This document shows positions 1 through 64,000 of a DNA stretch of 64,000 nucleotides, in pieces; position 1 is the stretch's first letter; each line of letters opens with the position of its first letter. Both the position numbers and the translations under genes were made by a program. Under the pieces are notes generated by a model that saw nothing but the letters and a program-made list of their open reading frames with translations, was not told where the DNA came from and did no database searches. Source of the DNA: Zygaena filipendulae. Lineage: Eukaryota > Arthropoda > Insecta > Lepidoptera > Zygaenidae. Location of the stretch: assembly GCA_907165275.2 (NCBI GenBank), contig OU015659.1, positions 6,986,501 to 7,050,500 on the forward strand. Reading direction: 5' to 3'.

Positions 1-955
1 AGAAAGAAGAATTACGTAGATACCTACCTACATATTTTGTTACATACAATAAATTCTCCATATTAGCAAAAGTTTGTGAGTTTGTAGGTTTGTGAGTTTG
101 TGAGTTTGTGACGTTGTAGAGGGTAATCTCTGGATCTACTGAACCGATTTTGAAAATTCTTTCACTTATAGGAAGCTGCAGTGACCCTGAGTGTCATAGG
201 GTACTTTTTATTCCGGAATTTCCGCGGGAACTCCGAATTTCCCGCGGGTAAAACCATGGGGGAACAACTATCTCTAGATCTATTCAACCGATTTTAAAAA
301 TTCTTTCACTTATAGGAAGCTACAGTGATCCAAAGTGATACAGAGTACTTTTTATCCCGGAATTCCCTCGGGAACTTCTGAGTTTGTGAGTTCGTGAGTT
401 TGTGAGGTTGTAAGGGGTAATCTCTAGATCTACTGAACCGATTTTGAAAATTCTTTCACTTTTAAAAAGCTGCAGTGATCCTGAGTGACACAGGGTACTT
501 TTTTCCCGGGATTCCCGCACTCCGAAGTTTGTGAGGTTATATAATCTCTAGATCTACTAAACCGGTTTTGAAAATTCTTTCACTAATAGGGAGTTACAGT
601 GCTCCAGAGTGATATAGGGTACTTTTTACTCCGGAATTCCCGCGGGAACTCCGGAATTAGTGAGTTTGTAGGGGGTAATTTCTGGATCTACTGAACTGAT
701 GTAAAAAAAATTCTTTCACATTTAAAAAGTTGCAGTGATCCTAAGTGACATAGGATGCTTTCATCCCGGGATTCCCGCGGGAATTCCGAAATTTGTGAGG
801 TTATAATCTCTGGAACTACTGAACTGATTTTGAAAATTCTTTTACTTATAAGAAGCTAAAGTGATCCTGAGTGACATAGGATACTTTTTATCCCGGAATC
901 CCCGCGAGTACTCCGAAATTACCGCGGGTGAAACCGCGCGGGTCAGCTAGTTATA
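1..955. repeat. Tandem array of the lepidopteran CCGCGG-type dispersed repeat
   Basis: About six head-to-tail units of roughly 110-160 bp. Each contains the phrases TGAGTTTGTGAGGTTGTA, TCTCTAGATCTACTGAACCG, ATTCTTTCACTTATAGGAAG, CATAGGGTACTTTTTATCCC and GGAATTCCCGCGGGAACTCC, and the array closes near 955 with a GGTCAGCTAGT-like end. Single copies of this family are scattered throughout the window; here they have become a local array. Units differ by substitutions and small indels, so the array is not very recent. No coding potential is seen. Confidence 0.8.
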
Positions 956-960
956 GTATA

Positions 961-1379
961 AAGTAGCTGTATCTTTTAAAAAACACATCTGGTAAGACGC
1001 TCTCGCTTTATATAATTACTAGCTGTTCCCTGCGGTTTTACCCACGTTAATTTCGAAGTTCTCGCGGGAATTCCGGGATAAAAGTACCTACCCTATGTCT
1101 TTTTTTGTACCTACCTTTGACAACGTATAGACGGCTTGACTTTTACGATATCTATATTTAATGGTAGTTTCATTTCGATACGACAATTAGAAGTAAATTA
1201 AAATTCTACTATTTAAATATTTTGTTAGTTACAATAAAGTGAAGCTAATTTACGCCTTTTAAAAATAGCTGTACCTACTGAAAGACACCGGCTATGGTCG
1301 CAAAACTCGAAAAGAAGTCGATGAATTGAGGATAAATACCTAAACGAAAAAAAAATTCAATGGATTGATTTTGACAGGT
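961..1379. other. Intergenic DNA with one partial CCGCGG repeat
   Basis: A partial inverted copy of the same repeat family lies at about 1017-1095 (AGCTGTTCCCTGCGGTTTTA start). The rest is AT-rich sequence with no open frame or splice-bounded exon that I can support. Confidence 0.5.
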
Positions 1380-2072
1380 ACTTCTTCTTCTTCTTTTTTA
1401 ATAATGGCGTCTATAATTATAATTTGCCAATGACAATGTTTCTTAATAATAACAATCTCTTCATCTACTTCTTCAATTATGGCGAATCGCCAATGACAAT
1501 GTTAGATTGTTCCCCAAGTTAAAACATGGCTCTTTTGAAAGTCAGTTTCCTGCTCAGGGTCCAAAATAGATGCTGAAAAGTGACTGAATTAACGAAAAAC
1601 GCGACACGCGTGTTTTCGATACGGCTTTCACTCGTCAACAACCCAGGTCCTTCTTACCTTGCACAAGTGTGTAGACTTTGTATTTCGAAACATCAGATTT
1701 TATTTATCAAGTAACAATTCCTAAGGTAGGTTGCCATGGTAACCGTTGTTATTGACAAATTATAATTAACCAGGCCAACGACACTCCCTTGAACCAAAAG
1801 TTACTATGGATTTATGCGCGAACTTCTTTACCAACTTTGGAATACTTAACCAAATCCCTATGACCGCGTCATACATTGCATTGATATGGTTGGCACAAAA
1901 TGCTTTCATAGATCGGTTCAACGATTAGTATGGAAGTGCCTACTCTTAAAACATCTAATAAAAAAAATTAAGCAATGAATAGTTATGTTAATCGCGATGA
2001 ATTATTAATTTTTGAGTGATAAAATAATAATTCACTTGATATAACCTTCTACTAATCTATATATATATATAA

Positions 2073-2283
2073 AATGCTTTGTCCTGAATGACTGACTGAC
2101 GGATCAATGCACATAAAGCCCTGAAACTTGGAGGGTGTGTTTTTTGTATGAAGTAGGCATCCGATAAGAAAGGATTTTCCGAAATTCTACTCCTAAGAGG
2201 GTGAAAAAGGGGGGCAAAGTTTGTATGGAAAAATTTCACGGGAACTCCAAAATTATCGCGGGTGAAACGGCGTGGGACAGCTA
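2073..2283 (+). repeat. Dispersed repeat, family with copies at 17477 and 55575
   Basis: A ~210-bp unit beginning AAAATGCTTTGTCCTGAATG and ending in GGGACAGCTAGT. It includes GAAACTTGGAGGGTGTGTT and GGCATCCGATAAGAAAGGAT. The same unit occurs inverted at 17477-17680 and in the same orientation at 55575-55790. The end resembles the CCGCGG repeat family, so the two families may share a 3' module. Confidence 0.7.
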
Positions 2284-2525
2284 GTCAACGAATATAGAAT
2301 ATTACTACATCGTAAAGAAGCGACACTCTTCGCCTTCGACCAATTTCGCCTCATGTCCCGCGAAAGTTTTGTGGTAGTTTCAGTAAAAATTTTCCGCTAC
2401 ATACATCTACATGTAACAATTTTCACTGACAGCTCTCAGAGTTACTGTGAGCTCGCTGTCAAACTACAGTACCTACTACAAGCCGGCCGTCTTTAGTTGT
2501 GTGAAAGAATTTGGATCAATTCAAT

Positions 2526-2835
2526 GGGCATGATGACTACATTTTTAGTCCGTCTTATAGATTATTAAAAAAAATTGGACACGAATTTTTCCTTTTTTTA
2601 CATAATCAATAAATAACAGCGGATAATTGTTTTGAAATTCCGTGTGACGTCACACCTAGGTACACTCATACTTAGTTATGACGTCGCGACCTCCCACTCC
2701 AAAACTTTAATGCGTTTTATCTAAGTATTTATGAATAATTTGAATGAGCAAAAAATATGTGTCTATTATTATTTTACGGACTAAATAGAATTTATACCTT
2801 TTTTATACCTTGTCATCATTCCCATTGTATGGAGT
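2526..2835 (+). mobile_element. MITE-like element, sister of 12141-12455
   Basis: Begins GGGCATGATGACTAC and ends with the approximate inverse TTGTCATCATTCCCA. The interior (TTTTTAGTCCGTCTTATAGATT, GACGTCACACC, AAAACTTTAATGCG) matches the element at 12141-12455 along its whole length in direct orientation. It has no coding frame. It lies inside the larger foldback element. Confidence 0.65.
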
Positions 2836-3149
2836 GTCATCGGGCTGCTATATTAATGTACTATAAAAAAGGTTGTTGACGAGTGAAGGCCGTACCGAAA
2901 ACAAGCGTGTCACGTTTGTCTTCGTTATTTCAGTCACTTTTCAGCATCTATTTTGAACCCTGAGCAGGAAACTGGATTTCAAGAGAGCCATGTTTTAACT
3001 TGGGGAACAATCTAACATTGTCATTGGCGTTTCGCCATTATTGAAGAAGTAGATGAAGAGATTTTTATTATTAAGAAACATTGTCATTGGCAAATTATAA
3101 TTATATGTAGACTGTAGACGCCATTATTAAAGAAGAAGAACTATAAAAA

Positions 3150-4475
3150 AATTTGGGTGTACATCACTCATTATGTACGTAACCATATTATTATAACGTT
3201 ACCTACCGGTAGTTAGAAATGAATTACCAGCAGTGAATCCATAGTTTACCAGCATTTCATCGCGGTTGCACTTTATAAACTTTGTTTTGAGTAAAATAAT
3301 ATAGTTGGTACATAGGTAAATAATTTATTTTATTTTTACTGTATGTAGCACAAGTATGTAGAGCGATGTACATATTATTTTCGGCCATGACGGCTTGTCG
3401 GGAATATAAAAGTAATTGAGACTAAAACTAATTTTGAAAACAAAATTTTTACACAAACAATGACGAGTGTTGACTGTTGTTATTTACACAAGCTGTTACC
3501 TACTTATGGCTTAGCTCGCGAGTCGCGACAGTGTTGATTTTTTCGGATGAAAGGTCCCTATGATCTTTTTTCGTACCCCTGACAACATGTATGTGTTAGC
3601 ATAGTTTTATAACTATGTTATCTTAAATTATTTTTTATCCCTATTCGAATAACGATTCTTCATTATGTGTAGTTTTTTATCCCATTGACATTTATATATC
3701 GTAATAGCTCACGTAATAGTAGTAAGCACTATTGATCCTAATGTTTCACGATCAAAGAAATCGAACGAAAACGAATGAAAATAAACGTAATAATGACTAC
3801 ATAGCTAGACGACATTATGCAGGGCGTATTGCAGGGACGTATAACGTTCGGGATGTGGGCTATTACATACTCGTGCTTTTTCTTTACCTTTCCCGAACTC
3901 GTGCGTTCTCTTTCCCAACTGTCAAAATGGCGACACGACTTTGACACACTTTTTGCATTGTGAAACGTAGGTTTCGCATTACTAATACGACTAGCGCCAT
4001 CTCTTGATCACAGTTGGAACTTAATTGAGTTTATTGTGTTTTTATTATTTTATTAAATTGCTTCATTTTTTCGCAACTGTATTAAAAATAGTTGTTCAGT
4101 ACACGTGCGGAACCGTCATTGCAAAGAGTTCTGACTGTCAATTTCTCGGAATTCTTTGCAATGACAGGCTTTCCGCACTTGTAATGAAATATACTATTTT
4201 ATTCACAAATCTAGGTACCTAGATGTAAATTAGAATCGCTCTGGCGTAAAATATTTTAAAAATTAAATTAGAATTAGGTAATTTGTTAATCATTATAACC
4301 TATATTGACTCTTATTAGGATTGAGCTCTTATATATATTGGACTATTATTGGATTCTTATTTAGAATCCATACAACTTCCATTCAATCTAATGAATCCCA
4401 ATCGAATAGCAAAGTCATTCGCTCTCATGTTGCTCTATAGAATCGTTCACTCCGTTTCAGATTCAAAATAGCGCT
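3150..4475. other. Intergenic DNA with a short imperfect hairpin
   Basis: No gene is supported. At about 4099-4185 there is an imperfect inverted repeat: GTGCGGAACCGTCATTGCAA pairs with TTGCAATGACAGGCTTTCCG CAC further right. This could be a very small foldback element or simply a hairpin. Short open frames here overlap on both strands and lack splice context or recognisable protein. Confidence 0.45.
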
Positions 4476-4476
4476 C

Positions 4477-4707
4477 AGCCGGGCTAAGATGCGCAAGACG
4501 ACAAAATTTTATCGAGCCATTTTATCGATTCTCGTCGACATATTGTATGGCTTTGTCGACGAGAATCGATAAAATGGCTCGATAAAATTTTATCATGTTG
4601 CGCATCTTAGCCCCCCTGCCGGGCTAAGATGCGCAACACGATAAAATTTTATCGAGCCATTTTATCGATTCCCGTCGACATATTGTATGGCTTTGTCGAC
4701 GAGAATC
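4477..4707. mobile_element. Near-perfect palindromic MITE plus adjacent half copy
   Basis: Arms at about 4480-4538 and 4553-4612 are nearly perfect inverse complements (GGGCTAAGATGCGCAAGACG against its inverse, then ATTTTATCGAGCCATTTTAT and GATTCTCGTCGACATA), separated by a loop TTGTATGGC. Immediately after, 4619-4707 repeats the left arm, loop and start of the right arm. This is a compact foldback element with a partial tandem duplicate. No protein is encoded. Confidence 0.75.
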
Positions 4708-6179
4708 GGTCGATTTATTATGTTTTTTTTTAAATTGTCATCCATTCTACTTAAAAAAATTGGTGATAACTAATGTAACGGAGTTTTTTGGCGGGAATCA
4801 AAGATGACGGCTCAGTCATGTATTTTCATGTCGATTAAAAATGGTTAAAATGGATTTTGTTACGTTGGTGCTGTATTGGACAATAATTTTTCACAGTGAC
4901 GGTTTTTTATGTGCTCAAGAAGATAGGTAATATGACATTTCGAGATGATTTCTTCGGTTTCCTCCAAGAGCTCCGAGAAAGTTCTTGCAAGCTATAGTAC
5001 CAAGGCTTACAAGTTCAAACCATACAACGAAGCATTTTAAAATAAAATACATTAATCTAATTAATTTTACTTGAAACTGACTAAATGTGAAAGTCCATAA
5101 AAAATAAGATAGAAAGAAAGAAACTAATATAACGCGAGGAACATAGGTAACTATGATGATGATGCTTTTCTATTTAGTAATAAAGGAACCACGCTCCAAT
5201 GGATTTAATAGATGTTTTCAATTTTATCGAGGTAGTAGGCTCGATGATTTGTGACTGTTTGACTGTGTCATTGCAAATGAGTTTACTGATGGCAAAAAAT
5301 TGTGGCCCTTTCTATTGTTTTAGAAAGCTGAGCGTAGTTCTAACCCGCGGAGATTGAGGTTGTAATTGGTTGTAATACTTATAATATCATTGGGTTGTAA
5401 ATTATTTTTTAATATTTTGTGGCAATATACAAAATCGTGGGCGTATAAGCGCTGTTTTTCAAGATTAAAACGTACCTAGTAGTTAGTCTTTGATTGTTGC
5501 CGATGATAAAATTTGTGACTGTGTGACTTGGAAGAATTTGAACTCAAATCAAGCTAAATTAATGATTAATTATTATCTACTTATATATTTTTTTTAATTG
5601 GTTATTAGATATTATAAGTAGGTATATGTTACCTACATCAATTCAGCTTGAGTAAGTTTTAATATTAAGCTAATTTGTTGATTGATTCAAGTTATAATTT
5701 CATTGAATTAAAATTTAATTATTGATACGAGTCAATGGTATACCGTATACGTACCTACTCGTTTAATATTTGTTTATTATTTTTTGTATTCTTGTATTAA
5801 ATCGACAACGATTAAGGAGGCAAAAAATAACAGATTTATAGGTAATCGTCGCATTCATAATGACGTCTTTAGTTATGCCGATACTTATGTACCAGGCTAC
5901 CAGCGGTATTTATCTACCGCTGACGTTCATGTTGTTCGGTGAGACGAGGTTCAGGGGCCTTAATTTGAGGCTGATTTCGATTTTGATTTGACTGCGTTTT
6001 GATTTCACCTCGATGTAATTTTAGTAAATAAGTACTTTTGAGATCGAAATCAAATCGTATTTGGAATCGTGTCAATGTCTATAATGACGCCCGACAAGTC
6101 AATAACACGACACATACAACACATTGAAATCGAGAAATTTGGCAGATAAATTCAATAGAAACACAATCCCAAAGCTTCA
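4708..6179. other. Intergenic DNA, no gene seen
   Basis: AT-rich sequence with a CRE-like TGACGTC at about 5860. I find no splice-bounded exon or recognisable protein on either strand. Confidence 0.4.
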
Positions 6180-6730
6180 AAAGTAGCAAAATTTGATTCC
6201 GTTTCGATCTGACCGGTGGAGGCATGGTAGAGGTCGTAACGGGTGGATGCCTGTCGCGTTATTTATTCGATATTTTTACCACCGTTCTGCAGCCATTTTG
6301 TTTTCTAAGAAAGATGCTGGTTTTCGAGAGAGATTAGTGTTTTATCTTGGGGAACAATCTAATACTGTCATTGGCGTTTCGTCATAATTACTTTAATTGC
6401 TAAAAATACGTACATCGGCAGAATTAAATGTGATAAATAGAAATAATAACATCAAAAAAGGTTCTCAATTCGACTGTTTATTTTTTATGTTTGTTACCTC
6501 AGAAGTCAGAACTTTCGACTGGGTGAACCGATTTTGATGATTCTTTTTTTATTTGAAAGCTGGTTCCTATTTCCCGTGTGGTTCCATTGTCATGAAATCA
6601 GGATCTGATGATGGGATCTTGGAGAAATCGAGAGAACTCTTCAAATATTATAGGCACGCCTATAGCGATTTGGGTATTTTTGATGTGAACTGATCATTTT
6701 CTTTTGACAATCGCCAATTGATGAAATGGA
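6180..6730. repeat. Two dispersed repeat fragments
   Basis: About 6250-6400 (CGTTATTTATTCGATATTTT, CCATTTTGTTTTCTAAGA, TTTTCGAGAGAGA, GTTTCGTCATAATTA) is repeated at about 20785-20900 inside an intron of yellow gene A, and its CTTGGGGAACAATCTAA part is shared with the foldback at 1380-3147. About 6490-6690 (GGTGAACCGATTTTGATGAT, GGATCTGATGATGGGATC) looks like another dispersed repeat end. Confidence 0.5.
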
Positions 6731-6996
6731 ACTAATGATGAACAACTACTGAATAATAAGAATTTGACAGTTTGCGATTTGATTACTCTAAAATTCTTGC
6801 TAAACAATTTATCTATGTGTTATAATGCATATGGTGAAGGGGACCTGATGGTGAAATAGCGGGAGAAGTCCTCAACAATTAACGTCCCTGCATCGGGAAA
6901 AGCAATGTTTTGTAACAGGTTGAGCTGTTGATGTTAGGCTATTGTCACTTAGGTAAATTATAAACCAGCCCACTAAAACAATTAAACCAACTTGAA

Positions 6997-7290
6997 AAAA
7001 CACAAAAATTTCCTACACTAAAAAGTTAAAAATAACAAAATAGGTACCTACCGATTTAATCCAAAACACGAAAATACACGTAATATTATTATTAGTTTGT
7101 GCACAGATAATTTATTGGTTTGTACTACCACTGATCGATTTGAAGTCGGTGACAAGCCAAATAGGGATTACATAGATGGACTAATTTCAAGTCAACTCCC
7201 GCCACGTATTTTTGTGTTTTGGATGAAATCGGTACATATTGTGTTATTTTTAACGTTATAGTGTAGGAAATTTTTGCGTTTTTCATTCTT
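6997..7290. mobile_element. MITE with ~70-bp inverted arms
   Basis: Left arm from about 6999 (AAACACAAAAATTTCCTACA) is the inverse of the right arm ending about 7285 (TGTAGGAAATTTTTGCGTTT); inner arm words GATTTAATCCAAAACAC and GTTTTGGATGAAATCGG also pair. The central part (CAAGCCAAATAGGG, CTCCCGCCACG) is related to 23860-24060. No protein is encoded. Confidence 0.6.
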
Positions 7291-9175
7291 TCTTTTTTTC
7301 TAAAATTACTATTGCCCAATAATATAATTAATTATAATAATGTTTTCAAGACTATCATCAGGCACCGCGAAAACAAGTTTGACTTAGTCTTACAAAATAA
7401 ATCATCTATCCATATATTATACATACTATCTACCTATATATACGTAATTATTATAGTCATAGCCATTGTTCTTTTTATATTATGTTTGAATAAAATATAT
7501 AAAACTATCTTGTTTTGGACGAGAAAATAGTGGAACACGAAATTGTGATTCTTTTTTACAATTGATTAAAAGTTCGGTTTGTACCTAGTTATCTCGCTCG
7601 CGTCTTATACGAAGAAGTTGGAGCGTGGTAATCTGTGAGACAGTCGCATCCATGGTGTGTAATTTTTTTCCCCAATGATTTTTGTTCACGAGTGCTGTAC
7701 TTATATTTCACAAACGATTTTTTTGAAGTGGGATGAGTTGACTAAATAATTAATTTTATTATTTTTGTTAAGTTTGATAAGTTTAGAGCGGGATGAGTTA
7801 ACTAAAGAGCAAACAGTCAAACACTACGCGGGTGGAGTCACGGACGGATTATCAGGAACAGCTAGTGCAGAAGTACTTACACAAGACTGCAATTAGCTCT
7901 GCAACAATACTTACCTTCCACCTTACAAACAAAGGTTGTCCTGCATTGTTTGCTAAGTTAAGTGTATTTAGGTAGTAAGTGATTATTAATAATTATTGCA
8001 GTTGTATTAATAATCATTGCGTCACTTAAGTTTCACCTCGCTAAATGAAGATATTTTTCAATTGCGAGTACCTATATCAAGGAGTTAAGCTGGGGTTTAA
8101 TCAGAGATATCTTAAGACCTAACTGCTGTCGGTAACTTAGTGTTGTTGTCTAAGTATCTAGAGCTAATATCAATTTAAAAACCTATTAGTTTTTTTTTAA
8201 ATAAAGTGTTATTTCTCGTAGGCATAACTTTTTTTTAAAGAAAACAGAAATTTTTACAGATAAAAGTACGAAAATACCAGTACCTACCTATAGTCATTAC
8301 GGAGGGCAGCGTGCTGTGTTACTATACCTATTATGCGGTTAGATCAATGAGCCAGAATTATGATGTTTGTAACCACCGAAATAACACATCTATGTCTATT
8401 ATATTTTCATTTCATTTGTCGAATGAATAGCTAGGTAGGTCCCATCTACATGAAAAAAAGTTGCGTTTCTATGTGTAATTAAGGAAAAAAAGTTGCGTTT
8501 CCATGTACCTATACATAAAATTGTTCCACGTTTAAATTGTCATAGGAATTAGGAAGTGATTGAAATAAATATAAAATAGGTATTATAAATATATTTTTTT
8601 TAAATAGCTCAGTCACAATCTCGAAGAAAGTGTAAGTTTAGTGAAAAAAAAAAACGTCAAAGATACTATGTTTCATTCAGATAACAGGTTTTGCGGGACG
8701 CTGCTAAGTCAATACGGTAGGTACCAACTGGTCTATATTTGAAATTATTAAGATTTTATGCATGTTTTTCATGTGTTTCAACCACAATAAAGTTAAATCA
8801 CAATATCTATTTATTTATTTATTTATTTAAAGAACTTAATTGCACATTTATGTACAAAAGGCGGACTTAATGGCTAAGGTATTCTCTTCAACTTAACTAT
8901 AGAAAACCCGATTTAATAGTCACAATATAGGTACATAATTTTTATAGCGGTTTACTTCTTATGTTCATGTTTTGGGATTTTATATATTTAAACGCTTTAC
9001 CTACCACAATTATATATATATTAGTGTAATAATAAGTTTGAGCCATGGTTTGAACGAATTTTCATTTAATTGCATCATGCATATAGGTATCTACTTGAGT
9101 AAAAAATATTTATTTCATAATTATTAGTAATGCCGTAATAGTTATGAAATAAATGAATGCCGTAATAGTAGATTA
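7291..9175. other. Intergenic DNA with a LINE-tail-like piece
   Basis: Mostly unannotatable AT-rich sequence. At about 8806-8890 a (TTTA)n run followed by TGTACAAAAGGCGGACTTAA resembles the 3' tail of a lepidopteran LINE. No supported gene. Confidence 0.4.
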
Positions 9176-9380
9176 TACACCAAGGGGATAAAGCACTGTT
9201 TTATGTCACGGGCGCTACATTGAATCCTGAACATAACGAAGGACTCCAAATTTAACTCCCGAGCGCAGCGAGGGTGTTATAAGTTAATTCCCGACCAAAG
9301 GGAGGGAATTAAGATTGAGTCCTGAGTGCGGTGAGGGATTCAAGCGCCCAAGAAAAAAACAGTTTTATCCCTGTGGTGTA
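9176..9380. mobile_element. MITE with TIRs CACCAAGGGGATAAA / TTTATCCCTGTGGTG
   Basis: The ends are inverse complements (left TACACCAAGGGGATAAA, right TTATCCCTGTGGTGTA), flanked by TA on each side. The interior carries several short palindromic modules of the form CCGAGCGCAGCGAGGG. The same module occurs at about 9820-9840. There is no open frame. Confidence 0.65.
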
Positions 9381-9780
9381 TACTCTACTTTTCTCACATA
9401 ATGCGAGACAATAAAAAACCAGGCTTAGTAGATCCTATATAGCCACTTCTTTCAGCTGGCGTGGCCTACTCGATTGGCCAAACAAATGAAGTTCGTCTCA
9501 CTGCGAATCTAGTGGGCCACGGCTTCGGTCTTCGAAAATCGAGTTGGCCGCGCCCGCTGAGAACACATTCTGTTTAGCGAAATGAGACGTTATGGACATA
9601 GCAATAAGAATTATGAAAGTGAAAATCACATTATTGACCAGCGGGTTATAATGAAATTCAATAGAACATTATAACCCGGCTAAAGTCAAGAGATATAATG
9701 TCTTGCTTTCGGTAAGGTTTACATGACATATAATTCGGCATTGTCGAGCATGTGGTGTGAAATAGTACATTGTTATCCTA
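9381..9780. other. Intergenic DNA, no gene seen
   Basis: Contains GC-richer sequence (CAGCTGGCGTGGCCTACTCG) of unknown origin. No exon or protein homology is recognised. Confidence 0.35.
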
Positions 9781-10380
9781 GGGGTGAAAGTAACTTATTT
9801 AGTCCCGAGACGGGGTTTGGCGCCCGAGCGTAGCGAGGGCGCTAATAGATCGAGGGACTAAATAAGTCTTTCTCCCGAGGATAACACTGTGCTTTTCATT
9901 ACGAATGCAAGGAAAGTCAAAATAAAAATAGGAATTAGCTAAAGAAAAAATGAGTGAAGATCGGATAGTCGCTTGACAGTTGACACTTTCCCACCTATTT
10001 CTTTTTCTTTGGCCGGCTAGCTATTCAGCCAGAATTTTTTATTTACATTGAGGCGACCTAAAAAAAATATTATCTTTAATTATTAAGTATTAATTAAAGA
10101 AAATAAAAAAATATAAATAGGAATTAGCTTAAGAAAAAGTGAGTGAATTTTATTTTAATTAATTCCTACTTAAACTTTACGTTATTTCAATTTTACATCG
10201 CGCTGGCTGTATAGAAAGTTGAAACATGGTTCAATAGAAATGTGAAAATAGACCTAGTTTTTTTTAAATAATTTGACAGTTGTCAGTTGAAAGCGATTCT
10301 CCCTAGGGCTGAAAAGGGTTACTTTCAACCCGCTTCTCAGGCAACTTCAGACCTACTTTCCGAGTATGAGTAATGAAAAA
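9781..10380 (+). mobile_element. ~570-bp non-autonomous element, inverted copy at 19235-19805
   Basis: Starts near ACATTGTTATCCTAGGGGTG and ends CCGAGTATGAGTAATGAAAA. Nearly the whole unit, including AGGAAAGTCAAAATAAAAAT, GGCCGGCTAGCTATTCAGCC, CATCGCGCTGGCTGTATAGA and CTTCTCAGGCAACTTCAGAC, recurs inverted in intron 4 of yellow gene A. An inner pair TTTTCATTAC ... GTAATGAAAA could be the true terminal repeats of a ~490-bp core. No transposase is encoded. Confidence 0.7.
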
Positions 10381-10687
10381 GAATTTTACTTAGAAATACA
10401 CCATTATCAACGATCACTTTCGTCTTCCAGGAAATGCATATTTGTGCCGCTTCGAGTATTTAATATTATTGGATTTGCTAATGTATTTTTAACTTTGCGC
10501 GATGCTTTTAAATTTAAATTTTCCAGGAATGTATTTTTCTGTATGCATATTGTATCTACATACCTAGTCTGTAAACTTAAATAAATAATATCATAGATGC
10601 TATAATCGAGTTACATAGGCATACATTGAAAACCTAACCGTATAGACACATAATCAAACGATCGTGAACCGAAGTGGTTACTTATGC

Positions 10688-11045
10688 CTATAAGATCTTA
10701 ATTTTCTTGTGTCTTACATGCATCCGACAAAAATTACAATGCGCGTGTCTTATCCGACATTTCTTATAATATGTACGGTCCCATATAACAACCAAAGCGA
10801 CTGGATGTCTTATAAGACTCTTATAAGACACAAGAAATTTTTTTATTATGTGTAAAAGGCCTAACGCTTTTTGCAAATTATAAGAAATTTTCTTGTGTCT
10901 GATAAGAAATATCTTATAAGACATTCAGTCGCTTTGATTGTTATATGAGACCATACATATTACAGAATTTTTTCTTATGTCGGATAAGACACGCGCATAC
11001 TAGTCATTTTGTCTTACAAGACAATTTCTTATAAAGTGCAATAGG
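10688..11045. mobile_element. Palindromic MITE rich in CTTATAAGACA words
   Basis: The left half (TTTTCTTGTGTCTTACATGC, GCGCGTGTCTTATCCGACAT, CAACCAAAGCGACTGGATG) pairs with the right half (CATTCAGTCGCTTTGATTG, ATGTCGGATAAGACACGCGC, GTCTTACAAGACAATTTC). Each half also has internal inverted words, so the element can fold in more than one way. No protein is encoded. Confidence 0.65.
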
Positions 11046-12140
11046 CCTAATATGTGCAATACTTACAAGTATATCGCGAAAGTAGAACCCGCGAGGTCAA
11101 TAAAAATAAGCTAAACCCTCAGGCAAAGATTACTTTTTCAGCTTTGTTAGTTTACGTATTTACATGACAAAAAAATATTGGAAATTTGTTTGTTTTGTTC
11201 GTCCTCCGGCCAAGGTAGAGTAGACACTATAAACCAAACCACTGAGGTAATTTTTTTTATTATTGTATTATAATCTATGCGATAAACATAGGTAGGTAGG
11301 TACTTCTTCTTTACATAGAGGTATAAAACTAAGTCGCTTCCGCTGTCTGTTCGCGATAAACGAATTTTCTTGTGGTTTTTCCCTAATAGATAGGTAGAGT
11401 GATTCATGAGGAAGGTTCATATCTATAATTTATTCTGGATGTCCCGCGGAAACTGCGAAATTACCGCGGGTGAAACCGCGGGGGACAGCTAATAAAGTAT
11501 GTTTTCCCTTGGTTCCACTCGCATTAGCTCTAGAATTCTCGAGATTCCTTTAATCGGGATGAAAAGTGTGCTATGTCAGTCAAGGATACTACTGTAACTT
11601 CCTTTCAATTAAAAAGTTTTTAGAATCAGTTTAGTCAGAAGTTCCAGGGATTATCCCCTACAATCTACAACTTTAACGCGCCGATAAATGAAATGTAAAG
11701 GTCACCCACTTACTTAAAAACGGTTTTTTTTTTTAAACTAGCTGTTTCCTGCGGTTTCACCTGCATTAATTTTGGAGATCCCGCAGGAATTCCGGGATAA
11801 GAGTACCCCATTTCTGTACCTAACCCTGGCAAAGTCTGACAAGGTATGCAAAATTTAATGCAGTTTCAGCCGCGTTAATTTCGGACTTCCTGCGGGAATT
11901 CTGGGATAGAAAGCAAGTCCTTTGCTGTAGGTACCTACTCTTGACAACATATGGAAAATTTCGTGATGGCCGGTCAAGCCGTTATGGCGTGAGAGCGTAA
12001 CAAAGAAAAAAATAAACTGATTGACTGACTTCGCATATATGTATAAATAATACTTAATAGTAAAGATTTCCTCTGTGATTTTTATTTTTTATGTTTTTTT
12101 TAAATTTATTTATGTATTATTAAGTTAAATGTAAGCACGA
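11046..12140. repeat. Intergenic DNA with two or three CCGCGG repeat copies
   Basis: One copy closes at about 11430-11492 (GAAACCGCGGGGGACAGCTA). Inverted copies start about 11738 (ACTAGCTGTTTCCTGCGGTT) and 11855 and run to about 12035. The rest shows no exon or recognised protein. Confidence 0.6.
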
Positions 12141-12455
12141 ATGGGGCATGTTGACTAATTTTTATTTTTTAGTCCGTCTTGTAGATTATTAAAAAATATT
12201 GGACACGTATTTTTCTTTTTTTACGTAATAAAAAAATAACGGCGATATATTGAGTTGAAATTTCGCGTGACGTCACTATTCTGACAGTTTTGCGGTTAGT
12301 GACGTCACGACCTCCTCATCCTAAACTTTAATGCGCTTTATCTCTGTATATTTTAATTTATTTAAAAAAGCAAAAAATACGTGTCTATTGTTTTTTTATT
12401 TTCTAACTGACGGACTAATTAGAATTTTGATTTTCAATAGTAGTCAACATCCCTA
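12141..12455 (+). mobile_element. MITE just upstream of yellow gene A
   Basis: Termini GGGGCATGTTGACTA and TAGTCAACATCCC are inverse complements. The interior (TTTTTTAGTCCGTCTTGTAG, GTGACGTCAC twice, TAAACTTTAATGCGCTTTAT) matches 2526-2835. It ends about 60 bp before the splice acceptor of the first coding exon of yellow gene A, so it lies in an upstream intron or the promoter. Its two GTGACGTCAC palindromes are full CRE-type sites; whether they matter to the gene is unknown. Confidence 0.7.
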
Positions 12456-12545
12456 TTATCGACCTTTCAACCTGTATAAGGTCATTAATAACATAATATC
12501 TCTATTGTTGCAGATCCAAAACTGCTAAATGTGTTCAAGTTAGAA

Positions 12546-15500
12546 ATGTCTCACGGTATGGAAAGATTTTTCCTTTTGTCCTACTGCCTGGCGTGTTGCT
12601 GGCCAGGCCTGCAGTCCGCCAAGTCGAACTTGCGCGTGCTCAGGCAATGGACCGAGTTGGAGTTCGTGTTCCCCAGCGACAGTGACCGACAAAAAGCATT
12701 GGAGTCGAGGGCGTACGTTCCCGGAAACTCCGTGCCCATCGATGTCGACGTGCAACACAGACAAAGTACGTATATTGTATATTTACTTTTCAATAGTTAA
12801 TGTACTGTAAAAAGACATTACTATGCAATCCACGTCAACCAATTTTTACGGGGGGAATGATCAAAATAAAAACCAATCACATCGTTTCGACGCAATCAAA
12901 TACCAGAAAGTAAATTTCAAATAGCCAGTCACATCGCTTTCCGTCAAGTGGTATCTATCTATAGATAATAGTCTCTGCTAGCCAACGGCATTTTGTTATC
13001 ATGAGATCATTTGACCGCTGCGTGCATAGTAAATCAATAGGCCGAGCGTATTGTCAATCTATTATCTTTCAATATGTATATTTGGTACTGTATTGTATTT
13101 GTAAACGGGCTGGTTTCCGCAATTCGACGACTGGGCGCCTATTTTGTGTGTGGTGGGAATTGTGCCGTTTATTCATACAAACCAAGCTCCTCTAGGAAGC
13201 CCAGCAACTTCCTTATGTCGCTGACGGCTTCCGGGAGCGAACTTGGTGCTCCCAGGTGTTTGACCCGGTATGATGCTACTCCATCACACTCGAGTAGCAT
13301 GTGGGCAGCTGTTTCCTCAGCCCTCATGCATACCTTGCAGAGGGGGCTATCTGTGACTTTTATAGTATATAAATGCTTGTTATAAGGGCCATGACCTGTG
13401 AGGGCACCCGTTACCACGCGGAGCTGGGTTCTACTTAGCTGCAGGAGACTGCGAGATAGGCGAGCATTAGCCCTTGGTAAGGTTGCCCTTGCCTGCCCGC
13501 AGTCTCCGCGCCTCGTCCAGGTCCGGTCATGCTGTTGTCCAGTTCTTCGGCGTAATTGTGTTCGGATCCAGCCGAATGGTAGGGGCACTATAAGTTCTGG
13601 GCCGAAAATAACCGTGTCGGACCCCCTACGCGCCAGCTCATCCGCCACATCGTTCCCTCGAGAGTCACTGTGGCCCTTTATCCATTGCAGGGTAATGCTG
13701 TTATTGTTATTGCATACCTCTGTCAACGCTTGGTGATACTCGTGTATTAGGCTCGAGGTAATCGCATGATTGCCAAGTGCCTGTAATACTGACATACTGT
13801 CTGAAATAATGCGGATCGAGTGGTTCTCCAACTTCCTAGCCGCAATTGCTCTTGCTGCCAATATGATGCCCACATATTCGGCTTGAAATACCGTATTGTG
13901 GGTACCTAACGGCATCGATATGCTAATATTCAGGTCTTCCGAAAAAGTTCCGGAGCCAGTACCTGAGTTTGTTTTGGAGCCATCTGTAAAGATTCTTAGC
14001 TCTCTTTGGTTGAGGCTTTCAGCCCCCACCTCAAAGAGCTGGATCTTGTATTTCTTGTCGAAGACAAATTGCATCGGAATTCTGTCGTTTATCGCATCAA
14101 TGAGCGGTACATCCTCTATGGCTCTATTGAGGATTCTTGTGTGAGGAGTTCCGATGTTCCTCCAGAGATTAAGGGACCTTAGGCGAACTGCCGAGGTAGC
14201 TGCCTCCTGCTGGATAAAAAGATCCCCCCCTAGACCCAGCATCATTTCCAGAGCTGCCGTAGGGGTCGTCCTCATGCAGCCTGTTATCGCCATGCATATT
14301 AATCTCTGGAAGCGCTGTAGTTTATTGGTAATTGTAGCCACCAGGTCACTGAACCGTAGCTGATCATTGGTCTCAACACCGTTGTATAAAGCCATAATGT
14401 AATTTTGGGGGATAACCCCTATTTTTTACCGATCATCCTGCGGCATTGCCAAAAGACGATGCTGGCTTTGTTTAATATGTGTTCTATGTGATTGCTCCAG
14501 TTTAACTTGCTGTCAAGTTTAAGTCCCAGATACTTGACCTCAGTTGATAGCTGTAGCTCTGTTTTAAACAGCCTGGTAGATTGTATCTACCCAGGTCTCG
14601 TTTGTTCGTGAACATCACTAGTTCTGTTTTTGTTGGGTTAACCGACAGCTTATAGGCAGCACACCATTTCTCCACGACTCGAAGTGCCGCCTGTGTAACG
14701 TCGCGAACTATATTTGCAAAGTTACCGGTTACTAGTATCGCGAGGTCGTCGGCGTTGGTACTGTATATCTATTTCGGAAGGTTGTTATGCGAGAATCGGA
14801 AAATACATTAACAACCCTTGATAAACTAGGTAAGTACCTATATATACCTACCTACCCTGTTATCAATATTTGTGATCATTGACCTTAATGATTAGCTGCA
14901 ATACATAAACGCACGCAATGCACTTTGGTGGGTTGTTGGTGTCAATTTCATTCTTTTAAAATTCTTCATAAGTATAAATAGAACAAGCAGCGGTCGCTCT
15001 ATATTCCTCTTGCGCAGTTACAGTCTTTAAGTACAAGATTTCGCTATTATATACTAGAAATTGAACTGCTGATAATATTGTCGAGGAAAATAACGCAATG
15101 GGAAAACATATAATTGTTCTCTATCATGCATCGCATCTATACTTATAATAAAACTGTAATAGAGAGGTCAATTCTGTACATTGAATATATATATAATATT
15201 GGGGGATAAATGGTGATCGATACTGATGCCAAAAATGCAATCAGTAATTTTTTTGTCTGTCTGTCTGTCTGTCTGTATGAGCACGCATGGCTCAAAAACT
15301 ACTTAAGGGATTTTAACCAAACTTGGTACAATTGTAGTCCATACTCCTGGGCAGGTTATAAGGCTATATAACATAACGCTAAGTCACATAGGAGCTGAGC
15401 AGTGACGATAAATTTGAAGCAAGTCAAAATAAAATCACGCATAAAATACTCAATCACGCAAAAACGGCTGAACGGATTTGAATGAAATTTGGCATGCACG

Positions 15501-18500
15501 TTGTCAGGGGTAAAGTAGGTAGGTACAGAAAAGGACATAGGGTACTTTTTATCCCGGAATTCCCGCGAGAACTCCGAAATTACCGCGGGTGAAACCGCGG
15601 GGCACAGCTAGTTGTAAATATAATTATAATAAAATCATAATCAGAATCCAAAACAATGGTTTTAAATATGTAGCAAATGTTTTTCTTTCTATGTAAATAC
15701 ATTACCTTGACATATTAACAGTTTTCCAATAATGACTTTTGTAATTAATAGATGGGCAAAATTCCCGCATTTTCGTGACAATCCCTCGATTCGACGAAGG
15801 GAGACCAATCACCCTCGGAACAGTGGATGAGCAAGGCAGGATCGTGGCGTACCCCGACTATTCCTGGCATGACAATCAGGGCATGAATTGCGACGGCTTG
15901 ACATCGGTGTTTAGGGTTGCTGTGAGTATTACGTTTAAATGCAACTATTTTATACTAAAAATGGAAGGCGAAGCGATCTAAACCTTCAAATGACTACTCG
16001 TCAAAATAATACCTGTGTTTCGAAGGTTGAAAAATGGTGATATATAAAATTGTAATTTTGATAAATTAAGTCTTTTAAAAATATTAAAACTACTTAACTG
16101 AATTTAAATATTTCTCAATTCGAAGCGTATGTTTAAAGGACTTAATTGTTCAAGTTTCTAAAAATACCTTTGAATCTACGCTGTTTCCACTGAATTGTAC
16201 ATTTATCTAAAAAATTATATAGAAATTAATAGGAAGATACATAGGTAGGTATATGCAAAATTTCAGTTACGTGAATAAATATAAAATGTTTATATGCAGT
16301 AAAACGTTTTAACATCTCTGGCAGTCCTTTGTGACTTGTCGAAGTAACAAGCTATAATTATTATACACGTAGATTTCTCTAACATAAACCACTAAGAACG
16401 CGGTTAGCCGATGTATGTACCCATGTAATCAAGTATTGCATAATAAGTACAATTCATGTTTATTGTCCTAGAATTACAAGGAAAACAACAAAGGTTAACA
16501 AGAGCACAAAAAGTCACTATACTCTGAAGACATGACGTATGCTGTATACGTATACCTATACCTATACCCACTGACATTTCTAATCTCTTTGCATAATTAT
16601 TATTATAATTTAACTATAATCATACGTATAAATAATACGGTATCCATTCCGTTGTCCTACCAACGTTGTGGAAGAATACTAAACATATTACATACTAGCT
16701 GTTCCTCGCGGTTTCACACGCGGTAATTTCGGAGTTTCCGCTGAAATTGCGGGTTACAATAGGTATAGCCTAATATGACTCAGGGATACCTAATGCAGCA
16801 TTCTAATGGTGAAAGGATTTTTGAAATCAGTCCATTAGTTTTTAAAATAAATCGTAAAAAACAAAAAAAAATCAAACCTTTCCTCTTTATAATATTAGTA
16901 TAGATACATTACTATGTAATAATAAATTATTATGGTTAGTATAATATATGTAGTTCCAGTAAACCTAGCAATCCTTACCTGTTACTTAGACCTGGGCAAA
17001 ATCTTAATGAAATTTTGCATACACATTATCAGGAAGAACACAGACGGACATACCTACATCCCGCGGGAACCCCGTAATTACCACGGATGTAACCGCGGGG
17101 TACGGCTAGCAAAGTTTTATTTAATAATTGTATTTTATTGTTGCAATATAGTGTTTATTCGTCGTAAGTATTCATAACAGACGTCAATTATATTCGAAGC
17201 AAAAAAGTTAATTATTACAAACTGGCTGATCCCCGCGGTTTCACTCGCGGTAATTTCAGAGTTCTCGCGCGCATTCCGGGATAAAATATATTTATCGTTT
17301 CCTGTAAGTACCAATGCAGTTTCACGGGCTTTAATTTCAGAGTTCCCGCGGGAACTCCGCGATAGAAAGTATAACTTGACAACGTGTATGCAAAATTTCA
17401 TGATGATCTGATGAGCCGTTGAGGCGTGAAAAAATAACAAACAAACAAACAAATTCCCTTCGAATTTATTATGGTAGACTAGCTGTTCCATACAAACTTT
17501 GCCCCCCCCCCCCCCCTTTTCACCCCCTTAGGGGTAGAATTTGGAAAAATCCATTCTTAACGGATGCCTGCCTACGTCATACAAAGAACACACCCTCCAA
17601 GTTTCTCTCTACGATCAGCGGTTTAGACCGTGCGTTGATCCGTCAGTAAGTCATTCAGGACAAAGCATTTTATATGTATAGATATAATTATGTACGTAGC
17701 ATGTTGAATGTTGATTCATCCATCAAGTTGTAGCGATGAGCTCTGTTAAGTGGCGATCATTTTATTTTTTGTTATCAATGTAATTATTCACCTATCGGCA
17801 GTGATTCTATGTAGGTACATCCCAATGATTTACAGCTATCTAAACAGGTTTTGTTAATATTTGTAACTAAATCATTCTGTAAAACTGTTTATATCCACAT
17901 CGCAAATCCATGACAATAATACTAACTAATCATAAGTATACCTACATATTAAACAAAAATGCTAATGTGAGTTTGTTTGTTACCTTTTCACCTCTTATTT
18001 ACTCAACCGATCATCATTTTGCATACACATAAGGAGTAAAGAGAAGGACATAGGGTACTTTTTGTTTTGGAATTCCCGCGAGAACTCCGGGGTTAACGTG
18101 AGTAAAACCGCGAGGAACAGCTAGTTCTTACTATAAATGCGAATGTGAGTTTACTTTTTTTTATTCTTACGATTTTACGCCATCACTACCTACTCAACCG
18201 ATCATCATGAAAATTTTCCGTACCGGTCTACGTTGTCAGTACCTAGTACAGAAAAGGACACAGGGTACTTTTTATCCCGGAATTCCCGTAGGAACTCTGA
18301 AATTACCGCGGGTGAAACGGCAGGGAACGGCTAACAAGATAATAATAATAATAATAATAATAATAAGACTTATCAACACGCAAATCTGGAAACCAAGCAA
18401 TACGTGATATAAATACCTCCTACATAATATTACTTACATAATTATAGTTTTAAGATCTAAACACACATAAGGACAGACAGCGGGATGCGACTTGGTTTTT

Positions 18501-21436
18501 TCTATGTAGTGATACATATATGTATATATAAACACACCCAAATCGCAAAAAACCCTGTGTTCATCACACAAAGCCTCCCCCCCACCGCAAATCGAACCTG
18601 GAATCTCTTGATTAGCGGGTAGGCATAGTGACCTGCTGCACCAACCAGGTTGTTATAATCGTCATATTATCTAATTCCAGGTAGACGAGTGTGCGCGGCT
18701 GTGGGTGCTCGACGCTGGCAAAATAGGAGACGTGCAGCGCTGCCCGCCGCAGCTGCTGGCCTTCGACCTGGAGAGTGACAAGCTCCTCTACAGGCACAAG
18801 TTCAACAAGACCACCTACTCCGATTCATCACTTTTTATCACTCCTGTACGTATGAGGATCGTCGTAACTGTAATTTTGCGTACACGTTGTCAGGAGTACA
18901 AAAAAGGACATAGGGTACTTATATTCCGGAATACTTATGACAAAAAGTGGTGTTCCGAAAGGTCCGCGCTGATAAAATTCACGTCTGTCATCACACCTAA
19001 AGCTAAAAGATAGAGAGCTTATATACATCAAAACACATTGCAGGTGGTGGACGTGCGAGGGCGTGCCCCCGCGGACTGCAGCGACACGTTCGTGTACAGC
19101 GCCGACGTGTCCGGCTTCGCGCTCATAGTCACGGACGTAGCTCGGGATCGCTCTTGGAAGATTTCGCATCGGCTCTTCTACCCCTTCCCTTCGCGGGGCA
19201 CCTTCACCATTGATGGTAAACATAATTTTCATTACTCATGCTCGGAAAGTAGGTCTGAAGTTGCCTGAGAAGCGGGTTGAAAGTAGCCCTTTTCAGCCCT
19301 AGGGAGAATCGCTTTCAACTGACAACTGTCAAATTATTAAAAAAAAACTAGGTCTATTTTCACATTTCTATTGAACCATGTTTCAACTTTCTATACAGCC
19401 AGCGCGATGTAAAATTGAAATAACGTAAAGTTTAAGTAGGTATTAATTAAAATAAAATTCACTCACTTTTTCTTAAGCTAATTCCTATTTATATTTTTTT
19501 ATTTTCTTTAATTAATACTTAATAATTAAAGAAAATATTTTTTTTAGGTCGCCACTCGCCACAATGTAAATAAAAAATACTGGCTGAATAGCTAGCCGGC
19601 CAAAGAAAAAGAAATAGGTGGGAAAGTGTCAAGCGACTATCCGATCTTCACTCATTTTTTCTTTAGCTAATTCCTATTTTTATTTTGACTTTCCTTGCAT
19701 TCGTAATGAAAAGCACAGTGTTACCCTCGGGAGAAAGTAACTTAACAAACCCTGTCTCGGCACTAAATGAGTTACTTTCACCCCTTGGATAACAATGTAC
19801 TATTAATACTTTACAATCATTGATATATTAAAAAACCCTATATCAATGTTTACAATATATAAACTATAATGATTCCTCATAAAATAAAAATAAAGGTTTA
19901 CAATTTGTGGTTAAGGTGACAAAATTTTCATCATAATCATAATTTGTTGCAAACGACTCCTTATTTGATTTGCACTGAACTGTAGGTATCATTTATTTCT
20001 ACAATTATTAATAACCGTAGCCATAATTTTCTTCTGAGATAAATTCTTGATTAATATCATTTCTATAATTATGATCCCCAAAAAAAGTTTACAATTTATG
20101 GTTTAGGTGAAACCATTTCTACCATCGTAATTTGTTACGAGTATTAACGACTCCTAATTTGATTTGACCTTGAGCTTCTTAAAAAAATTCTAGGTCATCA
20201 TTGAGGTAAACGACGTTAATTCGATGCGAATGTTATTTTCCAATATAGACGAGAGTTTCGACCTGATGGACGGTGTGCTGGGCATGGCCCTGTCTCCCTG
20301 GCGGAATGATGACCGTTACCTCTACTTCCACGCGCTCGCCTCTACCACTGAAAACGTCGTGCGCACTAAAATTATAAGAAACGATTCATTCATTGCAAAC
20401 CCAAACGCTCAAGCCAATTCTATTAGAGTAAGTCTAATGCTTAGTAAGTAGTACCTAGTGGTTACATTTTATTGGTGAAAGCGGCAGACTTAATGCCTAT
20501 AATCGGGTAAAGCGCGGTTGAAATAAAAGTTTTCTGATGTTGTGACAAATATCTACTTACCAATGATGATTAAGGCACTAATATGCAGCTGTGTAAAGAG
20601 TCAAACTAGTTTTTATAGCGACAAAAATGTTCACAGATATTTCACTACAAAAAATCAATCTAAGAACATGTAAATATGGTACCTACCTAAATTTTGCAGC
20701 ATTCAAATTTGATAGGTATTAAACAATTTTAATGTTTAAAAAACTGGCACTTTTGGCGTTTATACGGCAGAATTATCATAAAGATCGAGTTATTTATTCG
20801 ATATTTCCATCACTATTCAGCAGTCATTTTGTTTTCCAAGTAAGAAGCTAGTTTTCGAGAGAGAACCGCGTTTCGTCATAATTACATTAATGGCAAAATG
20901 GCAAAATTAAATGCGAAAAATCGAGATTGATTGCCATAATTGAAAAATAAGAAGAAGAAAACAAAAGTTGCTACACTTTAATTTCGTTTAATCCTCAGGT
21001 GTTTCCCGATGAAAGGCCTATACAATCTGCGGCTGAGGCAATGGATCGCAACGGAATTATGTACTTTGGACTTATGGAACCACCAAGTATATGGTGCTGG
21101 AACTCTGCTACCGACTTCACACAGAGCAACTTCCATCGCCTCGCTATTGATAGAGAAACTTTGCAGTTCGCTAGTGGCATTAAAGTCGTTACAAATGTTA
21201 AAGGCGAACAGGAGCTTTGGGTACTCACTAGCAGTTTCCAAAGAGTCATGACTGGAACTTTGAGTTCCGATAGAGTGAATTTTAGGATTCACGCTGAAAA
21301 TATACCTAACCTACTAGAACAATCTCCTTGCAGAAATTTCCCAAAGGATCGACTCACGGGTCACCATGCCAATCTCATAGCCCCAACGGATTTCATACAA
21401 TTTTCTTCGAGATATGGTCTTGAATCGTATCTTTAG
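12546..21436 (+). CDS. yellow/MRJP-family protein, gene A (six coding exons, 447 aa)
   Basis: Coding exons: 12546-12765, 15752-15921, 18681-18845, 19044-19215, 20249-20427, 20999-21436. All donors are GT and acceptors AG, phases agree, and the total is 448 codons with stop. The start is the first ATG after an acceptor-like TTGTTGCAG at 12513, suggesting an upstream non-coding exon. The N-terminus has a hydrophobic signal-like segment (RFFLLSYCLACCWPGL). MRJP/Yellow hallmarks follow: VPIDVDVQ, RIFVTIPRF, CDGLTSVFRVA, RLWVLDAGKIGD, RCPPQLLAFDL, ESFDLMDGVLGMALSPW, DRNGIMYFGL. Yellow proteins are secreted and act in cuticle pigmentation or development; exact role here is unknown. The VPIDVDV and ESFDLMDG blocks recall the yellow-b/-c/-d side of the family, but I cannot assign the orthologue. 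Five introns, against three in genes B and C, set it apart. Its introns carry a LINE, a MITE and many small repeats. Confidence 0.85.
13169..14776 (-). mobile_element. Non-LTR retrotransposon fragment: RT end, RNase H and C-terminal tail
   Basis: Lies antisense in intron 1 of yellow gene A. An open frame (14395-13169, 408 codons) encodes an RNase H domain with the four expected acidic positions in order: FTDGSK, AEYVGI, SDSMS and GHSDSRGNDVADELA. A Cys-rich tail (CKVCMRAEETAAHMLLEC) follows, as in LINE ORF2. Upstream, around 14740-14776, another frame gives NADDLAILV, corresponding to the RT active site, and NPTKTELVMF, but it is separated from the RNase H frame by a stop and frameshift. The element is 5'-truncated and dead. 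RNase H plus this tail points to an I/LOA/R1-type clade, not resolved further. Confidence 0.85.
15131..15425 (-). repeat. ~300-bp dispersed repeat, copies at 46620 and 56960
   Basis: Shared words: GATCGATACTGATGCCAAAA, GCAATCAGTAA, a (GTCT)n run, TTTTAACCAAACTTGGTAC, GTCCATACTCCTGGGCAGGT and TAGGAGCTGAGCAGTGACGA. Inverted copies are at about 46620-46925 and 56960-57295. No coding frame. The family is unnamed here; it is probably the end of a larger element. Confidence 0.7.
15430..15615 (+). repeat. CCGCGG-type repeat in intron 1 of yellow A
   Basis: A near-complete copy: CAATCACGCAAAAACGGCTG, TTTGGCATGCACGTTGTCAG, TAGGGTACTTTTTATCCCGG, and the end GAAACCGCGGGGCACAGCTA. It stops about 135 bp before exon 2. 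It gives a good picture of the family's usual order of words. Confidence 0.75.
16690..18330. repeat. Cluster of CCGCGG-type repeats in intron 2 of yellow A
   Basis: At least five copies: about 16695-16900 (inverted), 17000-17112 (direct), 17222-17450 (inverted), 17960-18123 and 18135-18333 (direct). Between them 17477-17680 is an inverted copy of the 2073-2283 family, with a poly-C run of about 14 at 17504. Alternating orientations may allow the intron RNA to fold strongly. Confidence 0.7.
18338..18366. repeat. (AAT)n microsatellite
   Basis: About nine uninterrupted AAT/ATA units directly after a CCGCGG-type repeat; such runs often mark the 3' end of retroposed copies. Likely polymorphic in length. 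Confidence 0.85.
18571..18652 (-). repeat. tRNA-like sequence, probable SINE-head remnant
   Basis: On the minus strand the order is CCTGGTTGGTGCAGCAGGTC (box-A-like TGGTGCAGCAGG), then TTCCAGGTTCGATTTGC (box-B-like GGTTCGATT). Spacing is tRNA-like, but I could not fold a full cloverleaf with an anticodon arm, so it is not called a tRNA gene. It ends about 30 bp before exon 3 of yellow gene A. Confidence 0.4.
19235..19805 (-). mobile_element. ~570-bp element in intron 4 of yellow A, inverted mate of 9781-10380
   Basis: Inverse of the element at 9781-10380, matching from CATTACTCATGCTCGGAAAG to CTTGGATAACAATGTACTAT with minor differences. It begins only about 20 bp after the exon 4 donor (19216), so the intron's 5' end is almost entirely transposon. 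No coding frame. Confidence 0.75.
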
Positions 21437-21556
21437 AAATTCGCGCCACGTTTCACATAATGTATAACAGTATGATGAATGATCAGCGGTTATACATATC
21501 TATTATATAGCCTTTTAATTATAGCGCCTATTTATAAATATATGATAGGTATATTC

Positions 21557-21562
21557 AATAAA
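21557..21562 (+). terminator. AATAAA polyadenylation signal for yellow gene A
   Basis: First canonical AATAAA downstream of the stop codon at 21434-21436, about 120 bp away, in AT-rich sequence. This distance is normal for a short 3' UTR. Confidence 0.6.
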
Positions 21563-21739
21563 CGTTTTTAAAAATTATAGCTGTTGTATACTTTTAAATT
21601 TTATGCATAATATGAAAACAAAACTTGAAAATGTGAAGAATATTAATTAGACACCACAGTTCTAATATTATCACAACTGACCTAATATGAATGAATGACC
21701 TACCCTAATGATATTAAATTTTATATCATAAAAAAAAAT

Positions 21740-22513
21740 CTAAACGGATTGCTGCAGTATATCTGTATACATCTGTAATTTTCTTGCAATGCTCATGTCG
21801 ATGTGTTTGTCTTCAACACCTACTATCATACCACCGATAATAGACGGATCTACTTTCTCAGTCAGCTGTATGTTTTTACCGCCCTTTACAAATTTCTGTA
21901 GCGCATCCATAAGAGACTTCCTCGTACCATCATCAAGAGGCTTTGCTGTGATCACTTCACACAAAGCTTCATTTCTGTGTGCAACCATGACAGCAAGGAA
22001 CATATTTATCATCCGTCTGAGCATCTTTAAACGACCGTTTTCTGCTACTATCTCTAAAAAGTTTGCTGCAGCATCCGGCATATCTTATGGATTGTTGAAA
22101 GAATAAACAAATTAAAATTAATAAATATGATCATTCCTTTCACGAAATAAAATTAATTGTTACCAGCTTGTTTTGCGACATCTTTAAGAAGTTTAGCTTT
22201 GGCAACCGACGACATCATACTAGACTCTATGAAGTCTACCACTTTGGGCTTAACTAATTCTTTTTGGAGACTGCGAAGATGCTTTTCTACTTCGTCAATT
22301 TGATTCATTTGGAGAGCGGCACTATATAAGGCTGATACGTAACGCCCCTCTACGCCTGTTTGTTGATGAAAATACCATAACTATGTGGCAATGGATATTT
22401 TTTAATCAATACAAGCAATATGTAGAAATGAAGCTTTACTAACCAAAGACAGGTATGGGAGGTTTCTTTGACTGGGCTGCTTTACACATGTACCTTACGA
22501 ATACACGAATCAT
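21740..22513 (-). CDS. ATP synthase subunit O (OSCP), divergent paralogue, 201 aa
   Basis: Exons in transcript order: 22513-22444, 22355-22164, 22083-21740. Both introns have GT donors and AG acceptors in phase 1. OSCP is the mitochondrial F1Fo stalk subunit that joins the F1 head to the peripheral stalk. Recognisable family features are the PxPVFGVEGRYVSALYSAA start, LLKDVAK, the NGRL segment, and the C-terminal KVDPSIIGGMIVGVEDKHID. The length (201 aa) is close to the usual ~210. The Met-Ile-Arg-Val-Phe-Val-Arg start is basic and could be a short mitochondrial presequence. Several positions normally conserved look changed (KLQMYTDIL near the end), so I take it as a diverged, perhaps tissue-specific copy and not the housekeeping gene. 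It is intact. It sits about 300 bp beyond the stop of yellow A, convergent with it, and a broken duplicate lies at 23123-23387. Confidence 0.8.
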
Positions 22514-22770
22514 AATTTTAAAAACTATAAGATGTAGAGAAATGGTACTTCCAGAGAGAAGGTAATCACTTGGGTACTTCTGGGTACTTCTTTGTTAATA
22601 TAGCGTCAAAAAAAATGCCCATAGGCTGTTCTTTTTTTCAGGTTTCAAATGTCAGAAAAAATATATTTTTGGACATATATAGGTATAAAAAAGGTTATAA
22701 TAAAAAAAATCAGTAGCTGTTTTCAGAGAGAAGGTAATCACTACGTGGCTGTTTTATTTAAACACATTTT

Positions 22771-22906
22771 TTACAAAAGCACATCGAATTGGAAAGCTTG
22801 ATTATAGTCTCTACTTTCTAGAAGGGAAAGCCCTCAGATATTAACGTATTATTGAGGAACCAGGGGTCATTGCTAAAGTAAAGGAGGAAGCTGCTTCCTT
22901 CACTCG
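22771..22906 (-). pseudogene. Decayed duplicate of the last C16orf89 exon
   Basis: Aligns over its length with exon 6 of the C16orf89 homologue (24239-24385). Shared words include TTACAAAAGCAC, ATTGGAAAGCTTGAT, GGAAAGCCCTCA/GTAAAGCCCTCA, GAACCA and TTCACTCG. Deletions (including the Cys codon region) and an internal stop destroy the frame, and the acceptor found at the functional exon is absent. Flanking DNA from about 22630 also matches 24105 onward, so the copy arose by DNA duplication. Confidence 0.75.
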
Positions 22907-23122
22907 AGAACAGCTTTCTCTAACGTACCTATACATAAAGCGATTGAGCGGTGAGCGCCTTCACAGGTTGTTTTCTTTTCGATTTATTTATTTTATAGGA
23001 AACTTTTTTAATATATTTTTTAAATATTTTTTTAAGTATCTTTTTTGTAATAATTATAAAGATGTTTAAGACGGTGTTTTTTCAACCCTGTAAATATTTG
23101 CAGCTAATTTTGCCTCATCTTA

Positions 23123-23387
23123 TATTTATCATCCGTCTGAGCATCTTTAAGTGACCGTTTTCTACTACAAACGCAAAAAAAGTTTGCTGAAGCATCCGGC
23201 GGCATACCTTATGGATTGTTGAAACTAAACAAATAAAAAATTTAGTAAATATAAATATTATGCCTTTCATAAAATAACATTAATTGTTACCAGCTGGTTT
23301 TGCGACATCTTTAAGAAGTTTAGCTTTGGCAATCGACAACATTATAGGTAGGTACTAGACTCTATAAAGCCTACCACTTTGGGCTTA
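23123..23387 (-). pseudogene. Truncated duplicate of the OSCP paralogue (exons 2-3 with intron)
   Basis: Matches 22003-22252, covering the start of exon 3, the whole second intron and part of exon 2, in the same order and strand. Shared words: TATTTATCATCCGTCTGAGC, CTTATGGATTGTTGAAA, TTGCGACATCTTTAAGAAGT. Small insertions (for instance TAGGTAGGTACT at about 23345) and changed codons break the frame; exon 1 and the C-terminal half of exon 3 are missing. Intron retention shows DNA-level duplication, not retroposition. Confidence 0.8.
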
Positions 23388-24104
23388 GAAAAGAAAGAAA
23401 GAAAACTACATTTATTCCAGCACAACACACAAGAAAAAACAAACATTCAACAAGTTGGATTACCCATTGGTATCTTGCATGCTCGCCGAAAGGGACAGCA
23501 ACTCAGCATTAGCTAAGTGTGGGTACTACACCTAGCGCTGGTTTTCAGTTGGTAGCCCGTTGTCACGCACGGACAACAACAGAAGGAGAAAAATGAAAAC
23601 CAAAACTATGTAACATACAAATGGAAACATACATATAAACATAAACATATACATAAAAAATACAAATAGTAGATATAGATACAAATAAGTAACTAATAAT
23701 CGAATAAACATTATATACCTAATATAAAGTAAATATAACATGACAAACTTCTAAAAATGCATTTATTTATTTCCTAATTGTATTATAAAGTAGTGTATTA
23801 AGAATACTTTCGCATATCGCCAGGAACCTGCACGAAATATAATCCTAGTAATATTATAAATGTGACAAGCCAAATATGGAGTAGATATTGTGTAGATGGG
23901 CTAATTCCACTCCCGCCACGAGCTCGTCGTGAGAAGAGCAACCCATGTGGGCAAACACAAGCGGGCTTGGCACCGAATTCAAACCAATCAGTGGTAGCAC
24001 AAACCAATAATAACATTACGTGTATTTGGATTAAATCAGTATTTTTTAGCTTTTTAGTTTTGTGTTTTTGGAAGTCGGTTTTTATTTTTTTGTTAAACTT
24101 TTGT
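23388..24104. repeat. Transposon-derived insertion between the two duplicated blocks
   Basis: About 23390-23565 (GAAAGAAAGAAAACTACATT, GCACAACACACAAG, GGTATCTTGCATGCTCGCCG, GCACGGACAAC) looks like the 3' end of a LINE. About 23855-24060 is related to the MITE interior at 7080-7220. The stretch replaces what would be OSCP exon 1 in the second duplicated block. Confidence 0.5.
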
Positions 24105-24238
24105 TTATTTTCAGACTTCAAATGTCAGCAAACACATATTTTTTTTGGGAAATATGACTACCTAGTAAGATTTAAGTCGTATAACAAACACGGTTATAGT
24201 AAAAAAGATCAAAAGCTATTTTATTATTACAAAATCAT

Positions 24239-27200
24239 TTACAAAAGCACGTCGTATTGGAAAGCTTGATCGGTTTCTAGTAAAGCCCTCACGTACATTA
24301 CTAAAGAACCAAGGGCCATTGCTGAAGTTAAAGAATTGCAAGTTCCACCTTCGGACGAAGCTGCTTTCTTCACTCGGTATTCCTCCTGTCAAGATAATTT
24401 TATTGTTAATTTAACCAACTAGCTTTTGCTCAAGCACAAGTTTTAAGAAATTTTCATTGGTCTGATATTAGTAGGTAACTAGTTAGTACCTAAAGTTTCA
24501 CCCGCGTGAATTTCTTATTGGGCTGACATGTACTCCCAATAAACTACCTACATGCTGAATTTCAGTTTGATAGGACTGGTGGATAGTTAATTTCATATTA
24601 CTGGTTTCAATTACCTATGTAATTTTACTTTTAATAAATTATCAAATTATACTATTTTATTCCTGTCTTTTTACTGATCAGATCGACTTTGTACCTACTT
24701 TTTATTGGATTTGCATACTTTATTGTTAAATCTGAGCATTAAAATGTATTATGGAAAATAGTAGGCTTCAATCATAATAATACCTCTCTTTCTTTTGGTT
24801 GTGGAACAGAAACGGGACCAATAAATCCAGTTAGTTTCAAAAATGGTTGCCGCTCATCAGCATAACACCCTTTTGGCTCCTGCCATGACACTATTTTATT
24901 CATCCATCGTGGTTTTATGAACTCTCCGTAGCCTTGCGATGAGCAAAACAAAACTGTAACGAAAGTTGCAAGGTATACACAAAAACTGTTGGATTGATTG
25001 AGCTTTAATAAACGTTCAGATATTTAGATCACTCGATGAGTTTAAGCAATTTATATTGAGTCAAGGCTGAAGGCCTCCACTGAACCGATTTCTATGCGAC
25101 TTTTACAAAATGAACTAATTTTTAGGCGAATGAAACTTATCAAATTCGGGTCAAATTGTGATGAAAGATCTACAGCAACATACCTTTAATTTTTATAATT
25201 ATCCTAATAAATTACTAGAGCAAAATTTGTTTCATGTTATAGCCTTACTTTGCTGCATAAATAAAGTCCTGGTTCCAGCAGGATGATCCCAGGCTTCTAA
25301 AGATTTTGTCTCTTTGTAAATTTGTATGCACAGTTTGTATATGATTGCGGATAAATCCGTTCCTTCCATACAGTCGAATAAGCGAGCTAAGATCAAGGCG
25401 TGCACCCTGCTAGTTTGCTGGAAAGCGAGTCCTGAACCTTTCACCAACTGTTCGGCACACTCGCTCGTCAACTCGCACGTTCCGTCAGACTGTGTCGTCT
25501 GTGACTCCACCGCCGACACAAGAAGTTGCATCGTACATGCATCTGTAATAGTTACACGTCATTTAAATTTCGTACTCGATTATCTTTATCTTTATAGTCA
25601 AAGTAAGTACTTTCACTTGTTTTGCTCGAGTTTGTTTGATAAAAAAAGCAATTTCGTGGACGTTCTTTGCATAAAGATGCTATAGTTTAGTAGTAGTCGC
25701 ATAGTATCTTACCTGCAGCTTTTCTAGTGGGCATTTTTGTCCTTGCCTCCTGTACGTACTGTTCGAATGTGAATCTATATGGTTTTTGGGTGCCCATTGT
25801 TCCAATTGTTATGGGTTCCAGAACACTGGACAGCACCTCCATGTTTTCGAATATAGCTTTGGCAACTTTAAATGAAATCAGAAGAAGTTTTTGAATACGA
25901 TAATTTCGACTATACGGCCGAAGAGAATATTAAGAGATGTTTTTAAGTAAAAAATGTTTAAATCTGCAGGCTTGTCTGTTAGCAGATATATGACGTGAAG
26001 TTTCTCAGTTGGTAAGTAGAGTCTAGACTCTAGACTCTAGGTCGACCGAATACTATTAATGACGATGAATGTCCTCTGGTTGTGTTATATTTTGTAACTG
26101 CCAGTAATTAAGGTAAACGCACGCTATTAACCGTCCTATTAACACTATTAATGACCCATCGAAAATATACAGGATTTAAAAAAAAAACACCGCTATTAGT
26201 ACATTGTTCGTTGAATGGACTTGCCGCCATATATAAAAAAAGTTGAAATTAACATAATGTGAAGTATCATTTGTAACTTTTGTAAGTACCTACTAACTCA
26301 AAATTTTCTAAATATTTTTTTTACAATTTTGAGTTTAGTGTTTTTAATTCTATTCCTAGCTTAAAGCTCAAATTTTGTGTTTTAATATGTTAATCTTAGA
26401 TACAAAACGTATTCTAATCAAAATAGGTTGTCACAAGTTTTTTAATAATAAGTTCAATAGCCACCACCATACATCTCTGACTCAGCTGTATATTAACTCG
26501 TTATTAAAATAGCTTTAATTCCCTCGTATCTAACTAAATAACCTTGTATCTTGTAATAAAATATTATTATATGAAATATAAGTATCAACATACGTTTAAT
26601 ATAAATCACTACAACACATTGCAGCAGAATTGGCATGCGAAACTCAAAAACTGAATCTGATGTAATTGATCAAGATTAATGTGGCTGTACAAACCGTATT
26701 CGTAGTCCTTGCTGCGGTAGACGAGTGTTGCGATGTCAGTCTTGTTACTAATACGATCCATTTTTCTCGTGACGTTTTGCAAGTTCTCTTTTAGCTTAGC
26801 GGGTACTGTTTTGTCTAGTTCATTTATCGTGTACTCTAATTGACCTACAAAACATTTATTTTATGATAATTAAAAGTAAATATGACATGAAAAATGAATT
26901 AGGTACCTACTTCAGTAGAATGGTACTTAAAATGAGAGTATTTTTGATAGAAGATTCTTCTTTTTATGGCAGATATCTATTATAGATATCAATTCTTCAC
27001 CGGATACCAATATCCAAGTCTAGTGCAAGCGGGAGAGGGTTTAATAAGACGATGGAAAATGATCCAGTTTGGTCTTAATAAGATATTTTTGATCATGATT
27101 GTTCTGGTGTTCTGGTAGATTCCAGGAGAATTTAACCCTCGTATGCTATTTTATGCGTAGGTCCACTAGGACGTGAATCAGCTCAACCTTTGCCGATTTA

Positions 27201-28434
27201 TATTCTATTGGACGCTTGCAGTACAGTTCTTCATATTCGAGTATGAGGTTGTGACGACTTCTACGCCACAAGTCACGAACTATAACGAAGCGACGAATAC
27301 TAACTATGTAAGTGAATCTCACTAATGAAGTTTTCAAATTGCGCTGCATAAATACGATCTCCGACGATCTACAGTGGGAGCCGCGGTTCCCCGGGCATAC
27401 CACCTCGCCCGGCGGGAAGCTTCCCCTTTGGTGGCGGTCGAGCCATATCATCCATCCTGCTCCTGCTACAGTGGTGATCCCAACGTGATTGGAAGCAGCC
27501 TTCATCACCAACATTATGCAGCCTTCTCCACCTCCTCCAGCAGTCCCCGGAAGCAATTTCACGCCAACTACGGGTCAATCTTCAGGTCCAACGCAGCCGG
27601 CGCACCGAGCTTCCTGGTCCTGATACCAAGCACCCGCACCTCACCGACTGGATCCCCAGCGTGGCATTCCGGCAGGAGATTTTCTGGCGCCAACAATTCG
27701 GCATCGCTCAATACAGTTTCATCTTACCGCAGACCACAGAGCAAAGCAATGTACACCCGACTCACTGGGATATAGCGACACACGACCCGAATCACTGGGA
27801 CATTCAACTGGCAATTGAGATAACTGAGCTTCGGACTATCAGACCTTCGGTCTAGGGAGGGAATACTGTGGTGATCTCTACGCCACAAGTCACGAACTAT
27901 AACGAAGCGACGAATACTAATTCGTGAATCGCACTAACGAAGTTTTCACATTGCGCTGCATAAATACGACTTCCGACGATCTACAGTCGGAGCCGCGGTT
28001 CCCTGGGCATACCACCTCGCCCGTCGGGAAGCTTCCCCTTTAGTGGCAGTCGAGCCATATCATCCATCCTGCTCCCGCTACAAGGTTATCGCTACTCTTA
28101 ACAGGTCTATGTCTTTGCTCAATGATAGGTGAGTGATTCGATTTATACCTTTAGGGTATAGGTAGAAGTGGAGTAGATTAGGCCTAAGGGTCTATCAAAC
28201 ACATTTAAAATAGTTTTGAAACACAAACATCATACCTCTAGCCATACTCAAAGCAATGTACCATTCGGGATCCCTTGAAGGTTTCTTCTCGTAGTATGCT
28301 AAAATTTTGTCCAATGTAACAGACAATCTATACACTTTCGGTACATTATATATGAAGTCCTGTGTGTCGAAATATGGGTAAATGGCGGAGGTAGTACTCG
28401 TTAGTGCTAACAAGGCGATATATACTGCGAACAT
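24239..28434 (-). CDS. C16orf89 / UPF0764 homologue, secreted protein, six exons, 370 aa
   Basis: Exons in transcript order: 28434-28236, 26844-26695, 25865-25713, 25542-25249, 24953-24784, 24385-24239; all have GT-AG borders, phases 1,1,1,1,0, total 371 codons with stop. The N-terminus (MFAVYIALLALTSTTSA) is a clear signal peptide. Family hallmarks: the Cys-rich block CELTSECAEQLVKGSGLAFQ, then IxxxLFCSSQGYGEFIKPRW, MNKIVSWQEPKGCY, and a final Cys-containing helix (SEGGTCNSLTSAMALG). The vertebrate relative C16orf89 is a secreted protein of uncertain function, so no molecular role is claimed. Length fits the family (about 360-400 aa). Intron 1 holds a small LTR element. The last exon also has a decayed duplicate at 22771-22906. 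Confidence 0.85.
24425..24600. repeat. Partial CCGCGG-type repeat in the last intron of C16orf89
   Basis: ACTAGCTTTTGCTCAAGC and AGTTTCACCCGCGTGAATTT mark a partial copy; ATGCTGAATTTCAGTTTGA is shared with about 36870. Confidence 0.45.
27250..27470 (+). repeat. Left LTR of the TRIM-like element
   Basis: TGTGACGACTTCTACGCCAC at the start and TCCTGCTACA at the end; pairs with 27867-28082. Confidence 0.85.
27867..28082 (+). repeat. Right LTR of the TRIM-like element
   Basis: TGTGGTGATCTCTACGCCAC at the start and CTCCCGCTACA at the end; a few substitutions and a 5-bp length difference from the left LTR. Confidence 0.85.
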
Positions 28435-29134
28435 GTTGAACCAAACTAACTAGTTATTGAGCCACCAGCTAATGGTTATCGTACTACCAATCGAGCGTAT
28501 AGGCAACACAGAAGCTATTGATTGGAATGATTTTATGTAATACCTACGTACCTACTACCTACCTACTAACTATTGGCCCTAAAAAGTAATAAATGAACTC
28601 AATAAAAGTTGTCAAATTTAGAAAATTTATTGTACCTACCAATGTAAAAGTAAAATATGTTCAGTAACTATGTTGTGTATCCCAAAATAATGATGGGAGT
28701 ATACGTATCTCTACCTACAAGGCGTTTTCTTTTCTTATTAAGGTTAATATTGAATTAGCGAAGCGTAACACAATAAAATGCTTGATGGAGGAATTTTACT
28801 CGTCGCAGTATTGGAACAAAGCATCAGATAATGTGTATCGCCATTTAAATGTTTCGCAATAGATGGTAGGACGTAGAGAGTTTGGTTAGACTGCCCCTGT
28901 TAGAGAAAGACATAATAAACGTTTATAGGAGATACTGTGCGGTACACAGACAACTATTAGAACTGCGCTCACGCTCACGTGTCTTGTTACTCTCACTGCG
29001 GCTATTTTTTTTTTCAGACGAATTAATAAAGTAATTTTTCTTTTAACTTATCTTAAAATTTTTCAAAATGATTAAGTTTAAGAATGTTAGTTATTAGTTG
29101 TGTCGGATCCACAATAATATAATAAGTCAATATA
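28435..29134. other. Intergenic region with possible 5' sequence of the interrupted gene
   Basis: Contains an acceptor-like T-run and CAG at about 29007-29019 (TTTTTTTTTTCAG), followed by about 115 bp before the ATG at 29135. This could be the 5' UTR exon of the interrupted gene. No protein is recognised elsewhere in the stretch. Confidence 0.35.
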
Positions 29135-29299
29135 ATGGCAGTGTCTCATCAGTGGTTTGTGCAGTGGTCTTCGCCACCCGTGGTATTCACAGATATCACT
29201 AAACATTACGATAATTTGAACCAACGCTGGTACGGTATTGAATCGCATAGGACTATAACTGCTTTAGGTGTGACTTCACAAGACAACCACAATGACTAT

Positions 29300-29410
29300 T
29301 GAAGTAAAGGAAACACGTACGTTCGTTGCACTCGTTTATTGCAGACAAAACGGTCGTTGCTAATAATACATATCTACCTGTCTTACATATTTATATCTAC
29401 CTACATCACA
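29300..29410 (-). repeat. 3' LTR of the Gypsy element
   Basis: 111 bp, TG...CA termini as read on plus (TGAAGTAAAGG ... CTACATCACA). Identical to 33659-33769. Confidence 0.95.
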
Positions 29411-29421
29411 ACCCTCCACCC
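29411..29421 (-). other. Polypurine tract of the Gypsy element
   Basis: GGGTGGAGGGT on the minus strand, directly abutting the 3' LTR; the expected primer for plus-strand DNA synthesis. Confidence 0.75.
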
Positions 29422-29533
29422 TTAATTAATGCTTACCAATATTAATACAGCAAGATAAATGCGAATTTTACAGTTCCATTAACTTAATATTACTAATGTT
29501 TAACTTATGATACTTAATACTAACTATGCTATA

Positions 29534-32500
29534 TTACAGATTGTAACGGGGAGGGTTTCGCAACCGACATTCTCGTATGGGGCGGGACTGAGGCGACTTC
29601 ACGGGCGGTGTCGCGACTACTTGTTCGCAGTCGTCGGGCGCTGGCTCTAGCGGCCCTGTGGGCCTCGGTGACCCCTGTGTTTCTTCTGCTCCGCCGTCCT
29701 CTTGCCCCTGCTGGGCCATAGTAGGTGGCAGTGGGCTACCTGGTGGCGATTCGGAGGAACTACGTTCGGCCTGACTACCCGGGCCCGCCAGAGAGCTTCG
29801 CGTCCGCCGTCTTAACTGATCGATATGTTTATGATACTCCCTACCTCCCTGATCCGAGACTCTATAGTCCGTAGTACCTAATTTTTGGGTAACCTCGCCC
29901 GGTTCCCACTTCCGTCCCCTCTGATACTGTCTCATCCACACTTCGTCCCCCGGCTGTAACGTACGCTCTGTTCCTCCGTTTTGCACTTTTTGTCGTTCTT
30001 GCGCCCTCCTGACCCTGTCTTCCCTAACCGGCCTCAGGGCATCTAGTTTCGTACGTAAACGCCTTCCTAGCATGAGTGATGCGGGGCTCTCCCCCGTCGA
30101 GCAATGCTCCGTGTTTCTATAATGTAGTAGAAAGGTGTTTAGGAACCCGTGAATATTTGCATTCTGTCGCTGTGCTTTTTTGATAGCTCTCTTTATCGTC
30201 CGCACCGCATTCTCCGCGGCCCCGTTAGAAGCTGGGTGATACGGGGCGGAAAACACATGTTCTATTCCCTGTTTCGCTAAGAATTGCGCGAATTCGCTGC
30301 TCGTAAAGGGTGGACCATTGTCCGAAACTATTTGTTTAGGTACGCCCCATCTAGCGAAAACTTCATAACATTTATCAATAGTGTGACCAGCGGCCGTACT
30401 CGGGACCGGAAACACCTCCAACCACTTCGTCCTAGCGTCTATCATGATTAGATACATCTTGTCAAAAATCGGTCCTAAAAAATCAAGATGAACCCGCGAC
30501 CAAGGCCGCGCCGGCCACGGCCATGCGCTCGCCTCGTGGCGCGGCGGCGCGTCCGCCTCCGCCGCGCACACTGCGCACTGCCGGCACGTCGCCTCGACCG
30601 CTTCGTCGACGCCCGGCCACCATACGTAACTCCGAGCCATCGCCTTGGTTTTTACTATACCCATGTGGGGTTCGTGCAACTCTTCCAATACCTTGTTCCT
30701 ACAACTTTCGGGTATTACAACGCGGTAGCCCCACATGACACAACCCAACTCTTCGTATAACTCTTTTCTACGATTGTAGTAAGGCTGAAGCTCTCTGATC
30801 TCGTTATCCGCCGGCCATGCGTCTCTTATATACATTAACACTTTACTTAATATAGTATCTCGTGCCGTTTTTTGTTTGATGGTGTTGTGATCTAATAACA
30901 AGGCGTTCTGCGCAAAATGTAAGTATGTTTGTTCGGGTATAACCATTTCGTCGGCGGCCCCGCCCGGCACGGGCAAACGCGACAAGCCGTCCGCGCCGTT
31001 CTGCTTAGTGTTCACGTATTCTATGTCATATGTATAAGCTGATACGATGATCGCCCAGCGCTGTAGCCGGCTCGCCGCCATTGCTGGTATTCCATGTTTC
31101 GGCCCGAATATGCTCACCAGGGGTTTATGATCAGTACGCAGGGTGAAACGTCTGCCATATAGGTATTGATGAAATTTTTGTAAACAGAATACAATAGCGA
31201 GGGCTTCCCTCTCTATCTGTGAATAGTGCCTCTCCGCCGCATTGAGCGCGCGCGACACGTACACGACGGGGCGCGCGGCGCCGCCCGCGCCCTGCTGCGT
31301 GAGCACGCCGCCCACGCCGCGCGCGCTCGCGTCGCACGTCAGCACCAGCGGCCTCTCCGGGTCGTAGTGTGTTAACACTTCCGCGCTGGTTAATATCCGT
31401 TTTACTGCCCGGAACGATTCTTCACACTGGTGACTCCATTTCCAAGGGGCATCCTTTTTTAAAAGATCATATAGTGGGAACAGAATGGTACTCAAGTTCT
31501 TCACAAATTTAGCGTAAAAATTAACTAACCCTAAAAAGGATCTCAATTCGGAAATATCGCTCGGTTTAGGTATTTTTACAATGGCCGCCACTTTTTCGGG
31601 GTCCACTCGAACTCCCTCTTTCGTTATGATGTAACCCAAATACTTTACTTCCTGTACTAAGAATGCACATTTGTTTCTTTTCAATTTTAATCCATGCTCT
31701 TGTAAACGTCGTAATACGTTTTCTAGTGTGGACAGATGCTGCCTACTCCCCCCCCGCGTACCTATGATGATATCGTCCAAAAATACCTCTACCCCCGGTA
31801 TATCACCTAGGAGTCCTGACATGATCCGCTGAAATATGCCCGGACTCGAAGACAACCCAAATACTAGTCTATTGTACATGAATAAACCCCTATGTGTGTT
31901 AATTACTGTCAGTGATTTCGAGTTATCTAGTTCTATTTGGTTATAAGCTTGAGATAAATCGATTTTTGAAAATATTTGGGCGCCGTTCAAGCTAACCAGA
32001 AGGTCATCGATTTTAGGCAAAGGGTATCTATCGACCAGTAAGACGGGGTTTAGTGTGATTTTATAATCGGCACAAATACGAAGTCCTCCGTCCGCCTTAC
32101 GTACCGGTACCAGGGGGGTGGCCCAGTCCGAGGTGTCCACGGGCTCGATGATGCCTTCCCGCAGCATGGCGTCCAGCTCGGCGTCCACCCGGCCCTTGAG
32201 CGCGTAGGGCAGGGAGCGCGCGCGGCAGAACACCGGCGTGGCGCCCTCGCGCAGCCGCAACGTTGCCTTGCCGCCCGTGAATCGCCCCAGTCCGCCGCTG
32301 AACACCTCCTTAAAACTATCGAGTAACACTCTTAAGTCATCACCACACTGATTACTATTCTCATTATTAATATTAAAATTACAATTGTAAAACTTAGGGA
32401 TATCCATTTTTAATTCCGATAGCCATTGTCGGCCCAAAAGTGAAGTAGTTCCCCCTTCTATTACAAACAATTCCAACTGTTTATTTATATTTTCATATTG

Positions 32501-33604
32501 AACCCACGGTTTAATGAATCCTAGGGGCTTTATATTGCTACCATCATAGAATTTTAACACTAAATAGTTTTTTTCTAACTTTCTCTTATAAAAATATCTA
32601 TCGTAGGTAGTTTTACTTATGCAAGAAACGGACGACCCAGTATCTACTTCCATTTTAATATTAATTTTATCGATTAACACCGTGACGCTTACCGGTCTAT
32701 ACGCGTTTAAGCTGAGAGTATGCATCTCCTCCTCCACTTCGGAAGAGTTATCTTCGACTTCTTCGCGTTGCGACGTCTCCACGTGATTCACTCGCCTCCG
32801 CGCCCCGCTCGACCGCCCCGCGGATTGTGGACAGACCCGCTTTAGGTGGCCCCGTTGTCTGCACCTGCTGCACACGAACGTCCGGTACCGGCAATTCTCA
32901 CTGCTATGGCCCCGCCAACCGCATGATTCGCACGGCGCGCCGTTCCTGTCGCCGCTCCCGCCGCTCGGCCCGGCGCGCTGCCGCCCGCCGCCCGGCGCAC
33001 GCGCTGACGTCACCGCGTTCACGGTGCTCGCGGTAGCGGCCGCCGCTCCGCCCGCGCCGACACCCAGCTCGCCGCAAGCCGCCCCGCGCTCCACGGCCGC
33101 CGCGTCTCGCTCCGCCGCTTCCAATGCGCTCGCTAACTTGATGGCTGCTGTGTAATTTAAATTATCTTCGGCGAATAGCCGTTGCCTAATGACCTCGCTT
33201 TTGACTCCACAGACTAGTTGATCTCTTAAGTTTTCTTCTAAGCTGCTACCAAACTCACAGTACCTGGCCAGTTTTTTTAATTCGGTTAAATAGCTTGCTA
33301 TATTTTCTTCGCCATTTTGTCGCCTTTGTCTAAAGCGATAACGTTCCGCCATTACTGATGGTTTGGGCTGCAGGTGAGTGCGTAATATTTTTATGGCGTG
33401 TTCGTACATCAATTCGGCTGGCTTCTTAGGGCTCGATAAATTACTCAGTAATTCATACGCTTCGTCACCCATTCCCGCTATAAGCGTCGGCAGCCACATC
33501 TCTTTGTCCACCTTGTTCACTTTAAAAAACATTTCTAAGCGCTCCACATAAAGACACCAATTTCCAGATCTTACATTAAATTCTCTCACTTTTCCGCACG
33601 ACAT
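29534..33604 (-). CDS. Gag-Pol polyprotein of the Gypsy element, 1356 aa
   Basis: A single open frame with gag and pol fused. Order of parts: gag; two CCHC zinc knuckles at about residues 225-238 (CESCGWRGHSSENC) and 244-257 (CSRCRQRGHLKRVC); aspartic protease with DTGSS near 321; reverse transcriptase with FLDDI (Asp pair at about 610-611, the usual YxDD replaced by FLDD); RNase H with TCDAS near 758; integrase with an HHCC finger from His 977 and catalytic Asp 1041, Asp 1095 and Glu 1131, giving the classic D,D(35)E spacing. A basic C-terminal region with a Pro/Ser-rich tail follows. No stop or frameshift is present, so it may encode working enzymes. It is GC-richer than surrounding DNA. 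Confidence 0.95.
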   Translation of the reverse strand: MSCGKVREFNVRSGNWCLYVERLEMFFKVNKVDKEMWLPTLIAGMGDEAYELLSNLSSPKKPAELMYEHAIKILRTHLQPKPSVMAERYRFRQRRQNGEENIASYLTELKKLARYCEFGSSLEENLRDQLVCGVKSEVIRQRLFAEDNLNYTAAIKLASALEAAERDAAAVERGAACGELGVGAGGAAAATASTVNAVTSARAPGGGRQRAGPSGGSGDRNGAPCESCGWRGHSSENCRYRTFVCSRCRQRGHLKRVCPQSAGRSSGARRRVNHVETSQREEVEDNSSEVEEEMHTLSLNAYRPVSVTVLIDKINIKMEVDTGSSVSCISKTTYDRYFYKRKLEKNYLVLKFYDGSNIKPLGFIKPWVQYENINKQLELFVIEGGTTSLLGRQWLSELKMDIPKFYNCNFNINNENSNQCGDDLRVLLDSFKEVFSGGLGRFTGGKATLRLREGATPVFCRARSLPYALKGRVDAELDAMLREGIIEPVDTSDWATPLVPVRKADGGLRICADYKITLNPVLLVDRYPLPKIDDLLVSLNGAQIFSKIDLSQAYNQIELDNSKSLTVINTHRGLFMYNRLVFGLSSSPGIFQRIMSGLLGDIPGVEVFLDDIIIGTRGGSRQHLSTLENVLRRLQEHGLKLKRNKCAFLVQEVKYLGYIITKEGVRVDPEKVAAIVKIPKPSDISELRSFLGLVNFYAKFVKNLSTILFPLYDLLKKDAPWKWSHQCEESFRAVKRILTSAEVLTHYDPERPLVLTCDASARGVGGVLTQQGAGGAARPVVYVSRALNAAERHYSQIEREALAIVFCLQKFHQYLYGRRFTLRTDHKPLVSIFGPKHGIPAMAASRLQRWAIIVSAYTYDIEYVNTKQNGADGLSRLPVPGGAADEMVIPEQTYLHFAQNALLLDHNTIKQKTARDTILSKVLMYIRDAWPADNEIRELQPYYNRRKELYEELGCVMWGYRVVIPESCRNKVLEELHEPHMGIVKTKAMARSYVWWPGVDEAVEATCRQCAVCAAEADAPPRHEASAWPWPARPWSRVHLDFLGPIFDKMYLIMIDARTKWLEVFPVPSTAAGHTIDKCYEVFARWGVPKQIVSDNGPPFTSSEFAQFLAKQGIEHVFSAPYHPASNGAAENAVRTIKRAIKKAQRQNANIHGFLNTFLLHYRNTEHCSTGESPASLMLGRRLRTKLDALRPVREDRVRRAQERQKVQNGGTERTLQPGDEVWMRQYQRGRKWEPGEVTQKLGTTDYRVSDQGGREYHKHIDQLRRRTRSSLAGPGSQAERSSSESPPGSPLPPTMAQQGQEDGGAEETQGSPRPTGPLEPAPDDCEQVVATPPVKSPQSRPIRECRLRNPPRYNL

Positions 33605-33639
33605 TATTATTATTATGTATTTTTTTTTCTAAATTATAA

Positions 33640-33657
33640 TATTTTTACTCGTCGCCA
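33640..33657 (-). other. Primer-binding site candidate of the Gypsy element
   Basis: One base inside the 5' LTR the minus strand reads TGGCGACGAGTAAAAAT; the TGG start complements a tRNA CCA end. The tRNA was not identified. Confidence 0.55.
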
Positions 33658-33658
33658 C

Positions 33659-33769
33659 TGAAGTAAAGGAAACACGTACGTTCGTTGCACTCGTTTATTG
33701 CAGACAAAACGGTCGTTGCTAATAATACATATCTACCTGTCTTACATATTTATATCTACCTACATCACA
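33659..33769 (-). repeat. 5' LTR of the Gypsy element
   Basis: 111 bp, identical to 29300-29410 base for base as read. Confidence 0.95.
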
Positions 33770-34037
33770 ACTATTATGACCCGAGTACATCATATTATGA
33801 TAAGGATGTCATAAATAGTAAACGTTATTTTTACCAAACAAAACATGAAGGAAGGCCCAACAACGGTAAGTATATTGTTAATGCCTTACAATCTTTTATT
33901 TTTTAAATAAAATTATTAATATTATTATTACATTACTAGTTGTTAAAAGCAACAACTTTTTTTAATTAAATTATTTTTATTAATCATTAATTGTTGCTCT
34001 TTTTTATATATTTAATGGTTTTTTTGCAAATTAGAGA

Positions 34038-34282
34038 CTTACCGCCGCACTCAGAGTCAACTTTAATGATTACTTAGTTAAGTATAGATTTTTAAAACAA
34101 AACTGCCGCAATCAGACAAGTTTAATAAATTAATGTTAATTGGCATTTAACTAATTAAGTTACATCTCATTAAATGCCAATTAACATTAATTTACTGAAC
34201 GTCTCTGATTGTGACAGTTTTGTTTTAAAAATCTATACTTAACTAAGTAATCATTAAAGTCGACTCTGAGTGCGGCGGTAAG
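34038..34282. mobile_element. Palindromic MITE, half copy at 44519-44640
   Basis: Ends CTTACCGCCGCACTCAGAGT and its inverse ACTCTGAGTGCGGCGGTAAG. Arms of about 85 bp pair almost perfectly (TTTAATGATTACTTAGTTAA, AGTATAGATTTTTAAAACAA), and the centre (TTAATGTTAATTGGCATTTA) is itself a smaller inverted repeat. No protein. A single arm plus centre recurs at 44519-44640. Confidence 0.75.
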
Positions 34283-35140
34283 TGTCATACAAATATGTAG
34301 ATCGACAAGTAGTAATTAAGTGACAAATATCCAAATATTTTTATTTACGAAATGGATGATTTATTGAAAAATTTGAAAGGAGAATCAAATTTACCATAAG
34401 TTTAAGTAGGTACTTATGATCAATTTGTTATGGATGGTTTAAGATCATCACAAAATATTGGAATATATATAGGTACTTAGGTATTTTTTTGTCTACGGTG
34501 AAACTGTGGTTTGAGGATTATTTTTTACATTATGATACTCTCTATGTTAATCCTACATTATTCACCTTAATATATTGATGTACTAATAGTACATTTGGTA
34601 CCGTACGATGTTTTTCAACAACTCTTGTGAGGGCGCTAAGATAAGGTAGGTTCTAAAGTAGGTACTTTAACTTAACGTAGGTTGCGGAAAGCCGTCACAA
34701 AGTAGGTAAAAGTGTATAAAGTACAAATAATATCTAAAATAAGGAGGCAAACTGACCACTAGTGGGTTATAGCGTATAACTCACACGTGTTTTAACAGCT
34801 GCTTTCTCTAAAACCGGGGAGTTTAGATGAAAGAGTGTGTTGAAAAAACTTTTTACGTTGTTATATCAATGCCTTAACACTTTTACTTGTACGATCTGTG
34901 AATTTTTAAATGACATCTACTACAGTGAGCCAATTCACGGCGGCTCGATTATGTTTCATAGCAAATTTTGCAACTTTTATTTGAATATTTGCATGGTTGC
35001 ACGCTTCTATTAGGTATCATTAAAATAAATTTACCTAAGTAGGTAACTAAAGCTAAATATTTTTTGTGACTGCAAATAACCAACATTGAGCCGCAACAGC
35101 CTCGGTCGTAGTATGCAGCAGAACTGCGATAGTTTTCTTT
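34283..35140. other. Intergenic DNA, nothing recognised
   Basis: AT-rich, without supported exons or clear repeats apart from short TAGGTA words. Confidence 0.4.
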
Positions 35141-35365
35141 ATGCTAGCTATCATCATACCTATCGAGGTGATGCTTAGTAGCGAAAAATGCTGGAAACGA
35201 GTCAACGCATTCATCACCTCAATAATGAAACAGAAAGAGGCCTACGAACGCGAGGAAGAAAAACGCACGAGGGAAACTTATGTTTTAGTCTGTGTGAGTC
35301 GGACACTCCCTGCCAACACGGGCTGGCAGGGGTCCATAAGGGATTTTCCCCTGCTCACGTAAAAA
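35141..35365 (+). mobile_element. Possible LINE ORF2 C-terminal fragment
   Basis: One frame reads EVMLSSEKCWKRVNAFITSI then MKQKEAYEREEEKRTRE, which resembles the charged C-terminal tail of R1/jockey-type LINE polymerases (pattern: Trp, then Lys-rich, then Glu/Arg-rich). No RT or endonuclease is nearby, so only the 3' end would remain. Low-moderate confidence because the resemblance is from general memory of the family. Confidence 0.4.
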
Positions 35366-35615
35366 AAAAACTATCATCATACCGATCGACAAAATAACAA
35401 ACTATCTGAAAATATATCGCGAGGGATAGCTAGATAGCTGTCCCTAGCGTGATAGCGTGACACGTGATTTATTCAGGAATATTTTTTAAGCAATGCGCAA
35501 AAAAATTTTGGTGGTTGAGTATCAGAACACATTTCCATTATTTGTTCAAAACTTTTTTATATTTTTTTATCCGGTTTTAAATTAGCAAAATATGGACACT
35601 ATCTATTCGTAATAA

Positions 35616-35765
35616 TATCAAAATGGCGCGCGCGCCGTGCGGCGTACGCGGGGGTGTTGCAGCGGGGGTGAACGACCTTGATCAGCTGTCGGTACATTGT
35701 AACCTACGTAAATACCTAGCCGAACGAGCGCTTCACGCGCAGCGATGGCGGCGGCGACTAGAGTA
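35616..35765. other. Small CpG-rich patch
   Basis: About 150 bp much richer in G+C and CpG than its surroundings (GGCGCGCGCGCCGTGCGGCG, CGAACGAGCGCTTCACGCGC, ATGGCGGCGGCGACTAGAG). Open in frames on both strands, so no coding claim is made. It may be a promoter-type or repeat-derived patch. Confidence 0.35.
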
Positions 35766-36769
35766 GCCAATAAATCAATTGCAAAATATACATCTTTCAT
35801 TCCCGATAACTTTAGTTTTTTGTACTTAGACTTATCAAAATAAAAAAGGTGTTTATTAAAACTCCTTTAAGTTCAATTTGTAAAAGTTTGCGCACTGAAT
35901 AAAAAATATTCCTGTATATATTAAGATAAGATATATTACAAAGTCTCGAACTTTTTTGATGACAAAAAGCTATTTTAATCGATAGTTTTGAAAAGAGCAA
36001 CCCAAGTACTTTTTATCCGTCTCTTCTCTTGAAAAATTTGATGGCAGGTAAGTGAAACATAAACATGTTTTGACTGACAATGTGATGATGTAAAAATTTT
36101 ACACATTTCTGACTTGAGAAATTCCATAAATATTTTGAGTTTGAGTTTAAAAGTAATTTGTGGTTAATTTGCAGTAAATAAATAATATAATCGAAGTATA
36201 CGGATATATGTAGGTATCTACTCGTAGAATATTTTCCATAAAATTGTTTTAATTAATGGAATATCGATGATATGGAGTGAACCTATATATGGTCTTTATC
36301 TCGTAAGTACTTAATCATTCTTGTGTAATACCGACAGACGCGTGCAGTTAATGCCTAACCGGTGAAAGTATCTTAGTGTTGTACCTATGTTGAATAAAAT
36401 GCAACGTAAGTGTTGACCAAAACGAATTTATTTTCGGCTTGAAGATTTTACACCAAAAGGAACCCTTACAGAATCACTTCGTTGTCCTTCTGTCTGTCTG
36501 TCGGTCTGTTTGTGAACCTTTTTCTCATATAGGAACGCGTTGAAGAAGAGATCAAGTTGAAATTAATATCAAGTACACAAGTTTGCAATCCCTTGAAGCT
36601 ACGACAAAATCAAACTTAACAAAAATTTACAAACCTATAGTTTACCTAGAATACAGCAAGCAATGGCAATGGCAAGAAGCAGTTTTATAGCACAAGTAAA
36701 GGCAAAAATTCAAACACCGTAAATTTGTAGCTATCCCCACAAAAAAAATGGAATTATAAACTTATCTAC

Positions 36770-37030
36770 TAGTCATTCCCGCGGGAACTCCCAAATAGAA
36801 AAACGCGGGTGAACTCCATAAATTCTGGTCTTAGCTTACGTCTCCTGCCCATAAACTATCTAGGTACAAGTAAGTATCTGCGGAATTTCAGTTTGAAAGG
36901 ACCAGTATAATATACTAGCTGCTTCACGCGGTTTCACTCGCGTTAATTTCGGAGTTCCTGTGGAAACATTATCTCCTTCTATGTATCCCTGATAACGTGT
37001 ACCTACTTATGCCTATAATTTCCTAGGCGT
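36770..37030. repeat. Two partial CCGCGG-type repeats
   Basis: Partial copies at about 36775-36815 (CATTCCCGCGGGAACTCC) and, inverted, 36913-37030 (ACTAGCTGCTTCACGCGGTT, CGTGTACCTACTTATGCC). No coding sequence. Confidence 0.55.
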
Positions 37031-37290
37031 GAAAGCGTAATGCGCTTATTACACTTTGCAATTTCAGGACACCAATTTAGGGCTCTAAATCGGATAACAT
37101 AAGGGTCTGTGAGTGAGAGAAAGAAAGCGAGTAATCACACTACACCAAATTGTACCCTAAATCGACTACTCTAGGGTACATTTTAATGTAGTACGATCAC
37201 TCGCTCTCTCTCTCACTCACCGACCCTAAATTGTATCCAATTTAGAGCTCCAAATTGGTGCTCTGAAATTGCAAGGTGTAATAAGCGCTT
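37030..37290. mobile_element. MITE with TIRs GCGCTTATTACACTTTGCAA / TTGCAAGGTGTAATAAGCGC
   Basis: Arms extend well inside the ends: CACCAATTTAGGGCTCTAAA pairs with TTTAGAGCTCCAAATTGGTG, and AGTGAGAGAAAGAAAGCGAG with CTCGCTCTCTCTCTCACT. Central TTGTACCCTAAATCGACTAC and TAGGGTACA also pair. No protein. Confidence 0.75.
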
Positions 37291-38201
37291 AAAAAACACA
37301 AACTCACTTTCTCATTTAGGTATTATTAGTTAGCAAACTGACCGCGACCTATATCAATACAATGTATGGGGACAAAAGATTTCCGACAGCAAAGTTTGAC
37401 CCGCAATACCTACAGTTTACGACGAATTATTTACATAAGTTTTATGTTTAACTTTGGTTTGCTACGTCTTTGTTTTCACTTTAAAATTCTATATTTAGTT
37501 TTTATTCTGTTGTAAGTGTAAATACATGTCAATAAACGGTTTTATTATTATTATTACAATAATAAGTTCACCGTTATAGTCTTTTCTTTTTAGGTAAATT
37601 TGATTAGGTGTCGAATTCATAATTGTCTTTGCTTTGCTCGTCTTTGTTAATTGTTTCTGTATCGTTTTGTATACCTATTGTAAACCAAACGAACGCAACT
37701 TATTAGAACAGAACGTTTCGTAACTTTGGTAGGTATTTTAATTATTATTTTGGAATAAACTTACATCATACTCAAGTACATACAATCTCAGACGAAATAA
37801 AAATAAAGACTTTTTATTTCGTCTGAGCATACAATAATAAAATTAGGATTAGTAATATCTGAAATAATGTTGTGTTCTAACATTTAACCCAGTAAAAATG
37901 TAGTTATTGCAGGAAATATAAGCTTTGTTATGTATAAATAAATAACTACATAAACGTAGTCGTCAGTGCAAAGTAAATAATCGAATACGATGTTTTTACT
38001 TTTGAATCATTGTTCTTTTTAAAGTTATAATAATAAAATCACAAGTTTATAAAACTTCACGATCGGACTCAAAATCATCATCACATCATTCTTAAACGAA
38101 ACGCAGACTAACAATAAGTGAAGTGATGATACTTTATATAATTTCAATATATCTTAATAAATTTTAAATTCAATGAAATAAAAAGCATTAGTTTAAATAA
38201 A
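37291..38201. promoter_or_regulatory. Upstream region of yellow gene B
   Basis: About 0.9 kb of AT-rich DNA between a MITE and the first coding exon. A TATA-like TTTATATAA at about 38133-38141 lies about 65 bp before the ATG (38202). It contains a short inverted pair CAGACGAAATAAA / TTTATTTCGTCTGA at about 37790-37827. Promoter assignment is inference from position only. Confidence 0.35.
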
Positions 38202-41200
38202 ATGATCACAGGTAAGTCCACATAGAAAGTTTATACAAGTAGGTATTAGATATTGCCAAATCATTGGTACGTAACAGATTTCTCTGTTGTTGTGATATTG
38301 ACAATGTATAATATGACCATTATACTCAACACAAACTCTCGTACTACCTATCTATAGCTATTTTAGATGGGTTGTTGTAAATTCGTCACATAGTAAATTG
38401 GTCACATTTTAAGATTACATAAATCTTATACATTATTTGGTTAATTATAATAAAGCCGTGACACGAAATTGTAAATTAAAAGATTAACATTTAGATTCTA
38501 GAAATGTAGATGATATATTATTATAGTGACTAAAATTTGACAAAAATTATAGTTGAAAGAGGTTGATAGTTGCTCTCATATTAAATGAATAGAGATACAA
38601 AACAATAATTTATAAGTAAAGCTAAAATATATGTTTAGAAGTTAAAACGTACCTATGTATATAAATATCAACTTGAGGATATTCTGAAAGTGATGAACAG
38701 ATATATCCTCCGATAGTCATTCAACAGTATTATAAATTTTATGTTTTTATCAATTTTAGAAGCAAAGCAGTTAGCAGGCGTGGCGCTATGGTTAGCGATG
38801 TTGGGTGTAGCGCAACCACAGTCAGTGCCCGCTGACACTGACACCCCACCTTTTAACACGCTCTACAAGTGGAAATACGTAGACTTCGAGTTCCTATCGC
38901 CAAATCATCGAAGGCATGCGCTTTCTAGCGGGTAATTTACTTTATTAATTAGGATTAAAGTTATATCTAGAGAGGGAGAGGTTTAGAGGGGCAACACATT
39001 AAGGTAATGCTATGATGAATATGGTACTAATCCTTACTGTTAGATATAGGGTAAAACCCGGATAGTTGCCACACTTTTCGAAATAGTTTTATATCTCCCG
39101 GTACATAAATCAAAATATTTTATTTTTTAAACTGGCAAGTACTTTGGTTCTTTATCTACAAATTTATTAAATGTAAAAGACATTATCTTTGAAATTTCCA
39201 GAGTATTAGCGATTTCTACGGACCTCTACTTTTTGTGACATCTATCCCATATATGGGATAGTTGCCTAGTCCATATAAATTACATTTAGGATAGACGCCC
39301 CGTCGGGAAACAAGGCATCTATCCCGAAAAATCTTTGATCTCACCTTGCGTTCCCGTGCAATCGCACAGAGACATGAGACGCAGTCCACTTAATAGTAGT
39401 TGGAAAGTCTTTTGATAGATAAATAAAATAGCACGCGATTCATCTGCGAAACTAGAGTAATTACGATCGGGGCAACTATACCCCCAGGGCAACTATCCTG
39501 GTTTTACCCTAAATACGAAAGTATTTGTTTGTTGGTTTGTTATTCACGCCTCAACGGCTCAAAGGATCATCATGAAATTTTGCATACACGTGTCGGGGAG
39601 TCACAAAAGGACATAGGGTACTTTTTGTCCCGGAATTTCTGCGGGATCTCCGAAATTACCGCTAGTGAAACCGTGGGGATAAACCATAAAAAATATTAAT
39701 ATAAAAGGAAATTATAAAATTCATCTGTAATGGTAAAAATATCATCAGTATCAATCTAATTATTCCACTTATCCTTATACTACTAGCTGTTACTCGCGGT
39801 AAGTAGGAAGTTCTCGCGGGAATTCCGGGATAAAAAGTACCCTATGTCCTTCTCTGTGCCCCTGAAAACGTGTATACGAAATTTCATGATGATCGGTTGA
39901 GCCGTTAAGGCGTGAAAGCGTAACAAACAAATAAAGAAACTCACTTTCGTATTTATAATTAGTAAAAAGGATTTAAATGCGAAAGTGAGTAGTACGATTA
40001 AACTTACATTAATTGTAAGGTGATTTTGGCGATTTTTCGACCCCTATCTTCCCCCTGGTGCGATGTTGTGAGATTTTGCTTAAACCCTCCCTTTCCCCTA
40101 ATCTCGAGTGAGATTTTTTCAAAATGCATACCTTGAGAGATTATATTATTTTATTTATCTTTACGCTTTCATGCCTTAACGGCTCAACCGATCATCATCA
40201 AAATTTTGCACACAGGTTGTCAAGGGTACAGTGGGGTACTTTTTGTCCCGGCATTCCCGAGGGAACTCCGAAATTAACGCGGGTGAAACCGCGGGCACAT
40301 CTATAGGCAACGATAAAATTAATTTAGTTACCTACCATATTTCATTTTAATTTTTCCAGTAAATTTGTGCCAGAGAATGTATTGCCTTTGGGAATAGAGG
40401 TGTGGGGTTCCCGCGTGTGGGTGACGCTCCCGCGGTGGCGGCGCGGGGTGCCGGCCACGCTAGCGACGGTGCCCCGCGCGGGCGGACTGCCCTCGCCGCC
40501 ACTGAAGCCGTACCCGGATTGGAACTATCATGGCGCTATTAGTAAGCTCATTAATTTTTCGATATATGTTAGCAGAACCATCAGTCATTATTTTAATAAT
40601 TAGAATAGGTATAGGTAAATTCCAAGCGAATTTGTAATCATTCTATAAATACATATATTTTTGGCTGACATTAAAAAAAGCTACGTACGCGTACGGTAGT
40701 TAGGTCATTTTGAAAAGGAAGAAACTCAGTGGTTACCAAAGTATGGGTTGCCACCCATTGGTGGGTCGCGAGCGAATATTAGGTGGGCCCTGAAAACAAA
40801 ACTAAATAAATGGATGTACCTGTGTATCAAACTCATTGAGATTAAAAGTAACTAAAATTTACGTTGAGGATACCATGATATAAATAGTGGTGAGTCCCGA
40901 GTTTTTGGTATGTGGGTCGTGATCCAGTCAACTTTAGGAACCACTGAAGAAACTTTTTAGATAAATTATATATCTGGGGGCACGGTAGTGTTAATGAAAA
41001 AAAAAAGAAAAGAAAATTTGTCACAGCCAACTTACAACAACAACAAAAATCCCACTAAAAATATTACTAATTTATGAAAAAGAATGGGAAAAAAATTTGT
41101 TTGTTCAAATTTTGGGTATCTATTGGATTAATCTAGAAAACGGTGCTGTGAGCGTGGGTCATCGAGGTTATGATGACTCTCCAGAACTAATCGTTGTTCG

Positions 41201-42276
41201 TTTACTGGCAATTGGTTCACTGTTACGTAATTAAACTAGAGATTAAGTTTAATTCGTAGTTGTATTATGATCGGTGTAATTTACATTAAAGTGATTACAA
41301 CAAAAAAACTGTGGTATTTAAGTGTCTCTATTTTTTCTCTTTAGATATGGAAAAGAACTGTTCCGGTTTGACATCTGTATTTCGAGTGAACGCTGACCAC
41401 TGCGGACGACTCTGGATTTTGGATTCTGGACAAATCGATTCTCAAGACGAACCCAAACAATTGTGTCCACCCAGCATAGTAGTGTTTGATCTTCACACGG
41501 ACACTCTTGTAGCTCGTTATACTATCCCGGAAAAATATGTTTTACAAGACTCATTGTTTTCAAATATCATCGTGGACTCTCGTCATCATGATTGTTCGGA
41601 TATCCATGTCTATATAGCAGACACTTGGCGATTTGGGCTGCTCGTTTTCAGGCAAAGAGATGAACAATTTTGGCGATTCTCACATCATTTATTTTATCCG
41701 GACCCTCTGGCTTCGAATTATACTTTACATGGACTTAATTTTCAATGGGCTGATGGTATTTTTGGCTTAGCACTGACGCCTATTATTGAGAGTTATGACA
41801 GAATATTGTATTTTCATTCTATGTCGAGTTATAGAGAGTTTTATGTGTCTACCTCCATTCTGCAACAACCTTGGCGTGTGAATAATAGTGCGACCGAGTT
41901 TAGCCTCATCGGTGAGAGTAGAGGACTGTCTGGTCAGTCCTCAGCATCAGCTATCGATAGAAGAGGCGTGATGTTCTATGGTCTAGTCAGTAAAGATAGT
42001 ATCGGTTGTTGGGACACGAGGAAGCCATACCTTAAGAGTAATTTGGGTGTGGTCGCTTCTAATTCAGAGACGCTTGTATTTCCTAACGACTTAAAAATCG
42101 ACCAAGATAAATACCAGAGTGTGTGGGTCATATCGAATCGTCTGCCAATGTTTCAAGACGGTCCCTTAGATCCTGATGATTATAATTTTCGGATAATGCA
42201 CGCAGATTCTAAGGAAGCGGTCAGGCAGACTGTATGTGACCCATTGGTAGAGCCGTCTGCAGAGCAGGGCTATTGA
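38202..42276 (+). CDS. yellow/MRJP-family protein, gene B (four coding exons, 431 aa)
   Basis: Coding exons: 38202-38211 (10 nt), 38760-38931, 40360-40541, 41345-42276; phases 1, 2, 1 agree and the total is 432 codons with stop. The tiny first exon ATGATCACAG is inferred because it supplies a start and the correct phase. A hydrophobic signal-like segment (LAGVALWLAMLGVAQ) follows. MRJP hallmarks: TLYKWKYVDFEF, LPLGIEVWGSRVWVTLPRWR, GVPATLATV, PPLKPYPDWNYHG, CSGLTSVFRVNADHCGRLWI, LCPPSIVVFDLHTDT, LHGLNFQWADGIFGLALTP, SIGCWDTRKPY. The conserved domain is mostly in one large last exon. Secreted, presumably cuticle or pigment related. It shares exon plan, length and many blocks with gene C, so the two are tandem duplicates. 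Subfamily (e.g. yellow-e or -h type) not decided. Confidence 0.9.
39500..39965. repeat. Two CCGCGG-type repeats in intron 2 of yellow B
   Basis: A direct copy at about 39510-39685 (CACGCCTCAACGGCTC, CATAGGGTACTTTTTGTCCC) is followed by an inverted one at about 39783-39965 (CTAGCTGTTACTCGCGG, AAAGTACCCTATGTCCTTCT). The two can pair as an RNA hairpin. Confidence 0.65.
40150..40310 (+). repeat. CCGCGG-type repeat near the 3' end of intron 2 of yellow B
   Basis: TTTACGCTTTCATGCCTTAA, CAACCGATCATCATCAAAAT and GAAACCGCGGGCACATCTA; ends about 50 bp before exon 3. Confidence 0.65.
40727..40946. mobile_element. hAT-type MITE, 220 bp, with perfect 8-bp target duplication
   Basis: Starts CAGTGGTTACCAAAGT and ends ACTTTAGGAACCACTG, the classic hAT terminal motif. 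It is flanked on both sides by AAGAAACT (40719-40726 and 40947-40954), the 8-bp duplication typical of hAT transposition. No transposase inside. It lies in intron 3 of yellow gene B. Confidence 0.85.
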
Positions 42277-44090
42277 GATTTGCAAGAGTTAAGAGTTAAC
42301 AAATAAGAATTTTAAATACCTACTTTATACGTTATTTCAAGTCATTATAATTAAATAATTGTTTCACGCTATTAAATTTCGGAAACGATTACATGTAGGT
42401 AGATATATTACCTATATTGTATCTACTGTTTAAAGTATAAGTAATTGATAAAAAAGTATCCTACCGTCTTATCAAGTTCAATGGTTCAAATACGCATTGC
42501 TTCCGCATGATGTGTGCATAGATAGACAGTGATTTTATTGTAAATATCACTATAATATTTTATTATAGATAATTTTATTGCATGTCGCGATCATATTAAA
42601 ATAAAACTATGTACAAGCATGTCGTCTCTCTTCCGTTACAGTTTTATTTTAAGTACCTATAAGTACTTTAAGATTTCTAAAATTAAAATTATACTGATAC
42701 GCTTAAATAAAGTTTTTTTAATTAGATACTATAAAGTAATACCAAGCTGCCTGATACTATATTGATAGGTATAGTGTTGGCAATTGCGCACAGAAGTAAC
42801 ATTGCTATGTTTAAAAAATCACCATTATGGATTTATTATGGATGGTCGTAATTTTGATAACTCTACTTTCTTGAGGACAACCCACCAGTAAGTGTAATAG
42901 CTGATGAGACTACGGGACGTGAGTTCTTTGTACTGCTTCGAACTAGCTGTTCCACGGCGGTTTCACCCGCGTGAACTTCGATATTCCCGCGGGCACTCTC
43001 CGTTCTAAAATAAAATACCTTTATCCGAGTAACAAAGGATACTCCTTTCCAATCGGTGTTTTTTTAGAATCGGTTCAGTAGTTCAGGAGATTATTCTTTA
43101 CAGTTTACATTCAAACTTACAAACTTTACCTTTTTATAACACCAATTAAGTTACATAGTTTAGATGCAGTTTGAAGACTCAATAAGTTGTTGAAATCACT
43201 TTATTTCTGTTTGTAATACATACCTAACTGTAATCGACTTATACTTTCCTTAACATTTCATTAAGACATAATATTTCATATGAAATCCACCCTAAGCCTC
43301 GGACTGACAGATTGTCTGTCCGAGGTGCTTGATTCACTATGAACCTTATATCGCACTTAAAAATTGTTTTCTCTATACGTGAAAGTTTTAAAACGTGTGT
43401 GATCGGTGCCCCCCCCCCCGTTCTAGGTATAAAGTTTCTCGCGCCTTTTCAACTCCGAATGTAATGTGATATAGATATTTTTATATGTCTTGATAAAATT
43501 GTTAGTATTTGTATCGAATAGTATCCTGTAAAAACAAAATTAACTATTTAACAGAAGTGTACTGACCATCCGAAACAAGTCATACACTAACACATGATGT
43601 CAACAAGTGTGGCGGTCAGTGCATGATGATAATACCCAAAATACGTCGGAAGGAACCGAACGTCTCAATTTGCGGGCATAACGCTTTTTCCTTGTGTGAC
43701 GCGTGACGATTTCTACCAGTAAACTTCTACCGCAAGCCGCGTTATAGAAATTCGTTCCAAAAATACATAAACGTAGTCTTATGGCAGCATAGACTACGCA
43801 TCAGCGATTTTCGGCATCAACAGCTTTTGTTATGATGTTACAGACATACGCGTTAAGTGCAAGAAATATTACAGGTTATAGTGAATCAAGGCTCTGTTAC
43901 GATTAAGTAGAGCTGCAGGCTACTCCGCTGTCGAATAACCAGTATGTTTATAACATTTTGCCTTGTGTGTTTTATGTAATTGGATCTTTGAATACAGAAA
44001 GGTTTTTAACAGCAAAACTTACAGACGTGTTGTTGTATCGTATAAATATTTTCGGATAATGTGTCTATACGAACGTGATATTAATTAAAT
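42277..44090. other. Intergenic region between yellow genes B and C
   Basis: An AATAAA at 42706-42711 is a candidate polyadenylation signal for gene B (earlier AATAAA-like words exist near 42600). An inverted CCGCGG-type repeat is at about 42945-43130. A poly-C run lies at about 43411. A TATAAATA at 44041-44048, about 45 bp before the ATG of gene C, is a possible TATA box. The rest shows no exon. Confidence 0.45.
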
Positions 44091-47000
44091 ATGGTTATAA
44101 TGCACTCGCCAATTTTGAAGATGCAAAAGGTAACAAACATATATATTTTGTCCTTGTTTCTACTATCACCGTTTTAATAATTTTAATTTGTGATAATTAA
44201 AATAGTTTCCTTTTAAATTTTGTAGTCAGAACGCCAGGTGTCCTTGGCTTAGGTTTTCTCTTCATAAAAATTAGATTAAACTTTAAACCAGGCTAAGAAA
44301 TCTATATTTTTTTGTATAGATTTTACAGCCAAATCAGAAAAAGATATAAGTACTAATATGACGCGTGTACTAAACGTAACCATTCTTCCAACCTTCGATT
44401 GTTTTCTTATCCGAAATATTTATAAATAATAATATGTAGATATTATTTAATATTATTTAATTAATAATATGTAGACTACCCAATTACTCAGTCATCTCAT
44501 TAATTTATAAATCTAATAGCCGCACTCAGAGTCGTTTTAATGATTACTTAATTTTAAGTAAAGATTTTAAAAACAAACTGCCGCACTGAGACGTTCATTA
44601 ATGTTAATTAGCATTTAACTAAACAAGTTAGATTCGCATTAGATAGAGCCGCAATACATATAAAAATTAATGGTATTTGTTTTTGTAAAGTAGAATATAA
44701 ATACAATTAGTTAAGTTGTTATTGTCAAGAGTTGCAATTACGAAACTTCATTATGTTTTTTTGGTAAGAATCGGTATGAATTAGGATATGAATTAATGAT
44801 AATGTACCTACCTACTGAAATGTTCTAGATTTTTAATAAACACAAACACTATAGGGAGTGCTACATATTTGTGTAAACTATTTAAATAATAGTTTGGTAA
44901 AAGAAAATAACGTGTATAGGTACCAACAAATTCATAATATACTTACTAAATCCTATACATTTGTTCTGCTGAAGAATTGACAACATTTTGAGTAAATACG
45001 TGTTATAGGCTAAAATATAATCAGTATAGTATAAACCCTAAGGATTAAATTCCTGTGACTTCTTATCGAGGATATTAAAGGTAGGCATTATTTACCTACC
45101 TACATAGTGTTGATACCGGTTGATACTTACTTATTCGGTCGATGAGGTCGTAAAATAATAACATCTTTAAGGAAAATATTAATTGGAAATCTGTAAAATT
45201 TCAAGTTGTTAGTAACACGTTTTTTAATAGTTATATTATACTAGCTGTGCCCCGCAGTTTCACCCGCGTGAGTTCCGGAATTCCCGCAAGAACTCCAAAG
45301 TAGCCTAATTTACTCCATATAACATCAGCTAATTAACAGTGAAAGTCTCGTCAAAATGAGTCCAACTGTTTCGGAAATTCACCCGCGTGAGTTTTGGAAT
45401 TCCCACAGGAAATCCAAACTTATTTTATACAAACCTTGTCCTGATAATAATGAACATAAAAAAATATCCAATTTGGTGCAGGTATTGCAGTCGTGTCGAA
45501 GTTATGCGATCGCATCAGTTTCGGCGATTCATTTTTATTTAATTATATTATCATTTTTAAGATCCATATTAGCCAATTTAGAAAGTAATTCATTCTTAAT
45601 TAGATATTTGAGAACAGATATATTTTTGCCAACATCACTATAGTGACGCATTTGATTATACACACATAATTACGTAAATAGTAATAATATAAATATGTGA
45701 AATAAAGCATTCTAACATTTATAATATGCACCTGTGTTTTATCACATTTATAAAGTTAGTATGGTTATATTGTACGTATTTATTTTTCTGTATGTATATT
45801 TTATATCTATGCGCGTATCTTTGTATATCTTTTTTATGTATTTTTATTATATCTTTTTTATGTATTTTTATTTATGTTCTATGTGTATATTTTGTATTAT
45901 TATTTTGTATTATTTTATGATTCCTGTTCTACCTATATTATACCAAATCAATATATAAATTCTCTGTATTTGTCCTATCCACCCAAAGGTTGTCTGGAAG
46001 AGATCGCTAGTAAAGCGATAAGACCGCCTTTTGTATGCCCTTAGTTATAAGTTTCTGTAAACACACTGTAAAATTATTTTGGTGTACAATAAAGTGTATT
46101 CTATTCTATTCTATTCTATTCTAAACCATAATAGGTATTATCTCACTACTAAGTAAACTAAATAATATTGCGATATAGTATAGGTACCTATATATTTATT
46201 TTCAGATAATTTCATGTCTGATTGGTCTGGTGTTTGTTTCAACAAGTGTGGTGTCGAGTTACCGGGACTCACCAAACCAATCAGTAGAAACATTATATCG
46301 GTGGAAACAAATTGATTACGAGTTCCCCAGCCCCCGAGCTAAACAGCAAGCTATTCAAAATGGGTATGAAACTGTTTATTTAATATCTAGCTGTGCCCCG
46401 CGGTTTCACCCGCGTGAGTTTTGGGATCAGGAACCTTTGTGGACGCAGGCAGGTCAACCCGCCAAAGTTTCATCACAATCGGACCAATGGTTTCGAAACG
46501 CATAGAGCACAGACATACAAACATAAATTTTTATTTATAAAGAAGATTATGTAAGGATTATCTTTGTAATAGGTACCTACCTACTTTTGGTGTATGATCA
46601 ACGTATGCGAGGATTCTGAGCTCGAAAGCGCATTTTCATCCGACTTGCTTCAAATTTATCGTCACTACTCAGCTCCTGATGTGTCTTAGCGTTATGTTAT
46701 ATAGCCTATAACCTGCCCTGGAGTATGGACTACAATCGTACCAAGTTTGGTTAAAATCCCTTCATTAGTTTTGACCCATGCGTGCACATACAGACAGACA
46801 GACAGACAAAAAATTTACTGATTGCATTTTTGGCATCAGTATCGATCACCATTCATCTTCCAATATTAATTTTGAATATAAATTCAATGTACAGAATTGA
46901 CCTCTCTACAGTTTTATTATAAGTACTTATAGATAGATATAAATAAAAAACTATATTATTATTAGATATTATAGTAGCTGTCCCCCGCGATTTCACCTGT

Positions 47001-49264
47001 GATAATTTCGGAGTTCCCGCGGGAACTCCGGGAAAAAAAGATCCATTGTCTTTTTCTGTACCTACCCCTAAAGCGCATGCAAAATTTCAAAATGATCGGT
47101 TTAGTAGTTAATGTGTGAAAGCGTAACGAACAAACTCACTGTCGCAGTTAAAATAGGACAGCAAATCGCGTCGCGTCTTATAATCTCGTCACGTCGAAAG
47201 GGTGGGTGTTAGCGTGAACCTTTTACCCATATTTTTAAATTTTATATATGTTATATATGTTCTTAGGCAGTACATCCAGCTGAATGTAATACCCCTTGGT
47301 ATAGAGCGATGGGGTGAGCGCATTTTCGTCAGCACGCCGAGATGGAAGCGGGGAGTGCCAGCAACACTGTCGACATTACCAGTCGTGGCCCAAGAGGAGT
47401 CGCCGCCACTGAAACCTTACCCAAACTGGGATTGGCATACAGCAGGTATGCCTACATCATCAGCATCCTCAGCAGGCCCTTGAAGTATAACTAATTAATA
47501 AATTGATAACTAATTACGCTTTTTTGGGTTTACAGATTAAAAAACCCATTAAAATAAAAAAAAAGGATTGATTACAATTTTTATTTGATAATTTTCTTTT
47601 TTTTTTTTTTTTATTAACTGATTGGTCAGACATTTGTCCATAATCTCGCCTGATTGTAAGCGTAGATATGAACTTAGGTGTTACACGTCTGCCAATTAAG
47701 TACCTGTTCACTCTGCTCTTGAAGAGGTCCAGATGGTAGTTTGGGGGAAACACAGACTCCGGCAGGTCGTTCCAATCCCTAGCGGTACGCATAATGAAAG
47801 ACGAAGCAATTTTAGAAAATGTATACGTTTAGGTAGTCTCTCTATTGAGCTCTATAGTGGACGCTACTGTTCTGTGGTCGTGGGAGGTGTTGTTACATCC
47901 TAATTAATATTCATGCAAGAAAAGAAAATCTATATGTTAGCATTATTGAGAGAACTTATACACCGGCATCATTCTAGCTTATCTATACATAAATAACAAT
48001 TAATCTGCAAATGTGTTTGCACCAATTTGGATAATTCTTTTTTGTGTTCATTATTGTTAGGACAAGGTTTTTATAAAAGAACTTTCACTGCTAATTAGCT
48101 GATATTATATAAGAAGTAATTTAGGTTACTTTGGAGTTCCTGCTAGAATTCCGAAACTCACGTGAATGAATCTCCGAAATAGTTGGACCGATTTTGACGG
48201 GTTTTTTACTGCTAATTAGCTGATGTTATGAGGACTAAATTATTATAGACTACTTTGGAGTTGCTACGGGAATTCCGAAACTCATGTGGGTGAGACCGCG
48301 GAGCACAGCTAGTTTTTCGAGTAACTACTTGTCAAATTTTTCAGATAATTGCACCGGTTTCACGTCAGTGTTTCGTATGAACATCGATCATTGCGGCATC
48401 ATGTGGGTCCTCGATTTCGGACAAGTAGAAGCCTTCGAGACACCTCGCCAACTGTGCCCACCCTCCCTCTTTGCAATTGACTTAGCAACGGACACTGTGA
48501 AAGCACGTTACCCGATCCCGAGTGAATACGTGCTGCAGAATTCGCTGATTACCAACCTCGTTGTTGACTCGAGAGACGCCCAGTGCAGAGACTTACACGT
48601 TTACATCGCTGATGCCTGGCGTTTCGGACTTATTGTCTTTAGAGTATCCGACGCGGCCTTTTGGAGATTTGCTCATTACAGTTTCTACCCTGAACCACTG
48701 CTCTCCAATTATACGCTACACGGACTCAATTATCAGTGGTCGGACGGACTATTTGGTATGTCTTTGGGTAAAGTTATAAATGGGGACCGACTTTTGTACT
48801 ATCATGCAATGTCGAGTTCTTTAGAATTTGTTGTGAGCACGTCAGTGATACGTGATCCTACGCGTGTCAGTAACGCTGTCAGTGAATTCAGACTACTTGG
48901 CGAGAGCCGTGGCGCAAACGGCCAGGTGTCAGCCGCAGCAGTCGACCGCAACGGTATTATGTTCTTTAACTTAGTTTCACAAGACAGCATCGGGTGTTGG
49001 GACACACGTAAACCATATAAGAACGCTAATATATGTATCGTGGCACAAAATAATGTAAGTTTAGTATATCCAAATGATTTGCGGATAGATCAGGAGATAC
49101 CTCAATACGTTTGGATCATATCAAACAAATTGCCAATGTACGCGTTGAATCTGATTAATCCAAACGAGTACAACTATCGTGTGATGTTTTTAGATCCCTT
49201 GCATGCAGTAAAAAATAATATTTGTCACTCACAAAACAATTTTTTTTCTGATTATTATGACTAA
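44091..49264 (+). CDS. yellow/MRJP-family protein, gene C (four coding exons, 431 aa)
   Basis: Coding exons: 44091-44129, 46206-46363, 47267-47445, 48345-49264; phases 0, 2, 1 agree and the total is 432 codons with stop. Exon 3 must use the acceptor TTCTTAG at 47260-47266, since the CAG three bases later breaks the frame. Exon 1 encodes MVIMHSPILKMQK and exon 2 a hydrophobic signal-like run (IISCLIGLVFVSTSVVSS). Hallmarks: TLYRWKQIDYEF, VIPLGIERWGERIFVSTPRW, GVPATLSTLP, CTGFTSVFRMNIDHCGIMWV, LCPPSLFAIDLATDT, LHGLNYQWSDGLFGMSLG, SIGCWDTRKPY. Intron positions and phases after exons 2 and 3 equal those of gene B. Probably secreted; role unknown. Transposon pieces crowd its introns, one 22 bp past the exon 2 donor. 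Confidence 0.9.
44519..44640. mobile_element. Half copy of the palindromic MITE at 34038-34282
   Basis: GCCGCACTCAGAGTCGTTTT, TTAATGATTACTTAATT, AACTGCCGCACTGAGACG and TTAATGTTAATTAGCATTTA match one arm and the centre of 34038-34282. In intron 1 of yellow gene C. Confidence 0.65.
45238..45400 (-). repeat. CCGCGG-type repeat in intron 1 of yellow C
   Basis: ACTAGCTGTGCCCCGCAGTT start; GAATTCCCGCAAGAACTCC follows, and a second phrase ATTCACCCGCGTGAGTTTT is at about 45378. The open frame running through it is repeat sequence. Confidence 0.6.
45955..46125 (+). mobile_element. LINE 3' tail with (ATTCT)n end
   Basis: CAAAGGTTGTCTGGAAGAGA, TCGCTAGTAAAGCGATAAGA, CCGCCTTTTGTATGC and GTGTACAATAAAGTGTATTC are the well-known 3' end of a lepidopteran LINE family, followed by five ATTCT repeats (about 46098-46124). 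Only the tail is present. Confidence 0.75.
46385..46535 (-). repeat. CCGCGG-type repeat immediately after exon 2 of yellow C
   Basis: CTAGCTGTGCCCCGCGGTTT begins about 22 bp after the exon 2 donor GTATGA. AGTTTCATCACAATCGGACC follows. The reading frame that extends exon 2 into this area is repeat sequence. Confidence 0.7.
46620..46925 (+). repeat. ~300-bp dispersed repeat, family of 15131-15425
   Basis: CTCGAAAGCGCATTTTCATC, TACTCAGCTCCTGATGTG, CAGACAGACAGACAGACA and GATTGCATTTTTGGCATCAG; inverted relative to 15131-15425, same orientation as 56960-57295. Confidence 0.7.
46970..47165 (-). repeat. CCGCGG-type repeat in intron 2 of yellow C
   Basis: GTAGCTGTCCCCCGCGATTT, GAGTTCCCGCGGGAACTCCG and a tail CGAACAAACTCACTGTCGCA; ends about 100 bp before exon 3. 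Confidence 0.65.
47514..47815 (-). mobile_element. LINE ORF2 3' end fragment in intron 3 of yellow C
   Basis: The minus frame reads SSFIMRTARDWNDLPESVFP then LDLFKSRVNRYLIGRR, the usual C-terminal motif of jockey/CR1-type LINE polymerases (ARxWNxLP ... FKxxVNxYL). A long T-run lies at about 47589-47612. Only the end of the element remains. Confidence 0.7.
48120..48315 (+). repeat. CCGCGG-type repeat in intron 3 of yellow C
   Basis: Two partial units: TTTGGAGTTCCTGCTAGAAT with AACTCACGTGAATGAATCTC, then TTTGGAGTTGCTACGGGAAT ending GACCGCGGAGCACAGCTAGT at 48312, about 32 bp before the exon 4 splice acceptor. Confidence 0.7.
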
Positions 49265-49484
49265 AATAATGAGAATAATATTGTAATTTGACAGTACCTA
49301 TACGTAATTAATTTTATATAATTTAATATTTTTTTATTTAAGTATTATTAAATATAATAATAAATTGATAATTTTTATTCGTAATTGCTTTTTAATTGTA
49401 AAATATGAGATATGGTAGCAATAAAAGAAAATTTGACATTAAAACTCTTTTTTCTTACCGCATTATGAGTTTGTTTTCTTATTT

Positions 49485-51916
49485 TTATTTCTTCGTATTT
49501 TCGCGAGTGTTAGTACTTTTTTGTCCTTGTGTGTCACAATTTTTGCGTCTATCACTGTCCGTATCAGAACTCGTTCTTGGATTATCTGTATGACCATTAT
49601 ATGAACTTGTATTATCTGTGAGGTGTTTAGTTTTATCTGCTAGTGAAGATTTTTTATTTGTTAACAGACGATTCCTCATGCTGTCAATAATAGACCGTAA
49701 ACTGTCAGTTGAAGATGTTTGAATTCCACAACTTCTTTTCTGCTTTGTGTCACTATTAACTGGTAAATTATTATTATTGGAGCTCTTACGCCATACGATA
49801 TCCTTAGATTTCCGATCCGGTCTTGTGAATGTTTGACGTTTGCTCGACCTAAGGTGTAATTCTTTGGCACGTGATGATATTTTAGGAGAAGTTTCCTTTT
49901 TTCGGCTAATCACCTTTTTTATTTCTACGGAAACTCGTTCATTGGGAGCTATAGACACTGTACGTTTAAGTGTTGTCAATGTTTTACCATTATCCTCTTG
50001 TCTAAATTCATCACGAATAGTTCTAGTGCCATTAATTTTATGATCAGACTTGAGTGTGAAAGGTAAATCAGAGGGTTTTTTATTGAATATGTTAGGATAA
50101 TCTCTTAAGTAAGATGCAGTTCTTCCTGTAGTGTTTCCGACAAAGGGTGGTGTTTCGGTATCCTCTGTAGATAGAGCGGTGCATTCAATACTGAGCTTAG
50201 GTCCTGTTTCTCGTGAATGAGAACTTGTGAATTTTATTGAATCGACGCCTTCTTTTTTAAGATACGCACTTATCTGCAATAACATCAAGCAAAATTGTTC
50301 TAAAATCCGATCTGTGTCGCGTGGCACTACAACTTCAGTTCCAAGCCAGTCTTCGTAGCTAACTGTTTCTGACATAACTCTGTTAGAAATTGTAGGTAAC
50401 GGTCCAATAAAATTTAAATCGTTCAATGTGTCTTCGACGTCAATGTTAGTAGAGACAAGTTGCGTCATCTTTAATGATTTTGGTAGCGATTGTGAAATCT
50501 CCCCAGATTGTCTATCTAAGTAACTGCTGTAAAATAATGAAAAAATATATTTATGTGAATCGAGACTTTTCTCCGAGCTATTATTATTTTAAAAATAACT
50601 AGCTTTCCCACACGTTTTCAACCGCGTTTCACTCTTTTCACCCCCTTGGGAGTATTTACGCGGAAACTCTTGACAAAACAAATACCTATTTATATATTGT
50701 TCAAATGATACCTTAATCAGTAAATTCATTAAAAAGTTACACGATTACAAATAAACGCACTAATACGAGTGCATAATACATATTATTTAAATATGACTTA
50801 AAAATAATTGACATAGAGTTAATTTAATTACTTACAAGTTAGAGATCATTCGCTTGCGTAGCTGATCTTCTCCCAATAATGACTTAGTGCGTCTTCTACG
50901 TACAGCTAATTCAAGACCATAGTCGTGGTTACTCGGAACGAGTGTGACCGGAAATGACTTGAATGTTGATGCAATTTTCAATGTGTGATAATAGCTAACA
51001 GAAGAATAAAAATAATAATTTCATTTATTGTTGACAAAATGTAAGAGAAATTTTACTCTAAATTTTACCTGAGGATAAGCAACCACATGTAAAACGCTGG
51101 AAAGATGGCTGTGATCTTTATAACGACGAACTTAATACATGGTGGTCTGGCTGGGCCGAGGAGCACGCAGGTGCCGAGACCCAAAGCAAGGCTAGTCAGT
51201 TCACACAGCAGCTTCCTAATAGCAGCCAAAAGGAGCCAAGGTAGAACTAATGTAGGTCGTTCCTCCTAATAAAAATCAAGCTTTAAATAAAAACCAGAAC
51301 AAAAGGCTTATGTATTTAAAATATTATAATATTATATGGTTAGTACAAGAAATACAGGATACAGCAAGACAATATAGGCGGCTATATAGACGTAGACGGT
51401 GAAGCATTGCACCAGCATCACTCCAGATATGATAGTTCGCAGAGCGCGCTGCACTGGCATCGATAGTTCCTCGGGCATATTCATTTGCCATACCTGCCGT
51501 CATATAAATAATACTATCACTAGAGGTAAAGTAATGCCACTCTCTAAAAAAATATCGATAGTTAGATAGGGTAAGCTTTATTTGTTATTTTTGATAGTAC
51601 TTCTGCAGCATTACAACGTAATACAAGTAAAAAAAGTTTATTATATATTATAAAGTCAATACCAATAAAAGTGGTAGCTGTTTTGGCAGTTTTGGTTTCT
51701 ACTTTTCTTTATAAAGTATAAAGTTAAAATCTTCGAAGAATAGTTCGGTAGTGGTACCCAATGATTAGTCAGTTACAGGCGCCTTATGAGTCAAATATTG
51801 CAAAAATGTTTGTTCACCTGTTTTAAATTTGCGTTTACTTTGAACAGTGTAGCATCGAATATGGTCCGTATGAGGCCCAGCAGAGTCCAGAGACACACTT
51901 CTGATTGCAAGTTCAT
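49485..51916 (-). CDS. Uncharacterised multi-pass membrane protein with long polar tail, 544 aa
   Basis: Exons in transcript order: 51916-51818, 51493-51356, 51265-51069, 50994-50836, 50526-49485; GT-AG borders throughout, phases 0,0,2,2, 545 codons with stop. The first ~215 residues hold about four hydrophobic spans: VCLWTLLGLI, FTVYVYIAAYIVLLY, LTSLALGLGTCVLLG and IFPAFYMWLLIL. A basic linker (VRRRRTKSLLGEDQLRKR) follows, then about 350 hydrophilic residues rich in Ser, Thr, Lys, Asp and Asn with no recognised domain, probably disordered and cytoplasmic. The four-span plan recalls small insect membrane proteins of septate junctions, but I cannot assign it. The start is uncertain: an acceptor-like CGTAG lies just before the ATG, so an upstream coding exon is possible. 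The stop is about 220 bp from that of yellow C, tail to tail. Confidence 0.75.
50595..50700 (-). repeat. Partial repeat inside intron 4 of the membrane-protein gene
   Basis: ACTAGCTTTCCCACACGTTT and TCTTTTCACCCCCTTGGGAG, related to the 2073-2283 / CCGCGG families. Confidence 0.45.
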
Positions 51917-52400
51917 GCCTACGTAGGACAAAATATTTATCATTGTGTATTAATTGTGGTTTGCAGGTTTTATGAATGACAGTTATTTGGAAAAGTATTT
52001 TTAACAGGACTACATCTTTAAAAGGCGCTGTAATGTCACTTTTTTGTCAGTGGTTATTAGATACTTAACTTTTTTATATGCGAATATTTGAAGTTTTCTA
52101 CAGTATCTACGATAAAAACCGAGGATAAAAAAATTTCATTTTCATTCTTTTTTTTATAAAGCTAACCCTTTTCGGGGAAGGCTAAAACTTTTCTATCAAT
52201 TCAGTTTATTTACTTAATGACTAACACCAGTGCGTAGAGTTTGAATAGGCGTTTTTATCTCTCAAAGGAGGTTGAATTAAAAAGAAAATCCTTCTGCCCG
52301 CTTACATAATACCTTGTGCAAAATTTGAAATACCAAAACTCAGTGGTATGTGCTATGCGCTTATCATCAGTAAATCATTCCCTCTATAAATAATTATAAA
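51917..52400. other. Upstream region of the membrane-protein gene
   Basis: No further exon is recognised. It contains AT-rich sequence and could hold the promoter and a 5' UTR exon of the minus-strand gene. Confidence 0.35.
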
Positions 52401-52404
52401 CTTA

Positions 52405-53300
52405 TAATATTATAAATGCGGAAGTAACTCGGTCTGTTTGTCTGTCATGAAATTTTGAATTACAGTGTACACGTTTTTAGGGGTAGGTACAGAGAGGGAC
52501 GTAGAGTACCTACTTTTTATTCCGGAATTCCCGCGGGAACTCTAAAATGAAAGCGGCGAACAGCTAGCAGAAGCATTATGACGGCACTTTCCCTGCTAGT
52601 TAGCTAATGTTATAAGAAGTGATTTAGGCTACTCTGTAGTTCCTGCGGGAGTCTCGAAACTCACGCGGATCACTAAATGCATATGAAAGTATAAAAAAAT
52701 GATCTTTGAAATTTTAGTCTGTCTGTCTGTCTATCTGTTTGTTCCGGCTAATCTCTGAAATGGCTGAACCGATTTTGACGGGACTTTCACTGGCTGTTAG
52801 TCCTTACAACATCAGCATGTTATAAGGATTAACTCAGGCTACTTTTATTTTAGAAAAAATTGTTCCTGCGGGAATTCCGAAACTCACGTAGGTGAAACTG
52901 CGGGGTACAGCTAGGAAGGAATAAATTAGGCTACTTTGAAGTTCCTGCGGGAATTCGGAAACTCACGCGCCTCGGCTAAAACCGCTGGGCACAGCTAGAA
53001 TTTAGATAAATGCATCAATTTGGATGTTTGACTCTATAAGCTGGGTGTGTTTATATATCTATAGTATAACTAGCTGTCCCCCGCGATTTCATCCGCGGTA
53101 ATTTCGGAGTTCCCGCGGAGGTTGCGGGAAAAAAGTACTCTATGTCCTTCAGTTCCCGAGGGAATTCCGGGATAAAAACTATCCTATCTTTTAAGTTGGA
53201 CCATTTTATGAATGGTTACAAAATTTGATCAAAATCCGTTCAGTAGTTTCGGAGTCCATCGCGGACAAACAACGTGACACGTGATTTATATATATTAGAT
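52405..53300. repeat. Cluster of CCGCGG-type repeats
   Basis: Several units in a row: about 52410-52567 (ends GAAAGCGGCGAACAGCTAGC), 52580-52690, 52700-52915 (with CTGTCTGTCTGTCTATCTG, ends GCGGGGTACAGCTAG), 52920-53000 (ends GGGCACAGCTAGA), and an inverted unit 53070-53290 (ACTAGCTGTCCCCCGCGATT). This fills most of the gap between two divergent transcription starts. Confidence 0.7.
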
Positions 53301-53639
53301 ATATAAGTAATTCTATGTAGTATACCACGTTTGCTTGGTTTCCACGACACAAGCTAATAATAGCTTACTGTGGGATCAAGTAGATCTGTGTGTTGTGATG
53401 TGGATTATTATTATTATTATAAGCCTTGCCGTTGCTGCAAAGTCGAAAATAAAGTCTTACGCAGCATTTGGAAATTATCTTAATATTCGGTACGGCTACA
53501 TTTCTTTTGTAACTTTAAAATGCCCTATTGAAACTTATGAGTTTCATGTTCAGTGGGAAGAAGTTGAAAACGCAGGCAAGAGCTAGCAAGAACTATTTTT
53601 GTGATTAATAAGAACGATAGTAAATAATTAGCGTTATGT

Positions 53640-53955
53640 CGTCACCGCGTCGATCGCATCAGTCGCCGGCCACCGCGCTGCCGCTGAGCGCTGGTCGCTC
53701 ACTGTCGCTCACTGAACCGCGGCATCCGACGCGCGTGTTGTATGCCTCGCCGTACTCAGCAGACGTGTATCCGTGATTGTGAAGCGAGTATCGCGTGTTT
53801 TCCTTTATCACGAACGAGTGACACCGGGCCGCTTTTTTGAAATTTTAACCTCGTACCTTTTGGACTGTTTACTTGTTGTGGACACTATTTGTAATATAGG
53901 AAGACAGAATTGAAAAGTTGGATTTAAAAAAGTCGTAAACAGTTCTTCTGTTAAA
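53640..53955 (+). promoter_or_regulatory. CpG-rich promoter and probable 5' UTR exon of a gene running right
   Basis: About 120 bp at 53640-53760 is strongly CpG- and GC-rich (CACCGCGTCGATCGCATCAG, GGCCACCGCGCTGCCGCTGA, CGACGCGCGTGTTG), unlike the DNA around it. The stretch ends CTGTTAAAG with a donor GTTAGT at 53956. No ATG-started long frame is present, so this looks like a non-coding first exon with a long first intron reaching past the window. The gene is not identifiable. A shared bidirectional promoter with the minus-strand membrane protein is less likely, given about 1.7 kb and repeats between them. Confidence 0.45.
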
Positions 53956-54375
53956 GGTTAGTAAACAATTTTTACGATTTCCTTTCTTATTTCCTGCGCA
54001 ATCGAATCACAATGTTTTTATCAGAGACGTGAATATACTTATTACTATTTTTAGTTTTTTTTTTGTCAAACACATCAGGCGTCAGACACGAATTTACTTG
54101 AAGATCAAATTTATTTACGTTACGTCATTACCTTGAGCCGCTTGCGATGTGAGTTATTTTAAAACTATTAACAGACGTTCGTTGGGCACTATTTTCAACA
54201 GATACAGCACCTACGTATAGAGGGACATTAATAGGTTTAATTTCAAGTTATATTATAATATTAAGTAAGAACAAATTAACCAAAAACAAAAAAGAAAATC
54301 GTTGAATTAATATTATGGTGATAGAATTATAGTACTAATTACTAATGTTACTGAAATAATATCTTCAATCCACAT
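53956..54375. other. Probable intron, nothing recognised
   Basis: AT-rich sequence downstream of the proposed first exon; no exon or repeat identified. Confidence 0.35.
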
Positions 54376-54379
54376 AAAT

Positions 54380-55340
54380 CCTAATTCTATACCAATATAA
54401 ATACGAATTTGAGATTATTTGTTTTTTCTTTACCGTCTTAACTACTAAACCAATCATCAAGAAATTTTGCATACATAGACAAAGGCCATAGGACACTTTT
54501 AATCACGGAATTCCCGCGGGAATTCCGAAATTAACGCTGGTAAAACGGGGGGAAATAGTATAAATAATAAATACATATATAATTAAATCAGTAAACCTGT
54601 ACTACGAATATACCTTCGTATAGTTTTATTTACATCTACAGCTGCTGCAATGTCAAGCATGATGTCATTCTCTGATATGGATGCAAAAATATAATATCAA
54701 CACATTGGATTAATAGAACACGCTAATAGATCTCGCAAAAGAGTTCATTTATGTCACATCACATGGTCATCATAATTAATTACACCTACTATTTTCTGAC
54801 ACAATACAAGAAATTCTTGTTATGCAACTGTAACTGGTTTTAGTGATAATGTTTTAACAACGCCCTCAAGAAAATTTCTTTTTAATCGACTTGATGCGTC
54901 AGAGCTCATCAGTTGAACATTAGACTGAACCTATTATTTAATACTAGCTGTTCCCGCGGTTTTGCCCGCGATCATCTCGCTTGTTTCGGAGTTTCTGTGG
55001 GAATTTCGGGATAAAGAGTCCCCTATTCCAATCACGCCAGATTGGCCACATGGCAGCAACCGGTCGGCATGAATGAGTAACAAACATCGAACCATCCACC
55101 CATCCATCCAAACTTTCACATTAATACGTATAATTCTACTAATATTATAAATGTGAAAGTGTGGATGTTTGGATGTTTGTTACTCAATCACGCAAAAACG
55201 GCTGAACGGATCGGCTGAAATTTGGCATGCTCGTTGTCAGGGGCACAGAGAAGGACATAGGGTGCTTTTTATCCCGGAATTCTCGCGGGAGCTCCGAAAT
55301 TACCACGGATGAAACCGCGGGGCACAGTGGTAGTAGGGCT
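54380..55340. repeat. Three CCGCGG-type repeats
   Basis: Direct copy about 54400-54560 (CGGAATTCCCGCGGGAATTC), inverted copy 54945-55130 (ACTAGCTGTTCCCGCGGTTT) and direct copy 55135-55335 (CAATCACGCAAAAACGGCTG, GAAACCGCGGGGCACAG). The last two abut head to head and could form a large hairpin. Confidence 0.7.
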
Positions 55341-55574
55341 AGTAATAGGTATATATATTAATTAATAATAAGCAAAAAGCGGTTTGTCAACAGTTTTACT
55401 GCCGTAAATTTTTGGCTTTCCTGTGTATTTAGGCCGCCCGCGCCATATTATGCGTGTTTATACTACTTTTCATATATCCTATGTGAGGTGGACATTTTCA
55501 ATTTTTCTTTGCCAAAATTTATTTTTAAGATCATAGAGTTATTATAACTTTGTTTGTAATCTAGGATACCTACA

Positions 55575-55790
55575 TATAAAATGCTTAGTCCTGAATGACG
55601 ACTGACGGATCAACGCACAGCCCAAACCGCTGATTGTAGAGACCTGAAACTTAGAGGGTGTGTTCTTTGTATGACGTAGGCATCCGATAAGAAATGATTT
55701 TCCGAAATTCTTCTCCTAAGGGGATGAAAAGGGGTTGCAAAGTTTGTATGGAACAATTCCGTGGGAACTCCGAAATTATCGTTAGTAATA
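55575..55790 (+). repeat. Third copy of the 2073-2283 repeat family
   Basis: AAAATGCTTAGTCCTGAATG, GAGGGTGTGTTCTTTGTATG, GGCATCCGATAAGAAATGAT and CAAAGTTTGTATGGAACAAT match 2073-2283 and, inverted, 17477-17680. Here the copy includes ACCGCTGATTGTAGAGACCT, missing at 2073 but present at 17477. Confidence 0.7.
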
Positions 55791-56785
55791 ATAATAACAC
55801 TTCCAGTCCAGAATAACAGAAACGTAATTTTCTTGAAGTAGAAGGTACAGGTAGGTAATGAATGAAGCATGCGGTTTACGTCCACAACTTAGTTCATCGT
55901 AGTCCTAGACCGTGGCATCTACAAACAGCGGTTTTGTTTACTCTATAGCCGTGGGTAGTGGGTTCAGTGTGGGAGAATCCGACGATCTCGACCCACACCC
56001 GCTGTGTAACCGAGCAATAAATAAGTAATTAATCAGTTTATTACATAGATGCTTGCCAACATAATTTATGATCTCTTCCATCAGTCGCTAATAAAGTGCT
56101 TAGGTGATAGCATACTGCATATATTAAAACTGGATCAAAAAGAAAGCTTTGCTATGTGTAATTTGTCAGCGGTTCATTTGGTGTTTTGTAAATTATTTTT
56201 TTCTTGATTATAATAACTTAAGATAACAATATCTACTGCCCAATGTGCGGTCCTATAGGTAGTAATGTTTTCTTTTAAAATATATTATAATCACTATATT
56301 TATGTAATAATCTTTTAATTATGCAGAGTAAATTTTTAAGTGGAAGTGATTGGCCAAATAAGAAATTACAAAAATTTTACCATCCACGCCTACATGAAAA
56401 ATTCACCCTGCAGGTTGTTATTTAGTTATCAGAACTACTTCATATTTACTATTTATACAAAATCATAAATAGTCTACCACCACATTTCTTTACACTTCTC
56501 CATTTTCTTTTATCTATAGCTATAGAGGATTCTGCTCTTAAGCGATATCAAACTTATCTAAAATATGGGGTTTGGTCTGCAACAAACAATCCTCTGTCTA
56601 AAATGAATGTAAAAATAGATCCATCAAAAATGAATATTATGAAAAAATATGTTGTGCTTATATGCGTTACATAACGGAAGCACGTGTAACAACACAAACC
56701 GAGCAGAATTCCTTAAGGCACCCCAGATACGCATCATTCTCTACAGGCTATTTTTATACATAACATCAAACACGTGATGAACATT
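55791..56785. other. Intergenic or intronic DNA, no supported exon
   Basis: Around 55915-56020 (GTGGGTAGTGGGTTCAGTGT, CGACCCACACCCGCTGTG) resembles the ends of lepidopteran LINE/SINE copies. The remainder is AT-rich with nothing recognised. Confidence 0.35.
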
Positions 56786-57300
56786 ATTGAATACTAACTT
56801 TGCCCCGCGGTTTCACCTGCGGTAATGTCGGAGTTTCCGCGGGAATTCCGCGATAAAAAGTACCCTAGGTCCTTCTCTGTACCCCTGACAACGTGCATGC
56901 CAAATTTCATCCAAATCCGTTCAGCCGTTTTTGCGTGATTGAGTACTTTTACTGATATGAGAGGATAAGAGCTCGAAAGCGTATTTTCATCAGACTTGCT
57001 TCAAATTTATCGTCACTGCTCAGCTCCTATGTGTCTTAGCGTTATGTTATATAGCCTATAACCTACCCAGGAGTATGGACTACAATCGTACCAAGTTTGT
57101 TCAAAATCCCTTCAGTAGTTTTTGACCCATGCGTGCACATACAGATAGACAGACAGACAGACAGGCAGACAGACAAAACATTTACTGATTGCATTTTTGG
57201 TATCAGTATCGATCACCACTTATCCTCCAACATTAATTTTGAATATATATTCAATGTACAGGATTGACCTACAGTTTTATTATAAGTATAGATAGATAAT
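56786..57300 (-). repeat. CCGCGG-type repeat followed by a copy of the 15131 family
   Basis: About 56795-56945 is an inverted CCGCGG-type copy (TTTGCCCCGCGGTTTCACCT, CGTGCATGCCAAATTTCATC). About 56960-57295 matches 46620-46925 (AAGAGCTCGAAAGCG, GACAGACAGACAGACAGG, GATTGCATTTTTGGTATCAG). Confidence 0.7.
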
Positions 57301-59220
57301 ACGTTTTAGTGAAATATGTATAAAAGTTAATGGTATTTTGAGCAATTGATACAATGATGCAGTATCTATTGGATATTGAAGTTTTTTATTTCCATTCACT
57401 ATTGGAAAAATAAGATTCATCCCAAGGAATTGAAGTGTTATAATCTCATTCAGCCGGGGCCCGCAATTTCCACCAGATTGCCGCTCTGTTAGTCAGTCAA
57501 TCTTATGAAAGGTTTGGTGCCACCACGTCTCGTGGTGGTTGCCACTCGGGAGGTTTTCTTCCCGAATTTTATGTGTACCAGCAATATGCCACTTACAAGC
57601 TTTGAAATTCAGTCGGTACGTAAATTTTAACTTATTTGTTCTCGCAGGGAAACTCGAGCATTGCTCTCTATTGTCTTTTTACAGACTTTGTACGGTAGGT
57701 ATATGGAAAACGGTAAATACGTATATAATCGCACTCTGTCACGGCACCGCTGCGGTAGGGAAAACATTCTTGACATATTAGGAAATGCGTGAGAACTCGT
57801 CGCTTGCTCATTCTCAGCTAGTTTGTTCCATACTTGGGTACAGATACATAACACGTTGCAGTAAAGTGACCCTATATATACGTAACATTAATTTGTTCAT
57901 CTTCATCTATGATTCTATGATCTATGGACGTTACTGTTCATATCTAGCTTGCATTACCTATAGCTTCATTGCTTTCTCAAGCAACTACAGTACCCGACTA
58001 CCGATGTTAAATACTATGAAAATTCAACATCGATAACTTTATTTGGTCTGAGATCGACAAGCAGTTAAATTGCATGAAATGAAAAAAAAATATTCATCAA
58101 TTTCCCTGTTTAAGAATTGTTGAGCCAAGTTTTAATTTTTATAGATGTTTTGAAAGTTTTACATTTTTCTAATCAACTTTACATTCCATGTCGGTGAATC
58201 ATTGCTCGTGTTAGCAACGATTTTATAAAATTACACGAAACCGTCTGCGAAGACAATGTACCTAACTGTTCCAGGTAACGTTAATTGTGCGCTGTTTGCT
58301 CTATCGTTAGCGATGTCGGAGGTATCGCGAGATGTCTTTAATTACTACTATTAGAACCATAATAGGTAAACGTAGGTAGGTACCTGTCGAGACTTCCAGT
58401 TGTTAGGACGCGCTTGCTACTAGACGCTTATTTGAAAGTTACTTAATGGTGGAGAGAGATGCTATAAAAAATTACATTTAAACTTTTCCGGTTAGTTTTG
58501 CTTGAAATCATTTAAATGTATTACTGTTGTGTTTTATTACCCCAGATAATATATGTATGATGTTATACTCAGCAATAAACAATTTAAAGCGTGTATGCAT
58601 ACCTACCTACGTTCCAGGATCTTACCCTAACTCTCCTTTCCTTTGTATCGCCGCTGGCGCGCCCATAAATCTAATTTAAAGTTGGTAAAGGTAATCCATG
58701 TTTTTATTTAAGGATTTTTCTGTTATTCACTAATGCTGTTTTTATTTATACTAGAGTATTTTTTTAGTTACATGTAAGCACGAGTTATCGAGGATTTGAA
58801 TAAGTTCCTCATTGAACCTTGCACCCTGCAACCCCGCGGTTTCTCTAGTGCCAATTTCGGAATAAGATATAGGTGCGGCGGAAACTCTTTATACTAGAAT
58901 ATAACCCTTTATACTGGCTCTTCGCTATGGCCAATGATCTATTACTCTTAATATAATTATAAGAATCTGAACAATTTAAATTCTGTTAAAATAAATTAAC
59001 AAATCATTTTAAATTAAATTAGTAAATGGTCTATTTCCTTCTTTCCATTTTATATTCACGACAGAAAACACTTTCCGTAAAAGCAGAAGCTACTGGAATG
59101 GAATTAAATTAGGGATAAAATATAGTATTTTTTCGGACAGTATTATTATTCCATAATGTATGTAAAGTACAATTGACTGAAATATACTATACGATACTAG
59201 GGATATAATATATATTATAG
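57301..59220. other. Probable intron or intergenic DNA, no supported exon
   Basis: Contains a GC-richer patch at about 57450-57610 with a small hairpin (GCCACCACGTCTCGTGGTGG) and CGGGAGGTTTTCTTCCCG. No recognised protein on either strand. Confidence 0.35.
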
Positions 59221-59224
59221 TAAG

Positions 59225-59345
59225 GGGGCAACCCTATTCACGGCTTAATACTCAACCAATTATCATGAAATTTTGCGTACATGTTCTTAGGGGTACAGAG
59301 ACAGATAGTTTTTATCCTGAAATTCTTGCGGGATCTCTGAAATTA
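59225..59345 (+). repeat. Degraded CCGCGG-type repeat
   Basis: AATACTCAACCAATTATCAT, GAAATTTTGCGTACATGTTC, TTTTTATCCTGAAATTCTTG. Confidence 0.5.
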
Positions 59346-59746
59346 ATTTACTTAATTAATTTACTTAATTTATATTAAGTTGATGAAATGGCGTTTATCT
59401 GCTTAAAATTGTAAGATTATACAAACTAGTAATTACTAAAAAGATAGATATACTTTTGAGTAATTAATTCCCTTTAGAGATAATGATCTTAAAATTACCA
59501 CTTTCCTAAAATGACCACTTTCATAAAACGTCCACATTCTAATTTTCTGGTGACAAGTTTAAATTTTTTTGTGTTGTTGTTACAATTCTTCGAGAGATAT
59601 AGGCATCGGCAAGGCATGCGGCCTATGCCTTGCCGATACAAGTATGTATTTTTTTTCTATATTATAACATTAAATAGGCATACCACACGGAACCTAGTAA
59701 TGTTATGTAAATCGTATATGTTTTTAATGGTGTTGCCTCCTCGTAG

Positions 59747-59829
59747 CTGTCAACCTTCATATCGCGTTGGTGACGGTCGTCTCAGGTCCACACCGAGGTC
59801 TACTGCCATATATGTAGAGTCACCGGAAA
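59747..59829 (+). other. Weak candidate coding exon (83 bp)
   Basis: Preceded by a pyrimidine-rich acceptor (GTTGCCTCCTCGTAG) and followed by the consensus donor GTAAGT. One frame is open and GC-richer than the flanks (CQPSYRVGDGRLRSTP), entering in phase 2 and leaving in phase 1. It could be an internal exon of the gene starting near 53.7 kb. No family is recognised and the evidence is limited to splice signals. Confidence 0.25.
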
Positions 59830-60780
59830 GTAAGTAGTACCAAATTCAGCCGTTATGAACTGACATTGACATTGAGATATAGGTACAGCGAGAATGAATT
59901 CATCGGAGTAGGTAATGAGTTTATATGGTGACGCATTATTTTATTATTATTTACTGAGTGACCTTACAACTATATTATACTGCAAGTTGTAACTAGAACT
60001 TATTAAATATAAACATGATAATTTCTTGTTTGCTCATGTGTAAAATATAATACATAGGTTATTGTACATTAGATATTTACTAAATAAAGAAATCTATAGT
60101 ACTATAATAAAAGAGTAGAATCCGCGATTCTGTACCTACATTGAATATTTTTAAGAAAAATTTACAGAGGGTGATAAAAGAACAGTAACCAACCACAAAA
60201 AAAGGGTATTTAAAATTATTTTCTATATGTCTGTCTGTTCGCGATAATCTTCGAATCTACTGAACTGAGTGTCATGCGGTTTTCACAGAAAGATTAAGCT
60301 TAGCCTGGAGCTACATATACTTAGGCTTTGTTTCATTCAAATCGGATGTCGGGAAAAAGTGGTTACATAAAAACTTTTCACGTCGGTGAAACCGCGGGGC
60401 ACAGCTAGTATATAAATAAATTAATAAAATAGTTCCCTTCGTCCATTTGAACTCAGAACTAGACTTCAGGCTTTCTTACTCTAGTCTATAAACCATATGT
60501 GGATCTGTTGATAATTTTTTCTCCACAGACAGATTCTTTATTTTGTTTGTTATCTATTACAAAGTTTGAATTTTTTTTAATCTTCCAAATATATTTTCAA
60601 GTATACCTACTCGCAGAGAGAAGGTAATCACTACGTGCCTAGTCGGATGGAGGATAATAACCTACGTAAGTAAAAAAGAAAGTTACTGTGTTCGCCTAAA
60701 TACTACAATAACATATTAATATCTTTAATGGGTAGGTACCTAAAAAGTTAATAAATTAAATCACATCACATCACATCACC
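59830..60780. repeat. Probable intron with one CCGCGG-type repeat
   Basis: About 60205-60412 carries CTGTCTGTTCGCGATAATCT, AAATCGGATGTCGGGAAAAA and the end GAAACCGCGGGGCACAGCTA. A CAGAGAGAAGGTAATCACTA word at about 60616 is shared with 22548 and 22724. Confidence 0.5.
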
Positions 60781-60905
60781 AGCCCATAGTAGTCCACTGC
60801 TGGACATAGGCCTCTCCAATTGCCCGCCACTTAGCACGACTCTCAGCCTCCCGCATCCAGCCACCACCAGCCATCCTGCGAAGGTCGTCACTCCACCTAG
60901 CAATA
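60781..60905 (-). mobile_element. LINE polymerase C-terminal fragment
   Basis: The minus frame reads AGWWWMREAESRAKWRAIGE followed by AYVQQWTTMGW, the standard ending of RTE/CR1-type LINE polymerases in Lepidoptera. It is followed on the plus side by a (CATCA)n run at about 60762-60780, the element's 3' tail. Only this end is present. Confidence 0.75.
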
Positions 60906-61169
60906 AATTAAATATCAACGTACAATGCTGAAACTATTACATTTATATACAATATACATACGTACAATAGGTATTTAGTCCGCCTCCAATGTAGATATTT
61001 AATAAAAGTAAGTTATATAAAATCAACACTATGTGAAACTGCAAGAAACAAAATACCTACCTATATGTCTAGATATTTTTTATTTTGAAACTTGTTATTA
61101 ATATTTTGTTACTTTCTCAATTTTCTTTAAAATTTATGTAAATCGTTTTTTAAGGGTCTAAAATATTTG

Positions 61170-61380
61170 CTGTGGTTGGCTGTCCCCCGCGGTTTCACCC
61201 GCGGTGATTTCTGAGTTCCCGCGGGAATCCCAGTATAAAATATACGTATAAATCTTCCCTTTTTAATCACTCTATCTATTCGTGAAAACCGCATGAAAAT
61301 CCGTTCAGTGGTTTTTGAGTTTATCGACAGACAGACAGAGAGAGACAGATGCGGCGGACGACTTTGTTTTATAATATGTA
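61170..61380 (-). repeat. CCGCGG-type repeat
   Basis: GGCTGTCCCCCGCGGTTTCA, GAGTTCCCGCGGGAATCCC, ATCCGTTCAGTGGTTTTTGA, ACAGACAGACAGAG and an ATGTAAGGATACT end. Confidence 0.7.
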
Positions 61381-64000
61381 AGGATACTAATTTAGTTTGT
61401 GCTAACTAGGTACGTAAGCTGTGAATGGACGATGACCCAACCGAGAGTTTATGTTACACAGTGCATGACGTCACCGCATTTACTGGTATTTCGACTCACA
61501 CTGATTGCCGTGACTGTATCTGAAGGCCAATGAGTCCGAGTAACCACCGGCACAGGACTTATGCGTGGGTGACACTACGTTTACTTGGCAGCTAACCTCT
61601 ACCTATAGTATCTATGTACTAATTGTATTTTTATTGTTATAGATCTAAAACAGGAGTAGGCTGCGTACGCCAAAGTACTTACATTTCATTTTATGTATAG
61701 GTATAGTTCAAGGCGTAGTCAACTATAGATTTAAACTCTAAGGATAATCAATATAGTTTGCCATGATCAATTTTCAGCTAGATATTTAAATTTGTGTCTA
61801 TGTGTGAATGAAAAGATGTGTGCGGTACGAGTAACAGATGTTCCTACTAACAATTTACGATTGAACCTTTTGTTAAAAAACGTAAATTCATTAATTTTGT
61901 ACTTTTAGTATTGTCGAGTCTCGCTTCTCCGGGAAACCAACGACTCGCACCACATATTTTGAAATCACAAAGAGAGACAGCGCTATGCAAACGTAATAAA
62001 GCATCCCTCTCCGCAGTCTGCCGCTAATCTGCAACACGGTATACCGTATACCGCACGCACGACTGGAATGCACCGGTCAATCACAAACAGATGCCGCGGC
62101 AGTGCAATTTAGATTAGGTTTGTTACCAACTTCAATTTATTGAATTAGAACAATGATGTGGGAATTTCAATCGCCACGTTGGCAACTGTTTCCGATAAAA
62201 CCATAGGAAGTTCTGCTGGTTTATATTTTACTTTACGTTTACGTGTAGTAATCGAAACTATACCTAGATCATTATTGATAATTTGTTACTATGGAATTTA
62301 ATAGCGTTAATAGATAATTTTTGTTGCTTAAATAGACGCTATACTCTATACAAGTACAATAAAGGTCTAAAGGGTATGTATGTATAGGGGTATGTATGTC
62401 ACTTGGTCTCTACAGGCATCATGCGGAATATCCTAATACCTACTTATACAAATTTTAATATTTTACTTTTCGCTTTTTCTCTTTACAGTAGATAATAAAT
62501 ACAATAAAAACCAATTAGGTACATGAATTTAATACTACGTATTAAGATACTATTTATGCAAAGACGTCATATAACTCTTGAGGGACACCCTGAATTTCAA
62601 CTCGGGTAAAACCGTTATTATGGAACGTTTAAAAACGTATGAGTAGAGCGGTTAAATATTAAAGTTTTAAAAAAAAACAATAACCTCATGTAACTTAGTA
62701 ACTAGGTACACATGACAGAAATAAAACCTCTTTGCGACAGAACGGTTTAGTTAAAAAAAGCGTGAGTGTCGTGGAATATACTTGGTTAGAACGTAGTGTT
62801 CCGTTATATCCGTTAGGTGTGAAAAGAGGCAAAAATACAAAAAAAAAACATTTCGAAAAAAAAATTACAATTGCTTTGTTTTTCCGTATAGAGCAGCCGT
62901 ATGACACAAAATTAATTTTTACTTCCATCCGTACAGTGCGATAAAGAACTTCGTTCTAAAAACGTTAGTTACACTCAAATTCGACCTAAGAAATTTGTAT
63001 CATGTTGTTGTTCATAGTAATTATTACTACTACTTATACCTACTTAGTTTTCAACAGAAGACTTGCATACTTTCTCAGTTCTGTGAACGGTGACAATGAC
63101 ACGGTTTTAACTATATCTCGACCTTGGTTTGTTATATGACTAATGGACGTATTTATACTTACTGTTTTCATAATATAAACAAACAGACGGCCAAAGCCAG
63201 GAGCACACTCATGCCAAGTGTTAGTAATCGCGATCTAGAGCAGTCTCTTTATTATACCTAATGTACAAAATATTCTTACCTATTTTTCGAAATATCTGAA
63301 AAATTCGCTATAGGTACATGTTTGTTTTTTTTTGGATAATATGTTTACTCCTTCGATGCTATCTTGGCCGGTTCCGTTGGTTTTTTTTTTCCTTAACTCT
63401 AGATTCTAGATTCTCTAACTTCCTGATTTCGGACCGTCGCGTCTGCAGCATAGCAACTGCGGTTAATTTTTTATGCTTGGTAACTTTTTGATATTAATTT
63501 CTCTAAATCCATAATTTTCAAACGAACCTACGTCATTCATCGTTCTAATAAATACCGATTTTATCTTTTTGAATCAACTAATTAATACCTACTACTTTGT
63601 TGGTAATAATTCAATTACACTTATTTTTATGTAAGTCATGTGTAAGTCTTATAAATTGGTGCTTGTATCTAATTTACTACGACGAGGCGTTCTCGTATAG
63701 ACAAGGCATGTGTATAACTTGTATTATAGACAGCATCAGTGTTGCGCAATGGCAAATGACTTCAATGTAACAAAGACAACCTGTGTAGACTGTAGGTATA
63801 ATAAAACCCAGCCCAGCCGTATCAACCAAGTGGCTGTAACGGCTGGACTTTGCTTTCCTATATTACGAGTTTAATAAACGGCAGATGAGTCAGACTGCAA
63901 AAAAAGAGATACACTTAGGCTAAATCTCATTATTGTCCCATTTGTCTAAACCAACTTTTCATTGCGGCAGATCGGTTTAATTTCACCACATAGGTACCTA
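61381..64000. other. Probable intron or intergenic DNA, nothing recognised
   Basis: Contains unassigned GC-moderate patches at about 61430-61600 (TGACGTCACCGCATTTACTG) and 61915-62095 (GGTATACCGTATACCGCAC palindrome). No exon, RNA gene or known repeat can be supported to the end of the window. Confidence 0.35.

Follow-up and report, generated by a model that had tools for sequence, protein, structure and literature searches.

Analysis of a 64-kb window of the Zygaena filipendulae genome (the whole stretch of 64,000 nucleotides, to which all positions below refer) pointed, with a probability of about 0.85, to the recent entry of a Mag-like Ty3/Gypsy retrotransposon, in antisense orientation, between codons 55 and 56 of the exon that encodes the N-terminus of the long yellow-h2 isoform, with a predicted isoform-specific loss and not a null allele. 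A sequence-only reading had described a recent gene disruption at this place; a real, conserved coding frame is indeed broken by a young element, but the gene could be recognized as yellow-h2 and the broken exon is predicted to belong to its long isoform only.

The frame starts at an ATG at position 29135 (plus strand), directly preceded by ATA and with in-frame stops upstream, and stays open for 55 codons up to position 29299, codon 56 (29300-29302) being a TGA supplied by the LTR of the element. After the second copy of the ACTAT target site duplication the same frame restarts and continues for 30 codons and one base (33775-33865, plus strand) to a donor, ACG/GTAAGT, which was outscored by just six of the 3794 plus-strand GTs in the window (all donor scores were obtained with a splice-donor weight matrix). 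These 55 and 30 codons, together with the TGA, confirm the open frame of about 85 codons that had been reported as split at a codon boundary, with a stop in the first bases of the insertion.

Conservation of the joined frame in relatives, on which the sequence-only reading had made the disruption depend, was found as well. Homologues were collected with a 430-residue model beginning at the ATG at 36041, which yielded 345 proteins at an E value of 0.001 or better, the best 120 of which were used. The joined peptide, starting MAVSHQWFVQWSSPP, aligned from its first residue with the first residue of 23 of these 120 homologues (E values of 4.6e-15 to 5.9e-8), namely 21 from named Lepidoptera and two unnamed. 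Against a profile built from these 23 orthologous N-termini, leaving out the sequence from the window, the joined 86 residues scored 71.3 bits and the first 55 residues 66.5 bits, compared with at most 11.0 bits for 1000 shuffles. Moreover, a separate search with residues 1-86 alone among 5.8 billion sequences returned a protein from Mythimna loreyi (E = 1.6e-6) as the sole significant match; since this search needs shared exact words, the single match is no gauge of the frequency of the head. In non-coding DNA close by, about one in ten randomly chosen stretches of 31 codons had no stop (1763 of 16794), so the second half of the frame alone could be open by chance. For the open frame across the insertion as a whole, chance was rejected as having a practically negligible probability, contradicted by the 23 orthologous matches from residue 1 and the significant head-alone search, and also by the profile scores relative to shuffles.

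The two parts of the exon differed in how they are supported. The conserved portion of the head comprised approximately residues 1-32, the linker beyond being variable. When residues 56-86 were swapped for shuffles of themselves, 301 of 500 sequences scored at least as high as the real one against the profile, indicating that residue order adds nothing, and when they were swapped for random stop-free translations 17 of 500 did so. The exon status of 33775-33865 is thus supported by phase, donor strength, total length and composition, and not by residue order. As to length, the joined frame places 117 residues before the conserved anchor, compared with 92-122 in the 23 orthologues. The joined frame was also considered as a separate small protein and this was rejected: the 87-residue peptide had no match among proteins of about 48-152 residues and none in Pfam, and its PDB matches were antibody light chains alone, with E values no better than 0.024, which were regarded as chance hits.

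A pattern describing the head, M..(W)(F/L)..W.P(P), which was drawn up after the sequences had been seen, was present in 38 of the 120 listed proteins and fitted by 3 of 12000 shuffles. The 38 proteins were the 23 mentioned above plus 15 with a looser form (13 from named beetles and two unnamed). It was absent from eight listed proteins of at least 440 residues outside the top 35, including four from sawflies or wasps, one from a stick insect and two from beetles. Among the matches listed the head is common to Lepidoptera and beetles, and none was seen in the Hymenoptera listed. Literature searches on yellow-h and yellow-h2 listed no paper recognizable as dealing with the conserved head.

Homology identified the split frame as the N-terminal exon of the long form of yellow-h2, a gene annotated in relatives as "dopaminechrome tautomerase-like". 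The nearest plus-strand coding exons downstream of the insertion were of the MRJP/yellow family, the open frame at 41290-42273 matching the Pfam MRJP family with an E value of 3.3e-99. In the gene model, supported by homology, these plus-strand exons comprised 38760-38931, which encodes LAGVALWLAMLGVA, the hydrophobic signal segment, together with the beginning of the mature protein, 40360-40541, and the last exon with the MRJP domain, 41345-42276. The phase was compatible (phase 1), with one base of the split codon left by the donor at 33865 and the other two provided from the acceptor at 38760, and the spliced long model had 513 residues, compared with 495-530 in the 23 long orthologues. In this model the head is hydrophilic and is followed by residues 89-104, the most hydrophobic run in the early part of the protein, so the signal segment of the long form is predicted to be internal.

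The top 35 of the matches listed were lepidopteran and named yellow-like, Yellow-h2 or dopaminechrome tautomerase-like, save for uninformative names and two unnamed proteins. Twenty-three of them had a head beginning M.[VLM][SA][HQ]QW and a length of 495-530 residues, and the remaining 12, of 409-456 residues, were without the head. One protein of this set (P0024) was named Yellow-h3, yet it grouped with yellow-h2 in the tree, and the closest relatives of the window protein among the matches listed were yellow-h2 and not yellow-h3. Identity to the best-listed yellow-h2 orthologues over the shared part was 76%. In a tree built from the region common to these proteins, the window protein grouped with three gelechioids (local support of 0.90 for the four and 0.85 with Tuta), although plain identity did not set the gelechioids apart (0.759 for Choristoneura and 0.752 for Hyposmocoma). 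The lepidopteran yellow-h2 proteins share with the moth gene both the long head, MAVSHQWF..QW, and the total length, the difference being that in the moth sequence the head-coding exon is split by a retrotransposon. Drosophila yellow-h is a reported dopaminechrome tautomerase (Barek et al. 2022, as cited in PMC10151491 and PMC10531651).

Downstream of the insertion, a probable second start was recognized. The donor at 36047 (ATGGCAG/GTAAGT) was outscored by one of the 3794 GTs, and positions 36041-36047 (plus strand) probably represent what is translated of an alternative first exon, belonging to a short isoform, as suggested by the donor score and by a layout like that of the short forms P0008, P0009 and P0023 in the list. 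Joined to the phase-1 acceptor at 38760, this exon would give MAEAKQLAGVALWLAMLG, an ordinary signal-peptide-like start, in a model of 430 residues. Short forms from gelechioids had the same layout (MKGARAAG in Pectinophora, MKRTKAAG in Tuta and MNYTKTTG in Hyposmocoma isoform X2), and all three gelechioids among the matches listed belonged to the 12 head-less proteins of the top 35. The segment 35996-36047 had been proposed earlier as a micro-exon following the 29135 frame; it is instead most likely the exon with which the short isoform begins, and the poor acceptor at 35996 would be explained because a first exon needs none. The proposal that the 29135 frame runs on into 35996-36047 as part of another small gene, with which the phase of that segment does agree, appears very improbable, since the orthologues join the head straight to the residues encoded at 38760, where the real follow-on of the frame begins, and since 36041-36047 supplies an ATG and an N-terminus of the kind usual in short forms.

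The position of the short-isoform start downstream of the insertion makes an isoform-specific loss likelier than a knock-out. Under the proposed mechanism, transcripts from the long promoter would end in a 55-residue peptide or be lost, and transcripts beginning near 36000 would still yield the 430-residue short isoform, with an ordinary signal peptide and a complete enzyme domain; carriers would be likelier to have lost the long isoform and kept the short one. What is lost would be the conserved hydrophilic head before the internal signal segment, and a resulting change in membrane targeting or anchoring is a guess. An effect of the insertion on melanin in the moth is likewise a guess.

Two alternatives concern the consequence of the insertion. 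According to the first one, this lineage had already silenced the long isoform or could do without it, and the element made a neutral hit, maybe fixed, in a decaying exon. This was considered rather unlikely. In its favour, Hyposmocoma, Pectinophora and Tuta were represented by the short form alone among the matches listed, and on that account the long exon may be less important in Gelechioidea. The label of the Hyposmocoma entry, isoform X2, suggests that a further isoform may exist. However, the short-only gelechioid entries are cluster representatives, so that long forms are not thereby absent, and the conserved start of the moth exon was intact in sequence and frame, which argues against long neglect.

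The second alternative involves a latent in-phase donor at 29267 (TAG/GTGTGA), spliced to 38760, by which the element would be removed in a 9.5-kb intron and the head kept at the cost of the linker. This donor is in phase 1, lies 32 bases upstream of the insertion and downstream of the conserved head (about residues 1-32), and scored 2.63, compared with 3.22 and -0.58 for two donors inferred in yellow-h2. Nevertheless, it is a weak donor, and the 29267-38760 splice would cut the length from head to anchor from 117 to about 77 residues, under all 23 orthologues (92-122), so that such a rescue seems quite improbable. Loss of the long isoform with retention of the short one was the preferred reading.

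Regarding the element itself, identical LTRs of 111 bp each, ended by TG...CA, were found at 29300-29410 and 33659-33769, which on the minus strand, antisense to the gene, are the 3' and 5' LTR, respectively. The complete element (29300-33769) was bordered by the ACTAT target site duplication at 29295-29299 and 33770-33774. Between the LTRs, gag-pol formed a single open frame that measured 1364 codons between its bounding stops (29534-33628, minus strand), with RVT_1, RT_RNaseH, Integrase_H2C2 and rve domains in two of the three pieces scanned. The reverse transcriptase piece matched RVT_1 (1.7e-26) and RT_RNaseH_2 (2.7e-24) in Pfam, and the piece after it matched Integrase_H2C2 (2.6e-14) and rve (2.3e-14); an integrase located after reverse transcriptase and RNase H is the order of Ty3/Gypsy elements. 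The gag piece had no Pfam family at an E value of 0.001 in a scan that left out 300 bases (32408-32707), and two CCHC knuckles and a DTGSS motif were spotted by eye in the translated frame. These results agree with the earlier description of a Gypsy element with identical 111-bp LTRs and an ACTAT duplication, and the element is, on its repeats and domain order, a Ty3/Gypsy-type LTR retrotransposon. Elsewhere in the 64-kb window neither the LTR nor the insertion flanks recurred, and the window gave no tRNA or Rfam match.

The primer binding site, TGGCGACGAG, lies one base inside the 5' LTR and presumably matches the 3' end of tRNA-Ser. In size, short LTRs, single frame and primer site the element resembles Mag. 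Elements tabulated as Mag in PMC3286476 had short LTRs, duplications of 4-5 bp and mostly Ser or Leu primers, and the moth element is like this lineage in its approximately 4.5 kb, short LTRs, single frame, 5-bp duplication and reverse transcriptase-RNase H-integrase order, features that make it a putative member.

The age of the insertion was estimated assuming a substitution rate of 2.9e-9. With no difference along the 111 bp of the LTRs, the 95% upper limit is 0.027 substitutions per site, which at this rate takes about 4.7 million generations; the unbroken gag-pol frame allows at most 0.015 per site, equivalent to about 5.2 million generations (substitutions alone counted). LTR identity and the intact frame make "young" a fair, if loosely bounded, label.

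A transposon found in a coding exon is commonly taken to have created a null allele. With a second start below the insertion, the allele described here would instead affect one isoform, as a naturally occurring mutant of a melanin-linked insect gene, the mechanism being ordinary (a transposon in an exon) and the interest lying in the target gene. It also draws notice to the conserved head, M.V..WF..W.PP, located before an internal signal segment and common to Lepidoptera and beetles. If the insertion were segregating, comparing natural carriers with individuals that lack it would tell apart what each isoform does, and if it were polymorphic its site would provide a simple genotype test. The broader proposal, namely that a segregating allele strips the long, ancient form of a melanin-pathway enzyme, leaving the short form, with a possible effect on colour and with the latent donor maybe keeping the head, was judged unlikely as a whole.

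Similar cases are known in other insects. In the Drosophila y2 allele, as described in PMC5666082, gypsy in yellow affects part of the output of the gene, as would be the case for the Gypsy element in this yellow-family gene of the moth; however, the y2 element sits between the enhancers and the promoter and acts via an insulator, whereas the moth element splits a coding exon. The Alba trait of Colias offers a lepidopteran example of a transposable element insertion linked to pigment (PMC6917731), while the moth insertion is not known to have a phenotype.

Other features were observed in the window. On the minus strand, an open frame at 13172-14425 with RNase H and zf-RVT matches represents remains of a LINE-type element, exons of the ATP synthase OSCP subunit were found at 21743-22380 (Pfam, 2.5e-28 and 7.2e-8), with an apparent decayed partial copy near 23120-23400 (by eye), and the start of a divergent gene with a signal-peptide-like N-terminus and no Pfam match was located at 28240-28434, about 700 bases upstream of the ATG at 29135. 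A 367-codon open frame at 49488-50588, also on the minus strand, had no Pfam match at an E value of 1. In the presumed intron after the donor at 33865, a near-perfect palindrome (34034-34286), with two arms of 117 nt that are 93% complementary and separated by 19 nt, looks like a small inverted-repeat element. Two further yellow genes were found on the plus strand: an MRJP/yellow gene at 15745-21436, with about 34-48% identity to the best-matching yellow-h2 and yellow-h3 proteins of the list, and another at 46179-49264, whose last exon (48239-49261) shared 79-82% identity with proteins of the list, including two that bear the name Yellow-h3. As judged from these identities, yellow-h2 and a yellow-h3-like gene are arranged in tandem.
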